64,000 nt of DNA from contig JAAZAN010000091.1 of assembly GCA_012514315.1 (NCBI GenBank), forward strand, positions 25,146-89,145. Reading direction: 5' to 3'. Made by a program: the position numbers and the translations under genes. The notes under the pieces are model-generated. The model made no database searches. It saw nothing but the letters and a program-made list of their open reading frames with translations, and was not told where the DNA came from. The DNA is from Chloroflexota bacterium. Its GTDB lineage: Bacteria; Chloroflexota; Anaerolineae; B4-G1. Of this stretch, positions 1 to 64,000 are shown piece by piece (position 1 is the stretch's first letter; each line of letters begins with the position of its first letter).

Positions 1-2194
1 GGGTCACGTAGTCGTTGCCCTCAAGACATCCTGGCCAATAATGCCCGCCAACGGGCGCTTGCGAGTGCTCCACAGAGGAGTCGTAGATGCCTTCAGCCGT
101 GTCCACACCAACACGCAGATCAAGAGCGTGTTCTGTGCCATCAGAGTACCTGACCACAATGACTCCAACTGAGGTGCCATCGGGCAGGCTCACACTACCC
201 TGAAGATGGGACACCAAGCCGATAGCAGTGGCGCGGAACTCCGGGACCCACGCGACCTCGACAGCCTCACCCTCTGACAACCTGGCTCCAAACTGAAGAT
301 CGTAGAAGACATCGTCGAGCCAGGCATCGCGCAATTTGTCAGTGACGATGTACCGTACACCCAATAGATTGAGCCAGCGCCCTTCCGGTATGGTATGCAT
401 TGTTTCGCGCAGGCGGCCATCCAGAGAGATCTCATCGTGCGGCAAGAGCAGGCGCTGCAGGGCAGTGTAGTGAGCCAGAGGCAGAAGCCCACCATCGTAG
501 CCATCGACTCCGCTCACACCGAAGACCATCGACATGTTAGGATCCAGTACTTCCTTCCTTTTGGTCGCAATGACATAGTCGTAGAGAGCCTCATCAGATA
601 GCTGAGGGCCATAGATAATCTCGATCTCGGGAAGATCACCCGGGTCAAAGGTGATATCGGACATGCTGAGGAACCGACCTGGACCACCAGCCAGGATGTG
701 AGCGATCGCCGGCCGCAGGCTTGTGAATGCCTGCGCGGCTGTAGCTTGAGCTCTGGGCAATGTCAGACCGCCGCAGTACAATTCCACTATGAGCAGCCCG
801 ATCAACCCCGCACCAGCCACCCTTGGCCAGCGTCTGCTCAGTGCGAGCAGGCCGACAACGCTAACCAGAGCCCCGCTCCATGCTAGCAGGGCCCGCCAGG
901 GAACGGGCACACCGTCCCCCATCGCAATACCGACGCCCGCCCATCCCTCTATGGCAGCCAGGCCGACAGCGGTACCGACAACGAACCGGGTCGAGAGTGC
1001 CGTACATAGCTCGGGCATCCGATCTAGCGCCCAACCGATCAGCCCAGCAGCGCCCATCGCGAACAGCGTTAGCCATCTGGCCGGTACTCGAAAGTGTGCG
1101 AAACCTGGCACGAAGCGCGCCAGCAGCACGTAGACCGGATTGTAGAGGCCCAGAGAGAGAGACAGACCGAGCACTACCATTGCCGCGGAGGATAGAACGT
1201 TTGCAGACGCTCCGCGCAACCGGCCCGCGGCGAATGCAACGAGTGCAATTCCACTCATACCGATATAGGCCACGTGCTCCAGGTGCACCGGGGGTACCGG
1301 TGAGAAGAACCCGGGCAACAGCATTCGCCCCACGTACAACGGGGACAGAGAGAAGGAAAGGCGTTCATTGAACGGCAGCCCGTCGGCGCGGATAGAGAGA
1401 CGCGACAGCTCAATCGTTGGCGCCAACTGCGCTGCGGCCAGGGCCACTCCGGCCAGTGTTACGACTCCCACGAACCCAACTCGCAACACGACAACCGGCC
1501 ATGACCCTTCACGCACAGCATTCCAGAGGGGCACAACCGTCAGATAGAATGCCAGGCCAAGCACGCAGATGAACGCTGTCTGCAGATGCCCGGCCGCCAG
1601 AATGAAGCCGACCACTGTGATGAGGCCAGCAGTAGCTAGAGCACCTCGGCGTGTGATGCGCCGCGGCATATGCCGCGCCGCAATGTCGGCCAATACGAGC
1701 GTGAGCGGAAACCATGCGAGACCTTGAAGCTGGTTCACATGCTCGACTTGAGCTCCCAGGTACCCACCTAGCGCGTAGGCGAAACCAGTAGCCCAGGCGC
1801 CAAGGGGCCTCAAGCCCAATGAGCTCCGGCCCCACGCGTAGGCGTTCAGCGCCGCCAGGCAGACGTGCACGACAATCGTGGCATGAACTGACCAGTGTGG
1901 AGGCAGCAGCATCCAGAGCAGCCAGTTCACGGGATACAGGAGGCCGACCTGACTGTTGGCAAGAAAGGGTGCGCCGGTGAATATATGTGGGTTCCAGAGC
2001 GGCAACCGTCCTGCACGCAGCGCACGTGTCGCCGCAGCCCAGTACGGATAGAAGTAAGTGAATATGTCGCCTGCTGCAAGCACCCGTCCTTGGCCCACCA
2101 GCGACCAGAATGACATCACAATGAGCAGGCAGAGTGTGCAGAGGGCCAGCGCGTCAGGAAGCCAGCGCGTTCGGGGTCTATCACGATCGATCAT
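1..2194 (-). CDS. YfhO-like polytopic membrane protein (3'-truncated by window edge)
   Basis: Open - strand frame from ATG at 2194 running off the left edge, so absent from the ORF track. Manual translation starts MIDRDRPRTRWLPDALALCTLC... and contains PLWNPHIFTGAPF, shared with the YfhO-like protein at 24594-26918. Its start overlaps the upstream gene's stop (ATGA). Confidence 0.75.
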   Translation of the reverse strand, partial: MIDRDRPRTRWLPDALALCTLCLLIVMSFWSLVGQGRVLAAGDIFTYFYPYWAAATRALRAGRLPLWNPHIFTGAPFLANSQVGLLYPVNWLLWMLLPPHWSVHATIVVHVCLAALNAYAWGRSSLGLRPLGAWATGFAYALGGYLGAQVEHVNQLQGLAWFPLTLVLADIAARHMPRRITRRGALATAGLITVVGFILAAGHLQTAFICVLGLAFYLTVVPLWNAVREGSWPVVVLRVGFVGVVTLAGVALAAAQLAPTIELSRLSIRADGLPFNERLSFSLSPLYVGRMLLPGFFSPVPPVHLEHVAYIGMSGIALVAFAAGRLRGASANVLSSAAMVVLGLSLSLGLYNPVYVLLARFVPGFAHFRVPARWLTLFAMGAAGLIGWALDRMPELCTALSTRFVVGTAVGLAAIEGWAGVGIAMGDGVPVPWRALLAWSGALVSVVGLLALSRRWPRVAGAGLIGLLIVELYCGGLTLPRAQATAAQAFTSLRPAIAHILAGGPGRFLSMSDITFDPGDLPEIEIIYGPQLSDEALYDYVIATKRKEVLDPNMSMVFGVSGVDGYDGGLLPLAHYTALQRLLLPHDEISLDGRLRETMHTIPEGRWLNLLGVRYIVTDKLRDAWLDDVFYDLQFGARLSEGEAVEVAWVPEFRATAIGLVSHLQGSVSLPDGTSVGVIVVRYSDGTEHALDLRVGVDTAEGIYDSSVEHSQAPVGGHYWPGCLEGNDYVT

Positions 2195-3717
2195 GGCTGA
2201 ACCACAATGCGGTAGATCGTGAAAGAGCGAGACCCATTCCGGCGCGAGGTAGTCCATACCGGATCCAGTCGGTACCCCAATTGAGCGACTGCGTGACCAA
2301 TCCGGTCAGGTTCCTCCCAGGATGGGAAAACGATGTATCGGGCGCTGCGTGCACCAAAGGCTTGTACGTCCTGCGCAAGCCAGTCAGGCGTTGGCCAGTA
2401 AGCCACGTAGACCGGCACATCATACAGGTAGTAAGCGTAGTGCCATCCCAACCAGTGCTGGTATACCACGCTGCCCGGTGGAACATGGTGAAAATACTCG
2501 GCCACAGCATCGATACCGTCATAGGCGCCGTGATCACCCCCAACCGGATAGCGGCTGCGCGCTGCAGCGACCGCGGGCCGGGCCAGGCATATGATCAACG
2601 CCAAGCAGCCAATCACCTGCGATAGTTTGCGCGACCGGACCACACGTTCTAACCAGTGAGTGGCCATCGAGAACAGGCGCCCGCCGAGAACTGCGACCAT
2701 GGGCAGAAGCGGCAGGAGATACCGATCCCACACCGGGAATGCCCACAGCCAGTGAATCATGGCGTAGAATAACACGAACACAATCAGCAGCAAATCAACG
2801 AGGCCCCGTCTTGTGCCACGGCCTCGTCGAAGGGTGTTTACAAGCAGCACAGGCACTCCGGTCAGAAACAGGCCACTGAGAACTGGCGATACCCAGAAGT
2901 AGCGAGCTAGACGAGCCCATCCGAGGAACCGGTCCACCAGTTCATGCGGCCATATCAGGCGCAACCCTCCATACCCCGCTATACCGACACTCCAGAAGCC
3001 GGGGGCGCCCTGTGCAGTCCGCAGCTGGTCCCAGATCACGATCAGGATCACTGGCACAGCATATCCCAACGCGTACTTCAGTCCAGACCTAGCCGGTCGC
3101 TGCGAGTGCATCACGCCAAGCGCCAAGGCCAAGGGCATCCAGGCCAGACCGCTTTGTTTGACGCCAAAGCTCAGCCCAGCAAGCAGACCTGCCCAAACGG
3201 GGTGATTCGCCACCGCAGCAACACAGGCCCCCACACCAAGCGCAACCATCAGTGGGTCGGGGAACACTGTAGCTGAGAACAGGATTCGGAAGGGCGAGAA
3301 CGTCAGGAGAATCGCCGTTGAAGTGGCCGCCACAGACCGTGCGAACAGCCTGTCAGCCAGTGCAGCAGCCAGCGCGACCATCGTCAGCCCGGCTGCCAGG
3401 CCGGGCATCCGAATGGCCAGTTCGGAGTGTCCAAATAACGCTACAGAACCGGCAATCACATAGGGAAGCAGGGGAGGTTTGTAGACGGGCACATCGACCA
3501 GCCACGGGTCGCGGCCGCGGGCAATCTGGAGCCCCCAGTATCCGTAGAGCGCTTCGTCTGAATGGAAACGGTTAGCTACCGCCGGAGCGAGCTGGACCCC
3601 CCAACCCAGTATCAGGAGAACAACAAGAACCCATCGTCCTGACGTCCAGTGACGCGGCAGACCTAGCTGAACCGGTACTTGAGCAGCATCCACAGGACGG
3701 TGAAGGCGTCTCGCCAA
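2191..3717 (-). CDS. ArnT/PMT-like (GT39-type) membrane glycosyltransferase
   Basis: 508 aa polytopic ORF; N-terminal 'NRFHSDEALYGYWGLQIARGRDPWLVDVPVYKPPLLPY' is typical of dolichyl/undecaprenyl-phosphate sugar transferases. The true start may lie slightly downstream. Confidence 0.75.
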   Translation of the reverse strand: MARRLHRPVDAAQVPVQLGLPRHWTSGRWVLVVLLILGWGVQLAPAVANRFHSDEALYGYWGLQIARGRDPWLVDVPVYKPPLLPYVIAGSVALFGHSELAIRMPGLAAGLTMVALAAALADRLFARSVAATSTAILLTFSPFRILFSATVFPDPLMVALGVGACVAAVANHPVWAGLLAGLSFGVKQSGLAWMPLALALGVMHSQRPARSGLKYALGYAVPVILIVIWDQLRTAQGAPGFWSVGIAGYGGLRLIWPHELVDRFLGWARLARYFWVSPVLSGLFLTGVPVLLVNTLRRGRGTRRGLVDLLLIVFVLFYAMIHWLWAFPVWDRYLLPLLPMVAVLGGRLFSMATHWLERVVRSRKLSQVIGCLALIICLARPAVAAARSRYPVGGDHGAYDGIDAVAEYFHHVPPGSVVYQHWLGWHYAYYLYDVPVYVAYWPTPDWLAQDVQAFGARSARYIVFPSWEEPDRIGHAVAQLGYRLDPVWTTSRRNGSRSFTIYRIVVQP

Positions 3718-4391
3718 CTGATCTTCTTACCCTCAGCAAACTCGCGTCCGGAGTAGGAAATCGGCACATCGTAGATCCGGTAGCCCCGCCTGAGGATCTG
3801 TGCGGTGATTTCTGGATCGAATCCCCAGCCTGGAGCTTTCAGATCGACGCGGTCTTTCACCTCTCGAGTGAATGCCTTGTAGCCCGTCTCCATATCACTC
3901 AATGTGGAATCGTACAGGAGATTCGTCACGAGTGTGAGGAAATGATTCCCAACCATATGCCAGAAGAACATGGCCTTCGTCGGTCCTCCCCGAAATCGCG
4001 AACCGTAGACCACCTGCGACCTTCCCTCTACGATAGGTTGTAGAAGAGCCACATAATCGCGTGGGTCGTACTCCAGATCGGCATCCTGAATCACCAGCAC
4101 GTCACCAGTCGCATGCTGTAGCCCTGTCCGAACCGCCGCACCTTTGCCCTGATTGTGATCGTGGAATACAACGGTCACGTCAGGTTCTGCCGACAGCGTT
4201 CGAAGGAACTCCCGAGTACCATCGGTGGACCCGTCATCCACAACGACCACTTCTCGATCGAGGCTGACAACGCTACCATTCTCCTTGCCATAGCCTACTG
4301 GTATATCCAGGCGGACGACTCGCACACGACGGACAATCTCGGAGATCGTACCGACTTCGTTGTATACTGGAATGATGATGGACAGCTTCAA
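3663..4391 (-). CDS. Family 2 glycosyltransferase (DPM1/polyprenyl-phosphate glycosyltransferase-like)
   Basis: LKLSIIIPVYNE...VVVDDGSTDGT...VIQDADLEYDP...FRGG. Probable TTG start at 4391; the longer ORF to 5201 is antisense read-through. Confidence 0.85.
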   Translation of the reverse strand: MKLSIIIPVYNEVGTISEIVRRVRVVRLDIPVGYGKENGSVVSLDREVVVVDDGSTDGTREFLRTLSAEPDVTVVFHDHNQGKGAAVRTGLQHATGDVLVIQDADLEYDPRDYVALLQPIVEGRSQVVYGSRFRGGPTKAMFFWHMVGNHFLTLVTNLLYDSTLSDMETGYKAFTREVKDRVDLKAPGWGFDPEITAQILRRGYRIYDVPISYSGREFAEGKKISWRDAFTVLWMLLKYRFS

Positions 4392-4454
4392 ATTATCTGA
4401 CTCCTGAAACCCAATGGCGGCATTATAACTGAGGACATGCGTGGTGGCAAGCCT

Positions 4455-4483
4455 TTGCGGAACAGCCCCACCTGGGCTACAAT
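4455..4483 (+). promoter_or_regulatory. Sigma70-type promoter upstream of the NTP transferase-HAD gene
   Basis: TTGCGG-N17-TACAAT; CDS starts at 4554. Confidence 0.5.
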
Positions 4484-4553
4484 GAGTGCGTGACCCACCG
4501 TCCTGGCTGCACTGCATCAGGCACAACCCGCCATCACGTGAAGGAGCGTTGAC

Positions 4554-5987
4554 TTGGATTCGATCGCCGCTATCATACTCGCTGCTGGCGCCTCCGCCCG
4601 CTTTGGGCGCCCCAAACACCTGCTGGACTGGGATGGCCGTCCGCTGATCGCGCACGTGACGGATACTGCTCTCAGCGCTGGCCTGAGTCCGGTTGTCGTC
4701 GTTCTTGGCCACCAGGGACGAAAGGGACTGGCTGTGCTGGGCAACCGTCCAATACGTGCGGTTACGAACTGGCGTTGGCAACAAGGCATTAGCACATCGG
4801 TGCAGACCGGGCTGGCAGCGCTGTCTCCAGACACTCGGGCCGCCCTCTTTCTGCAGTGTGATCAGCCTCTCGTGACGCGCGATCTCGTTCAGGCTCTGGT
4901 CGCACGATTCGACGAGACTCAGGCCCCCATTGTTTGTCCAACGTACGACGGAGAATACAGATCTCCGGTGCTGTTCGCCGCCAGACTGTTCGCTGAGTTG
5001 GCAGATATCCGCGGCGACGTAGGGGGCAAGGCCGTGATGCGACGCCATCCAGATGAGATCGCCACTGTCCAGGTGTCCGATCCCTCTGTCCTGGCCGATG
5101 TCGATACACCGGCTGAATATGACGCGCTCCGGGCCCGCGCCGCCGCGGCAAATCTGCAGGCGCCGCGCCTCCCCAGTGGAATCCTGAACTGCACACGCCA
5201 TCTGATCATCGATATGGACGGTGTCCTGTGGCAGGGAGATGCACCCTTGCCCGGACTACAGGAGTTCTTCGCATTCCTGCACCAACGTAAGATCACGTAC
5301 ATACTGGCCACCAATAACTCGTCGCGAACTCCCGACCAATACGCAGCCAAGTTAGCGCAGTTCGGCGTAGATATCCTACCTGACCATATACTGACGTCGT
5401 CTGAAGCAACCGCCACCTACCTCGAGACGATCGCACCAGTGGGAGCACGAGTCTACCCAGTCGGCGAGGAGGGCGTGCGGCATGCACTGATCCGGCACGG
5501 CTTCACAGTGTGTGAGGCGGATGCTGAATACGTAGTGGTTGGCTGGGACCGACAACTAACGTGGGATGAGCTTGCCGCTGCATCGCTGATGATCCACAAC
5601 GGCGCAGCCTTTATCGGCACGAACCCTGACACTAGCTTTCCGACCGAGCACGGTCCTGTACCGGGCAATGGCGCCCAACTGGCCGCCATCGAGATCACCA
5701 CTGGTGTACGGCCCATCATCATCGGGAAGCCGGAACCCTGGATGTATCAAGAGGCGATGCGTCGAATGGGTGCATCGACAACCGGTACGGCCGTTATCGG
5801 CGATCGGCTTGACACCGATATCGCTGGCGGAGTTAGGCTCGGTCTCACCACGATTCTGGTTCTATCTGGAATCGCCCAGGAGGCAGATCTGATCGGATCG
5901 AAAGTCCGCCCAGACCTCGTTGTGCCCGACATCCGCACACTCGTGCAATCCTGGCCCAGTAGCACGGATAAGGAAATCGGTGACTAG
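4554..5987 (+). CDS. Fusion: MobA/MocA-like nucleotidyltransferase + HAD-IIA (NagD-like) phosphatase
   Basis: N-term IILAAGASARFGRPKHLL and CDQPLV; C-term LIIDMDGVLWQGD, ATNNSSRTP, IIGKPEPWMYQEAMRRMG, AVIGDRLDTDI in one continuous frame. Confidence 0.88.
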   Translation: MDSIAAIILAAGASARFGRPKHLLDWDGRPLIAHVTDTALSAGLSPVVVVLGHQGRKGLAVLGNRPIRAVTNWRWQQGISTSVQTGLAALSPDTRAALFLQCDQPLVTRDLVQALVARFDETQAPIVCPTYDGEYRSPVLFAARLFAELADIRGDVGGKAVMRRHPDEIATVQVSDPSVLADVDTPAEYDALRARAAAANLQAPRLPSGILNCTRHLIIDMDGVLWQGDAPLPGLQEFFAFLHQRKITYILATNNSSRTPDQYAAKLAQFGVDILPDHILTSSEATATYLETIAPVGARVYPVGEEGVRHALIRHGFTVCEADAEYVVVGWDRQLTWDELAAASLMIHNGAAFIGTNPDTSFPTEHGPVPGNGAQLAAIEITTGVRPIIIGKPEPWMYQEAMRRMGASTTGTAVIGDRLDTDIAGGVRLGLTTILVLSGIAQEADLIGSKVRPDLVVPDIRTLVQSWPSSTDKEIGD

Positions 5988-7093
5988 TGGCACCTGTGGC
6001 AGCATCGCAGGGCATCTCACTATACGAGCTCGACTTTCCTGGGCTTGAATCGCTCATCCAGAGTTGGGGCGAGCGTCCTTACAGAGCACGTCAGCTCTGG
6101 CACTGGTTGTACGCCCACCATGCTACCGGCTTCAACGAGATGCTCAACCTGCCCCAGGCCCTGCGCCAGAGGCTGCAGACGGAAGCCGTGATCAGCAGTC
6201 CATCCATCGTGGAAACCGCCGAAGCCGGTGATGGCGAGACGCGTAAAGACCTTCTTCAGTTGCAGGACGGTGAGACCATCGAAACCGTCCTAATGTACTA
6301 TGAACGACGGCGGACCGCCTGTATTTCCACGCAGGTCGGGTGCCCTGTAGGATGCACGTTCTGCGCCACCGGCCAGATGGGATTCAGGCGAAACCTGACA
6401 GTGGGGGAGATCGTGGTCCAGGTGCTCCATTTCGCCCGCGTCCTGTCCAGGACTCAGGAGCGACTCACCAACGTCGTGCTGATGGGAATGGGCGAACCAC
6501 TGCTCAACTACGACGCATCACTTGCGGCAGTCCGCCGCATCACCGCGCCAGAGGGGCTCAACATCGGCCAGCGCCATGTGACGATCTCGACAGTGGGCGT
6601 CATCCCAGGGATCGATCGCCTGGCCGATGAACAGGGAGCGACCCCGGACACATCGCTGCAGGTGACGCTGGCTGTCTCGCTGCACGCAGCCACCGATGAG
6701 CTGCGCGAGCAAATCGTTCCCATCAATCGCCAGTACCCCCTGGATTCACTGTTTGCTGCCTGTCGGCGGTATGCCGAACGCACCGGTCGACGGATCACGT
6801 TTGAGTGGGCACTGATCCACAATTTGAACGACTCAATCGACCAGGCTGAGGCACTGATCGAGCGGTTGAGCGACCTGCCAGCCCACGTCAACCTGATCCG
6901 CCTCAATCCAACAGAACGCTGCCAGGCACGCCCTCCCGAGAGAAGCCGCGTGAAGGCATTTGCTGATACCCTCGATCGACATGGCATCTCAGTTACAGTC
7001 CGCCTGCGCCGAGGCATCGATATCGGCGCTGGATGCGGGCAGCTCAGACAGCGCGGAGAGCGCCAGTCCGGTGTACAATCCCCGCGTACGTAG
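5987..7093 (+). CDS. rlmN: 23S rRNA (adenine(2503)-C(2))-methyltransferase RlmN
   Basis: Radical SAM CPVGCTFCATGQMGFRRNL; MGMGEPLLNYD; GTG start overlapping the previous stop (TAGTG). Confidence 0.95.
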   Translation: MAPVAASQGISLYELDFPGLESLIQSWGERPYRARQLWHWLYAHHATGFNEMLNLPQALRQRLQTEAVISSPSIVETAEAGDGETRKDLLQLQDGETIETVLMYYERRRTACISTQVGCPVGCTFCATGQMGFRRNLTVGEIVVQVLHFARVLSRTQERLTNVVLMGMGEPLLNYDASLAAVRRITAPEGLNIGQRHVTISTVGVIPGIDRLADEQGATPDTSLQVTLAVSLHAATDELREQIVPINRQYPLDSLFAACRRYAERTGRRITFEWALIHNLNDSIDQAEALIERLSDLPAHVNLIRLNPTERCQARPPERSRVKAFADTLDRHGISVTVRLRRGIDIGAGCGQLRQRGERQSGVQSPRT

Positions 7094-7165
7094 CCGGTGC
7101 CGTGTGCCGAGGACCTGGGAACCACATATCCGCCCTGGCATCCGGATCTAATTGGAGGACTGATT

Positions 7166-8146
7166 ATGGACACGGTGAGAGTCGCGATCATCGGGGCCGG
7201 CTCGCTGGCCAACAGTGTACACTACCCCGCATTGACCAGCCTGGGGAACGTAGAGATCGTCGGGATATGCGACCTGGATTCTGCGCGACTGGCATCGACT
7301 GCGGAGCGCTTCGGCATTGATCAGACATTCACCAATTATCGTGCCATGCTGGACTCACTCAGTCCGGACGCAGTCTACGCGCTGATGCCCCCTCACGTAC
7401 TGTTCGACATCGCAATGGATGTTCTCGAGCGACGACATCACTTGTTCATCGAGAAACCCCCAGCCATCACGACGTTCCAGACTCAATGCCTTGCCCGCGT
7501 GGCGAGCCAGAATGACCTGGTGACCGGTGTGGGATTCCAGCGCCGGTATCATCCGCTGGTGTACGCATGCTGGGAGGAGGTCTGCAAGAGCGGCCCGATC
7601 CACCAAGTCATATCGTGCTTCTACAAGAACGTTGCACCGGCAACACCACATCCATACTATCGGGGCGCCATCGATATCCTCCGGTGCGATGCAATCCATG
7701 CAGTCGATTCGCTCCGATACTACTCCGGCCTGGCGGATGTGGTAAACGTCTCCGCCGAGATCAGAGAACTCGATTGCTGGTACGGCGCCAGCTTCAACGC
7801 ACTAGTCAGCTTTGAGAATGGGGTGGTCGGTGCGCTTCTCACGAACTGGCGAACTGGCCGGCGTCTCCTGAAGCTCGAGTTTCACGCCTATGGCGCATCG
7901 GCCTACGTCGATGCTGATGGCACGGGCAGTGTATACAGAGACAATGAGAAACGTCCGTGCTTTGAGGCAACGGCATCTGGTCTGGTCGGAAGCGACGCCA
8001 ATCACATCAGCCAGGGCTTCCTGGCCGAGAGCGCAGCCTTCATTGAGGCGATCAGGTCAGGCCACAAGCTGCACAACTCGATAGAGGACTCGGTGAAGAC
8101 TATGGAGCTCGTCGATCTCATCTACGAGAACGCCGTGCGACACTGA
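7166..8146 (+). CDS. Gfo/Idh/MocA family oxidoreductase
   Basis: MDTVRVAIIGAGSLANSVHYPAL; FIEKPPAI; GGAGGA RBS before the ATG at 7166. Confidence 0.88.
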   Translation: MDTVRVAIIGAGSLANSVHYPALTSLGNVEIVGICDLDSARLASTAERFGIDQTFTNYRAMLDSLSPDAVYALMPPHVLFDIAMDVLERRHHLFIEKPPAITTFQTQCLARVASQNDLVTGVGFQRRYHPLVYACWEEVCKSGPIHQVISCFYKNVAPATPHPYYRGAIDILRCDAIHAVDSLRYYSGLADVVNVSAEIRELDCWYGASFNALVSFENGVVGALLTNWRTGRRLLKLEFHAYGASAYVDADGTGSVYRDNEKRPCFEATASGLVGSDANHISQGFLAESAAFIEAIRSGHKLHNSIEDSVKTMELVDLIYENAVRH

Positions 8147-8173
8147 GCACGATCGCTGTGTGCACCAGATCAA

Positions 8174-9127
8174 ATGGACTGGAAAGCAGAACGGAGGGAC
8201 GCTGTGGCTCATTTCGTGAAGATCGCCTCGGTCTTGTTCGCATCAGAGGCGCACAAAGGACAGGCAGGAGCACTCGAAACCGTCCTTGCAGAGACTCGAC
8301 GCGCAATGTCCTCCTTACGAGGCTACGAACTCGACCTGGTCGCGTTCTCTGAGGGCATTGAGGCCGTCGGTCAGACACTGGCCGACGCCGAGAGTCCTGA
8401 GCACCCCGGCCCGCTGCTCGAACTCTATCGCGCCTTCGCTATCAGCGAGCAGTGCCACGTTGCCGGGTCGATCAAACTCACTGAAGACGGCCACGTGTAC
8501 AATGCGCTTGCTTTCCTCGGACCTGAGGGGCAGTTTCTGGGCGCCTATTACAAGGTCAATCTGACCATTGGCGAGATCGAGTCCGGATTGCGCTCCGGTA
8601 CAGACGCCGTCGCTATCGATACGAACATCGGTCGCCTGGGAGGTATCATCTGCTTTGACCTCAATTTCGAGGACATCCGCCGACAGTACCGCCGCCTAAG
8701 GCCCGACATCCTCGTCTTTGCCAGCATGTACCACGGCGGGTTCGTACAGAGAGTGTGGGCATACGAGTGCCAATCCTATTTCGTCTCGGCCCTGCCGTTC
8801 ATTGGAGGGGGCATCCTCGATCCATTCGGTGACCCGATTGCCCTAACCGACTGCTATACGTCCGTGGCTATGGCGCGTGTCAATCTAGATAGAGCGCTGA
8901 TCCACCTGGACTACAACGTCGACAAGCTGCCGACCATTGCTCGGAAGTACCTGGACCAGGTTCAGATTGTCGTCCCTCCCAACGTGGGTACGGCGCTTAT
9001 TGTGAGCCAATCCCAGGAACGGACAGCTATGGACATTGTGCGCGAGTTCGAGCTCGAGTTGGTGGACGACTACTTTCAGCGGTCCCTGGCGGCCAACGCA
9101 CGGAACAGATCACCGATTGCTTCGTGA
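8174..9127 (+). CDS. Carbon-nitrogen hydrolase (nitrilase superfamily) protein
   Basis: LVAFSEG, YYKVNLTIGEIESGL, GGIICFDLNFEDIRRQY match the nitrilase Glu-Lys-Cys triad contexts. Confidence 0.8.
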   Translation: MDWKAERRDAVAHFVKIASVLFASEAHKGQAGALETVLAETRRAMSSLRGYELDLVAFSEGIEAVGQTLADAESPEHPGPLLELYRAFAISEQCHVAGSIKLTEDGHVYNALAFLGPEGQFLGAYYKVNLTIGEIESGLRSGTDAVAIDTNIGRLGGIICFDLNFEDIRRQYRRLRPDILVFASMYHGGFVQRVWAYECQSYFVSALPFIGGGILDPFGDPIALTDCYTSVAMARVNLDRALIHLDYNVDKLPTIARKYLDQVQIVVPPNVGTALIVSQSQERTAMDIVREFELELVDDYFQRSLAANARNRSPIAS

Positions 9128-9129
9128 GC

Positions 9130-9730
9130 ATCGAGGAGGCCAGCTACGCCACTTTCGTCCGCGATCAGGCTTAAGCCCGTTGCGCAGTGCTCACTGGACT
9201 CTCCCATCGGCCATCTTCGGGCCGCGCCAGCCTGCTTCGAGCCGGGGGCACCCAAGGCGTTTGTGGTGGCCCATGGAGCTGGCTTCGATGTCGATCCATA
9301 TGTCGATACGTTCTGGAGTGCATCGATCCAACCAACGGACGGACGCTGGGGCAATGGGCATGGCTCAACCTTGCTGGCTACAGGCAGAGTCTCAGCCACA
9401 CGTTTCGAAACACATCCTGGGAGGTTACGCTCACGACGACCCAGTGCTGGTCACCGCACAGGGCACATATGGCAATATGTTTCTGCAGGGTTGGGACCCC
9501 GGTCTACGGTCACGATGGCAGGTTCACATCCCCAAGGAAAGCCCTGGCGCCCGCAGCAGTCACACGAGCCCCATCACAGATCTGGACCAGGACGGGATTG
9601 AGGAGATCATGTGGGGAGAACAGTGCATTGAGCTGGACGGTGGCACTGAGTTATTCTGTGCGGACAGCGAAGTATATCGTGGTCATTCGAATATCGGTCC
9701 AATTCGCAATTCCTTGATTTTCTGACCGTT
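9130..9730 (+). pseudogene. Decayed remnant of a secreted/FG-GAP-like protein
   Basis: Protein-like segments in different + frames (ACFEPGAPKAFVVAHGAGFDVDPYVDTFWSA; then ILGGYAHDDPVLVTAQGTYGNMFLQGWDPGLRSRW...SSHTSPITDLDQDGIEEIMWGEQCIELDGG), ending abruptly before rpe. Confidence 0.55.
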
Positions 9731-9742
9731 CCGGTGTATCTT
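9714..9742 (+). promoter_or_regulatory. Sigma70-type promoter for rpe
   Basis: TTGATT-N17-TATCTT; rpe ATG lies only 10 nt after the -10 box. Confidence 0.45.
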
Positions 9743-9751
9743 AGGTGCCTA

Positions 9752-10432
9752 ATGAATCAGCCAATCAAAATCGCCCCATCGATACTCTCCGCCGACATCA
9801 CTCATCTTGCTGACGAGGTCCGGAGGGCAGAGGATGCAGGTGCCGACTATATTCATGTCGACATCATGGACGGAAACTTCGTCCCCAACATCACCTTCGG
9901 CCCACTCGTCGTGAAAGCGGTGCGCACCGTGACAGACCTGCCACTGGATGTCCACCTGATGATCAGTGATCCCGCCTTCTACGTACCCAGATTCGTAGAT
10001 GCAGGCGCCGACATTCTGACGGTCCACATCGAGGCGACGCCACACGCACACCGCCTGATCCAGCAAATCCGCGAGGCGGGTGCACGTCCAGGCATCACCC
10101 TGAATCCATCGACGCCTGCGATTGCGATCAGCGAGATCATCACCGACGTTGACCTGATTCTGGTGATGACAGTCAACCCAGGGTTCGGCGGTCAGGCATT
10201 CATTGAACGTACGCTGGACAAGGTTGCCGATCTTCGTCGTATGCTTGATGGTGCGCGGAGTGACGCAGAGCTTGAGGTGGACGGGGGCATTGGACCGCTG
10301 ACGGCGGGACGGGTCGTTGCCGCCGGCGCGAGAGTCCTGGTGGCCGGTGCGGCTGTGTTCGATGCACCGGAAGGCGTCTCGTCTGCAATCAGCACGATCC
10401 GCGAGGCGGCTTATACTGGGCTGGAACGATAA
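9752..10432 (+). CDS. rpe: Ribulose-phosphate 3-epimerase
   Basis: KIAPSILSADITHLADEV; HVDIMDGNFVPNITFGP; VMTVNPGFGGQAFIE; EVDGGI. Confidence 0.96.
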   Translation: MNQPIKIAPSILSADITHLADEVRRAEDAGADYIHVDIMDGNFVPNITFGPLVVKAVRTVTDLPLDVHLMISDPAFYVPRFVDAGADILTVHIEATPHAHRLIQQIREAGARPGITLNPSTPAIAISEIITDVDLILVMTVNPGFGGQAFIERTLDKVADLRRMLDGARSDAELEVDGGIGPLTAGRVVAAGARVLVAGAAVFDAPEGVSSAISTIREAAYTGLER

Positions 10433-10441
10433 GGGGCTAAC

Positions 10442-10468
10442 GAAGAAAAGCCCCCGTCACCGGGGGCT
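10442..10468 (-). terminator. Rho-independent terminator of rpmB
   Basis: AGCCCCCG-GTGA-CGGGGGCT hairpin followed on the - strand by TTTTCTT, located downstream of rpmB and between convergent rpe and rpmB. Confidence 0.8.
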
Positions 10469-10512
10469 GGCTCGGCAGACCCAATTATCAAGACAATATG
10501 AACAATAGAGTA

Positions 10513-10695
10513 CTAGCGCGCCTTGTTCAGAGTCCGCAGACACCGAGTGCAGACATACGCCCGACGCAACTGACCGTCAATCTCCACATGGACCCGCTTG
10601 ACGTTGGGCTTGAATTGACGATTAGTAGCTCGTTTGGAGTGGCTGACGTTGTGACCGAATTGAGGCCCCTTGCCACAGATCTCGCAGTTCGCCAT
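10513..10695 (-). CDS. rpmB: 50S ribosomal protein L28 (zinc-type)
   Basis: 60 aa [35 protein letters not shown]...[12 protein letters not shown]; start at ATG 10695 inside the longer ORF-track frame. Confidence 0.95.
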
Positions 10696-10728
10696 AACTA
10701 TCACCTCACAGGAAGTTCGATGGAGGCA

Positions 10729-10757
10729 ATCATACCACAAGGTAACCTTTCGCGCAA
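10729..10757 (-). promoter_or_regulatory. Sigma70-type promoter for rpmB
   Basis: On - strand TTGCGC-N17-TATGAT, about 35 nt upstream of the rpmB ATG. Confidence 0.6.
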
Positions 10758-10804
10758 CCGGCGGGCCATCCCACAGTCGGGACGGGCACGCCTGAGGGGG
10801 AAGC

Positions 10805-11158
10805 ATGCCTGACGTTCAATACACTGGCAGAATCGAGGTATCATCCCGGGCGATCGCCAGCATTGCCAGTAATGCAGTGCTCACAAGCTACGGCGTGGTC
10901 GGCAGAGCAACCAGAGACGTGGCTACTGGGATCGCCGAGATACTGAATCGCGACAACAAGCCTGGGATCATCGTACATATCGACGATGGCGAGATTGCCA
11001 TTGACGTATACATCATCGTGGAGTACGGCACGCGCATCGCCGCTGTGGCCCACAGTGTTATGAATGTCGTGAAGTACAGCGTGGAGCGAGCGATCGGTGT
11101 ACCCGTGAGAGCGGTCAACGTCCACGTTGAGGGTCTGCGTATCAGCAGCATCGATTAG
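10805..11158 (+). CDS. Asp23/Gls24 family protein
   Basis: Small protein with [26 protein letters not shown] and [10 protein letters not shown]; next to the DAK2 gene as is common. Confidence 0.85.
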
Positions 11159-11170
11159 GAGCCCACCAGC

Positions 11171-12832
11171 TTGACTGAACAGACATTAGCCACAGTGACT
11201 CATCGATCATCCGTACTCAGCGTTGACGGGCAGGAGTTTCGACAAATGATCCGCGCCGCGCTCACGTGGCTTCAGCACCACCAGGGCGCGATCAACAAGC
11301 TCAATGTCTATCCTGTGCCGGATGGCGACACAGGCACCAATATGGTCCTGACAATGCAATCGGCATGGGAGGAGATCAACCACGCCGATGAAACGAGCGT
11401 GGGAAAAGTCGCGCATCGGATGGCGCATGGCGCGCTTATGGGAGCCCGCGGTAATTCCGGCGTCATACTGTCGCAGATATGGCGTGGGTTCGCGCGCAGC
11501 CTCGATGATAAGCATATTTGTCGGGCCAAGGATCTGGCTGACGCTTTGCAGGAAGCAGCCACGACTGCGTACAAGGGCGTGGTCAAGCCAGTGGAAGGCA
11601 CGATACTTACGGTGTCCCGCTCTGTGGCAGATGCTGCGGCCCAAGCCGCCGGTATGACGGATGACATCGCTGGCATGCTTGAACAGGTGACATTCGCTGC
11701 GCACGAGGCAGTGGCGCTGACACCCTCCCTCCTACCGGTTCTGCGAGAGGCTGGCGTAGTCGACGCTGGAGGACAGGGGCTGTATATCATCCTGCAGGGC
11801 ATGCTGTTCCACGCGCGTCGTGATCCGATACTGGAGCGTGCTCTGGACTCAGATAGCTCAGCAGAGTCTGTCATCGTTGCGCCTGAGCCCGCGGAAATCG
11901 GTTACGGCTACGACGTGCAGTTCCTCGTTGTGGGCGAGCATCTCGATATGGACACGATTCGCCAGACCATCGTGGGCATGGGAGACAGTGCCCTGGTGGT
12001 GGGCGATTCATCGACGATCAAGGTGCACGTACACGTTCCTGATCCTGGCATTCCCCTGAGCTACGGCGCCGGTCTGGGTTCGCTTCGTGATGTGGTCGTC
12101 GAAGACATGCAGGCTCAGTATCAGGACTTCCTCAACCGCAACAACGGTCAGCTCGGTCAGGGAGAGGACAGCTCTCGGTCTATCGCTGTAGTGGCCGTTA
12201 CGCAGGGAGAAGGTCTGGGCAAGGTGTTCGAGAGTCTGGGCGCCGATGCCATCGTGCCGGGTGGGCAGACTATGAACCCCAGTACCAAGGATCTGCTGGA
12301 GGCCATCGAGCACCTCCCGTACGACCAGATAATCCTGCTGCCCAACAACAGCAATGTGGTCCTCGCTGCCGAACAAGCCCGATCATTGAGCGACAGAAAT
12401 GTGGTGGTCATACCCACCCACTCCATCCCTCAAGGCGTTGCAGCCCTGTTGGTGCTCAACCACCAGACAAGCCTGGAATCCAATGAGGCGGCCATGCTTG
12501 CCGCAATGGACGAGGTCCAGACAGGCGAGATCACCGTCGCTACACGTTCGGCGACTATCAATGGCATCTCGGTACTTGATGGTCAGATCATCGGCCTGCA
12601 CAACGGAGAGATGGCGGTATCAGGAGCCAGTATCGACCGTGTTGCCCTGGATCTTCTCGCCAAGATGAACCCCAGTCAAGCGGAGATTATCACACTCTAT
12701 TACGGAGATGCGGTGAGCGAGGGCGAGGCTACTGTGCTGGCCGAGTTCATTCAGGAGCAATGGCCTGATCTTGAGGTCGAATGTGTCGACGGCGGTCAGC
12801 CACACTACCATTACATTCTTTCAGTCGAATAG
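11171..12832 (+). CDS. DAK2/YloV-type fatty acid kinase-like protein (FakA-like)
   Basis: INKLNVYPVPDGDTGTNMVLTM; GARGNSGVILSQIWRGF; TTG start at 11171. Confidence 0.92.
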   Translation: MTEQTLATVTHRSSVLSVDGQEFRQMIRAALTWLQHHQGAINKLNVYPVPDGDTGTNMVLTMQSAWEEINHADETSVGKVAHRMAHGALMGARGNSGVILSQIWRGFARSLDDKHICRAKDLADALQEAATTAYKGVVKPVEGTILTVSRSVADAAAQAAGMTDDIAGMLEQVTFAAHEAVALTPSLLPVLREAGVVDAGGQGLYIILQGMLFHARRDPILERALDSDSSAESVIVAPEPAEIGYGYDVQFLVVGEHLDMDTIRQTIVGMGDSALVVGDSSTIKVHVHVPDPGIPLSYGAGLGSLRDVVVEDMQAQYQDFLNRNNGQLGQGEDSSRSIAVVAVTQGEGLGKVFESLGADAIVPGGQTMNPSTKDLLEAIEHLPYDQIILLPNNSNVVLAAEQARSLSDRNVVVIPTHSIPQGVAALLVLNHQTSLESNEAAMLAAMDEVQTGEITVATRSATINGISVLDGQIIGLHNGEMAVSGASIDRVALDLLAKMNPSQAEIITLYYGDAVSEGEATVLAEFIQEQWPDLEVECVDGGQPHYHYILSVE

Positions 12833-12927
12833 AGGGAAATCGAGGCTCAACTGAGGGACGCCATCTGCCCCAACCTGAAAAGTATGTCCGCTGATGCTCT
12901 GGCACAACGTCAGGGTACATAGCCATA

Positions 12928-13809
12928 ATGAGCGGAGGTCAAGTGTCCAGAGTTCACATCATTACCGACAGTGCCGCGAAGATCGATCCCAATGTAGCAA
13001 AAAGGCTGGATATCACGGTTGTCCCGCTCAAGATCCGGATTGAGGGCAAGACCTACCAACACGGCGATGATATTGACAGTGAGAAGCTTCTCCTCAGAAT
13101 GTCGCAAGAGCACATCCGCCCCAGGATCGTCGGACCAACCGCGGAAGAGCTTCGCAGGATCTATGCCCAAGTAACCCGACATACTGATCAGGTTATCTCG
13201 CTTCACTCTTCGGCCAATCTAAGCCTGGTTCATAGGGAAGCACGGAAGGCAGCTGGTGAATTCCTGGGGCGCTGTGACATCGCGGTCGTCGATTCCGAGA
13301 CTCTATCCCTTGGCCTGGGCATCCTGGCCGAGGAGGCTGCCAGACTGGCCGCCGCTGACGTCTCCTTGAGCGAGATTGTGCGGCGAATCCGTGGAATGAT
13401 TCGTCACATCTATATTGATCTAATCACAGAGACACTGGACTATCTGGAGCACAGCCGTCTCATCAGCCCTGCACAGGCCATCTTGGGCACGATGCTCAAT
13501 ATCAAGCCATTTCTTGCCCTGGAGGAAGGCCAGATCATACCTATGGAGAAGGTACGCAGTCCGGAGCGCGCCATCGATAAGCTGGCCGAGTTTGCCGGAG
13601 AATTCACAAAGATCGATCGCATCGCGATCCTTCAGAGTACACCCTACCCAACGGACGATACTTCAGCGCTTCGTGAACGGCTCGAGTCCGTGGCGCCCGG
13701 GCACGAGTTTCCGATCCTGCTCTATGGACCAGTGTTGGCCTGCCACATCGGGCCCAATGCACTCGGGCTGATCGTCTACGAGAAAGCCACCCGGGAGGTC
13801 TACATTTGA
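12928..13809 (+). CDS. DegV family (FakB-like) fatty-acid binding protein
   Basis: VHIITDSAAKIDP; VISLHSSANLSLVH; LNIKPFLALEEGQI; HIGPNALGL. Confidence 0.92.
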   Translation: MSGGQVSRVHIITDSAAKIDPNVAKRLDITVVPLKIRIEGKTYQHGDDIDSEKLLLRMSQEHIRPRIVGPTAEELRRIYAQVTRHTDQVISLHSSANLSLVHREARKAAGEFLGRCDIAVVDSETLSLGLGILAEEAARLAAADVSLSEIVRRIRGMIRHIYIDLITETLDYLEHSRLISPAQAILGTMLNIKPFLALEEGQIIPMEKVRSPERAIDKLAEFAGEFTKIDRIAILQSTPYPTDDTSALRERLESVAPGHEFPILLYGPVLACHIGPNALGLIVYEKATREVYI

Positions 13810-13849
13810 TGGCAGTTGAGCCATCTACTGCCGTTTGTAAGGCAACTCA

Positions 13850-16276
13850 ATGACAACAATGCCTCAGGAGAAACTGCTCAAGATACTGAACCACGAAGCG
13901 GACGAATGTCAGGACCAGGCCATGCACGGCGGCCTCGCCCGATACGCAGAGACGTGGATTGAGGAGGCAATCGCGCATTTCGGCCCTCAAGCACAAGCCT
14001 GGGTACATGAAGTGGCCGACTCGTTGCGCCACTACTCAACGCTGAACACCACTGAAGAGCGGGAGATCATGATCATGGAGCTCCTCAGGCAGGTGAAGGC
14101 CGGCCCTCACGCGTCGTCTACTGCGCCTCAGTCCGCTGATCCGCCCACACGAACTGAGCTTACCAACACACACAGTTCGGCCAACACGTCGTCGGAGAGT
14201 CGAGCAACCTCTCCCGCCAACCACAGAGAGCTCGATTCAGACGTGACCGCACTTCAGGGCGTCGGATCGAAGTATGCCGAGCGATTGCATCAATTGGGTG
14301 TAGCGACCATCCGCGACCTGCTCTACCTGTTCCCTCGCCGATATGATGACTACTCGCAACTTCTGCCCATCAACCGCCTGGAGCTCGGGGAGGAGGTCAC
14401 TATCATCGGACAGGTACGAGCCGCCAGCGAACGATCCACACGCAGCGGCCTCAATGTCTTCAAGGCGACGCTCGACGATGGAAGTGGGCGTGTTGATGTG
14501 ACCTGGTTCAACCAGAAGTACCTGAGTGGACGCATCAAGCCCGGTGATCACATCGTCGTCAGCGGCAAAGTATGTGAATACCTGGGCCGCCTGTGCTTCA
14601 ACTCACCCGAGTGGGAGCACGTAGACGATGAGTTGTTGCACACCGCCCGTATCGTGCCTGTCTATCCCTTAACCGAAGGGCTCAGAGCCAGGTGGCTACG
14701 CTCGCTGATGAAGCGCACAGTCGACTACTGGGCACTGCGATTGCCTGACCATCTCCCGAGCTCGATCCGCGCTGAAGCCGATCTCGTCGATCTGGAACAG
14801 GCGATTGCCCAAATCCACTTTCCGGACACGATGGAGAGCCTCAATCGCGCCCGTCACAGACTCGCGTTTGACGAGCTGTTCATCATGCAGATCGGACTCC
14901 TACAGCATCGAGACGAGTGGCGATCAACACCGGGCAGACCGGTGCCAATCAACGACGTTGTGCTACAGGATTTCCTGAGCGGCCTTCCATTCCAGTTGAC
15001 CCAGGCACAGCAGCGTGTCCTGAACGAGATCGTGTCAGACTTGCGTTCAGACAAACCCATGAATCGCTTGTTGCAGGGGGACGTGGGGTCCGGCAAGACC
15101 ATCGTGGCAGCAAGCGCAATACTTCTGACCGCGGGAGCCGGCTACCAGGCTTGCCTTATGGCGCCTACTGGCATCCTGGCCGAGCAACACTTCGAGACTC
15201 TCTCTCGGCTGTTTGAACAGGCGCCGATCCAGCCCACCGTCCGTCTCTTGACCTCATCCATCACTGGTCAGGAACGGGATGAGATCTCAACGAAGCTGGA
15301 GCGCGGTGAGATTAGTGTCATCGTTGGCACACATGCGTTGATCCAAGCATCTGTCGCATTCAGGGACCTGGCTCTGGTCGTCATCGATGAGCAACATCGC
15401 TTCGGTGTCGAACAACGTACTGCACTTCGCCAAAAAGGCTACAATCCGCACACTCTGACAATGAGTGCCACTCCGATACCTCGCTCACTTGCCCTGACAA
15501 TATGGGGACACCTCGACGTATCGACTATTGACGAGATGCCTGCAGGTCGGCAGCCGATACTTACGCGAGTCATTATGCCGTACGAACGCGAGCGTGCGTA
15601 CGGGTTTGTTCGAAGTCAGGTCGCCAAAGGCCACCAGGCCTTCGTCATCTGTCCGCTGATCGAGGAATCCGACAAGATCGAGGCCACAGCGGCCGTTGAG
15701 GAATACGAACGTCTTCAGCGAGAGATATTTCCCAGTCTGCGCATCGGGCTGCTCCACGGCAAACTGAGAAACGAAGACAAGGAGCGGATCATGGAGCAGT
15801 TCACGGCAGGAGAGCTTGACATACTGGTAGCCACTGCCGTGGTGGAAGTCGGCATTGACGTTCCCAATGCCACCGTGATGATGATTGAGGGTGCTGAACG
15901 CTTCGGATTGGCGCAGTTACACCAGTTCCGTGGGCGCGTCGGGCGTGGATCAGCACGTTCCTACTGCCTGCTGATCTCAGAGTCGTCACAGGAACAAGCG
16001 ACCGAACGGCTGAAAGCCGTGGAGTCTATCGATGATGGATTCGCTCTGGCGCAGAAGGATCTGGAGCTCCGCGGTCCGGGCGAGTTCCTGGGCACTCGAC
16101 AGGCCGGGCTCCCTCAGCTCCGATTGGCCCAGGTTACGAACTTGCCTCTCGTTGAGGCCGCGCGAGGGCATGCCCAGAGACTCTTTGAGGTGGACTCACG
16201 TCTCGAGCACCCAGATAACCGTCTATTGGCACGCCGGGTGATTCAGTTCTGGAGTCAGTGGGAGAAAGTCGATTGA
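13850..16276 (+). CDS. recG: ATP-dependent DNA helicase RecG with N-terminal extension
   Basis: LQGVGSKYAERLHQLGV; LLQGDVGSGKTIVA; VIDEQHRFGVEQR; LHQFRGRVGRG. Confidence 0.95.
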   Translation: MTTMPQEKLLKILNHEADECQDQAMHGGLARYAETWIEEAIAHFGPQAQAWVHEVADSLRHYSTLNTTEEREIMIMELLRQVKAGPHASSTAPQSADPPTRTELTNTHSSANTSSESRATSPANHRELDSDVTALQGVGSKYAERLHQLGVATIRDLLYLFPRRYDDYSQLLPINRLELGEEVTIIGQVRAASERSTRSGLNVFKATLDDGSGRVDVTWFNQKYLSGRIKPGDHIVVSGKVCEYLGRLCFNSPEWEHVDDELLHTARIVPVYPLTEGLRARWLRSLMKRTVDYWALRLPDHLPSSIRAEADLVDLEQAIAQIHFPDTMESLNRARHRLAFDELFIMQIGLLQHRDEWRSTPGRPVPINDVVLQDFLSGLPFQLTQAQQRVLNEIVSDLRSDKPMNRLLQGDVGSGKTIVAASAILLTAGAGYQACLMAPTGILAEQHFETLSRLFEQAPIQPTVRLLTSSITGQERDEISTKLERGEISVIVGTHALIQASVAFRDLALVVIDEQHRFGVEQRTALRQKGYNPHTLTMSATPIPRSLALTIWGHLDVSTIDEMPAGRQPILTRVIMPYERERAYGFVRSQVAKGHQAFVICPLIEESDKIEATAAVEEYERLQREIFPSLRIGLLHGKLRNEDKERIMEQFTAGELDILVATAVVEVGIDVPNATVMMIEGAERFGLAQLHQFRGRVGRGSARSYCLLISESSQEQATERLKAVESIDDGFALAQKDLELRGPGEFLGTRQAGLPQLRLAQVTNLPLVEAARGHAQRLFEVDSRLEHPDNRLLARRVIQFWSQWEKVD

Positions 16277-16779
16277 CACGCATTGCAATCTACCCAGGGA
16301 CATTCGACCCAATCCAGTTCGGCCATATCGACATCGCCACCCGGGCCGCCACAATGTTCGATGAGTTAGTGTTTGCTATCTATGACCGCCCGGACAAGCG
16401 CCTGCTCTTCACCGTAGCGGAGCGAGCCCAGTTGGCCAGTGATGCACTCGGACATATCCCCAATATCCGCGTGGTTCCCTACTCCGGCCTCACCGTCAAC
16501 TTCGCACGCCAGGTCGGTGCATCGACAATCGTCAGGGGATTGCGCGTCATTCCGGATTTCGAGCTCGAATACCAGATGGCTTTGACCAATCGTCAACTGG
16601 CCCCGGACATTGAGTCCATCTGTTTGATGACACGTCAGGAACACACCTTCCTCAGCTCCACCATCGTGAAGCAGATAGCCTTGCTGGGTGGTAATGTGAG
16701 CGGAATGGTCCCGCCTCATGTTGAGGCAGCACTACGAGCCAAACGAGACGAACAAGAGGGATACGAGAGCTTTGTGTGA
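16273..16779 (+). CDS. coaD: Pantetheine-phosphate adenylyltransferase
   Basis: AIYPGTFDPIQFGHIDIATRA; TIVRGLRVIPDFELEYQMAL; likely TTG start at 16273 overlapping the recG stop (ORF track starts at 16258). Confidence 0.93.
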   Translation: MTRIAIYPGTFDPIQFGHIDIATRAATMFDELVFAIYDRPDKRLLFTVAERAQLASDALGHIPNIRVVPYSGLTVNFARQVGASTIVRGLRVIPDFELEYQMALTNRQLAPDIESICLMTRQEHTFLSSTIVKQIALLGGNVSGMVPPHVEAALRAKRDEQEGYESFV

Positions 16780-16819
16780 CCCGTTATCCGAGCTATGAGC
16801 GAGCGCAGGAGGCAGAATC

Positions 16820-17314
16820 ATGGACATCTTGCATCTGGTGGATCGCCTGGAGGAAGTTGTCAAGGGAAGTAGCCGCTTGCTCTTTGGCAACATCCGGCTT
16901 GTGGATGAGCGCCAGATCTGGCCATTGCTTGACCAGATGCGCATCTCGATTCCCGATGAGGTAAGGCGCGCCGAGCGGATCATCCGTGAGAAAGAGCGGG
17001 TCCTGGCCCAGGCCCATGAGGAGGCTGAACGTATCACCACCCTGGCACGCAGCGAAGCCGCCCAACTCACAGCCGAGCATTCCATCATTCAGGCTGCGGA
17101 GACTCGCGTGGCTGGGATCCGCGAGCGCGCAGAGCGAGAGATACAGACCGTCCGAGCGGAGGCGGACGAGTACGCATTCAACACGCTGTGTAATCTTGAG
17201 CAAGAGCTCAAGAGAGCGCTCACAGTGATCGAAAACGGTATTCAGGCCCTGGAAGTCAGGGATAGCTCGGGATCCCCCCCACCATCCCGAAAGCACCCGC
17301 CCTCTGAACCTTGA
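16820..17314 (+). CDS. Conserved coiled-coil protein of unknown function
   Basis: 164 aa, charged heptad-like ERIIREKERVLAQAHEEAERITTLARSEAAQ; between coaD and rpmF. Confidence 0.65.
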   Translation: MDILHLVDRLEEVVKGSSRLLFGNIRLVDERQIWPLLDQMRISIPDEVRRAERIIREKERVLAQAHEEAERITTLARSEAAQLTAEHSIIQAAETRVAGIRERAEREIQTVRAEADEYAFNTLCNLEQELKRALTVIENGIQALEVRDSSGSPPPSRKHPPSEP

Positions 17315-17339
17315 CAGGTTCAGCACTCCGCCCTATAAT
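17311..17339 (+). promoter_or_regulatory. Exact-consensus sigma70 promoter upstream of rpmF
   Basis: TTGACA-N17-TATAAT, both hexamers exact; the -35 box contains the stop codon of the upstream ORF. Confidence 0.85.
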
Positions 17340-17406
17340 ACACGATCTGTGTCTGGCCACATGACCAGACCTGTATAGTCTATCGGTCAATGAGGAGTGT
17401 GAAGAA

Positions 17407-17592
17407 ATGGGTGCAGTCCCGAAGCGAAGAATCTCCAAGGCGCGTGCCGGCAGGCGGCGCAGCCACTTGGCCTTGCGCGCAGACCATTTGGTCACTTGCC
17501 CACAATGTGGTGCGCCGGTGCGTCCCCATCACGTCTGCCTATCCTGTGGCACATATCGTGGCACAGCAGTCATCGAGATAAAAGAAGAGTAG
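17407..17592 (+). CDS. rpmF: 50S ribosomal protein L32
   Basis: [23 protein letters not shown]...[22 protein letters not shown]. Confidence 0.95.
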
Positions 17593-17624
17593 ACTCGGAG
17601 CCGGGGTCGGATGTGCCCCGCTAA

Positions 17625-18593
17625 GTGATCGGACGCCCCTATGCAAGGTGTGACTTGAGCCATCCAGATATCGCCTATCTCTTTCCAGGCCAGGGATCTC
17701 AGCACCTTGGAATGGGACAGGAGCTGGCAGAGCTATCCCCAGAGGCGCGCACCATCTTTCAGCAGGCTGACGAGGCCCTGGGGTTTGGCCTGTCGAGTCT
17801 GTGCTGGCACGGACCAGAAGAGGACCTGAACGAGACGCTCAATACACAGCCTGCTCTCCTGACCGCAAGCATCGCTGCATTCGCGGTAATGCAGGCTCGC
17901 GGTATGGGGAAACCCGCATTTGTCGCAGGTCATAGTGTGGGGGAGTTTGGTGCGCTGGTAGCCGCTGGAGCGCTGTCGTTCGAAGACGGGTTGCGCATCG
18001 TCCGGGAGCGTGGGCGACTGATGCAGGATGCGGGAAGCCGAAACCCGGGAGCGATGGCGGCCATACTGGGACTTGACGCTCCCGCGGTGGAGAGCATCTG
18101 CCAGGATGCACAGAGAGAAGTCGGTGGAGTCGTGGGAATTGCCAACGACAACTGTCCCGGTCAGCTTGTCATCTCGGGATCGCTGAACACCCTCGAGCGG
18201 GCGATGTCTCTGGCGGAGAAACACGGGGCCAGGCGAGTAATCCGTCTCGCAGTCAGCATAGCGGCCCATTCGCCGCTGATGTCGGAAGCCGCAGACCTGT
18301 TTTCGGAGGTTCTCAGTTCGTTCCCGCTGCAGTCTCCTGGTATCCCTCTGGTTGCCAATGCGACCGCGGAACCACTGGAATCACCTCAACAGATTCAGGA
18401 AGCACTCAGGCGTCAACTGACTTCCCCCGTACGGTGGAACGAGTCGATCAACTGGATGATCGGGCAAGGCGTTCGGCGTTTCATCGAGGTAGGGCCCAAA
18501 GATGTGCTCACTGGGCTGATGAAGCGCATCGATTCCTCAGTGGAACGATTGACCACAGAACAGGCATTGCAGCACAGTACGACGTCAGCCTAG
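17625..18593 (+). CDS. fabD: Malonyl CoA-acyl carrier protein transacylase
   Basis: IAYLFPGQGSQHLGMGQEL; VAGHSVGEFGALVAAGAL. Exact start uncertain. Confidence 0.94.
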   Translation: MIGRPYARCDLSHPDIAYLFPGQGSQHLGMGQELAELSPEARTIFQQADEALGFGLSSLCWHGPEEDLNETLNTQPALLTASIAAFAVMQARGMGKPAFVAGHSVGEFGALVAAGALSFEDGLRIVRERGRLMQDAGSRNPGAMAAILGLDAPAVESICQDAQREVGGVVGIANDNCPGQLVISGSLNTLERAMSLAEKHGARRVIRLAVSIAAHSPLMSEAADLFSEVLSSFPLQSPGIPLVANATAEPLESPQQIQEALRRQLTSPVRWNESINWMIGQGVRRFIEVGPKDVLTGLMKRIDSSVERLTTEQALQHSTTSA

Positions 18594-18675
18594 ACCGGTA
18601 CAGATCTTCGGCTCGCTCAGCGTTCGCAGATTCCGTCGGTTCGCCTGGGTAGGCTTGGGTGACACGAGAAGAGTT

Positions 18676-19431
18676 ATGGATAGACCTCTTGAGAATAGGA
18701 CAGCTATCGTGACAGGCGCGTCACGAGGCATCGGGAGGGCCATTGCGCTCGAACTAGCGCGGCGTGGCGCGACAGTCGTGGTGAACTATCATCACAGCGC
18801 CGAGGCTGCCCAGGCTGTAGTCGATTGCGTTCGAGAGGCTGGCGGCCAGGCACTTGCCATCCAGGCAGACGTTAGTGTGCTCGATCAGGCGATGCACTTG
18901 GTTGAACAGACCGTGGATACATATGGCCAGGTGGATATCCTGGTGAATAACGCGGGGACGACGCGTGACCGACTGCTGCTGACAATGACCGAGGCAGACT
19001 GGGACGAGGTGATTCAGACTAATCTGAAAAGTGTGTTCAACTGCTGTAAGGCTGTGGCGCGACCGATGGTGCGCAGACGTTACGGTCGCATCGTCAACGT
19101 CAGCTCAGTGTCCGGCCTGGTTGGGCAAGGCGGCCAGACCAACTATGCAGCCTCCAAGGCTGGGATTGTCGGCCTCACCAAGAGCCTCGCCAAGGAGCTT
19201 GGTCCGCGAAATATCACGGTCAATGCGGTCGCTCCAGGGTTCGTTCTCACCGACCTGACCGCGGATCTCCCCGACGACTTGAGACGGAGAGCAATCGAAG
19301 CGACACCGCTGGGACGTATGGGGAACCCAGAGGAGATCGCTTGCGCTGTAGCCTTTCTGGCCTCGGACGACGCGTCGTACATTACCGGAGAGGTGCTTAC
19401 AGTGGATGGCGGTTTGGTTATGCACGGGTAG
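18676..19431 (+). CDS. fabG: 3-oxoacyl-ACP reductase (SDR family)
   Basis: AIVTGASRGIGRAIA; LVNNAGTTRD; NYAASKAGIVGLTKSLAKE. Confidence 0.92.
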   Translation: MDRPLENRTAIVTGASRGIGRAIALELARRGATVVVNYHHSAEAAQAVVDCVREAGGQALAIQADVSVLDQAMHLVEQTVDTYGQVDILVNNAGTTRDRLLLTMTEADWDEVIQTNLKSVFNCCKAVARPMVRRRYGRIVNVSSVSGLVGQGGQTNYAASKAGIVGLTKSLAKELGPRNITVNAVAPGFVLTDLTADLPDDLRRRAIEATPLGRMGNPEEIACAVAFLASDDASYITGEVLTVDGGLVMHG

Positions 19432-19511
19432 CATTCGCTCAACTCAGGCAGTCCGAGGCATCGCTATCCAGAGTCCGGGTACCTGAGCAACAATCGTGAA
19501 GGACGTGTTGG

Positions 19512-19862
19512 ATGGAAACTCAACCTGCTGCCGGTCAGATCACCATCGCCCCTGAGGTGCTCGAAACGATCGCTCGCCTGACAACGCTGGCTGTGCCGGG
19601 TGTCGTACGGATGGCGCCCGCGTCAGGTGTGAAGCGTCTGCTTCGGCATGACGGAGTGGAGCTCGATATCGTTGGCAATCGTGTGAGCGTCCGGTTGCAC
19701 GTCGTCGCCGAACCCGACGCAGACATGTTGCTGGTCGGACGACGCATTCAGGCTGAGGTCGCCCGGGCCATCCGGGATATGGTCGGTATGGATGTGGAGT
19801 CCATCGATGTTCACATCGAGGACGTGGCCTATGTGTCAGAGGAGATGAGTGCTCCCAACTGA
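19512..19862 (+). CDS. Asp23/Gls24 family protein (second copy)
   Basis: GQITIAPEVLETIARLTTLAVPGVVRM...; immediately upstream of nusB. Confidence 0.85.
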   Translation: METQPAAGQITIAPEVLETIARLTTLAVPGVVRMAPASGVKRLLRHDGVELDIVGNRVSVRLHVVAEPDADMLLVGRRIQAEVARAIRDMVGMDVESIDVHIEDVAYVSEEMSAPN

Positions 19863-20346
19863 AGCACCTGGCCGAAGCAACCGGAGGCCCACTGTTGTGA
19901 AAGCGCGCCACCAAGCACGCGTCTTGGCGCTGCAGGCTCTTTACGAAATCGATTGTGCTCATCATCTCCCTGGCATCGTCCTGGAACATCGACTCGCCGA
20001 CAGCCGTCTGCCGGCAGCCTCGGAGGAGTTCTGTCGCAGTCTGGTACGGGGTGTGATTACACACAAGGATGTACTTGACTCCTTCATCCACAATCACGCA
20101 CCCGAATGGCCGCTCGAACAGATGGCCTACGTCGATCGCAACATTCTACGTATGGCGATCCTTGAGTTTGCCATAGAGAACAGCACACCGATCAAGGTCG
20201 CCATCAATGAAGCCGTTGAGCTGGCCAAATTATTTGGGTCGGACAGTGCGCCTCGGTTTGTAAATGGTGTACTGGGAGCATTAGTCAAGCACAAAGACTC
20301 GATCGCACAAGCCGCAAAGACTAACACAAGGGAAGAAGAACCGTGA
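19849..20346 (+). CDS. nusB: Transcription antitermination protein NusB
   Basis: ARVLALQALYEIDCAHH; DRNILRMAILEF; INEAVELAKLFGSDSAPRFVNGVLGAL. True start possibly GTG near 19897. Confidence 0.92.
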   Translation: MLPTEAPGRSNRRPTVVKARHQARVLALQALYEIDCAHHLPGIVLEHRLADSRLPAASEEFCRSLVRGVITHKDVLDSFIHNHAPEWPLEQMAYVDRNILRMAILEFAIENSTPIKVAINEAVELAKLFGSDSAPRFVNGVLGALVKHKDSIAQAAKTNTREEEP

Positions 20347-20918
20347 ACTTCTTGAACGTCGGTCCCTGGGAACTGATGGTGATCCTGATGATCGCCATCC
20401 TGTTGATAGGACCCAAGCGAATGGCCGAAGTCGTCCAATGGGTCGGGCGTGCTTCTCGTCAGATGCGAGAACTCTCAGGCGAGTTCGTACGCGCGATGCG
20501 AAGTGAGATACAGGCCACTGAAGAGGGTGTCCGTCAAGTTGTCGACGAGGCCATGCAAGGTCAGCCTGGTACAGGTGGAAACCTCAAGGGAGAGCTGGAA
20601 GCCACCAGAAAGGAGACGGATCAGACTCTAGAGGGCCTGATCCATGGTGAGCTCGGTCTGTCTAGCATCAAGGCCGACTTGGAGGCAACCAGTCGAGAGA
20701 CTCGTGACCTGATGCGTAGCGTACTGAGTGATATGGCTACTGTCACGAGCGGTGGTGACGTGACATCGGACGCTGAGGGATCGCCGGTTGCTGAGTCCAC
20801 TCAGTCAGTTGATGGAGCGGATATCACAGAGTCGTCCACAGCATCGACGGAGACCTCGACGGCAAACCCCGATGAGCCGACGAATCAACCAACGTCATCT
20901 GAGGCAGGCAGATCATGA
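20343..20918 (+). CDS. Sec-independent translocase TatA/TatB-like with long acidic C-terminal tail
   Basis: MNFLNVGPWELMVILMIAILLIGPKRMAEVVQWVGRA; GTG start overlaps nusB stop; ATGA overlap with tatC. Confidence 0.88.
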   Translation: MNFLNVGPWELMVILMIAILLIGPKRMAEVVQWVGRASRQMRELSGEFVRAMRSEIQATEEGVRQVVDEAMQGQPGTGGNLKGELEATRKETDQTLEGLIHGELGLSSIKADLEATSRETRDLMRSVLSDMATVTSGGDVTSDAEGSPVAESTQSVDGADITESSTASTETSTANPDEPTNQPTSSEAGRS

Positions 20919-21622
20919 GCAACAAAGCGGAAATGACGATCCTCGAACACCTTGATGAGCTGCGACAGCGCCTGCTGAAGATCGTTATCGCGCTCCTGGT
21001 TGGAGTTGTCCTCGGCACTTTTGTCACCCAGCCAGCGCTGAAGTTGCTCGTGGCGCCCTTGGGAGGTGAGATGGAGGTGATCGCGATCTCGCCCACCGAG
21101 GCGCCCGCCGTCTTCTTCAAGGTGGCCATTGTGATTGGCGTCGTGATCGCAATGCCGGTCATCATGTACCAGCTCTTCCGCTTCGCAGCACCCGGACTGG
21201 AACCCCTAGAGAGGCGCTACATCATGATCGGCGCACCGGTTGCGTCGCTCAGTTTCGCGATCGGTGTGGTGTTCGCAGCTCTCGTCCTACTTCCCTCGGC
21301 CCTTCCGTTTCTGCAGGGCTTCCTCGCGGATATCGTGAAACAGCAGTACAGCATTGAGAAATACATCTCGTTCGTGAGCAACATACTCATCTGGGCCGGC
21401 ATCGTTTTCGAGACTCCACTCGTGATGTTCTTCCTGGCCAAGCTTGGGGTAGTCTCCGCTTCGGGATTCGCCAAAGCCCGCCGCATCGTGATCGTCGCAG
21501 CTGCAGCGGGCGCCGCCGTCATCACCCCTACCGTAGATCCGGTCAATATGCTCCTGGTGATGATGCCCTTCCTCGTGTTGTATGAGGTCGGAATTCTCCT
21601 GGCGAAACTCGCCAGACCCTAG
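20915..21622 (+). CDS. tatC: Sec-independent translocase TatC
   Basis: MTILEHLDELRQRLLKIVIALLVG; six TM-type segments; F(R)FAAPGLEPLERRY. Confidence 0.95.
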   Translation: MSNKAEMTILEHLDELRQRLLKIVIALLVGVVLGTFVTQPALKLLVAPLGGEMEVIAISPTEAPAVFFKVAIVIGVVIAMPVIMYQLFRFAAPGLEPLERRYIMIGAPVASLSFAIGVVFAALVLLPSALPFLQGFLADIVKQQYSIEKYISFVSNILIWAGIVFETPLVMFFLAKLGVVSASGFAKARRIVIVAAAAGAAVITPTVDPVNMLLVMMPFLVLYEVGILLAKLARP

Positions 21623-21761
21623 CTCACGTCACTTCTCTATCGATCCTGTCGCACCGATCGGGGCAACGATCACGTAGCGATACGAGTGGGCCACTTTTGG
21701 AAGCGCCCTCCGCCCACCCAGTGGGCGAGTGGGTATTCTCAGTACTGCAGGAGGCTCTGTG

Positions 21762-22802
21762 ATGCGCTGTCTACCGGGTACGAGAAGCCTGACCTATTCG
21801 GGTCGGATTGGGGACACTGTACCAGCCACCGACTTTCCTCGCGAGAATGTGATTGACACAGGTCATACCAGGAGCGAGGGTTACTGGGCATTCTGTCGGT
21901 TCGACCATGAGGAGGTCTATGCTGCGCGGATGGGGTTCCAGCGCGGTGGGATCGATATCACCGATGGCAACCAGGCTATGGACCCGCAAGCCCTCCAGCT
22001 CCACCTGGAGCTGATGACCGGTGACGGTGCGCTGATCTGGCTTGGAACAGGGAAGTACCGGGCTGAGCAACTGAACAACGACCCAACCGATGTCGATGTC
22101 CAGCTCCGCGTCGGCAGCAGAGAGATTTTCCGCATCCAGGGCTGGCCTCAGATGAACTGGCACTTCGAATCAGACGACGGGCTGATCGAAGCTACACTCG
22201 CGTTTGAGGCCCATCACGTCACGCTGCTCCCCGACGCCATACTGCCTCGAGTGGTATTCTCTATGTGGGAAACCTCCGGTCCGGTCGTAGGAACGCTACG
22301 GCACGCGGACCGACAGTACCAGCTGGCAGGTACCGTCTTCTACGATCATCCACGAGTCCGCATCATGGACCACCCCAACTCCTCCAGGCAGTGGTACCTC
22401 TACACGCCTGTGGCCCTGAAAAACGGCAGTACAATCATCAGCTACTACGCCGAGGATCGCCGGGGCGCTCCACTCGACTACTACTGCTTCGCAGTACACA
22501 CCGATCCCAATGGAAAGACCGAGTGGTTTGGAGACCTTCAGCTCACCGACTGTGTCTTCGATGCGGACGCCCTTCCTTGCCGCTGGACCCTTCGAGGACG
22601 CAACGCAGAAACTGCGCTATGTCTGTCTATCGACGTTCGGCCTACTTCGATCCTCAAGATGTGGGGGACGCCCCAGGTTCCCACAAGCCGTAAGGAGTTC
22701 GTGTTCATCCCCCTGGTACTGGACGGCAATGCCACCTTTGAGTCCGGGAGCGCGAGATACAACCTGACCGCCAGTGGTCTGGCTGAGTACTGGCGTGCAT
22801 GA
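21762..22802 (+). CDS. Lipocalin/AttH-CrtC-like protein of unknown function
   Basis: Beta-rich ~346 aa ORF with GGAGG upstream of ATG 21762; weak resemblance to CrtC/AttH-type domains. Confidence 0.45.
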   Translation: MRCLPGTRSLTYSGRIGDTVPATDFPRENVIDTGHTRSEGYWAFCRFDHEEVYAARMGFQRGGIDITDGNQAMDPQALQLHLELMTGDGALIWLGTGKYRAEQLNNDPTDVDVQLRVGSREIFRIQGWPQMNWHFESDDGLIEATLAFEAHHVTLLPDAILPRVVFSMWETSGPVVGTLRHADRQYQLAGTVFYDHPRVRIMDHPNSSRQWYLYTPVALKNGSTIISYYAEDRRGAPLDYYCFAVHTDPNGKTEWFGDLQLTDCVFDADALPCRWTLRGRNAETALCLSIDVRPTSILKMWGTPQVPTSRKEFVFIPLVLDGNATFESGSARYNLTASGLAEYWRA

Positions 22803-22951
22803 CCCAATCAGAATCTTCAGGCAAGCTCTACCGTCCACCGGGCGAAAGGCCAGATCTTGCCTAGGTCGACCATGCTGAAACCTGTTCGCTAATGACCCTG
22901 CCTCTGTGCTTCGACCCGCCGCTCGCGTCTGGACCAAGCTCGGGTTCATTC

Positions 22952-24568
22952 TTAGCCCTCGACCCGCTTCAGAATCTGGAAGCGCAGGTTTTCTCGCCAC
23001 TCGGAGGTCTTGGGAAAGTCCTCGAAGCTCCGAACTGAACTTAACAGTGGATCATCGCGATCAACGCCCAATGTCTGCAGCAGTGCATAGTCCTGCAAGC
23101 TCTCACCGAATACCTCCCAGCGCAACGAGTCCACCGGTCCCTCTGGACCAGGATAGACCATGAATGGATCTCCATAGGCCCAACCGCGCTCCCAGGCCAA
23201 CCCATCCTGCACGGTGAATGGATCAATCAAGCGCCGGGTCTGCGATTCATACCAGTAGTTGTAGCCCCAATGCAAGAAACCCCGAAAGGGCCATCGATAG
23301 AACAGAAGGCCGTGCATGGCGATCTTGGCCAGAGGTGTATCGAGCAGGCGGTTCAGATAAGCGCCCCGTGGGCCACAGCAGTAGTAGCACCAGCTCGGAA
23401 TACCCGCTGCCACAAAGTCCGTCGCTGTCTTGATACTGGGGATCGGCATGTCAGTCAGGCCCTGCTGAGCGAACGATATCTCGGTCAGCGCGTCCATCAC
23501 CCGCATCCAGGGCGCCAACTCCTTTAACAGCGCCCGCGCTTGCCGATAGTTGGCCAGATGCGCCTCGCCGTGGGGTTCATCCGACACGTGGAAGTAGGAG
23601 CACTGAAGCAGATCCTCAACCCTGAGGAACTCATACAACGCCGGCAGGAATTGGGACAGAAATGTCCGATAGGTGTCGGATGTCGCCCCCGTCTCAGGTG
23701 TCCACAGCAGGCGCTCATCCCGTCCCTGTCCCTCATAGATCCGGATCGCATGCTCCACACCCCACTGGGTAAACAGATGGCACCACTCGAAATTCCGCAT
23801 GCCAGCCTCTCGCGCCAGGTTCACGTACCGCCTGACATCCGACCAATCGAACACATACGCATCGGGGCCCTCTCGCGCGACCCGGAGAAGCTGGCTCGGA
23901 CGCTTCACCCCATCGAGCGGGGGTGTGAAGATCGGAACGTACAGCGTGTCCAGCCCGTGTGCAACGACATCGTCGACATATTTCGGCAGGATGTCCCAGA
24001 AACGCTCATCGAAGAGGTCCGTCTGATACCAGTCGATCAGGGCATCGCAGTAGAACCAGTGCGTAATGGAGAATTCGCGGCGCTTCTCTAGCCACGCGCG
24101 GTGCAGATGGACGGCAACATCGTGCTTCTGGGAGGATCCGCTATCAGTCGCTATTTCGACACTCACCTGATGCCATCCCGGTGATGCATCGTTGCCAGGA
24201 CGCAGCGTGACCCAGAACGCATGCGACTCACCGGGCGGCAGCACAAACTCGTCCTCGTCGAACAGCGGATCAGGAATGTAGCCTGGGATACAGCCGAGAC
24301 CCTCGACGTCGACTGCATCGGCAGCAATCGGCAGATTGTGGTGTCGAACGGGGACATAGCCCACCCGACGCACTCGCACCGCCCAGCCTGATGGCGCGTC
24401 GACGCGCGCGCTGACCCGCTGCAGCCCATCCGACTGCGAGCGTACCGCAACCTGGAAACTGAATTGTTCGTTAAGCGCTCCCCTGAGCTCAAGACAAGAC
24501 GTCGCTTGAGGCAAGGTAGATGGAAAGCACCGCACCGATGATGTGAGTAACCAAGAACGCGTAGACAT
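22952..24568 (-). CDS. DUF4091/GH123-like glycoside hydrolase family protein
   Basis: FHVSDEPHGEAHLANYRQARALLKELAPWMRVMDAL; RGFLHWGYNYW; DSLRWEVFGESLQDYALLQTL. AGGAGG RBS before ATG 24568. Confidence 0.75.
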   Translation of the reverse strand: MSTRSWLLTSSVRCFPSTLPQATSCLELRGALNEQFSFQVAVRSQSDGLQRVSARVDAPSGWAVRVRRVGYVPVRHHNLPIAADAVDVEGLGCIPGYIPDPLFDEDEFVLPPGESHAFWVTLRPGNDASPGWHQVSVEIATDSGSSQKHDVAVHLHRAWLEKRREFSITHWFYCDALIDWYQTDLFDERFWDILPKYVDDVVAHGLDTLYVPIFTPPLDGVKRPSQLLRVAREGPDAYVFDWSDVRRYVNLAREAGMRNFEWCHLFTQWGVEHAIRIYEGQGRDERLLWTPETGATSDTYRTFLSQFLPALYEFLRVEDLLQCSYFHVSDEPHGEAHLANYRQARALLKELAPWMRVMDALTEISFAQQGLTDMPIPSIKTATDFVAAGIPSWCYYCCGPRGAYLNRLLDTPLAKIAMHGLLFYRWPFRGFLHWGYNYWYESQTRRLIDPFTVQDGLAWERGWAYGDPFMVYPGPEGPVDSLRWEVFGESLQDYALLQTLGVDRDDPLLSSVRSFEDFPKTSEWRENLRFQILKRVEG

Positions 24569-24593
24569 GCAATCCTCCTGATGAATGATGAAA

Positions 24594-26918
24594 TCAAACC
24601 GTATCTGGACGATTCCGGCCGCCTGACAGTGTTGGGGCATCGTGATAAGCGCGCTCGCCGCGCGGTCTCGCCCACCAGACCGCGATTGCCCCCAGCAGCA
24701 TCAACCAGGTTGTCAGACTGATCGCCAGGCCCACGTACCATGACGTTGGCTGGAAGACCATTCGGACCCGGTGAGTTCCCGGCGGAACGAGCACGGCGCG
24801 GAAAGCGTAGTTGGCGCGCAAGACCTCAACGCGAGATCCATCCACTGTCGCCCACCAACCAGGATAATAGACGTCGCTCAGAAACAGATACCCTGTCACC
24901 GGTGTCACCACCGATATCTCCACCTGGTTGATGTCATAGCTTACGAACGCGATGCGCCGCTCACCCTCTCCCGGATTGTTCGCAATCAAATCACCGGCTT
25001 CAACGATGATCTGCTCGGACGGATCGAATCCCGGCCAGTGGATCGCCTCCCATGCGGCCGAGTGATCGGCCACGACCTGATTCGCGTACACGAGCAGCGC
25101 CCGTGGAAGCGCTGCCGTATTCAGATAGACGTCGATCTCTGGATCCTCACTGAACGCCAGCGCAAACCGCTCATCGCCAGGTGGACTCTCCTTGTCACAC
25201 AGAACGTACTTCACGCCGAGCAGGTTGTACAATGGGGCGCCCCGCTCGCCAACCGCCCAACGATACGCTTCATAGGGCGCCAACGCCAGGGGATTGTAGA
25301 TTCCCCCGATGTCGTACAAGCCGTGGACAAGGGCTGCATTCGGCTGCCAAGCTCCCGCGTTCGATTCAATGCGGTGGAGCGAAGCATCTTCACGCAGGAA
25401 CGCGACAACGTTGTCGTGCTCGAAGCCTTGAGTAGGGTCGTGAGCATCCACCTCAAGTCTGGAACCCAAACCAATGAGATCGACCGCCAGCACTGGAACT
25501 ATGAGCCACGCCAGACGAGGATGGCCAGCGCTCCCCCACAGCAGTACCCCAACCGTACCCAGCAGCACAGCGGCAGTCACGATGCTGCGTGTTGCCTGAA
25601 CCATCCGGTCCTGCGGAACAGTCTGCGCGCGTAACACGCCTACTACGAGCGTGATCACCGCGCCCAGAACAACTATCGCTCCAGCGTGTCGGGTCCAACG
25701 TGTGGATCTTTCGCCCAACAGGCCGTCCAACCCATAGGCAGCCAGCATCGCCAGTCCAAGATTGGCCAGTAGAATCAGCCGGGCCGGCACACGGATCTGA
25801 TCGAACGCGGGAACAAACCGATACAATAGCCCGTACAGAGAGGTGTGACGTCCCATAGCCAACGTGAAGCCTACTGGGACGATCAGAGCGAAGTACGCCC
25901 ATCCATCGTCAGCGTGCTGGCACGCAGTACCACCCTCAATTTGCCCAGTACGCCGCCGCCAACGTTGACCCAGAGCGAGGAAACTCAAGGCCAGCGTCGC
26001 TACACCGGCATAACCCACCTCGACACGCTCCCACGGCCCCCAGAAGCCTGCGGGGCCCCTACCGAAGTAATCCGGCGCCAGTAATCCCAACAAAGCCCGA
26101 GGCGGAAGGGAGTAGCGCGTGGCTTCCTCATAGGATAGGTAGCCCCGTCCGGTGTGACCCACCATCTCGTACGCCGGGATCAACGCCACCGCGGCGCCCC
26201 CCAAGCCAATTAGCAGCGTCAGACCCGCAAGCAAGAATGAACCAGCCGCATATCGCATTCCCTCATTGCGGTCGACGACGAGTCGATGCAACACATACAA
26301 CAGCATCGCCATCAGTAGGAACAGCAGCATCTGAGCGTGACCGGCCAGGCCGGCCACAGCCAGCACAGCGCCTCCCCCCACCGCCCATCTGACACTGCGC
26401 AATGTCAGTGCGCGATGGACGCACAGTACCAGGAGGGGCAGCCACGCCGCAGTCATGTTGATGTTCAAGTTGCCGATATGTGTGATGAAAAGGTCAGAAA
26501 GAGAGAAGGACAGTGCGGCCAGACACGCTGAAGCGCGCCGCAGGCCGAGACCTCGTGCTAGAGCAAACGCGTTCACAGCCGCGATCCACACGTGGAGGAT
26601 CACGAGCCACTCCATCCAGCCGTAGGACGGTTCTCCAACGATGAGATACGTAGCCAGATTGAGGGGGTAGAAGACTCCGGACTGATTGTCCGCTGCAAAC
26701 GGTGCGCCACTGTAGAGATGCGGATTCCAGAGCGGAATCACACCAGATTGAATCGTACGGGCAGTGAAACGGGCCATAGGCCACAGGAACGAGACCAGAT
26801 CGCCTCCGCCCTGCGGCAACCAGTGCCCGAGCACCAGCACGGGCCAGAAGAAGCCCAGTACTACCGCGGTGATCACGACCAGGCTGACCAGATCAAGCCA
26901 CCGGTCACGGCGCCACAT
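24594..26918 (-). CDS. YfhO-like polytopic membrane protein
   Basis: PLWNPHLYSGAPFAADNQSGVFYPLNL; C-terminal GYLFLSDVYYPGWWATVDGS typical of YfhO-like proteins; 14-nt overlap with the upstream gene. Confidence 0.82.
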   Translation of the reverse strand: MWRRDRWLDLVSLVVITAVVLGFFWPVLVLGHWLPQGGGDLVSFLWPMARFTARTIQSGVIPLWNPHLYSGAPFAADNQSGVFYPLNLATYLIVGEPSYGWMEWLVILHVWIAAVNAFALARGLGLRRASACLAALSFSLSDLFITHIGNLNINMTAAWLPLLVLCVHRALTLRSVRWAVGGGAVLAVAGLAGHAQMLLFLLMAMLLYVLHRLVVDRNEGMRYAAGSFLLAGLTLLIGLGGAAVALIPAYEMVGHTGRGYLSYEEATRYSLPPRALLGLLAPDYFGRGPAGFWGPWERVEVGYAGVATLALSFLALGQRWRRRTGQIEGGTACQHADDGWAYFALIVPVGFTLAMGRHTSLYGLLYRFVPAFDQIRVPARLILLANLGLAMLAAYGLDGLLGERSTRWTRHAGAIVVLGAVITLVVGVLRAQTVPQDRMVQATRSIVTAAVLLGTVGVLLWGSAGHPRLAWLIVPVLAVDLIGLGSRLEVDAHDPTQGFEHDNVVAFLREDASLHRIESNAGAWQPNAALVHGLYDIGGIYNPLALAPYEAYRWAVGERGAPLYNLLGVKYVLCDKESPPGDERFALAFSEDPEIDVYLNTAALPRALLVYANQVVADHSAAWEAIHWPGFDPSEQIIVEAGDLIANNPGEGERRIAFVSYDINQVEISVVTPVTGYLFLSDVYYPGWWATVDGSRVEVLRANYAFRAVLVPPGTHRVRMVFQPTSWYVGLAISLTTWLMLLGAIAVWWARPRGERAYHDAPTLSGGRNRPDTV

Positions 26919-28899
26919 CGATCGGTCCCAGCTCCACAAATTCGCCGACAGGGTTCCCGGCCACATCCAGCAACTGGACATTGACAATGTCCGGATAGGA
27001 GTACATGCCCGTTACCATGAAATACGGGGGTTCGGGAGCATCCGCCCGGATCGGCACGTCAAACCAGTTCACAACGGTATCACCTGTACGCCACGTCTCT
27101 GCGGGTAGGCCCACACCATCGGCCTGCCCCCATTGTCCACCGTCTGAACCGATCAGATGGTTGAACCAGTGGAGATCCACGTCCATCGGAGGCTGTGACA
27201 CAACGCGCCAGTAGATTGCCCAGCGCAAAGTCTCGCCTGGTCCCACAGCGCCAGCCCACTCGTACCCCAGCAACACGGCTCCCGAGGCCCACTGCACAGG
27301 GCTCTCTGACCATTCATTGGACGGCACGATCGGTACAGGCTGCCACTGAAGAACTCGATAGTCTGACTCTGAACCGGCTCGTAGTGGCAGCACAGACTGT
27401 GCCAGAACCCCATCGGACACATCGGCCAGAAACTCATCGGCGGGTCGGACATCCGGAGCCATCAGGTACACGCCGGGCTGCTGGGGGAAGATCAGCGCCG
27501 TTCTGCCGTCAACGAGCCGTTTTCCGGGTGAGAGCAGCACATCGAAGACTGCTGCCTGACTATCATAGCGCGGATCCGCACCCGGTACAACGGCGATGAC
27601 CGCCGCATCATTCAGGTCAGCCGCCATAGTCTCAGCTTCTCTTGCCGCCGCCAGAGCATACTTGATCGGAGCCCCGTACCCACCCGGCGTATTCACCGTA
27701 TCTGTGAAAGTCAGCAGCGCCTGCTGATAGTACACCTGCCAGACGACTGTCAGTAACGTCCCCGCTACCGCAATCCACTTCAGCCGCCTGCCACGACGCA
27801 GCCCCAACCGACGATGACACCATGCCAGCCCATCGATGACGAACACTGCGACGACGAGGTGCTGAGCCGGGTAGAGTAGGCTGACAGTATGGGGATACAC
27901 AGGACCAGCGTGCCGCAGCAGCAGTGCTACTGGCACGAACATCCAGATCAGGACAACCAGCCTGGTCGCCTCTGGCTCCATCAAGTACCCGCGATTGCGC
28001 AGCGCCTCCCGAAGTACACGCCAGATCATCCAGACCAACCCCAAGACCATCACGGCCATCTCAGCGACGTCGACCCAGCGCAGATCCACTATCGACGCCA
28101 GGTAATCACGATACCGCTCTCCCGCCAGGTCCTCCAGATGATGCCCGCCGACCGTCAATACGGCCATTCGGGGCGCGCCTACATTCAACCCCGACGCCTG
28201 CCCTGCCAGTTGGCCGAACGCCCGCACGTTCGGCCAGCCCTGGTGCATGTCGGCCACCAGGTAGGGCCCCAGGATCAACAGCGCAACAACCGCGCCAACC
28301 ACGAGAGGAAGGAGACGCACGTGTCGCAAGAACAGCAAGCAGACGAACGCCAGCACAACAAAGAACGCCAGACCGCCTAGATGTAGACTCACCAGGCAGG
28401 CTGCCGTGGCAAACGCACCCACCAGCGCCCATGGCTTACGTCGGACGGCGAACGCGAGCGTTGAGGCGATGAACAGCAGCGTGAAGGCCGGCACATTCTG
28501 TGCCCAGATCTTGCGGCAGTGAAACACGGCCCACGGGCTGGCGGCGAACAACAGCGCAGCCAGCAAGCCCACCCGCCGGCCCAGATACGCCTTACCGATC
28601 CAGTATGTCAGGCCAACCGCCGCCACACCCAGCAGGGCAATCCAGCCTGCCGCCAGGCGCGGATCACGCGACACGGCGAAGGCAGGCGCCAGTAGATAAC
28701 TCATCAGAGGGGGGTTGTGAGGCCCGAGCGAGCTGATCATTCCGAAGGCCGGCAACTGGCCCTCGCGGGCGATGGCGAGAGCGCTGCGCGCCGTGGTCGC
28801 CTCATCATACTTGAACTCAATCAAGCTCAGCCGAGAGAGCCGAAGTGCTGTGGCCAGCAGCAGGACTCCCGCAAACAGAACCCACTCGCGACGGCTCAT
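26905..28899 (-). CDS. ArnT/PMT-like (GT39-type) membrane glycosyltransferase
   Basis: LSLIEFKYDEATTARSALAIAREGQLPAFG; many TM segments. Probable start MSRREWV. Confidence 0.72.
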   Translation of the reverse strand: MSRREWVLFAGVLLLATALRLSRLSLIEFKYDEATTARSALAIAREGQLPAFGMISSLGPHNPPLMSYLLAPAFAVSRDPRLAAGWIALLGVAAVGLTYWIGKAYLGRRVGLLAALLFAASPWAVFHCRKIWAQNVPAFTLLFIASTLAFAVRRKPWALVGAFATAACLVSLHLGGLAFFVVLAFVCLLFLRHVRLLPLVVGAVVALLILGPYLVADMHQGWPNVRAFGQLAGQASGLNVGAPRMAVLTVGGHHLEDLAGERYRDYLASIVDLRWVDVAEMAVMVLGLVWMIWRVLREALRNRGYLMEPEATRLVVLIWMFVPVALLLRHAGPVYPHTVSLLYPAQHLVVAVFVIDGLAWCHRRLGLRRGRRLKWIAVAGTLLTVVWQVYYQQALLTFTDTVNTPGGYGAPIKYALAAAREAETMAADLNDAAVIAVVPGADPRYDSQAAVFDVLLSPGKRLVDGRTALIFPQQPGVYLMAPDVRPADEFLADVSDGVLAQSVLPLRAGSESDYRVLQWQPVPIVPSNEWSESPVQWASGAVLLGYEWAGAVGPGETLRWAIYWRVVSQPPMDVDLHWFNHLIGSDGGQWGQADGVGLPAETWRTGDTVVNWFDVPIRADAPEPPYFMVTGMYSYPDIVNVQLLDVAGNPVGEFVELGPIDVAP

Positions 28900-28977
28900 G
28901 CCAAGCCCGCCTCCTCGACGCCAGCTATTGCGCCTCGAGAAAAGCATCCGCACAGCAACCAGCTACGGCAGACCGCA

Positions 28978-30333
28978 TCACGCTGTCCCATTGAGACCAG
29001 TGAAAGTCCCCTTCCCACCAGGCTCCAAAGAACCAACACCCGGCTCAACCGCCAGCTCGGCCCGCGCCTGTGATGCTCGTTCCCGCAGCATCACCCGCAT
29101 ACTGGCGACATCGCCAGGAAGCAGGCGCACTGCAAGCACGAAGAACAGGGCGCAGATAAGCCAACTCACCACACAGATCCACAGAATCGCGTCACCCAAC
29201 GATGAGCGCACGGCAATGTACCCAGCCAACCAGGGCGCCAACGCCGCACCAGCCGACTCCACGAAGTACTGGACCGCCAGCGCCGTGCTGCGTATCTCCG
29301 GCAGAGTCACATCGTGGACGGTAGAGACCACATTCGATGCAGCGAACGGAATGAACAGCGCCGTCGCACTCAGCAATACCCCGAACACTACCTGATTCCC
29401 GACCGGCACATTAAAGGTCGCGAGCAACAGCACCGCACCAGAGAGTACGCCGACAATGCACACGATCAGTCGACCCCTCGTTGTCCGCTTGAAGAGCATG
29501 TCCCCCAGCGTTCCCCCCACGAAGTACCCACAGGCCAACACGAGTACCGCCACAACCATCGTGATCAGCACCGCATCGGACGAAAAGCCTCGCTCTGTCT
29601 CCAGATAGCGGAAGAACCAGTAGGTAATGACATTCCAGGGAAACACACCAAAGAAGCCTTGAGCGAAGAGCAGCAGCAGGCTGCGCGTCTTCAGGAGCCC
29701 TCGTGCAGCCTTCCAGCTGAAACGGTAGGCGCCGAACTCGGCCAGGTCAGCCAACTCCGGCTCGCTCTGACCCCGCGGGGCCTCCCGCACACCTAATGCG
29801 ATCAGGATCGACAGCAGAATGCCCAGCGATCCAGTGATGTAGAATACGTTTCGCCACCCCAGAGACGCCTGCAACGTCATCGCCAGCACCATGCCCAGGA
29901 GATAACCTATGGGCATGGTGATCTGCAACAGACCGAAGATGCGCCCACGGACGTGTGGGCCGAAGTAGTCTGAGATCAGGCTGTACAGGCCGGGATAGCT
30001 GGAGTCGTCGATTCCGGTTGACGCGCGCGTGGCGAGGAATGCGCCATAGTTCGGGGCAACGGCACTGAGCCATGTACTGGCTCCCCACAGAAACGAGGCC
30101 AGCGCAAGCAGTTTCGAACGCGAATACCGGTCATAGAGGTAGCCCCACAGCGGATAGAACACCGCACCAACCACCAGAGCGCCCGTGAACACGCGACCCA
30201 TCTGCTCCTCATCGATCCCATACGTCTCCATGATGGAGCTCGTCAAGGGACCAATGAGCAACTTATCCGCTTGATGCAGGAGCATAAAGAGGAAACACAC
30301 CGCTACAACGTACCAACGATAGCGTGTCTTCAT
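28978..30333 (-). CDS. Major facilitator superfamily transporter
   Basis: 12-TM type ORF, PLWGYLYDRYSRSKLLALASFLWG; start MKTRYRW. Confidence 0.85.
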   Translation of the reverse strand: MKTRYRWYVVAVCFLFMLLHQADKLLIGPLTSSIMETYGIDEEQMGRVFTGALVVGAVFYPLWGYLYDRYSRSKLLALASFLWGASTWLSAVAPNYGAFLATRASTGIDDSSYPGLYSLISDYFGPHVRGRIFGLLQITMPIGYLLGMVLAMTLQASLGWRNVFYITGSLGILLSILIALGVREAPRGQSEPELADLAEFGAYRFSWKAARGLLKTRSLLLLFAQGFFGVFPWNVITYWFFRYLETERGFSSDAVLITMVVAVLVLACGYFVGGTLGDMLFKRTTRGRLIVCIVGVLSGAVLLLATFNVPVGNQVVFGVLLSATALFIPFAASNVVSTVHDVTLPEIRSTALAVQYFVESAGAALAPWLAGYIAVRSSLGDAILWICVVSWLICALFFVLAVRLLPGDVASMRVMLRERASQARAELAVEPGVGSLEPGGKGTFTGLNGTA

Positions 30334-30428
30334 ACTGCCCCCAGACTTGAGGTGTAAGAAACTGGTGATCGGCGGCTCGATCGGCCCCATCACACAGGAG
30401 GGGGAGCGCCCGAAGATCCTACGTCATA

Positions 30429-30857
30429 TTACATCGCGACAGTCCAGCGCTCAACTAAGTACGGGGCCACTGAAGCAAGCGCCTCCTGGAAGCCCGGTAC
30501 ATCGCCAGGCAGATTGACAATCACCGTATGCCCGCGAGTGCCAACGACGTGGGCGATCTGCGGGTCCAGCGGAACGACGATGTCACGTGATGCTTCACCA
30601 GTGACATCCTCTAGCTCGGTATCCGTCCCCCCCAAGGTGATAATTAAGTCCAGGCCGACCTCGTCTGCCCAGACAATCAGCGTACCACGGATCACGTTGT
30701 AGCGCTGCTGCACCATTGCTTCCAGCTCGACATCGGCGTCCGTCAGGTGGGTTTTCACCCAGTCGATCATCATTGGGCCACACACGTCCTCAGCGTCGCC
30801 CCAATAGATGTAATCCCCCACGGTCAAGACCCCAACCCGCACGACTCCACCCCTCAT
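30429..30857 (-). CDS. MoaB/MogA-like molybdopterin-binding fold protein (divergent)
   Basis: VRVGVLTVGDY...LDLIITLGGTDTELEDVTGEASRDIV...GTRGHTVIVNLPGDV. Confidence 0.7.
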   Translation of the reverse strand: MRGGVVRVGVLTVGDYIYWGDAEDVCGPMMIDWVKTHLTDADVELEAMVQQRYNVIRGTLIVWADEVGLDLIITLGGTDTELEDVTGEASRDIVVPLDPQIAHVVGTRGHTVIVNLPGDVPGFQEALASVAPYLVERWTVAM

Positions 30858-30895
30858 CCTGGCCTATCTCCCTCAAGCTGGAACGTTGGGCGCGC

Positions 30896-32593
30896 CTACT
30901 CGTCAGAGTCGAGTCCCACCAAGCGCGCCCACGCACCGTGAATGCCATCCTCAGTCACGCCGTAGTAACCACGCAGCTTGCTGCCATCCCGCTGCACCAG
31001 ATCGTAGCGCGAGTTGCCGCCGTGTTCCCGTCGCTTCAATACGCCGATGTCTCCGTGCCACTCAACCTTACTCGCATCCACCGGATTTTCCTCAACCTGG
31101 GTGATCGCATAGTGCCAAAGACGTCGGGCGGACTTCCGGGTCACATTCTTAACCACGTTGCCGTTGCGGAGGTCTCTCAACGCATGATAGAGCACCCCAC
31201 CACGATCTTCCGTCTCCACCACCTCGACACCTGTACGAGGGGGTTCGATATGCCCTACCCGCTCCTCCTCAGGAGCCGTCTGCTCTCCCTTCACGGTCCG
31301 AGCGATCAGGCTCACGATCTCATCACGGACGGCCATTTCAGTCTCGGCCTCACTTCGCACGTAGATCTTGCTATCATCGATAGCGTACGGCACATCATCG
31401 CCCCGTGACACCACGATCCGGATCACCTTCGACCCCTGCGTCTCTTGCACGTCCATTGAGACATCCAGCGGCGGGGTGATACGCCGTTCAACCTCTTCCT
31501 GCAAGCGCTTCAATACCCGCGATACATCGCGCACACCGGCGGGAGGCTGCTTCGGGTCTGCACTGACCCCGACGTAGATCGTGCCCCCGTTCGTGTTAGC
31601 GAACGCGCAGATATCGGCCATGATCGCATACAGGCGTCCGCCACGCTGCGTATATCCCTCGTGAAACCCCTGCACGATACTCGGCCCCTCGGCACGAGCT
31701 GCCTGGACGAAGTCGTCCGGCGCATTGACACCACGGTATGGGCGCGTACGCGCGAAATCGTTGCCCAGGAATACATCTCGCAACGAGGCGAAGTTCATCT
31801 CAGTCAGCAGCACCTCTGTCACGCGCTCTCCGACTCCTAAGGCTTTGTCATCCTTGGGATCGCGTGTTAGCCGATGCGCATCGGACCCCTGGATACAGTG
31901 CATCCGGCGCGGATACTCCGGACGCGATCCATCAAAGAATCGGGCAGTAGTGTGCCGACCTTGACTATCCAGATCGGTCACCTCAAGCGCGTGCAGATGG
32001 GGATCCTGGGTATAGGCAATGCGCGTCTGTCCGCCAAAACCCATGCGTCTCATCGCCACTCCGTGAGTGGAATTCACGTGAGCCGCAATCACAATCCCAC
32101 CCGCTTCATCGATCACTCGATATGCCGTTAACACGTCGCTCGTGGCGCCCACCTCTCCGCTGCCCGCGTCCAGCTTCTCCACCGGCACACCGAGCTCGCG
32201 CAGAATGAACTCAATCTCCCGAACCGCCATATTGGGAGGAAACAGCCCGAGGATATGGAAACCCAGCGTCGCGGTGAACTCGAAACCTGGCAAAATCAGT
32301 ATCTTCTGGCTTAGGCGACGATACTCCTCAAGCCGCTTCTTCTCCTCTGGCTCCATACGGCCCAGACCTTCAAGCATGGTCAGGCCTTCGATCTCGTCCA
32401 TCATCTGTCGATAGCCGGCCACACTGTTGTGATCGGTGAAAGCGATGACATCCAGACCGCGCCGATCCGCGGCCTTGAGAATGTCCAGATACGACACACC
32501 AGTCTCTCGGTAATCGGCAGACACTGGTGTGTGAATATGGAGGTCTATGCGCCTCCACTTGCGTTTACTCTTCCTTCGTCTAGTCATAGTCAA
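30896..32593 (-). CDS. PHP-domain phosphoesterase fused to an AlbA_2/Schlafen-type domain
   Basis: PHP motifs IDLHIHTPVSADY, IAFTDHNSV, PGFEFTA, IAAHVNS, IQGSDAH; AlbA_2-like ICAFANTNGGTIYVGVSADPK and DDSKIYVRSEAETEMAVRDEI. Confidence 0.85.
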   Translation of the reverse strand: MTMTRRRKSKRKWRRIDLHIHTPVSADYRETGVSYLDILKAADRRGLDVIAFTDHNSVAGYRQMMDEIEGLTMLEGLGRMEPEEKKRLEEYRRLSQKILILPGFEFTATLGFHILGLFPPNMAVREIEFILRELGVPVEKLDAGSGEVGATSDVLTAYRVIDEAGGIVIAAHVNSTHGVAMRRMGFGGQTRIAYTQDPHLHALEVTDLDSQGRHTTARFFDGSRPEYPRRMHCIQGSDAHRLTRDPKDDKALGVGERVTEVLLTEMNFASLRDVFLGNDFARTRPYRGVNAPDDFVQAARAEGPSIVQGFHEGYTQRGGRLYAIMADICAFANTNGGTIYVGVSADPKQPPAGVRDVSRVLKRLQEEVERRITPPLDVSMDVQETQGSKVIRIVVSRGDDVPYAIDDSKIYVRSEAETEMAVRDEIVSLIARTVKGEQTAPEEERVGHIEPPRTGVEVVETEDRGGVLYHALRDLRNGNVVKNVTRKSARRLWHYAITQVEENPVDASKVEWHGDIGVLKRREHGGNSRYDLVQRDGSKLRGYYGVTEDGIHGAWARLVGLDSDE

Positions 32594-32664
32594 CTCAATT
32601 CAATGAATGAGGACACGGGGCCCACATTCAGCATGCCGCGCATCTCGTCCTCACCCTGTCGTTT

Positions 32665-33030
32665 TCAGTTATCTGGTTCTACCAACACTTCAGAGATAGT
32701 GCTCAGCAGCTCTGACGGCCGAAACGGCTTGAACAGAAACGCCCTGGCCCCGGCAGACAGGCATTGTTCGCCATGATCGATCCCGGACGTCATAATCACA
32801 GGGACACCCCCGAGCAGATCATCGGCCTTCAGATCGTGCAGAACACCAAACGTGTCCGAGTTAGCAACGTGCACATCCATCAGAATCAGGTCAGGCTTCA
32901 GCTCTCGAGCTCTGGGAATAAGATCTTCGGGGACTGAGATCACGACCGCCCGGTACCCCTCTAGCTGAAGCATGATCTCTATGAGATTGCAGAACACGCG
33001 ATCGTCATCGAGCACAAGAATTGTGTTCAC
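32665..33030 (-). CDS. Single-domain response regulator (REC)
   Basis: [50 protein letters not shown]. Confidence 0.92.
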
Positions 33031-33071
33031 TTCGTTCAGTCCCTCTCAGAAGCAGACCGACGCACAGCGGA

Positions 33072-35546
33072 TCACTGTCCGTTCGGCACTAGAGCGGCAT
33101 CAAATACCTCGCTCATGCTCTCAACCAGGACGAACTTAAGGTCTCGTCGCGCTTCCTTGGGCACATCATCCAAATCCTTCTCATTCTGCTTCGGTAGAAT
33201 GACCATGCTGAGCCCAGCTCGATGGGCAGCCAACACTTTCTCTTTGATCCCACCCACAGGAAGTATCTGCCCGCGCAGCGTGATCTCACCTGTCATCGCC
33301 AGGTCTCCCCGAACCCGACGCCCGGTCAACAGTGAGGCCAATGCAGTCGCCATAGTCACCCCGGCCGATGGACCATCCTTGGGCACAGCACCTGCCGGCA
33401 CGTGAAGGTGAATGTCCATCTTCTCAAATACATCGTCTGCCACGTGAAGGTCACAGGCTTTCGACCGCACATAACTCAACGCAGCTTGAGCTGATTCCTT
33501 CATCACCTCACCGAGTTGGCCCGTGACGAGGAACCCCTTTGCGCCCGCCATCTTTGTGGCCTCACAGAAAATCAGGTCACCACCGGAGAATGTGACACTC
33601 AGACCAGTAGCCACACCGGGCACCTGCGTGCGCAGCGCAGTCTCCGGGAAGTAGCGGGGCTTTCCCAGGAACTCCCCCACATTGCGCACGGTCAAGTGCA
33701 CAGGGCGCTGCTTCCCCTCAGCTATGCGAGTCACAACCTTGCGTGCAACGCGACCAATCTGTCGCTCCAGCCCCCGAACGCCAGCCTCCCTGGTGTAATC
33801 ACCCACCATCTTGCGCAACGCGCCATCGCTGAAGCTGAGCTCCTCAATTCGCAAACCATTCTCGCGCAGCTGGCGTGGGATCAGATAGCCCTGGGCGATC
33901 CGCACCTTCTCCGAATCCGTATAGCCAGAGAGCTGCAGGATCTCCATCCGATCGCGCAGGGGGCCAGGAATCGGATCCAACAGGTTGGCTGTTGTGATGA
34001 ACATCACCTTCGAGAGATCGAATGGCACGTCCAGGTAGTGATCACGAAACTCCCGGTTCTGCTCGGGGTCCAGCACTTCCAGCAACGCCGAAGCAGGGTC
34101 GCCGCGGAAGTCCGACCCGAGCTTGTCCACCTCATCAAGCATAAACACAGGGTTCTTTGATTCTACCCGTCGCAGCGCCTGTATGATCCGTCCAGGCAAT
34201 GCCCCGATATACGTCCGCCGGTGTCCACGGATCTCTGCCTCATCTCGCATACCGCCCAACGATTGACGAATGAACTTGCGCCCTAATGCTCTCGCGATCG
34301 ATTGGCCCAGACTTGTCTTGCCGGTACCCGGAGGACCGACGAAACACAGAATCACACCCTCACGTTCCTGTCGAATCATATCATGTGACTCGGCTTGTTC
34401 TCGCTCCGATCTCCGTTCATCCAGCAGCTTGCGTACTGCCAGATACTCTAGAATACGCTCTTTGATCTCCTCCAGATCGTAATGGTCCTCATCCAAGACC
34501 TCTCGAGCGTGAGGGATGTCCAGATTATCTTCAGTCTCGACACTCCAGGGCAACGTCGTCAGCCAATCAAGGTAGGTTCGGATCACGCCGTACTCGGCAG
34601 CGGCAGTTGGCAGCTTGCTCAGACGGTCCAGTTCACGGCGCGCTTCACGCTCCGCCTCCTCCGGCATCCCGGCCGACTCGATCTTCTTGCGAAACTCCTC
34701 CACCTCCATCTGTTGCTCATCGGCCTCACCTAGCTCACGCTGGATCGCCTTGAGTTGCTCTCGCAAGAAGTAGTCTCGCTGCGTCTTCTCCATCTCGGAC
34801 TGGGCTTCACTCTGGATCTTGTGTCCGAGCTCGAGCACATCCAGTTCCTTTGTCAACAGGTCGAGCACCATGCGCAGCTTCTCTGCCACGTTGTCCAACT
34901 CTAGAAGCTGCTGCGCATCCTCCAGATCGATCCGCTTCAACTGATTTGCCACGGCGTAGGCGAGCTGCAGCGGATCCTCCAGATTGATGATCATGCGTCC
35001 CACCTCTTCCGGCACCGTAGGGGCCAGTTCGGTAAGGCGGCCGAACTTCTGAATGATCGCCCGCTGCAACGCCTCGATCTCAATAGAGATATCGACGTCC
35101 TCTGGCGCTTCCGATATCCGCGCCATCAGATAGGGCGAATCCTCTACAAACTCCTCAACTCGGATACGGAGCAGGCCCTGCATCATCAGGGTCACCGTCC
35201 CGTCCTGCGACTTGAACAGTCGATGGACCGCGGCGACAGTTCCGATACGGTAGACATCTTCCGGTCCGGGGGTATCCAGGTCTGGATCCGTGCTGGACAC
35301 CAGTCCGATGAGCTGCTTGTTAGCCACCGCATCATCGATCAGCTTGATCGAACGGGGCTGGCCTACCCGGATTGGTACCAGTGTCATAGGAAAGACCACT
35401 AATCCGCGCAAAGGCATGATCGGGATTACTGAGGGGAGTCGCACCACTTCGTCTCCTGGTTCCTCCCCGGAGGTGCTAAGCCCATCCATCGTTTTCAGCA
35501 ACTCACCAATCTTGTCCTTATCACGATCCGACATCCTGTTGTTCAA
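33072..35546 (-). CDS. lon: ATP-dependent Lon protease
   Basis: [39 protein letters not shown]; Ser-Lys site [16 protein letters not shown]. Confidence 0.97.
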
Positions 35547-35611
35547 TCCTCCTCGCTTTCCACCTCAAATGCCCGCGTCACAGACGCTCTGGCACCTCTA
35601 GAATGACATGT

Positions 35612-35630
35612 GTACAATACCTAATTGTAC
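35612..35630. promoter_or_regulatory. Inverted repeat GTACAAT-N5-ATTGTAC overlapping the lon promoter -10 box (candidate operator)
   Basis: Perfect 7-bp arms read directly; right arm overlaps TACAAT (- strand). Confidence 0.55.
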
Positions 35631-35652
35631 CACAACTGCACCATTGTCCCAA
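35624..35652 (-). promoter_or_regulatory. Sigma70-type promoter for lon
   Basis: On - strand TTGGGA-N17-TACAAT upstream of lon. Confidence 0.5.
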
Positions 35653-35809
35653 GCGCGCTGTGATACTTGATACCGTGAACAAGAGCTGCCTCGGCCATAG
35701 TCCGAGATGGAGCCGGAGCAGACCCATAACCCGCTTCGCATCCCCGATAGCGGATCGGGCTATGTAATGGCTCCGCTCAGATTCGTGTTGCGAGCACTGG
35801 CAGAACCGA

Positions 35810-36595
35810 TCAAGTGCCCAACAATCGACGTACGGTATCCACACTGGCGATGATATCATCGGTGGGATCGTGGTCAGCCGTCTCGACCTCTACACTGAGC
35901 CATCCGTCGTAGCCACATCCTCTCAGCTCACGGATCACTCCGGCGACATCGACAATGCCCTCGCCCAGTGCAACGCAATCGTGTGAGCCCACTTCTGGCA
36001 CGTCCTTAAGGTGAACGTGCATAATCCGTGGACCTAGCTCACGCACAGCCTGTACGGGATCGCCGCCTTGCGAGGCCAGATTGCCCGTGTCGAGATTGGC
36101 GCCAACCCACTCATCACCCAATCGTACGATGCGGAGTATCTCCGCTGCGTCGGTCTCCAAAGCATTCTCATATGCCACGGCAATCCCGTAGTTGGAGCAT
36201 AGTCTCGCCAGTTGGGGCGCCACCTGCTCCGACATATGCCCAGCGATCAGTGGCGCTTCCAGCAACCGGGCGACCTGGAATAGCTCTTCAACCGCGTTGG
36301 GGTCTTCCTCCGGATCACCGATTCCACCAGCACACGCACAGCACGTCATATTGAGCATCGCGAGACGCTTACGGATCTCACTGACGCAGGCAGGCGTCAG
36401 GTTTCCCGGGGAGATATGTGGATACCAGAACTCAATTCCGTCGAGTCGGGCCGGTGATAGTCGGTCGAGGAGGTCGTCGATCATGTCTAGCACGGGGGTG
36501 TTCAAAATCCTCTCTGTTGCCAGGCTCCAGTCGATCTGACCGGGGTAGTTCAGCACATCAGCGACGTAACTAGCAGTGACACAGGATATTCTCAT
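35810..36595 (-). CDS. Sugar phosphate isomerase/epimerase (xylose isomerase-like TIM barrel)
   Basis: VAYENALETDAAEILRIV; GANLDTGNLASQGGDP; HVHLKDVPE; LSVEVETAD. Confidence 0.85.
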   Translation of the reverse strand: MRISCVTASYVADVLNYPGQIDWSLATERILNTPVLDMIDDLLDRLSPARLDGIEFWYPHISPGNLTPACVSEIRKRLAMLNMTCCACAGGIGDPEEDPNAVEELFQVARLLEAPLIAGHMSEQVAPQLARLCSNYGIAVAYENALETDAAEILRIVRLGDEWVGANLDTGNLASQGGDPVQAVRELGPRIMHVHLKDVPEVGSHDCVALGEGIVDVAGVIRELRGCGYDGWLSVEVETADHDPTDDIIASVDTVRRLLGT

Positions 36596-36743
36596 TTGCT
36601 GACTCCTTGCGAAATGCTCAACATACAACGGAAATCGACCCAATCCTCGGTCCACTCCAGCTTCCACAGTAATCCACCGTCCACGAAAGTCGTCGCTGGA
36701 AGACACTCAGACCGCACGGACTGCCTTCCGGTGCGCGATGCGC

Positions 36744-37733
36744 TCACCCTGTGACGCGTCGTCGAGCCCAGATTTCCGGATTCGCCGCGAACCTTGGGCG
36801 CTCGCCGTTCAGCACAGCAACCACGTCATCAACAACCGTCATCCCCATCAACCGGCGGCCCTCGTAGGTGAAACTCCCCGTGTGAGGCGTCAACACAACA
36901 CGGTCAATATCAAAGAGCGGATTATCAGAACGGGGCGGCTCCGGATCAAATACGTCGAGCCCCACGGCGCCCAGGTGTCCGTCCTGCAGAGCCTCGATTA
37001 GCGCTAGCTCGTCCAGCACCGGGCCCCGAGCCGCGTTGATCAGTATGGCCGATGGCTTCATCGCGCGGATGACGTCGACACTGATGATATGATAGGTCTC
37101 GGTGGTCAGCGGCATGTGCGCAGACAACACATCTGCTTCGCGCGCGAGATCGATCAGGTCTGTCACAGGCGTAGCCCCCCAAGCCTCAATGTCCTCACGA
37201 GCCATATAGGGATCGTACACGTAGACTGACATCTGAAGTGCATCACGGCACATCTCAGCCACCCGTCGGCCAATGCGACCAAACCCCACGATGCCAAGCC
37301 TTTTCCCACGCAGTTCGCACCCCATATTGTCGGGGCAACCCTGCACCGAAAAGTCCCCGCAGCGCATCGCTTTGTCGAACTGGTGCAGCCGACACGCAGC
37401 GGCAAGAATCAGCATCAGCGTGTGTTCGGCTGTCGATTCGGTTGGGCCATCGGGCGTGGACGTCACCACAATGCCCCGCTCCGATGCGGCTGCAAGGTCG
37501 ACGTTGTCAATGCCCGCACCGTGACGACCGATCACCTCCAGCCGGACAGCCTGATCCATCTGCTCCGCGCCCATAGCGTAGCCTCCTAGCACAATGCCGT
37601 GGGCGTCAGGGAGCAGAGAGGCCATCTCCTGCGTGGAGTTCGGCCGCACTGCATCGACATTTGGCGCCTCCTCCAACCGTTGAGCCGCCTCAGGGTGTAG
37701 AACCGCGTTGACCAGTACTATCTTGTTGCTCAA
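36744..37733 (-). CDS. D-isomer-specific 2-hydroxyacid dehydrogenase (phosphoglycerate dehydrogenase-like)
   Basis: LGIVGFGRIGRRVAEM; ILINAARGPVLDELALIEAL; GAVGLDVFDPEPP; VVLTPHTGSFT. Confidence 0.9.
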   Translation of the reverse strand: MSNKIVLVNAVLHPEAAQRLEEAPNVDAVRPNSTQEMASLLPDAHGIVLGGYAMGAEQMDQAVRLEVIGRHGAGIDNVDLAAASERGIVVTSTPDGPTESTAEHTLMLILAAACRLHQFDKAMRCGDFSVQGCPDNMGCELRGKRLGIVGFGRIGRRVAEMCRDALQMSVYVYDPYMAREDIEAWGATPVTDLIDLAREADVLSAHMPLTTETYHIISVDVIRAMKPSAILINAARGPVLDELALIEALQDGHLGAVGLDVFDPEPPRSDNPLFDIDRVVLTPHTGSFTYEGRRLMGMTVVDDVVAVLNGERPRFAANPEIWARRRVTG

Positions 37734-37895
37734 GACAATCTCCTCCTAACAATTGGGTCGTGAGAAACGCCGCGCACACTGATCGCCACTCTGCTCCGAT
37801 AGGCGCGCGTAACGAGATACCCACTGCCTTCATAGAACTCTCACGGATTGTAGCATTCTCCGCTGACACAGCAAATGCTCCCCGTCGGTTCAGCT

Positions 37896-37922
37896 TTGCC
37901 GCAGCTGATAGTGTTGTATAAT
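37896..37922 (+). promoter_or_regulatory. Possible promoter of the 37964 gene
   Basis: Exact TATAAT at 37917-37922; -35 weak (TTGCCG with 15-nt spacer, or CTTTGC with 17). Confidence 0.4.
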
Positions 37923-37963
37923 GGGCCCCGTGATTATCCCATCCGCTGCGCACTAGGAGGTCG

Positions 37964-38863
37964 ATGAAGAAAGCAGTCAGTGTTAGCTTGGGCAGCCACA
38001 CCCGTGATCGGGAGACAGTCATCCATCTAGGCAACCAAGACATCCATGTCAGGCGTATGGGCACCGACGGAGATGCCGAACGCTCCAGGCAGCTCTTCTT
38101 GGACCTGGACGGGCAGGTCGACGCGTTAGGCGTGGGTGGGGTCGACCTCTACATCCGGGTTGGCGCCCGGGAGTATCCGCTGCGAGCTGCATTGAAGCTA
38201 GTTGAGGGAGTGCACCGGACTCCTGTTGTGGACGGACGCGGTCTCAAACACACACTCGAACGACGGGTTATCGAACTGGCAGCCCCGACCATTGGCCAGG
38301 TGCCACACTACCGTCGCGCTTTCATGCCGATGGCCATTGATCGGTTGGGAATGGCGCAGGCCGTGTCGGAGATCACCGATGAAATAATCATCGGCGATTT
38401 TATGGTCGCACTGGGCCTTCCAGTTCCAGTTCGTGGCTTGGACCGATTCTACCGAGTAGCTCGGTTGATGATGCCGCTTGTCAGTCACTTCCCAATGAGT
38501 ATGCTCTACTATGGGAGCAGCGGCGCGGAGCAGGAGCCAAAGTATCAGCGTTACTGGAAAGACGCCGACCTTATCGCAGGAGACTTCCTGTTCATGCGGA
38601 AGTACCTCCCGGACGATCTTGAGGGCAAGACGGTCATCACCAATACGACCACAGGTGACAATATCGACCTTCTGAGATCAAGGGGTGTCAACAGAATCAT
38701 CACCACGACGCCGCGCTATGGGGATCGATCGTACGGCACGAACATGATGGAAGCCACTCTCACAGCCTATGCAGGCAAAGGACGTCCGCTCTCCAGCGCC
38801 GAACTGAACGGCCTCATCGACGAACTAGAATTTCGCCCAACCGTCCACGCCTGGATCGACTGA
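37964..38863 (+). CDS. Conserved protein of the family often auto-annotated as quinate 5-dehydrogenase
   Basis: MKKAVSVSLGSHTRDRETVIHLGNQDIHVRRMGTDGD; DALGVGGVDLYIRVG; VVDGRGLKHTLERRVI. Confidence 0.6.
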   Translation: MKKAVSVSLGSHTRDRETVIHLGNQDIHVRRMGTDGDAERSRQLFLDLDGQVDALGVGGVDLYIRVGAREYPLRAALKLVEGVHRTPVVDGRGLKHTLERRVIELAAPTIGQVPHYRRAFMPMAIDRLGMAQAVSEITDEIIIGDFMVALGLPVPVRGLDRFYRVARLMMPLVSHFPMSMLYYGSSGAEQEPKYQRYWKDADLIAGDFLFMRKYLPDDLEGKTVITNTTTGDNIDLLRSRGVNRIITTTPRYGDRSYGTNMMEATLTAYAGKGRPLSSAELNGLIDELEFRPTVHAWID

Positions 38864-38993
38864 TTCAGAGGCCTGGGTGCACAGCACAGGTGCCATCTCG
38901 AAAACTGGACTAGCAGACTCATTTATCTGATTCACCGTGTGACAATCGGATGTTTTCCTTGACAGTCTAGCAGAGATCCCACAAGGAGAGATC

Positions 38994-40517
38994 ATGTCCA
39001 CCCGAGTAAAAACTAAGCGTCCACCCAATATCGTGCTTATAGGGATCGACTCTCTACGCGCCGACCATATGAGCTGCTACGGGTATCCACGCCAGACCAC
39101 CCCGCACATCGACCGGTTCGCGCAGGACGGCACGCTGTTCGAGCGCACCTATAGCCCGTACATTCCCACAACAAGCGGGTACGCCACAATGCTCACCGGG
39201 ATGGATGTGTTCAGTACCCAGGTCGTGGCGCTCAGGCATCAAGGGCCCCTGCGTCCCGAGGTCAGGACGCTGCCCGAAGTGCTCCAGGAAGCTGGTTACA
39301 GCACCACATGTGTTGGGTTCAGTGGGAACCCAGCCTCGCGAGGTTTCGACACATATCTGGACTTCTACGGGTGGGGAAGCTGGCGGGAGGGACGCAGTCC
39401 CAAGGCCCAGAACCTGAATGAAGTCGCCATCCCCGAATTGAACCGTCTGGCTGATCTCAAACAGCCATTCCTGCTATTCCTGCGCCATATGGATCCGCAT
39501 GCCCCCTATCTGCCTCCAGAGCCATTTGAGCGCATGTTCTATCACGGCAATGAGCTCGATCCGCGCAATCAGTCGATGAAACCAGTGATGGAGTTCAAGC
39601 CGTTTCGCGACTTCTTCGCGAGCTGGATGCCCCCGGGCATCACTGACAAGGACTACATCATCGCTCAGTACGACGGAGCGATCGCCTATATGGATGCGTG
39701 TATACAGGCCATCTTCACGGCGCTTGAGTCCCGCGGAATACTCGATCGGACCATCGTGGTCATCAACTCCGATCACGGGGAAACCCTGTACGATCACGAG
39801 TGTTGGTTCGATCACCATGGCCTCTACGACGTTACACTTCACGTGCCGCTCATCATTCGTTATCCACGCAGAATGCCTCAAGGCAAACGCGTTGGTGGAT
39901 ACAATCGTCATCAGGACTTGATGCCCACCCTGCTCGAGCTCGCCGGTATTGAGGATGACGAACTTGCCTTCGACGGCAAGAGTCTGATGCCGCTGGCCAG
40001 AGGTGAGATCGCCTCCTACGATAGCTCGTTCTACATCACCGAGTGTACGTGGATGCGCAAACACGGTTGGCGCACTCCACAGTGGAAGCTGATCCGTGCC
40101 CTTGAGCCGGACTTCCACTTCAAGCCTCCCGTCGAGCTGTACAATCTGGTCGAGGATCCGGGCGAGAACCGCGATCTAGCTGAGAACCACCCAGAGATCG
40201 TGGACGCACTGACACAGGAGATGGAAGCCTGGTTAGCCAAGCGCTCGCAGGAGACCGGGTTGGAGAACCCAATCATGCACCAGGGTGACTGGCATGGTCA
40301 CGAAGGTGTCGGCTCGTTCAAGACGTCCCAGCAGGCCTATGACACTCTGCATATTGGTGATGTGAGCGAAGCCATCCGTCTGCAGGCGGAATCCCGGAAA
40401 GCCCAAGCCAACGGTGACAAGACCCAGGATAGCGAGTCTGATGGGGGTCTCGCGAGGAAATCGAAGTCCAAGAAGGACAGAAAAGCAGCCCACAAGAAAG
40501 ACAAGAAGGCGAAATAG
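38994..40517 (+). CDS. Sulfatase-fold (alkaline phosphatase superfamily) hydrolase lacking the CxPSR formylglycine motif
   Basis: PNIVLIGIDSLRADHMSCYGYPRQTTPHID; TTSGYATMLTG in place of CxPSRxxLLTG; VVINSDHGETLYDH; Lys-rich C-tail. Confidence 0.88.
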   Translation: MSTRVKTKRPPNIVLIGIDSLRADHMSCYGYPRQTTPHIDRFAQDGTLFERTYSPYIPTTSGYATMLTGMDVFSTQVVALRHQGPLRPEVRTLPEVLQEAGYSTTCVGFSGNPASRGFDTYLDFYGWGSWREGRSPKAQNLNEVAIPELNRLADLKQPFLLFLRHMDPHAPYLPPEPFERMFYHGNELDPRNQSMKPVMEFKPFRDFFASWMPPGITDKDYIIAQYDGAIAYMDACIQAIFTALESRGILDRTIVVINSDHGETLYDHECWFDHHGLYDVTLHVPLIIRYPRRMPQGKRVGGYNRHQDLMPTLLELAGIEDDELAFDGKSLMPLARGEIASYDSSFYITECTWMRKHGWRTPQWKLIRALEPDFHFKPPVELYNLVEDPGENRDLAENHPEIVDALTQEMEAWLAKRSQETGLENPIMHQGDWHGHEGVGSFKTSQQAYDTLHIGDVSEAIRLQAESRKAQANGDKTQDSESDGGLARKSKSKKDRKAAHKKDKKAK

Positions 40518-40527
40518 GAGGACGACG

Positions 40528-41529
40528 ATGTCACTGAGAGTTGCGGTTGTCGGACTGGGGAACATCGGGAACATCCATGCCGGGATCTACAAGGAGCACC
40601 CGGAGTGTCAGATCGTTGCGGTGTGCGACATCATTGGCGAGCGAGCCGACCGGGCGGCCGAGAAGTACAGTTGCCCAGCTTACTACAGTGTGCAACAGAT
40701 GCTGGCCAGTGGTGTGGCGCTGGATGCAGTGAGCGTGTGCACGGCCGGTGTGGAGAACGGCGGAGATCATTACGAACCCACAATGGAATTGCTGCAAGCG
40801 GGTATTCCGGTGCTTGGAGAAAAGCCCATCTCAAACGAGCTCGATAAAGCGCGCGAGATGGTGGCTCTCGCGACAAGCAGGAGTCTCCGCTATGGCATCA
40901 ATCTGAACCATCGCTTCACCCCAGCCGCGTTGAGGGCTAAGGAATGGGTCGAGGAAGGGCGCCTGGGAGAGCTCAACATCATCAATATGACGATGTGGAT
41001 CAACAATCCCAACGAGAGCTCCCCGTGGTTCCACATTCGTGCGTTGCACCCGCACTCGGTTGACGTTATGCGGTATTTCGGCGGCGACGTCGCCAAGGTG
41101 CAGGCCTTCTTCAAGAAGGGCAAGGGACGCAAGATCTGGTCCAATGTCCAGGTCAATGTTCTGTTCGAGAACGGCATTCTCGGTCATCTGACCGGAAGCT
41201 ACGATGGAAGCTTCGGTGCGGGGGGAAGCTACGGGTTGGAGACACTGGAGGTGGTCGGCTCCGATGCTCGTTTCGTGCTGCGCGATGCGTGCGAACACCT
41301 CGAGTATTACCCGAGGTTCTCACCAGAAACCGTCACTTACGATTACCTGGGCGGGATGAAGAGCTTTGGCGATACATTCAAGAGCCGAATCGACAGGTGG
41401 ATCGAGCAGAACCTTCAACAGGTCAGGCCTGAGGAGATTGACGCGTCAGGTGAAGAGGCACTGAAGGCTCAGACAGTACTGGAAGGCGCGATCGAATCCT
41501 GGCAGACAGGTCGAGTCATCACATTGTAG
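40528..41529 (+). CDS. Gfo/Idh/MocA family oxidoreductase (copy A)
   Basis: MSLRVAVVGLGNIGNIHAGIY; GEKPISN; GGAGGA RBS before ATG 40528. Confidence 0.9.
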   Translation: MSLRVAVVGLGNIGNIHAGIYKEHPECQIVAVCDIIGERADRAAEKYSCPAYYSVQQMLASGVALDAVSVCTAGVENGGDHYEPTMELLQAGIPVLGEKPISNELDKAREMVALATSRSLRYGINLNHRFTPAALRAKEWVEEGRLGELNIINMTMWINNPNESSPWFHIRALHPHSVDVMRYFGGDVAKVQAFFKKGKGRKIWSNVQVNVLFENGILGHLTGSYDGSFGAGGSYGLETLEVVGSDARFVLRDACEHLEYYPRFSPETVTYDYLGGMKSFGDTFKSRIDRWIEQNLQQVRPEEIDASGEEALKAQTVLEGAIESWQTGRVITL

Positions 41530-41572
41530 ATCACCGCACCACGACTATCCGGATGGAGTAATCGTCAGAATC

Positions 41573-42334
41573 ATGTCAACTATCACCATCATTGGCCGCG
41601 GGCACTCTGGCACGCGCGCCATATCCCACACGCTCTATGCCAGCGGTGTCTTCATGGGCAACTGCATCAACCGATCGGGCGATATGATACCTCCCGAGAA
41701 TATGTATGAGGCCTGCCGGGTTATCTCACGCTACGTGGAATGGGGGGGCGATCTCGAGTGGGACTTCAGCCAACTGCTCACCGGGGATATCGATCCGGAA
41801 TTTGTACGGCTGATCACGGCCTACCTGAAGCCTGTCCTGGACAGTAACGACGAGCACAGGGGCTGGAAGATCCCGGAGACCACCTTGGCGTTTCCTTGGA
41901 TCGTCCGCATGCTTCCTGACATCAAGTACATCTTCTGGATCCGAAATCCACGCGACTGCATCCTGCGCCCCCACGTGACGGACGATCTGCGGGATTTCGG
42001 GATTCCCTACCCGGAAACCGATGACGTCCGACTGCGCCGCGCAATCTCGTGGAAGTACCAGTACGATCTGGTCCAGGCTGTTCCACGTCCAGAGCATTGG
42101 ATCGAGGTGAAGCTTGAGGACTTCATCTTGCAGCAGGATGAAACACTCGCACGCCTTGAGGACTTCCTACAGATCAAGCTGGCCAAGATACCCGTTCATC
42201 CAGAGGTCATCGATCGCTGGAAACAGGACACGGGCGCCAACTACTTCGACTTCTTCGAACCCGCTGCGCGGGCGTATGGATACCGGATACCGGATGGCAC
42301 TGCAGGCAGACAAGGAGCATCAGAGAATGCTTAG
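41573..42334 (+). CDS. Sulfotransferase-like protein
   Basis: P-loop-like IIGRGHSGTRAISHTL; IFWIRNPRDCIL; VKLEDFILQQDETLARLEDFL. Confidence 0.75.
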   Translation: MSTITIIGRGHSGTRAISHTLYASGVFMGNCINRSGDMIPPENMYEACRVISRYVEWGGDLEWDFSQLLTGDIDPEFVRLITAYLKPVLDSNDEHRGWKIPETTLAFPWIVRMLPDIKYIFWIRNPRDCILRPHVTDDLRDFGIPYPETDDVRLRRAISWKYQYDLVQAVPRPEHWIEVKLEDFILQQDETLARLEDFLQIKLAKIPVHPEVIDRWKQDTGANYFDFFEPAARAYGYRIPDGTAGRQGASENA

Positions 42335-43319
42335 GGTATGTGTAATTGGAATGGGCCCCATCGGCAACCGCCACGCAGATATGTATACGGCGGATCCACT
42401 GGCTGAACTGGTCGGGGTATGCGATATCCTCCACGATCGAGCGGATGCGGCAGCCCAACGACTGGGCGTCCCAGCCTTCTACGACGTGACAACGATGCTG
42501 GCCGCTCTGCAACCTGACATCTGCAGCGTAGCCACCGGCGGCTACGAATATGGCAGCGAGCACTGCGTCCCCACCCTTCAGGCGCTGGAAGGCGGCTGTC
42601 ACGTGCTGTGCGAGAAACCCATCTCCAACGATATCGCCGAGGGCGAGACGATGGTCCGGAAAGCACAGGAGAAGGGGCTCTGTCTGGGCGTCAATCTCAA
42701 CCACCGATTTACGCCGGCTGCACTGCTGGCCCGGCGCTGGCTGGATGAGGGCCGTCTGGGGCGCCTGCTATTCGTCAACATGAGCATGTGGATCATGAAC
42801 CCGCGCGAGAGTTCGCCCTACTTTCAGATCAAGGCACTTCACCCACACACGGTCGACGTCATGCGCTACTACTGCGGCGACGTCGAGGCGGTACAGTGTT
42901 TCGCGATCAAAGCGCCGGGGCGCAAGATCTGGTCCACTGCTCAATTCAACATGCGCTTCAAGAATGGCGTCGTGGGTTCGCTCACCGGCAGCTATGACAT
43001 CGAGCGGGGACATCCGATGGAACGCTGCGAGGTAGCGGGCACAGGTGGCCGCTTCGTGGTCGAGGATATGTATCGCGAGGCCACCCTCTATCCGGCGGGC
43101 AATCTCGAGAAGACAGTCTACACAAATCCGATCTTTGGGGGAATGCGCGGGTTTGAGGATACGTTCGGCAACCGCATCCACCGCTTCCTGGAACAGATCG
43201 AGGCCCGCGTTGCCCCCGATGAGATCGACGGATCCGGAGCCGATGGACTCGCCGCACAGAAGGTTCTGGCGGCGGCGATCGAGTCCCTAGAGAACGAAAC
43301 CGTCGTCTACGTGAAGTAG
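42327..43319 (+). CDS. Gfo/Idh/MocA family oxidoreductase (copy B, paralog of 40528 gene)
   Basis: MLRVCVIGMGPIGNRHADMY; CEKPISN; ATG overlaps the sulfotransferase-like 3' end by 8 nt. Confidence 0.9.
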   Translation: MLRVCVIGMGPIGNRHADMYTADPLAELVGVCDILHDRADAAAQRLGVPAFYDVTTMLAALQPDICSVATGGYEYGSEHCVPTLQALEGGCHVLCEKPISNDIAEGETMVRKAQEKGLCLGVNLNHRFTPAALLARRWLDEGRLGRLLFVNMSMWIMNPRESSPYFQIKALHPHTVDVMRYYCGDVEAVQCFAIKAPGRKIWSTAQFNMRFKNGVVGSLTGSYDIERGHPMERCEVAGTGGRFVVEDMYREATLYPAGNLEKTVYTNPIFGGMRGFEDTFGNRIHRFLEQIEARVAPDEIDGSGADGLAAQKVLAAAIESLENETVVYVK

Positions 43320-43373
43320 CCGAGCGTTGTTTGCGCAATATCCCACACGAGGGGAGTGAATGGAGATACGGAT

Positions 43374-44213
43374 ATGAAACTTGGATGCAGCACAATCTTG
43401 TACGGAGGATATAGCCTGGACGAAGCGCTGGATGGCATTGCCAAGGCAGGATATGCGGCCATAGAGCTCTGCGCACGTCCCGGTATGGCCCCTCATGTTG
43501 AGATTGGGAAGTCAGATAGCTACTATCTGAACATCAAGAACCAGATCGCCTCGCGTGGCCTCGCCATCGAATCACTGGCAGGAACGGGCGGCATATCGAT
43601 GACCAGCGACGACTTCCCCCGAGTGTTAGAGGCGGCCCGGTTGCTGGGAGCACCGATGATCGCTGAGGGTGCTGGGGGCGAGGCTCCTATGGTCGAGAAT
43701 GACGCCTTCGCACCGGAGTACGAGGCCTCACTGCACGGCGTTATCGACATCCTCAATCGAGCTGCTGAGCAGAGCGCTGAATACGGCGTCAAGCTGGCGA
43801 TCAAGCCACACGTGGGTACGGCGATCTACTCGTGCAAGTCGATTCTGAAGGCTATGCCTCAGCTCAATGCCGATTGGATCGGTCTGAATTACGACGCATC
43901 ACACATCTGGCGCTCAGGCACCGGCGAGGATCCCCTTGATACACTCCGGCAGGTGAAACAGTACGCCATCACCTTTCGCATTCGCGACAATCGAGCCTCG
44001 CGGGAGCGTCCCATCGGCCCAGTCGAGAACCAAATTCCAGGAAACGGCGTTTTGGATCTCCCCGCACTCGCCCAGGAGATGCAGACAACCGAACGCGCTC
44101 AGTACGTTGTCCTGGAGATCGTCGGAACTCACAACGGCACGGGGTACTCACTGGAATCCGTTCAGGGCGTGGTCGACAGATCATTCGCCTACCTGAGCCC
44201 ACTGTTCAGCTGA
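43374..44213 (+). CDS. Sugar phosphate isomerase/epimerase (TIM barrel)
   Basis: MKLGCSTILYGGYSLDEALDGIAKAGYAAIELCA; NYDASHIWRSG; VLEIVGTHNG. Confidence 0.85.
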   Translation: MKLGCSTILYGGYSLDEALDGIAKAGYAAIELCARPGMAPHVEIGKSDSYYLNIKNQIASRGLAIESLAGTGGISMTSDDFPRVLEAARLLGAPMIAEGAGGEAPMVENDAFAPEYEASLHGVIDILNRAAEQSAEYGVKLAIKPHVGTAIYSCKSILKAMPQLNADWIGLNYDASHIWRSGTGEDPLDTLRQVKQYAITFRIRDNRASRERPIGPVENQIPGNGVLDLPALAQEMQTTERAQYVVLEIVGTHNGTGYSLESVQGVVDRSFAYLSPLFS

Positions 44214-44266
44214 CACAGAGGCGGCCGTCGGATCTGCTTACCGGCTGCCAGACCCCCATACTGAAA

Positions 44267-44292
44267 GCGGCGTCCCTCGCGAGGGACGCCGC
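44267..44292. terminator. Perfect 26-bp palindrome, likely bidirectional terminator between convergent operons
   Basis: GCGGCGTCCCTCG|CGAGGGACGCCGC, flanked by TGAAA / (A)TTTCA, lying between the CDS ends at 44213 (+) and 44340 (-). Confidence 0.7.
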
Positions 44293-44339
44293 ATTTCACA
44301 TCGAGATACTGCCTAGACGTCACACTCGATCCGACAACC

Positions 44340-45257
44340 CTACTCCGTGAGAGGCCCTGCGTAGATCGTCACACGCGTCTCGATCTTCTCGCCCGGACCA
44401 AGCACCGAGCATTGGCCCAATCCCGCTGCCTCATTGACCGATAGCGGCATGGTCGTGCACGGTTCGAGAATCGCCACATAATGATCGTCGAATCCGCCGT
44501 ACGAGGCGAAATACCACACATACGGGAAAACGTCCGTATCAAAGCGATACTCGAACATCTTGGCGTGCGCGGCGCTCTTCCAAGACACGCGCCCTTCTGT
44601 CAGATCATAGATGAACAAGAAATCCATCGTACCGTCCAGCGCCGGAATGCGATTGGCGTGTTGCCCCTCGATAACCGGCCACTCGAACGGCTCGGGGCGC
44701 GTCCAGCGTGACCACTCAGGATCGACCACCCTCCCAGTTCGAGCAGGACACGCAATCAGATCCCCTTCTGAGATGCGCAAAGCAGCGTGCAGTTTCCAGA
44801 GGAACTCCCGCCGCTCATCAGTCGTGTTCTCGATCAGGTAATCGACATCGATCACCGGCTCCCCGGCTCGCAGCGTCAAACGTCTCCGATACTTCAGGCC
44901 ACACAATGGGAGAACACCCTCCACCACCAGCGATTCGCCATCGACCTGATAGTCCAGCGCAGTCGTCCACAATTCGCCATGATCCGGGCTGTCGATCCCA
45001 TTGATCTGTTCCGGGATATCGTTAGGCAGCAGTTCATCGATCCCACCGTAGAAGTTGGGATCATATTCACTGCCTGGCGTGAGCTTCTCCAGTTCCAGAC
45101 GCGGATTGTGCCAGAGAAACTGGTACCCGGAATCCAGCTCGGTGAGATTCACGATGCGCCCGCCGACCTCAGGAGCAACATCCACTCTCAGTCGATCGCT
45201 CTCCAATCGTACAATCGACGCCTGATCGATCTTCAACCCCTCTTCAATCCTGGTCAT
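44340..45257 (-). CDS. Aldose 1-epimerase/galactose mutarotase-like protein
   Basis: LRVDVAPEVGGRIVNLTELDSGYQFLWHNPRL; GGIDELLPNDIPEQING; DVDYLIENTTDERREFLWKLHAAL. Confidence 0.7.
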   Translation of the reverse strand: MTRIEEGLKIDQASIVRLESDRLRVDVAPEVGGRIVNLTELDSGYQFLWHNPRLELEKLTPGSEYDPNFYGGIDELLPNDIPEQINGIDSPDHGELWTTALDYQVDGESLVVEGVLPLCGLKYRRRLTLRAGEPVIDVDYLIENTTDERREFLWKLHAALRISEGDLIACPARTGRVVDPEWSRWTRPEPFEWPVIEGQHANRIPALDGTMDFLFIYDLTEGRVSWKSAAHAKMFEYRFDTDVFPYVWYFASYGGFDDHYVAILEPCTTMPLSVNEAAGLGQCSVLGPGEKIETRVTIYAGPLTE

Positions 45258-45296
45258 CGTTATCCTCCTCGTGGTCCTACCATCATTTCCGCCATT

Positions 45297-46766
45297 CTAC
45301 CGATTGGCGCCGCCCGACTTCCCGGTCTCCGTGATCGCCCGCGCGACCGCATCTTCCAGAGCTGCGTCGACACCGGCCGGCAGCGGCACAGGCCGAGACT
45401 CGGCCAGTATCTGGAGTACACGCTCGTGGGCAACCTCGTGGATCATTCGGCTCCCTGTATCCAGCCATTCCTGAATCGTCTGACGTCGGAACAGGTTCGG
45501 GAAGAAAAGCTCTCGACGGAAATGTTGGACTGTGTGATCGTGCCCCAGATAGCTGCCGCCCGGTCCGATGTCCCTGATCACGTCCAGCGCCAGTGCTTCG
45601 TCATCTACGACAACAGGGGTCAGCACACGCCGGATCATATGCACCAACTCGTCACAGATCACCACCATTTCCTGCGATCCGTACAATCCGAAGGAGAGGG
45701 TACCCAGGCTTTGCGAGAGTGACATACCTGCCAACGCATTCAGCAACATATTCATCATCGCTTCAGATGCCGCTTCAGCGTCGGGCGCCTTGGCCTCCAC
45801 GCCGCCGCCCAATCCGTAGACGGGGAGGTCATAGAAACGGGCCATCTGCGCCGCAGCGGCCTTGCCCAGGCTTTGCTCCGGACTACCATAGGTGCATTGC
45901 GTCGTTTTCATATCGAATACGTCCGTATCCGGCTTGAGAACAACCTTGGCCCCCGGCTCGATCAGTTGCACCAGCACGACACCGAACAGCACCTCCGCGA
46001 AGGTCAGAGCGAGCGTACCGGCCACAGTGGCCGGCCCACTCGCTCCCATCAACGGCCCCGGGGAATACAGGATCGGCACACCCGCCTTGACCGCGTCCAC
46101 AATCCCCTCGTTCGTGATGGCGATCTTTAACGGAGATACAGGGGTGACGATGCCAAGCACACTGGGCTGTTCGCGCAGCACGCCCTCGCCCCCCGAAGCA
46201 GCCGCGGCGATCTCCAGCAGCCGTCCCGTGAACGGCCGTTCAAGCACGTTGATCACCGTTGGCTTGGTAGTATTGCGGAAGATCGCGTCGAAGTCGTGGA
46301 AGAAGATCACATCAGTCGGCTGATCAGCAGACATACATAACGTCTGAACGAAGTCGATGTTCGGCATCGCATGGCCGATACGAGTGCTGGCGACCATGTC
46401 GTCCTTGGTAGGACGACGTGGCCCCCAGTGATCGTAGTCGAAGAAGGAGGGTTCCGAGGTCCCCCCCATGCCGAAGTAGCTACGGCCTGGCTCAATCATC
46501 AGGTCCATACCGGGATCGTTGCGTCCGTGAAGTATGAACGATCTCGGAGCGGACTCTACCGCCGCCATCACCAAATCCGCGGGCACCCTGATCATACGGG
46601 AGTCGCGATCAACTCTGGCGCCGCCCTGCTCGAAGATATCTAGAAACAGGGTTGACTCACTGAAGATACCTGGGTTATCGAGAAGCGACAACGCCGCGTT
46701 GTGAATGCGCTGTACGTCACCCTCAGATAGCAGATCGAGCATCCCTCCCTTGATCCCAACTTTCAT
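45297..46766 (-). CDS. Trimethylamine methyltransferase (MttB) family protein, non-pyrrolysine type
   Basis: ALSLLDNPGIF; YFGMGGTSEPSFFDYDHW; GVPILYSPGPLMGASGPATVAGTLAL; LGTLSFGLYGSQEMVVICDELVHMIRR. Full-length ORF without internal amber. Confidence 0.88.
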   Translation of the reverse strand: MKVGIKGGMLDLLSEGDVQRIHNAALSLLDNPGIFSESTLFLDIFEQGGARVDRDSRMIRVPADLVMAAVESAPRSFILHGRNDPGMDLMIEPGRSYFGMGGTSEPSFFDYDHWGPRRPTKDDMVASTRIGHAMPNIDFVQTLCMSADQPTDVIFFHDFDAIFRNTTKPTVINVLERPFTGRLLEIAAAASGGEGVLREQPSVLGIVTPVSPLKIAITNEGIVDAVKAGVPILYSPGPLMGASGPATVAGTLALTFAEVLFGVVLVQLIEPGAKVVLKPDTDVFDMKTTQCTYGSPEQSLGKAAAAQMARFYDLPVYGLGGGVEAKAPDAEAASEAMMNMLLNALAGMSLSQSLGTLSFGLYGSQEMVVICDELVHMIRRVLTPVVVDDEALALDVIRDIGPGGSYLGHDHTVQHFRRELFFPNLFRRQTIQEWLDTGSRMIHEVAHERVLQILAESRPVPLPAGVDAALEDAVARAITETGKSGGANR

Positions 46767-46781
46767 CTTCAGACCTCCTCA

Positions 46782-48224
46782 TCACTCATTTCGAAGCAGC
46801 GGGAGACATGGCGCGTCCGGAGCGCCACCTAGCCGCTGCCAGGCGTCCGCGAAGATACGGCGAACATCCTCAGCCTCCCGTGCCGGGGGGCGGTAGCTGT
46901 ATCCGGCCAGCCGGGCCAGCACATCCTCACGGGCCCGCTGTCTGGCGGTGCGTCCGGCGCCGGTCGCGAAACTGTGCCACGACATCCTGTCGAACAGGCG
47001 CGGAAACCAGTAGGTCTCTCGATAATGATCGAGCGTGGTGTTGGCGTCCACGTAGCCTTTACCGATTCCCTCACGAATCACGTCTATCCATTGCTCGGGA
47101 TCCTCATCCGGGATGCCGCGTCCGAGTTGCTCGAGAGCATCGCGCAACTCGATATCGGCCCGAGCCTGTTCGGGACTGTAGATATCGTCGAAGCTAAGGA
47201 CGCCAATGTAATGCAGGTCATCGCAGCCCGACATGACCCCGAAAGCGCCCGCCATGCCCTTCTCCAGGCCCGCCTGGAGACCCGGACGTTTGGCTTGCGT
47301 CCCCAACATCATAGAATAGCCGGAACGTGCATCGTAGAACCGGTTGATCTGTGCCCTGACCCAGTACATCCAGGCGCACTCGGGCATCCCCCCCACGATC
47401 GTGAATGTCCGTAAGTCAAATGGGAACATACCAATACTGAATCGGACCGGCTTGCCCCCGCTGACCACGTGCAACGTTATGGCGCCACCCAACCCCTCGG
47501 CGATCGATAACACCCACGCCGCCCGAAGGCGAATCGGCCCCGTCGCACCGACCGCTGGATAGGTCGTCACAGAGTAACGCTTCCATCGCTCGACGTACTT
47601 CACAGCTATTTCGAACTCATACCCTGAGAGGCGTAGCGGGCTCACCGGGAAGATGTTGGTCGCGTCCATTGGATCACCCATTGCGTCCGCCATCTCAAAC
47701 AAGTAGGGCAGTGCTTCAGGTGGATGTAGTGTATCAAGCGTCGGCCCTCCGGTCAAGTACTCAGCGCCCACTCGATACTCCACGATTGCCTGTAGTTGCT
47801 GAGGAACATCGCGGGGCACGCCTGGCACATAGCTGCCCAGCCCCAGGTCGCGCATGGTCTCCACACTCTTGGTCGCCTCAACCACGTTTGCGGTGGTCAT
47901 CAATTCGATATCGTCGCTGAACGGACTGTGATAGTACTGGCACATATCGCCGACAGTCACGGTCAAGCGGTCGGCTCTGCGCCGCGACGGCACACCCTCC
48001 CACTCGCAGCGCAGAGCCGCCAGCCTATCCTCGACGAACCCGGGGGCGAAGTGAGCGCGATCGCCCGAGACTCGAACCCCAGCGCGCTTCAGTGCGTCCA
48101 GGGCAACGGGGTTCTCGATCGCAATGCCAATCTCGTCAAGCACCCTCAGTGCCGCAGTATGCATCCGCTCGAGGTCCTGCGGAGCAAGACTCATCTGTCC
48201 GGCCATCATTCTACTCAGATCCAC
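46782..48224 (-). CDS. Second MttB-family methyltransferase-like protein (divergent)
   Basis: MHTAALRVLDEIGIAIENP; IFPVSPLRLSGYEFEIAVKYVERWK; VGATGPIRLRAAWVLSIAEGLGGAI; adjacent to the first MttB gene. Full-length ORF. Confidence 0.8.
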   Translation of the reverse strand: MDLSRMMAGQMSLAPQDLERMHTAALRVLDEIGIAIENPVALDALKRAGVRVSGDRAHFAPGFVEDRLAALRCEWEGVPSRRRADRLTVTVGDMCQYYHSPFSDDIELMTTANVVEATKSVETMRDLGLGSYVPGVPRDVPQQLQAIVEYRVGAEYLTGGPTLDTLHPPEALPYLFEMADAMGDPMDATNIFPVSPLRLSGYEFEIAVKYVERWKRYSVTTYPAVGATGPIRLRAAWVLSIAEGLGGAITLHVVSGGKPVRFSIGMFPFDLRTFTIVGGMPECAWMYWVRAQINRFYDARSGYSMMLGTQAKRPGLQAGLEKGMAGAFGVMSGCDDLHYIGVLSFDDIYSPEQARADIELRDALEQLGRGIPDEDPEQWIDVIREGIGKGYVDANTTLDHYRETYWFPRLFDRMSWHSFATGAGRTARQRAREDVLARLAGYSYRPPAREAEDVRRIFADAWQRLGGAPDAPCLPLLRNE

Positions 48225-48228
48225 AATG

Positions 48229-49107
48229 CTACCCCTTCAGCCCAGTCGTAACAATCCCCTGCACGATGTACCGCTGTGCAATGAAGAACAGCACGATACA
48301 CGGCGCAACAAACATAACACTCGCTGCCATCTGGACAGACAGATCACCACCACCGCGCATCGAACGCAGGAAATTGATGCCTAGGGCCAGTGTGAACTTC
48401 TCGCTATCACTCAGATAGATCAGCGGTCCCATGAAATCGTTCCAGTAGAACATAAAGGAGAAGATCGCTACGGTAGCCAGGGCCGGTTTGGCCAAAGGGA
48501 GAACGATCTGCCAATAGATCCGGAACTTGCTCGCACCGTCCACTTCAGCCGCCTCGTCCATCTCGTGGTTGATCGTGAGAAAGAACTGGCGCAATAGAAA
48601 CACGTTGTACGCCGGCGCAAAGAAGGGCGGGATGATCAGCGGCAAATAGGTGTTCACCCACTGCAACTTATTGAACATCACGAAAGTTGGCACCATCGTG
48701 ACCGGGTACGGAATCATCATCGTCGCCAGAAGAATCATGAACAGCACGTTGCGCCCTGGAAAGCGCAGCCGCGCGAAAGCGAAGGCCACCAGAGAGCAGG
48801 ACAGGACCTCGCCGACCAACGACAGGCCGGTGACGAGCAGACTATTCTTCAGGTACCCCGTGAACGGGATCGTCTGCAGAACCTTCACGTAGTTTTCCCA
48901 CTCGAAACTCTCAGGAATGAACTGAGGCGGGAACGTAATCCCGGTTCCATACGGCTTGAGCGACGACGAGAGCGTCCAGAGGAACGGCAACAGAATCACA
49001 GTGCCGAGTATCAATAGCATGCTGTAGATGAACACGCGCTGGACAACCACCCACACCGTGCGCTGCCATGTCCTTCTGCGCTTGGTCAACGTATTGGTCG
49101 CCATCAC
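48229..49107 (-). CDS. Carbohydrate ABC transporter permease (MalG-like, CUT1)
   Basis: EAAEVDGASKFRIYWQIVLPLAKPALATVAIFSF EAA loop; 6-TM type. Confidence 0.92.
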   Translation of the reverse strand: MMATNTLTKRRRTWQRTVWVVVQRVFIYSMLLILGTVILLPFLWTLSSSLKPYGTGITFPPQFIPESFEWENYVKVLQTIPFTGYLKNSLLVTGLSLVGEVLSCSLVAFAFARLRFPGRNVLFMILLATMMIPYPVTMVPTFVMFNKLQWVNTYLPLIIPPFFAPAYNVFLLRQFFLTINHEMDEAAEVDGASKFRIYWQIVLPLAKPALATVAIFSFMFYWNDFMGPLIYLSDSEKFTLALGINFLRSMRGGGDLSVQMAASVMFVAPCIVLFFIAQRYIVQGIVTTGLKG

Positions 49108-50057
49108 ACCCTCCCCTCCTCGCTAGTCTCGTAGTAGACCCAACGAGCGGACGAACGAAGCAGGGCTACGGTGAGAGTGAGGATCACCAGGAACAGGAAC
49201 CATGCCAGCGCTGAGGCATAGCCCATTTCGAACCAACTGAATGCGTTCCGATACAGGTACAGCAAGTAGAACAGGGTCGCATTCGCCGGTCCACCCCCAG
49301 TCATAATATACGCTTGTGTAAAGGTCTGAAAAGTACCAATAATGCCCATAATCAGCACGAACAAAATAGACGGGGAAATCATCGGCAAGGTGATGCGCCA
49401 GAAGCTCCGCCAGCTTGAGGCGCCGTCAATCTCAGCGGCTTCATACAGGGGCTTGGGTACGCCCTGAAGCGCCGCCAGAAAGATAACCACGGTGCCCCCA
49501 ATCCCCCACAGACTCATCAGCACGAATGCCCAGAGCACCCACCGTGGATGTCCCAACCAGGCAGGGCCGGTAATGCCAACCAGCGAAAGAAAGTAGTTGA
49601 GAATCCCAAATCGATAATTGAAGATCCAGGCGAACACGATGGCCACCGCGACGCCGGAGATCACCGATGGCAAGTAGAATACCGTCCGAAAGACACCGGA
49701 CAGCACGACGTTCTGATTGAGCAGAACTGCGATGCACAGCGCGCCGATGATCGTGAGCGGTACGCTGAATATCGTGTAAGTCACCGTGACCCTCAACGAA
49801 TGATAGAACAGCTCATCGCTGAACATTCGCGCATAGTTGGCCAACCCAAGCCATACCGGCGGCTGGATGATCTTGTATGCCGTGAAACTCAGATAGAGCG
49901 AAAAGAGCATCGGACCAGCCAGGAATACGATCAACCCGAGCCACCATGGACTCAGGAACGCGTAGGCGACCAACGTTTCACGGTGTCGATTGCTCAGCTT
50001 GAACCGATGCCCGCTCTGGGCGCCCGGTGATATGGTGTTCATCCGTGGATCTGTCAT
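49104..50057 (-). CDS. Carbohydrate ABC transporter permease (MalF-like, CUT1)
   Basis: EAAEIDGASSWRSFWRITLPMISPSILFVLIMGIIGTFQTF; 4-nt overlap with the MalG-like gene. Confidence 0.92.
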   Translation of the reverse strand: MTDPRMNTISPGAQSGHRFKLSNRHRETLVAYAFLSPWWLGLIVFLAGPMLFSLYLSFTAYKIIQPPVWLGLANYARMFSDELFYHSLRVTVTYTIFSVPLTIIGALCIAVLLNQNVVLSGVFRTVFYLPSVISGVAVAIVFAWIFNYRFGILNYFLSLVGITGPAWLGHPRWVLWAFVLMSLWGIGGTVVIFLAALQGVPKPLYEAAEIDGASSWRSFWRITLPMISPSILFVLIMGIIGTFQTFTQAYIMTGGGPANATLFYLLYLYRNAFSWFEMGYASALAWFLFLVILTLTVALLRSSARWVYYETSEEGRV

Positions 50058-50170
50058 ACGATCGCTCCTCCTGCGCGGAGATGCCGGTGGCCGGGAATCT
50101 TGCACCAGGCCACCGGCCCTGAAGCTCCGCAGACGTGCGGTCTCGCACGCTTGTCACTTGAACCCGCGGG

Positions 50171-51556
50171 CTAGCCTCGAGCTAACTCCTCATCGATCTT
50201 GGGGCACACATTGGTAGCGGCTTGTTCCGCAGTCTCCTCCCCAATGAAGACCAGATCGATCTCAGCCTGGGCGATGCCGCTGATCTTGTCGAACTTCTCA
50301 CCAGCGCCTGGGACTCTCAGCAACCCAGGCTCGGTGGCCAACGTGATCAGCGGTTCAAGGCCCAATTCACGGTTCTTCTCCGTGGCAAAGATGTGCAGCA
50401 GCTGCTTCAGAGATGGCACCATCGGTTGGGCAGCCTGGTTCACCTGATCCAGGATGAAATCGCGCATGTACAGCCAGGCGACGTTGGGGCGCGTCGTCTG
50501 CGTGGACATGCCCCAGCACCAGAAATGCTCATACCACACCCTGTTGCCGTCTGGGGCCTTAGGGGAAAGGACGGCTCCCCAGTTGAAGCCGGTCTCGTCC
50601 CGAGCCGCTTCGAACGCGGGCACATCCCAGCAGTTGCCCAGATACATTGAGACCATGCCGGTCTGGAACGCATTCTCCGGCCCCTGCAACGCCTGGGCCT
50701 CGGTAGATGGCAGCGTCGTCTCATCAATCAGCACCATATCCGCCCAGTACTGAAGCGCCTCATACGCCTTGGGATCGGTCAAGGTGCACTGTGTCTCATC
50801 CTCATTGAATAGATCTCCACCGTTGGACCAGATCCAGTAGAGCCAGGGCACGAACCACAGACTGTAGACGAGGCCCCACCGGTTGGGCACATCGGTCAGT
50901 TCCTGAGCCGTCGCCCTCATATCGTCCCAGGTCCAGTCAGACGTCGGGTAGTCCAGTCCGGCCGCATCGAAGTGGTCAACGTTGTAGTAAAGCGAGATCG
51001 GTCCGGGCATAAACCCCTGGCAGAATGCGTAAACGCTGTTCTGCCACGCGCCGCCATCGAAAGCCGCGGGCACCAGATCATCCTTCTTCACCTTGTCATC
51101 CGCCTCGAAGAACGGGTCCAGATTGACGAGAGCGCCGTTCGCTGCATAGGGCTGGATATACCCCTCCCACATGTCATACAGATCAGGCATCGTCCCGGCA
51201 GCGATAAGCGTCTGGAGCTTCTCGAAGTAGCTCTGCCCTGCCGGAACCGTGTCCTGCTTCACGGTGACGCCAGGGAAGTCGACGACCCACTCCTCATTCC
51301 ACTGGGCCCGATGGTCCACGTCTTCCGGGCTCGAGCAGCAGAGCAGAATCGTGAGTTCGCCTTCCTCGTAGCCCGGGGCTGGTTCCATCGTCGTCTCGAC
51401 AATCATAGTCTCCCTGACCACAACTGTCTGTTCAACCGGAACCTCGACCTCTCTGACCTCGGTCACCACCTGAGGGGCACAGGCCGACAGCGCCAGCCCG
51501 GCGGAACCCGCCCCCATCAGCTTGAGCAGATCACGACGCGACATTTGTTCAGACAT
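50171..51556 (-). CDS. Extracellular solute-binding lipoprotein of CUT1 ABC transporter with Tat-type signal
   Basis: MSEQMSRRDLLKLMGAGSAGLALSACAPQ (SRRDLLK twin-arginine motif + lipobox Cys); SBP family 1-like body. Confidence 0.9.
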   Translation of the reverse strand: MSEQMSRRDLLKLMGAGSAGLALSACAPQVVTEVREVEVPVEQTVVVRETMIVETTMEPAPGYEEGELTILLCCSSPEDVDHRAQWNEEWVVDFPGVTVKQDTVPAGQSYFEKLQTLIAAGTMPDLYDMWEGYIQPYAANGALVNLDPFFEADDKVKKDDLVPAAFDGGAWQNSVYAFCQGFMPGPISLYYNVDHFDAAGLDYPTSDWTWDDMRATAQELTDVPNRWGLVYSLWFVPWLYWIWSNGGDLFNEDETQCTLTDPKAYEALQYWADMVLIDETTLPSTEAQALQGPENAFQTGMVSMYLGNCWDVPAFEAARDETGFNWGAVLSPKAPDGNRVWYEHFWCWGMSTQTTRPNVAWLYMRDFILDQVNQAAQPMVPSLKQLLHIFATEKNRELGLEPLITLATEPGLLRVPGAGEKFDKISGIAQAEIDLVFIGEETAEQAATNVCPKIDEELARG

Positions 51557-51708
51557 TTCCGTCCTCCTCATCGAGATACATATCCTGCTGACCTGCGTCA
51601 TCTACGGTCAGCCGCACACCAGAGGCCCCCATACGGGACCAAGCCCACCGCGATATCATCGATCGAACCTCGATGTACACCTCCTTCCTGTCTACCCCAA
51701 CCGCTCTC

Positions 51709-54700
51709 TCAGTAACGCACGCGGATCAACATAGATCCAGTGACATTGTCAAGACGTATTGTCTCTGTCTCAATGTTGAAATTCGAATGCTCAACACCAT
51801 TTACCCAGACTGATCGCATCGGCCTACACTCAGGATGCCGCAGCCTCAGAAGAATCTGCTCCGGCAGATTCCTGGTTGGCGAATCTAGATGGACCTCGAT
51901 CGATCCCGTCGCTACGTGCGAGACGATATTCAGACTCACCTCGCCGAAATGAGTCATAGCCCGTCGTATGCGGATCGTCTTTCCATCCTCCAGCCAATAG
52001 CGCGGAACCGCTTGGCCAACGAACAACGTATCTCCGTGTTCAGCCAGGAACATCAACCGCAACCACCAAGTTGATAGCGCCTCATCGGACGACTTGAAGT
52101 GATCGCCCTTCCAGTCCGCCAACGTAGGCAGCGGGTGTTCAGTTAACATCATCGTGTCGGGGTAGAACGCCGACGCGAAGGGATTGAAGTAGGAGCGTAG
52201 ATAGTGCTTGGGCTCATCCCTGGCGAGGTAGATCAGCGGGAATATGAGCAGATTCGGCTGCATCGAGAAGCCACCCCAACTGAACCACTGTCGATCGAAA
52301 TCCTCAGTCTGATAGCCGTACTGCTTGGACAGGAAGAGGTTATCCTCGTAGTCCTCGATAATCCAGCGAGCAGCCGGCTCATCGGGGGCGATAATCCCAC
52401 AATATATCAAGTGAGCGGCCCCTTCCAGGACTTCACGGAGCCAGCCGAAATCGCGCCCGCGCCGCTGCAATCGATCGGGGAAATGGGGGACCCACGTCCC
52501 ATCTCGCAGCCGGACTACGGGTGAGCGCGCACAGGCCTCGAAGAACCCGTCCCGCAGGTCGTCACCATAGGCCGCCGAATCATCACGCAACCGGCTGGCC
52601 TCTGGGTGACCAATCTCAGCTAGGACATCCGCCGCCGAGCACATACCCTGGTAGGCATACGCGTTGGTCGAGAGCCACGTCCAATAGTCGGTGACATCCT
52701 CCAGCGATCCTGTAGGCAGGAACCCATAGTCGATCGGCCGTCGCCCGCCCTCTCCAATCACCATCGTCGCCCGACGCTCGCGCGTGATCCAGTCACACCC
52801 CTTGATCAGTGCAGGCGCCGCTCGTTCCAGCCAGGCACGGTCGCGCGTGAGCCGATAGTGCTCCGCAAGGCACCACAGGACCCATCCCTGGTTGCGGTTG
52901 TAGCCAGCGACCTCGTAGCCGCCGGAACCATAGAAGACGCCTTCGGTGCTCTGGAAGTTTCCGGGCAAAGGCGCTGTACCCTGGTACTCAATGTAGAGAT
53001 CCAGACAGCGTTCCGCCTCTGCGTGATACCCACGCCGATCCAGGTCCGCAATGACCATGCACCCCTCATCGGGAAACGATCCGTAGTGGAACCCGCCGCA
53101 CCGCGCCACATTGCGGTCCGCGCTCGGTTCGCGGTCGTTGATCACCAGCATGTGCATCAAGTGCGTCCGGTAGAAGTTGTTGAGCGTCTCGTTGGGGGTC
53201 TCGATCTGCGCCCCCTCCGCCGTCCGACGTCGCCAGAACTCGATGACGCGTTCCCGATCCTCGTCATACGACAACGCACTCAGACGGTTCAGCTCTTCCT
53301 GCTCGGTCAGATCAATGAACGGCAGCTTGATAGTGAACGTATGGGCGCTGCACGACGGCACCGAGAACTCGTAGGCCACTTCCCCATTCCCATTGCACAG
53401 CTCTCCAACGGCGCCTATGTCTATGCCGTAGCACATTCGGGTCGCGGACGGACCATCCGCGTAGACGAGTCCATCCCGCGCTTCCAGCTTCTGCGGCCCC
53501 TGCCCATCCACGGTCGCCGTCAGGGGCAATCGTACCTCAACCGGCCCAGCGCTCCGGTTGGTGACCTTGATACGCATCATAGCGACAACCGGATCATCGC
53601 CCTCCATCCGATCGTTCAGGATATCGCCTTCCAGCCAGGTCGCGTATGCCTCCTGTTCATAGCACAGACTGCCATCGACCCAGGCAGTGTGAATCACAGG
53701 CAGATATCCATCAAGAATCGACCGGTCACCTGACGCCGTCTGGGGAAGGCCAAATCCATACCGCAGTTCTCTGCCATCCCAACCCAGTCGGGGCGTATCC
53801 TTACCTGGAACTCTACGGATGAAGTTCTCACCCAGGAAGACCTCTCCGTTCGGCTCGACGCCGAACTTCTGCCGGCCGCCCTCACAGCCCAGCACGAAAT
53901 AGAACTGGCCTTTGGTTGGCATATCAGCCCAGGCCCGCTCCCACGTTTGCTCCGGCAATTCGCCAACGCGCTGATACAGCGTGGAGTCGTGTGACTGCTC
54001 CCAACTCGCTTCGTACGCCCGCAGGCGTATACCGAGATCGGCGCGACTCACGAGAACTCCCAGATCACGGATATACACCGGTTCCCGCAACGCCTCATCG
54101 ACCGACACAGAGAGACTGTGCACTGCAGAGCGCACGGTGAGGATCGTTCGATCATACGAGTTCGAGTCTTCGGAATGCGCATATCGGGCGCCGATCCTCA
54201 CACCGCCCGTGTCCTGACCCGCAGTGGCCGATTGCCAGACTCCCGACTCCTGTACACGTGTATCCGCCGTCAGCGGAGTGACGCTCAGAACCTCGCCATT
54301 GAACGCCTCGGCGTGACCGTCCCACACCATCTCATTTCCATCAGGTGAACACCACTCGACAACAAGCTCAGCGTCGCGCCACGTGGAGTCTGTGTAGACG
54401 TGAACCTGCCTCAGCCCGCATTGTGGCAGCCCGAAATGGAGTCGCAGTTTGATGGTCCTGCGGAACTCAGCCGGAAAGTCATGCTCGGAAGGAAACTCGT
54501 TCAGATTGAGCGGGCGAAAGGTGAAGTCCAGCACATGGTCGTTCGCGGTGAATTCGCAGTCCGCCGTCTGCCAGCGACCGTTCGTCCAGTCATCGATGGC
54601 CAGCCAGCCCTCACTACCGGAACCGACATCGGCGCCTTTGGGCACGCGGACCTTGGGCCAAGTCTGTTGCCAGTATTCGAGCCGGACACTCGCTCCGTCC

Positions 54701-54852
54701 GGACAACAGCCTGGATCAAAACGGGCCACCACGCGACACACATCGCGTGGATCATCCCACCAGAGCTCATAGTCATGTTGCGACGTCCACCGCTGGGAGG
54801 CTGCAAAGGGGCTGACGTCAACGGCGTGTTCCACAACCGATGATTCGGTCAT
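51709..54852 (-). CDS. Large six-hairpin (alpha/alpha toroid) glycosidase-like protein
   Basis: 1047 aa; AGYNRNQGWVLWCLAEHYRLTRDRAWLERAAPALIKGCDWI; YWTWLSTNAYAYQGMCSAADVLAEIGHPEASRL; no obvious signal peptide. Confidence 0.72.
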   Translation of the reverse strand: MTESSVVEHAVDVSPFAASQRWTSQHDYELWWDDPRDVCRVVARFDPGCCPDGASVRLEYWQQTWPKVRVPKGADVGSGSEGWLAIDDWTNGRWQTADCEFTANDHVLDFTFRPLNLNEFPSEHDFPAEFRRTIKLRLHFGLPQCGLRQVHVYTDSTWRDAELVVEWCSPDGNEMVWDGHAEAFNGEVLSVTPLTADTRVQESGVWQSATAGQDTGGVRIGARYAHSEDSNSYDRTILTVRSAVHSLSVSVDEALREPVYIRDLGVLVSRADLGIRLRAYEASWEQSHDSTLYQRVGELPEQTWERAWADMPTKGQFYFVLGCEGGRQKFGVEPNGEVFLGENFIRRVPGKDTPRLGWDGRELRYGFGLPQTASGDRSILDGYLPVIHTAWVDGSLCYEQEAYATWLEGDILNDRMEGDDPVVAMMRIKVTNRSAGPVEVRLPLTATVDGQGPQKLEARDGLVYADGPSATRMCYGIDIGAVGELCNGNGEVAYEFSVPSCSAHTFTIKLPFIDLTEQEELNRLSALSYDEDRERVIEFWRRRTAEGAQIETPNETLNNFYRTHLMHMLVINDREPSADRNVARCGGFHYGSFPDEGCMVIADLDRRGYHAEAERCLDLYIEYQGTAPLPGNFQSTEGVFYGSGGYEVAGYNRNQGWVLWCLAEHYRLTRDRAWLERAAPALIKGCDWITRERRATMVIGEGGRRPIDYGFLPTGSLEDVTDYWTWLSTNAYAYQGMCSAADVLAEIGHPEASRLRDDSAAYGDDLRDGFFEACARSPVVRLRDGTWVPHFPDRLQRRGRDFGWLREVLEGAAHLIYCGIIAPDEPAARWIIEDYEDNLFLSKQYGYQTEDFDRQWFSWGGFSMQPNLLIFPLIYLARDEPKHYLRSYFNPFASAFYPDTMMLTEHPLPTLADWKGDHFKSSDEALSTWWLRLMFLAEHGDTLFVGQAVPRYWLEDGKTIRIRRAMTHFGEVSLNIVSHVATGSIEVHLDSPTRNLPEQILLRLRHPECRPMRSVWVNGVEHSNFNIETETIRLDNVTGSMLIRVRY

Positions 54853-54892
54853 ACGACTCCTTTCCGACAGATGGTAATATGGAGATAGGTGT

Positions 54893-54913
54893 CCCTCAGC
54901 GGTTCTCTGAGGG
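54893..54913. promoter_or_regulatory. Inverted repeat CCCTCAG-N7-CTGAGGG in divergent intergenic region (candidate operator)
   Basis: Perfect 7-bp arms read directly; between the start of the - strand operon (54852) and the + strand regulator promoter (54929). Confidence 0.5.
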
Positions 54914-54928
54914 CCGCGGCGCCTGGGT

Positions 54929-54957
54929 TTGACGATGGTTCAGGCACGTGCTATGAT
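54929..54957 (+). promoter_or_regulatory. Sigma70-type promoter of the regulator gene
   Basis: TTGACG-N17-TATGAT. Confidence 0.6.
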
Positions 54958-55070
54958 GGGTCCAGATCCACTCGATAATGGACCTGGGCCATATGCCGCC
55001 CACCTTTAATCATATCGTATCGTGTGGCGTGCGTCCAGGTCAGAATCTGTTCAGATATTGTCCACCGCCT

Positions 55071-56294
55071 ATGCTGATTGAGGAAATAGAACAAGAACTC
55101 CGGGATGCGCTGTCGCGTCTGTACGATGCCAGTTACGAGCCATCCGACGTGCTATATAGCCTAACGGGTAGTGAGCGCCGGGATGGCGCATTGGGTGTTC
55201 AGTCCGCCATCATCAAGGCAATCGAGGATCTGAAGCCGCATGACTCCGCACCGACATCGGCTCAGGTAAGGCAGCTTCACGGCCTATTGCACAATCGGTT
55301 CATCCTGAAGCTCACCCAGGAAGAGACCGCCGAGCGTATGCATATGAGTCTGAGTAGCACGCGCCGCGCACAGCGCACTGCCGTGCACACGCTAGCACGC
55401 GTACTGTGGGAACAGAGCCAGCCTGGTGGACAAGCCATAGCGGAAGCTGACCAGCTCGATGATGCCCAAAACGGAGAAGCTCTCGACATCCAGGCGGCAG
55501 ACTGGCAGTCTCAGACCAAGCAGGAATTGGCATCCCTGCGAGCCAGCGCGCCGGAGACCATATCCGACGTCGCAGAGACAATCAATGGCGTGCTTGCCCT
55601 GGGAAAAGCCATTGCAGGCCGGGACGGCCAGCATCTGCAGGTCGGCTTTGTTCAGCCTCATCTGACGTCAGCCATCCATCCATCGGCGTTGCGACAGGTG
55701 CTGATCAGTGCGATCAGACGGATGAGCCGCTATGCGCCAGTTGGAGACATCGCGATCTACGCGGGACTGGAAGACGGCGATGTGAAGATCACGATAACGG
55801 GCGCCGTCCAGGCGGGCCAAACACCCAGCGAGAGCGATCTGATCACCGATATTCTGTTACCCGATGGCACGGACATCGGCGCAAGAATCGATGATCAACG
55901 GGTATTCCTCTGGATCGAAGCTCCATCAGTCGGTAGAATCACCGTACTGGTCGTCGACGACAACGCGGACATGATCCGCTTCTATCGCCGGTCCACGGAA
56001 GGAACACGGTATCACATCGTCCATCTGGAACACGGGCAGGAGCTATTCGAGGCGATGGAGAGTCTTGAGCCCGACATCATCGTGTTGGACGTGATGCTTC
56101 CCGACACGGATGGCTGGGAGCTGTTGATGCGTTTGCACGAAGACCTGGTGACACGCCCGATCCCGGTGATTATCTGCTCCGTCGTCCGCGAACGCGACTT
56201 AGCGCTCTCACTGGGCGCTGCCGAGTACCTCTCGAAACCGGTTCGACGTCGCGAGTTCATTGAAGCATTAGATCAGGTGCTTCCCCCAACTTAA
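55071..56294 (+). CDS. Response regulator with N-terminal sigma70-r4-like HTH, degenerate HATPase-like middle and C-terminal REC
   Basis: RFILKLTQEETAERMHMSLSSTRRAQRTAVHTLA; ITVLVVDDNADMIRFYRR; PDIIVLDVMLPDTDGWELL; YLSKPVRRREFI. Probable start MLIEEIEQEL. Confidence 0.8.
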   Translation: MLIEEIEQELRDALSRLYDASYEPSDVLYSLTGSERRDGALGVQSAIIKAIEDLKPHDSAPTSAQVRQLHGLLHNRFILKLTQEETAERMHMSLSSTRRAQRTAVHTLARVLWEQSQPGGQAIAEADQLDDAQNGEALDIQAADWQSQTKQELASLRASAPETISDVAETINGVLALGKAIAGRDGQHLQVGFVQPHLTSAIHPSALRQVLISAIRRMSRYAPVGDIAIYAGLEDGDVKITITGAVQAGQTPSESDLITDILLPDGTDIGARIDDQRVFLWIEAPSVGRITVLVVDDNADMIRFYRRSTEGTRYHIVHLEHGQELFEAMESLEPDIIVLDVMLPDTDGWELLMRLHEDLVTRPIPVIICSVVRERDLALSLGAAEYLSKPVRRREFIEALDQVLPPT

Positions 56295-58470
56295 GGAGTG
56301 TGCGGGAGGCGCTTACCGAACAGCGCAATAGTTCATTGAGCGTCAGACCTCTATCGATAGCCATCAGGAAAAACGGCGTTGCGAGCGGTTCGTCGGCAGG
56401 ATCCTGCGCAGAAAGAAAGAAGACGGGCACGTCGTCCGTACTCTGGCTCCGGACGATCTCGTCAAGAACGCGCCAGCCGTCGAGATCTGGCATCACAATG
56501 TCGAGTAGAATGAGATCGAACGCACCGGTCTGCACTTCGGCCAATGCCTGCGCGCCGTTTGACGCGACCTCTACGTCGAGCCCGCGATCGCAGGCGTGTA
56601 GCATGCGCGTGAGCAACTGCAGCACATCGGGATCATCATCCACGACCAGAACGCGTTGAACCGGGTCGCCAACCGCCTCGATGGCCCTCTCCAGATCTGC
56701 TCGCGTAACCGGCTTGGTCAAGTGTCCTCGGGCGCCTGCCTCGAGGGCACGCTCCGCAGGTCGAGGCGCCTCACACAGAATGACGGGGGTGGCAGGCGCC
56801 ACGTCCAGAAGCGACTTCATCGCAGCACGCAGGTCCTCCTTCTCGAGTGCGTTGAACAGCACAAACTGAGATGGACACTGCTCCAGCGTCTCTCTCAGGT
56901 CATCCAGATCAGAAACCTGCACAAACTCGATGGCATCTCCCTGGTGCGCGAACTCCGGGTACAGCGCCCCGACCGGGTCATAGACGGCGATACACGGCCG
57001 TACCAGATCGCTGACCGAGTCCGGCCGGCTGGTTAGGAATGCGCCCTCACGCCACTCCCAGTCGCTCCGGATGTGATGTCCAGGCCTGGCCACGTGCTCG
57101 ATCGGCGGTGACACTGGCAGAGTAAAGAAGAACGTGGTCCCTACACCCGGTTCACTCTCCAGCCACATACGGCCACCGTGAAGCTTCACGAACTGCTCGC
57201 TGATGCTCAGCCCAAGACCGCTCCCCCCGCTATCACGCCACAGCTCACTCCGACCCTGGCTGAACGGCTCGAAGATCCGCTCTTTGTCTTCGGGGGAGAT
57301 GCCCGGCCCCGTGTCCGCCACACTGACGACGACGCTGTGATCCTCTTGTAACACCGTTACGGATATTCCCCCGACCTCCGTGAACCGGGCTGCGTTACTC
57401 ATCAGGTTCAGGATCACCTGCTGAATTCGAACTCGGTCGCAATACACTTCGGGCAATTCGGCCGGCACGCGCACATCCAGAGCCAGGCCCTTCTTGTTCA
57501 GAAGAGGGGAAACAGCCGTTACACTCCGGTCAACAATGCGCCTCAGATCGACGCGCTCGCGGTGTAGCAGCAGACGCCCTGCCTCCATCCGGGTCAGATC
57601 CAGAACATCGTTGATCATGTTCGATAGGTGCTCGCAGTTGCGGTGCACCACCTCAAGGTCCTCTCGCATCTTGGGCGAAGGCGCCACAGTATAGATTTCT
57701 GGGCTCTCCACCATCAGATCAACCAGACCGATGATCATGTTCAGTGGAGTACGGAACTCATGGCTCACATTGGCCACAAACGTCGTCTTAGCCCGCTGCG
57801 CCTCCTCCGCAATCTGCCGCAAGGCAGCGGTTCGTTCGTTGGCCAGCGCAAGCTGGCGGTTGGCATGAGCCAACCCCTCCAACGCTCGTTCCAACTCCTG
57901 CTTGCGATCCTGAGCCTCCAGCAGAAACTCCTGTGCCTGCCGAAAGTACTCATCCAGCCACTCGGCGAGTTGGTTTGTCGGCCTGCGTGTCGCGATCGCA
58001 ACGGCCACCATCGCCCATATTCCCACCAACGTCACCACTCCGATGGATGGATCGATCACAGAATGAGGCGCAGCGAGGAGGAGACCAATGACCACAGCTG
58101 ACTCCAGAACGGCCGTCGTCACGGCAGCTGCGAGCCCGATCAGCGGAACTGCCAGTCCCACAGGGATCGCCGCCAGGGTCAAGGCCGCTGGAATCTGCAT
58201 CCACAAGCCCGTGCAGAAAGGGGCAGCCACCGCCGCCAGAATGGCGGCCCAGCGTCCCCACGCAGCCCGCCAGACTGTGATCAGCCAGCCCACCCCGGCC
58301 AGGCCAGACAGGAGCAGAAGCAGCGTTCCCATACGATCGACTGTCTCCCAGGGAAGCAGGAGCGTCTGCGTGCCAATATACAGGAGCGCTCCAACGATTG
58401 GCATAGCGACAAGCACCCATCGTGGAGATAGTTGGAGCTCAGATCTCAGACTGGAAGTGGATTCATTCAT
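56257..58470 (-). CDS. Membrane hybrid histidine kinase (HisKA-HATPase-pseudoREC-REC)
   Basis: FVANVSHEFRTPLNMIIGLVDLM; NLMSNAARFTEVGG; DTGPGISPEDKERIFEPFSQG; VLVVDDDPDVLQLL...FDLILLDIVMPDLDGWRVL. Confidence 0.92.
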   Translation of the reverse strand: MNESTSSLRSELQLSPRWVLVAMPIVGALLYIGTQTLLLPWETVDRMGTLLLLLSGLAGVGWLITVWRAAWGRWAAILAAVAAPFCTGLWMQIPAALTLAAIPVGLAVPLIGLAAAVTTAVLESAVVIGLLLAAPHSVIDPSIGVVTLVGIWAMVAVAIATRRPTNQLAEWLDEYFRQAQEFLLEAQDRKQELERALEGLAHANRQLALANERTAALRQIAEEAQRAKTTFVANVSHEFRTPLNMIIGLVDLMVESPEIYTVAPSPKMREDLEVVHRNCEHLSNMINDVLDLTRMEAGRLLLHRERVDLRRIVDRSVTAVSPLLNKKGLALDVRVPAELPEVYCDRVRIQQVILNLMSNAARFTEVGGISVTVLQEDHSVVVSVADTGPGISPEDKERIFEPFSQGRSELWRDSGGSGLGLSISEQFVKLHGGRMWLESEPGVGTTFFFTLPVSPPIEHVARPGHHIRSDWEWREGAFLTSRPDSVSDLVRPCIAVYDPVGALYPEFAHQGDAIEFVQVSDLDDLRETLEQCPSQFVLFNALEKEDLRAAMKSLLDVAPATPVILCEAPRPAERALEAGARGHLTKPVTRADLERAIEAVGDPVQRVLVVDDDPDVLQLLTRMLHACDRGLDVEVASNGAQALAEVQTGAFDLILLDIVMPDLDGWRVLDEIVRSQSTDDVPVFFLSAQDPADEPLATPFFLMAIDRGLTLNELLRCSVSASRTLLKLGEAPDLMLQ

Positions 58471-58586
58471 GACAACTCTCACTGAAGCAGAACGGGGAGG
58501 CAATCTGTGCAGAACACAGTTGGCGGCGCGATGCCGAAGCAGGAGGGAGTGTATTGCTCTAGAGTTCGAACCTGTGCCAACGCACC

Positions 58587-60401
58587 TCAGACTAATTCAG
58601 CGGGTAGGTTCTCGACATATTCCAGGGACTGATGACGGAAGTAGGTGTTGTAGAGTCGCGCGTAGTGTCCGCTACGGGCCATGAGCCCGGTATGTGTGCC
58701 CTCTTCGATGATCCGCCCATCCTCGATGACGACAATACGATCCGCGTTCCGCACCGTGGAGAGGCGATGCGCGATCACAATGGCGGTGCGATCGCGCATG
58801 ATCGCGTCCAGCCCATCCTGGATCTGCATTTCGGTGAACGGATCCACACTGGCCGTTGCCTCATCCAGGATGAAGATCGCCGGATCCTTCAAGATAACCC
58901 GCGCCAGTGCAACTAACTGACGTTGCCCCATAGAAAGGCTGGCGCCACGCTCACCCACATCGGTGTCCAACCCGTCCGGCAGATCTGAGAGCCAGTCCCC
59001 ACCACTGATCTGGTGCGCGGCCAGCTCCACCTGGGCATCACTGGCCTCCGGGGCCCCGTGGCGTATGTTGTCCCGCACAGTTCCGGAGAATAGGAAGGGT
59101 TCCTGAGGCACAATGCCGATCTGGGTACGGTACTGGCCCAGATCGAGCCGGCGGATGTCCCTACCATCGATGAGGAGCTCGCCATCCTGAAACTCATAGA
59201 ATCGAGCAACGAGACGACCGATGCTGCTCTTGCCAGCTCCCGTATGGCCGACCAACGCGAGCGTCTCACCAGGTTGAATGACCAGGCTGAAGTCTGGCAA
59301 CACGACGTCATCACCGGTATACGTGAACGTCAGGTGGCGGAACTCAATCCGTCCTGCCAGTGTACCAACCGGTTCGGAGTCCACCTGGACGACTCTCGGT
59401 TCAGCGTCAATGAGGGCAAACACCCTCTCCGCGGCCGCTAGCCCATCCTGGAACTGGCTCCAGAAGGACGACACACTAAGCATTGGCCACCAGTAGAAAC
59501 CAACGGTTTGCATGAACAGATACCATTCACTGGCGCTGACGGCTCCTGATCGCGTACCCAACCCTCCGGCGTAGAACAAGATTGCCGTGCCCAGACCCGA
59601 TGAAAGGCCCGTTATAGGAAAGATCGTGTTGAGCGTCAATCCGCGGCGCAGACCGACTCGATAGGCCTGCTGGTTGTTCTCGCTGAACGTCTCGTAGATC
59701 GCGCGCTCCTGTCGGAAGCTCTTGGCCACGGTGATCCCGCTGATAGACTCCTGAATCTGCGCGTTGATCACCGCTGTCACACGGCGAGCCTGCTGAGTCA
59801 CCTTACGGGCAACCCGACGGAAACTGAGCGCAATACCCACTGCGAGCGGCGTCATCGCCAGCAAGAGCAGCGTCAGGCGCAGGCTGATGCGGGCTATCCA
59901 CGTCGACAGGATCACCACAAGCAGGACTGTGCTGATCAAGTCCATCGTCAGCGTCACCACGTTGGAGAGATCCTGCGTATCGGACGTAACCCGGCTGACG
60001 ATCTTACCAGTCGAATGCTCATCGAAGAACGACATATCGTGACGAACAGTGGCATCGAAGACGTCCTCGCGCAGTCTCAGGACGACATCACCGACAACGT
60101 GAGCACTGAAATAGCCTCGAATGAAGTTGAACATCCAGGCTGCCCCACCCAGAAGCAGCACACCCCCAGCGATCAACAGCATAACGTGCGGCGACGGATT
60201 CTCCTCAACCAGACCAATCGCCCTGGAAATCAGAATCGGGCCGCCGGTGCCGGCCAGAGAGTTCAATGCAAGCATCAGGCCAACCAGCAGCATCTGGCGT
60301 GTGTACGGTCGGAAATAACCGACCAGGCGGCTGATCAGATATCGGTCGCTGTAACTGCGATCGTAGCTCTCGGTATCCAAACCGTCTAGAATGAACCCCA
60401 T
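58587..60401 (-). CDS. ABC exporter, fused permease/ATPase (MsbA/LmrA-like)
   Basis: Walker A GHTGAGKSSIGRL; LSMGQRQLVALARVILKDPAIFILDEATASVD. Confidence 0.95.
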   Translation of the reverse strand: MGFILDGLDTESYDRSYSDRYLISRLVGYFRPYTRQMLLVGLMLALNSLAGTGGPILISRAIGLVEENPSPHVMLLIAGGVLLLGGAAWMFNFIRGYFSAHVVGDVVLRLREDVFDATVRHDMSFFDEHSTGKIVSRVTSDTQDLSNVVTLTMDLISTVLLVVILSTWIARISLRLTLLLLAMTPLAVGIALSFRRVARKVTQQARRVTAVINAQIQESISGITVAKSFRQERAIYETFSENNQQAYRVGLRRGLTLNTIFPITGLSSGLGTAILFYAGGLGTRSGAVSASEWYLFMQTVGFYWWPMLSVSSFWSQFQDGLAAAERVFALIDAEPRVVQVDSEPVGTLAGRIEFRHLTFTYTGDDVVLPDFSLVIQPGETLALVGHTGAGKSSIGRLVARFYEFQDGELLIDGRDIRRLDLGQYRTQIGIVPQEPFLFSGTVRDNIRHGAPEASDAQVELAAHQISGGDWLSDLPDGLDTDVGERGASLSMGQRQLVALARVILKDPAIFILDEATASVDPFTEMQIQDGLDAIMRDRTAIVIAHRLSTVRNADRIVVIEDGRIIEEGTHTGLMARSGHYARLYNTYFRHQSLEYVENLPAELV

Positions 60402-60449
60402 GGTGACTCTCCAGGCAAGCCCATACTGTGCCAGTCAGTCCGTTCGAAT

Positions 60450-62243
60450 CTATTCATACCGAGCGAAAATCCGGCGGTAGGCAACACTGCGCTCCATTAG
60501 CTCGTCATGTGTCCCCTGATCGACGAGCTCACCGCGTCGCAAGACCAGGATCCGGTCTGCCCAACGAATCTGGCTGAGACGGTGCGTAATGATGAATGTC
60601 GTTCGCTCACGACTGATCCGGCGCATGGCACGCTGAATCTGATCCTCCGTTGCACTATCGATGGCGCTGGTGCTGTCATCAAGAATGAGAATGCGTGGAT
60701 CGGTCAGGAACGCACGCGCGATAGCGATGCGCTGGCGCTGACCTCCCGAGAGCGTTACACCCCGTTCCCCAACCTCAGTATCGTAACCATCAGGAAACTC
60801 GGTGATGAACTGGTGGGCCTGAGCGGCGCGCGCCGCCGCTTCGATCGCCGCACGATCAGCGCCTTCACAGCCAAAAGCGATATTTTCGGCCAGCGTTCGC
60901 GAGAACAGGAACACGTCCTGCTCGATCACCGATATCTGAGAGCGCAGCGACTCCAGGTTCCAATCCCGTACATCCGCGCCATCGACGAGTACCCGCCCGC
61001 TGTCGACATCGAAGATACGATTGATGAGGTGCGTCAGTGTCGTCTTCCCAGAACCGGTCTGCCCGACAATCGCGACCGTCTCTCCCGGCTGAGCCATGAA
61101 GCTGATTCCCTTGACGACAGGCTTGCCGTTGTAGCTGAAGGTCACATCCTCGAATACGACCTCGCCTCTCACGCGGCGACGGACGCCGACGCTGTTCTCA
61201 TCCAGATCCGTCTCCGTGTTGATCAGCTCCAGAATCCGCCCGGCGCTGGCGACACCCAACTGAACCAGATCGAACGTGAAGATCGAGATGAACGTCGGGA
61301 ACCGTAGTGCGTTGATCAGTCCCATGAGAGCCACCACCTGTCCCAACGTAATCGCCCCGCTGCGCCAGACAAGCAGCCCATGTAGCAGCCCCAGTGCCTG
61401 CGCCAGGATGAATGCAAGCATCGGCAGATATCGGGCCTGGATGATACCCTGACGGACGAAGTGATCCCTGTACAGTGCCGCATCGCGCACGAATTTGACC
61501 CAAGACTGGCGCTCCTGTGCGTTCGCCTTGACCACTTCGATCCCACTGATGGTCTCCTGGAGCCCGGCATTCATCGCGCCGAACTGCTCGCGCTGTGCTT
61601 CGCTAACCGGATGGAGCCGGCGGTTGTAGTCGACGAGCGTGATGACTAACAGGACAATAAACAGCAGCGGCACAGCCAGCAGCTGCGGATGAATTCCGCC
61701 GATCATCGCGACCGGAATAAGCACCGTCAGCGCCGAATCGGCGATCAGCATGATGCCGGGACTGAACATGTAGTTCAAGTTGCGCACATCGTTGGTCGCA
61801 CGAGCCATCACGTCGCCGATCCGTTGGCGGTTGTGGAATGTCTGGCTTTTGCCCAGCAGACTGACATACAGCTCATCTCGAGCATCACGCTCGACTCGCG
61901 ACGCGACGAACTCGACGGAAAGATTGCGTACCAGCCCAGTCAGACCCTGTGCGGTTGCCACCGCCGCCAGACCCAGCGCCAGACTCAGGAGCGCCGAGGG
62001 TTCCCAGCCTTGCGAGTTGATCAGGTCAAATCCCCGCCCTATGTAAAGCTGGACGTTGCCGAAACTCACGTTGTTCAGCACGGACGCCAACAACATCAGG
62101 ATAGGAAAGACTGGGTAACGGATAGCGTGAGATACGATCCAGCGAACTGGCCCGGAGCGCTCGTATGGATACTCGTGATCCAGCCGAAATTCTCTCTTCT
62201 TCTCCAAGTCCCACCTACCGGCTGTGTTCCATCGCCGATCCAA
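60450..62243 (-). CDS. ABC exporter, fused permease/ATPase (MsbA/LmrA-like)
   Basis: [50 protein letters not shown]. Start uncertain (TTG near 62207 possible). Confidence 0.95.
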
Positions 62244-63768
62244 TCAAATCCTGCTTGAGATCCCACAGGCGCTGAGTCAACGATACATGGTAGACGTGGG
62301 GATTTAGCAGCCGGCGCACACCCGAATCCAGGCGCTCAACATCAGCCGCTCGCCGACGCCGCATTTCGTCAATGGGAACGCGCTCCAACACCTCGCGGCC
62401 CTCGTCCAGTATATCGACCAGAAGTGGTTCAATCCCAGTGATGTTTCCTCGGTCCACCACACGATAGCGCGTGTGATCAGATGGATGGCGCAACATAAGC
62501 TGTGTCATACCATTCGGATCCTCATCGTCCAGACTCAGCAGATCGCACGTCGCCTTACCTCGTTCATCGTACAGACGCCACACCAACTTATGGCCCGGAT
62601 TGGGCGTCTTGCTAGCCGACTCCGACACCTTGATGGCAGGCATCCAGGCGTCTCTATCACGCACAGCGACGACTTTGTACACACCACCCAACGCTGGTTC
62701 ACCCCACGAGGTCACTAGATGGGTGCCCACACCGTACACCAGCCGCCGAATCAGGTGGTCTGGATCAACACCGTAGCGCGGCGCCTCCTGTTCGATCTGA
62801 GTCGTGATCTGCCAGATAACCAGCTCATCCAGATTGTTGGACAGCACGATCGACGTATCGGGAAACCCCGCCTCATTCAGCATCTTGGCCGCCTGGATGC
62901 TGAGATACGCCAGGTCACCCGAATCGAGTCGGATGCCGACCGGCTGATGCCCTCGACGACGCAGGTTTTCGAACACCCGGATCGCGTTGGGAACGCCGCT
63001 CTCCAACGTGTCAATCGTGTCGACCAGCAGAAGACAATCGTCCGGATAGACATCGGCATATGCCTGGAAGGCCGCCAGTTCGCTCTCGCCAAGCGCCATG
63101 AAAACCTGGACCATACTGTGAGCGTGCGTACCCTTCGGCGCATAGCCCAGCACATGTGATATGCCCACATTGGAGGAGAAATCCGCGCCACCGATCAGGG
63201 CTGCCCGTGCTCCGGCATTGGCCCCCTTATCGTGACCTCGCCGCAAGCCGAACTCCAGCATCAGTTGCCCTCGGGCGCTTTCCTTGATGCGCGCAGCCTT
63301 GGTGGCGATGAGAATCTGATAGTTGAGCTTGTTTAGCAGCGCCGTCTCCAGAATCTGCGCCATGGCCATCGGCCCTTGCACTGTGGTCAGCGACACGTTC
63401 GGATGGACCACCCGCCCCTCGGGGATCGCGCGCATACTGATCCCTTCGAAACAGCCGTTGGCGCGCAGCCAAGTGAGGAAATCATCCTCCAGCACTCGAC
63501 GACCCGTGCGGCCCCTCTGTCCCCGCAGATGCTCGATGTCCTCGTCGCGGAAGTGAGCGCCGGCCATCCAGTCCAGCAACCATTCCAGCCCCGCCATGAC
63601 ACAGAAGCCCGCTGTGTGCCCCCCATAGTCTGGATAGCGCCGAAAGAAGTGGTCGAACTGCACCCCCCTCTCGTGCAAGCCGTAACGGTAATAGAGCTGG
63701 GCCATCGTGAGCTGGTACTCGTCAGTCAGCAGAATACCTTCAGCCGTCTCCCGTTCGGATTGTATCAC
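62215..63768 (-). CDS. pncB: Nicotinate phosphoribosyltransferase
   Basis: [65 protein letters not shown]. Confidence 0.93.
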
Positions 63769-63889
63769 AATCGTGCCTCCTCGAAGACAACACAACGGCC
63801 TGCCGATCTGCTTCAGGCCGTGGCAATAGCGAGGCTATTCTACTATTCGTTTGCCGATCGTCAACCGCAGTGGACAGGGCAATCGCATC

Positions 63890-64000
63890 TTAATCCAGAC
63901 GCGTCAAAATAGGCAAGAAGTGGTCACGAATGCTGCTTTGAGTGGCAGTTGGAAGCAGAAAACCCAGCTTCGCCCTGTCAAAACTCACGCCGGGAACAAA
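63890..64000 (-). CDS. C-terminal fragment of a CDS entering from the right edge (unknown product)
   Basis: - strand frame open from the edge: FVPGVSFDRAKLGFLLPTATQSSIRDHFLPILTRLD*, stop TAA at 63892..63890. Confidence 0.4.
   Translation of the reverse strand, partial: FVPGVSFDRAKLGFLLPTATQSSIRDHFLPILTRLD

Follow-up and report, generated by a model that had tools for sequence, protein, structure and literature searches.

The characterised members of the MttB superfamily act, to our knowledge, on small amines, and most of its proteins have no known substrate. The quaternary-amine:corrinoid methyltransferases MtgB, MtpB, MtcB, MtyB and MthB are PF06253 proteins without pyrrolysine. In Eubacterium limosum, MtpB, MtcB and MtyB share one corrinoid protein encoded elsewhere, and the genes of MtcB and MtyB adjoin transporter genes (PMC8604678). 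The pyrrolysine-containing MttB of the MttB/MttC trimethylamine system has the same PF06253 fold and the same core residues. Three-component corrinoid demethylation is also carried out by the O-demethylases and dehalogenases of the URO-D family (MtvB, OdmB, VdmB, MtoB and CdmB), which are known to act on aromatic ethers and haloalkanes rather than on sugars.

Two MttB homologues, MttB-A and MttB-B, are encoded in an operon within the 64-kb stretch of DNA from an anaerobic Chloroflexota bacterium analysed here (the window; positions 25146–89145 of contig C31 in genome G000, 4.29 Mb in 354 contigs). As in E. limosum, the MttB genes adjoin a transporter and lie apart from any corrinoid gene. Unlike in the MtgB-type systems, their partners are a CUT1 sugar importer, a glycosidase-like protein and sugar enzymes, and, in contrast to the URO-D systems, the operon encodes MttB proteins and no URO-D protein. 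The two proteins also differ from the pyrrolysine MttB in that neither gene contains an in-frame stop, for which reason both were correctly called non-pyrrolysine in the initial annotation; a Gly occupies the aligned pyrrolysine position.

All seven minus-strand genes previously described in this run proved intact and in place (Table 1). The claim that gaps or overlaps of 4–5 nt separate most of them did not hold. The junctions, read from the mutarotase-like gene to the glycosidase end, measure 39, 15, 4, -4, 65 and 107 nt, and only two of the six are of 5 nt or less (the gap between MttB-B and MalG and the overlap of MalG with MalF). The six-hairpin label proposed for the glycosidase-like protein is plausible but weakly backed, as the TIGR01577 match covers one segment only; no Pfam match was detected, and no PDB relative was found by sequence, profile search included. 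The SBP_bac_1 protein and the MalF- and MalG-type permeases, encoded together, constitute a CUT1 ABC importer. The operon contains no ATPase gene; CUT1 importers often lack an ATPase gene of their own, and a shared ATPase serves several importers.

Table 1. Genes of the MttB-containing operon and the adjoining putative regulators (positions in the window)
Feature	Position	Strand	Evidence
DUF5107/DUF4432 mutarotase-like protein	44340-45257	-	PF17128 26 bits, barely above cut-off; 68% to last L100 gene; 31% to G492 operon protein
MttB-A, non-pyrrolysine MttB homologue	45297-46766	-	PF06253 315 bits; second clade, 100/100; 74% to L100, 57% to G645, 54% to C65
MttB-B, divergent MttB homologue without pyrrolysine, sugar clade	46782-48224	-	PF06253 131 bits; tree; AF2 model; 67% to L100 orthologue
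MalG-like permease	48229-49107	-	BPD_transp_1; 457 bits to L100 gene
MalF-like permease	49104-50105	-	BPD_transp_1; 77% to L100
CUT1 solute-binding protein (SBP)	50171-51601	-	SBP_bac_1 E=2e-27; nearest PDB relatives are sugar-binding proteins; 64% to L100
Large glycosidase-like protein (1047 aa) encoded at the head of the operon	51709-54852	-	TIGR01577 oligosaccharide amylase segment E=2e-12; 67% to L100 orthologue, 36% to C65 paralogue
Response regulator that includes an HTH-like region; divergent from the operon, which it may regulate	54978-56294	+	PF00072, weak Sigma70_r4
Hybrid histidine kinase-like protein; gene convergent with that of the response regulator, may also regulate the operon	56257-58503	-	annotated from sequence

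Both MttB proteins cleared the curated PF06253 cut-off of 25 bits across their length. In a tree of 81 sequences, MttB-B fell into a 30-member clade (support 97/88), hereafter the sugar clade, within which its orthologue group was supported at 100/100, and MttB-A belonged to a separate five-member clade (100/100). MtgB, MttB and 4yyc were placed outside both clades. The AF2 model of MttB-B built from a 45-sequence alignment reached a pLDDT of 92.8 and replaced an earlier one built from three sequences (pLDDT 53). Its top PDB matches were 9yce, 2qne, 7xcl, 4yyc and 7xcn (TM 0.78–0.81), with MtgB/MttB ahead of all else and MtgB as the top match. MttB-B is thus predicted to have the MttB-type TIM-barrel fold of MtgB and MttB, and the sequence of MttB-A points to the same fold.

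The core columns of MttB (D297, E270, P308-E309, S376 and T424) are retained in the alignment. The loop around Gly110-Thr111 of MttB touches the corrin (PMC9842639); MttB-A keeps the aligned Gly-Thr pair as well as the rim residue Gly372. The latter is replaced by Asp in MttB-B and in the majority of sugar-clade proteins, but the substitution is not diagnostic because MtgB also lacks a Gly at this position. In wider searches, a GTDB scan with the single MttB-B protein gave no matches, an alignment-based scan returned only G043 itself, and a strict search of the phylum with MttB-A returned only G177, the neighbouring genes of which were uninformative.

Loss of synteny in related genomes had been named beforehand as the observation that would count against the association of the MttB genes with sugar genes. 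The opposite was observed: locus L100 of G462, a 97%-complete genome from another family of the same class, keeps all seven genes in order. The operon is real and conserved beyond its source genome. L100 encodes, in sequence, the glycosidase, SBP, MalF, MalG, MttB-B, MttB-A, an aminotransferase, an epimerase, a URO-D protein, a second epimerase, a transaldolase-like protein, a racemase and the mutarotase, with one extra gene of unknown function between SBP and MalF; identities to the window proteins are given in Table 1. Contig C65 of the window's own genome encodes a glycosidase related to that of the window, a paralogue of MttB-A, a class-III aminotransferase, two xylose-isomerase-like proteins, a transaldolase-like protein, an Fe-ADH and a racemase. 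Since L100 holds the whole set and its second half is found on C65, the window and C65 look like two halves of one pathway.

The class-III omega-aminotransferase follows MttB-A in L100, C65 and G645, and no other partner of MttB-A or of the proteins that replace it is as well conserved. A close aminotransferase orthologue (at least 77%) is present in each of the four genomes that have an MttB-B orthologue (G000, G462, G467 and G493); with up to four candidates scored per genome, it was found in 7 of the 397 genomes of the class. Such co-occurrence has a nominal chance of about 3e-8 if four genomes are counted and of 3e-6 if three genera are, the genomes being non-independent draws. The SBPs adjoining the MttB-B orthologues in G493 and G467 are 57–58% identical to the SBP of the window.

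The neighbourhoods (6 kb) of the 30 sugar-clade loci were compared with those of 43 other MttB loci, contig ends pushing all counts downward. A CUT1 permease was present at 20/30 sugar-clade loci versus 5/43 others and a glycosidase at 21/30 versus 3/43. After the eight seed sequences had been dropped, the difference persisted for both permeases (14/22 versus 5/43, p=3e-5) and glycosidases (13/22 versus 3/43, p=1e-5). A corrinoid gene was found at 0/30 sugar-clade loci (0/22 without the seeds, p=5e-4) versus 16/43 others, a rate inflated because some of the latter loci had been fetched for their adjoining corrinoid genes; in control regions fetched regardless of neighbours it was 5/20. The association of MttB with sugar genes, conserved in another family and statistically enriched, exceeds chance. 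Homologues of the response regulator adjoin other sugar-clade loci, and those of the histidine kinase-like protein (239–614 bits) adjoin the sugar-clade loci L031, L086, L090, L092 and L099; the pair next to the operon may sense its substrate.

A related pattern is seen across the source genome, in which 11 PF06253 matches correspond to about ten genes. Several MttB paralogues share operons with CUT1 permeases and sugar enzymes: one site on C112 encodes SBP, MalG, MalF, MttB, GH4, URO-D, GH4 and PfkB, a second one MalF, MalG, MttB, GH2, an FGGY kinase and a fucose-isomerase-like protein. On C110, MalF, MalG, DUF2961, MttB and FGGY are found together, and on C69 URO-D, SBP, a permease, MttB, a BadF-type kinase and GH4.

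As had been noted from the sequence, none of the ORFs in the window matched corrinoid or activase queries, and its contig showed no PF02607 or PF14574 match, all genome-wide matches lying on other contigs. The genome-wide search revealed MtgC/MttC-like corrinoid proteins on C36 (adjoining an MttB), C5 and C2, together with two RACo-family activases, one of them in the CODH/ACS operon. This Wood-Ljungdahl operon on C301 comprises CODH, ACS/CoFeSP, MeTr, FolD and the activase. No dedicated MtqA-type acceptor methyltransferase was identified, the PF00809 matches of the genome being a DHPS-size protein on C91 and the MeTr of the CODH/ACS operon; URO-D proteins, with 44 family matches in the genome, are alternative candidates for the methyl-corrinoid:THF methyltransferase role. 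A corrinoid-cap protein and an activase were found in each of the 12 genomes of the sugar clade that were tested, which is weak support because 145/200 genomes of the class have an activase anyway.

In related genomes, the same downstream genes follow a corrinoid-MttB pair. Locus L171 of G467 encodes a corrinoid protein, MttB, an aminotransferase (82% to that of L100), an epimerase and a racemase, and comparable sets follow the pair in G514 and G491. In G492 and G515, a single operon encodes MalF, MalG, a corrinoid protein, MttB, URO-D, a mutarotase-like protein, an aminotransferase, an IolO-like epimerase and a racemase; the G492 locus (L205) includes an SBP gene, and in G515 (L206) the contig ends inside MalF. 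Relative to the L100/C65 set, the G492 proteins are 51% (URO-D), 59% (aminotransferase), 54% (epimerase) and 54% (racemase) identical. The corrinoid-adjoining MttBs of G492, G515, G467 and G493 show 24–33% identity to MttB-A and MttB-B, with 24–30% for the MttB of the G492/G515 operon, and represent a different subfamily; for this reason, corrinoid use by the two window proteins is inferred.

Taken together, these data make it somewhat more likely than not that the operon serves to demethylate a sugar or polyol obtained from a glycoside that the cell imports. The methyl groups would probably sit on the nitrogen of an amino-sugar or amino-polyol; their removal would depend on a corrinoid protein provided in trans, and the product would go on to transamination and keto-sugar metabolism. 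An oligosaccharide or glycoside would be taken up by SBP-MalF-MalG and cleaved by the large glycosidase-like protein, the mutarotase-like protein interconverting anomers. The sugar set free, or an amine derived from it, would then be demethylated by MttB-B and MttB-A; the methyl acceptor would be a corrinoid protein that is encoded at another site in the genome and held reduced by an activase, and the methyl groups would pass to methyl-THF and the Wood-Ljungdahl pathway with CODH/ACS. The demethylated amine would probably be removed by the class-III omega-aminotransferase, and the resulting keto-sugar may be epimerised by the IolO-like protein and cleaved in an aldol reaction by the transaldolase-like protein.

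This reading is favoured by the whole operon in G462, the enrichment of the sugar clade beside CUT1 permeases and glycosidases, the corrinoid proteins, activases and CODH/ACS with MeTr in the genome, the aminotransferase, epimerase and racemase genes after corrinoid-MttB pairs in relatives, the retained core columns and predicted fold, and the precedent of a corrinoid protein shared in trans (PMC8604678). Against it stand the corrinoid-free neighbourhoods of the sugar clade, the subfamily difference from the corrinoid-adjoining MttBs, the altered rim position and the lack of an identified MtqA-type protein; moreover, removal of more than one methyl group is not established for non-pyrrolysine MttBs. 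The earlier proposal that the MttBs act on a methylated or quaternary-amine-decorated saccharide thus gained support from synteny, the sugar-associated clade and the aminotransferase/epimerase module, and the substrate itself, like the activities of MttB-A and MttB-B, is inferred. N-methylated aminopentanetetrol, a methanogen lipid head group (PMC6423904, PMC11346949) for which the need for a glycosidase is not obvious, and N,N,N-trimethylglucosamine may be mentioned purely as examples of such compounds.

The methyl group could instead sit on oxygen, the same corrinoid route removing it from a sugar methoxy group and the aminotransferase handling an unrelated amine. O-demethylases do exist among URO-D superfamily members (PMC13222342), and URO-D genes form part of both the L100 and the L205 operon and lie close to 12/30 MttBs of the sugar clade; the window operon, however, has no URO-D gene. 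N-methyl is favoured over O-methyl because the MttB enzymes characterised in the literature consulted use amines (PMC12155760) and because no partner is closer or better conserved than the aminotransferase, which makes the methoxy variant unlikely. A greater departure, in which MttB-B and its sugar-clade relatives dispense with the corrinoid and catalyse an undescribed, different reaction on sugars during glycoside catabolism, was judged a little less credible still. The contrast in corrinoid neighbours between the sugar clade and other MttBs, the changed rim residues and the few corrinoid proteins available to about ten MttBs and the many URO-D proteins of the genome are consistent with it, but the core columns and the fold are retained, the sugar-clade genomes tested encode corrinoid proteins and activases (the latter common in the class), and sister operons contain corrinoid genes.

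The initial annotation had considered a non-corrinoid chemistry from the missing neighbour. The absence itself was correct; it is poor evidence for such chemistry because the machinery is present in trans, the corrinoid gene stands between those of MalG and MttB in related operons, and E. limosum shows the same arrangement, and the missing gene was accordingly dropped as proof of a non-corrinoid function. That the two proteins are ordinary betaine or trimethylamine demethylases placed in a sugar operon by accident appears very improbable: MttB genes are indeed widespread in this class (196/397 genomes at E<=1e-40), but the gene order is conserved across families, the enrichment persists without the seed loci, and neither protein falls within the branches containing MtgB and MttB.

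MttB proteins are already known to carry out corrinoid demethylation. No description of this chemistry joined to CUT1 import, glycosidases and a sugar-aminotransferase module, or indeed of any MttB in a sugar operon, was found in the open-access literature searched. The gene set suggests a route by which methylated sugars, probably amino-sugars, lose their methyl groups. For many orphan MttB genes it supplies candidate functions open to testing, and it suggests that a pool of methylated saccharides awaits identification. Its conservation predicts methylated amino-sugars or amino-polyols as food for anaerobes, the methyl groups of which would be able to enter the Wood-Ljungdahl pathway.

The large glycosidase-like protein of the MttB operon belongs to a family whose members, encoded in the window and in two other loci, are 1047-1154 aa in size. 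Sequence searches of Pfam and the PDB revealed no relatives of this family, whose members may constitute a glycoside hydrolase family that is new. In several genomes, operons of the sugar-clade MttB genes were repeatedly found next to a gene pair for a histidine kinase and a response regulator.

Features in and around the sugar operons
Feature	Location	Strand
Histidine kinase and response regulator pair adjoining sugar-clade MttB operons	window 54978-58503; L031, L086, L090, L092, L099	
Glycosidase-like proteins	window 51709-54852; L026:16163-19627; L100:15719-18949	
Cluster adjoining the operon (sulfatase-like gene, two Gfo/Idh oxidoreductases, IolE-like TIM-barrel protein)	window 38994-44213	+
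Corrinoid protein and URO-D genes within a sugar cluster	L158 (G510:C24), L161 (G467:C389), L162 (G533:C221), L163 (G462:C6)	

In locus L204 (G465:C461, 1-4895), the orthologue (80%) of the class-III omega-aminotransferase was adjoined by a fused B12-type propanediol/glycerol dehydratase gene in place of an MttB gene. Short fragments matching MttB and GH4 were detected close to an intact MttB gene in L051 (G042:C212, 502-969 and 6207-7633), and they represent either broken genes or assembly errors.

The URO-D family was hugely expanded in the own genome (44 places, e.g., L015-L022), with many of the copies housed in sugar operons. The family outnumbers the few corrinoid proteins of this genome by so much that a one-to-one service is not obvious. 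Elsewhere in the same genome, an MFS_2 sugar-transporter gene was immediately followed by a second activase-family gene (L037, G000:C1, 3349-6647). The four sugar clusters enclosing both corrinoid protein and URO-D genes were of the CUT1, GH4, FGGY or Gfo/Idh type and form a URO-D counterpart running parallel to the MttB sugar operons.
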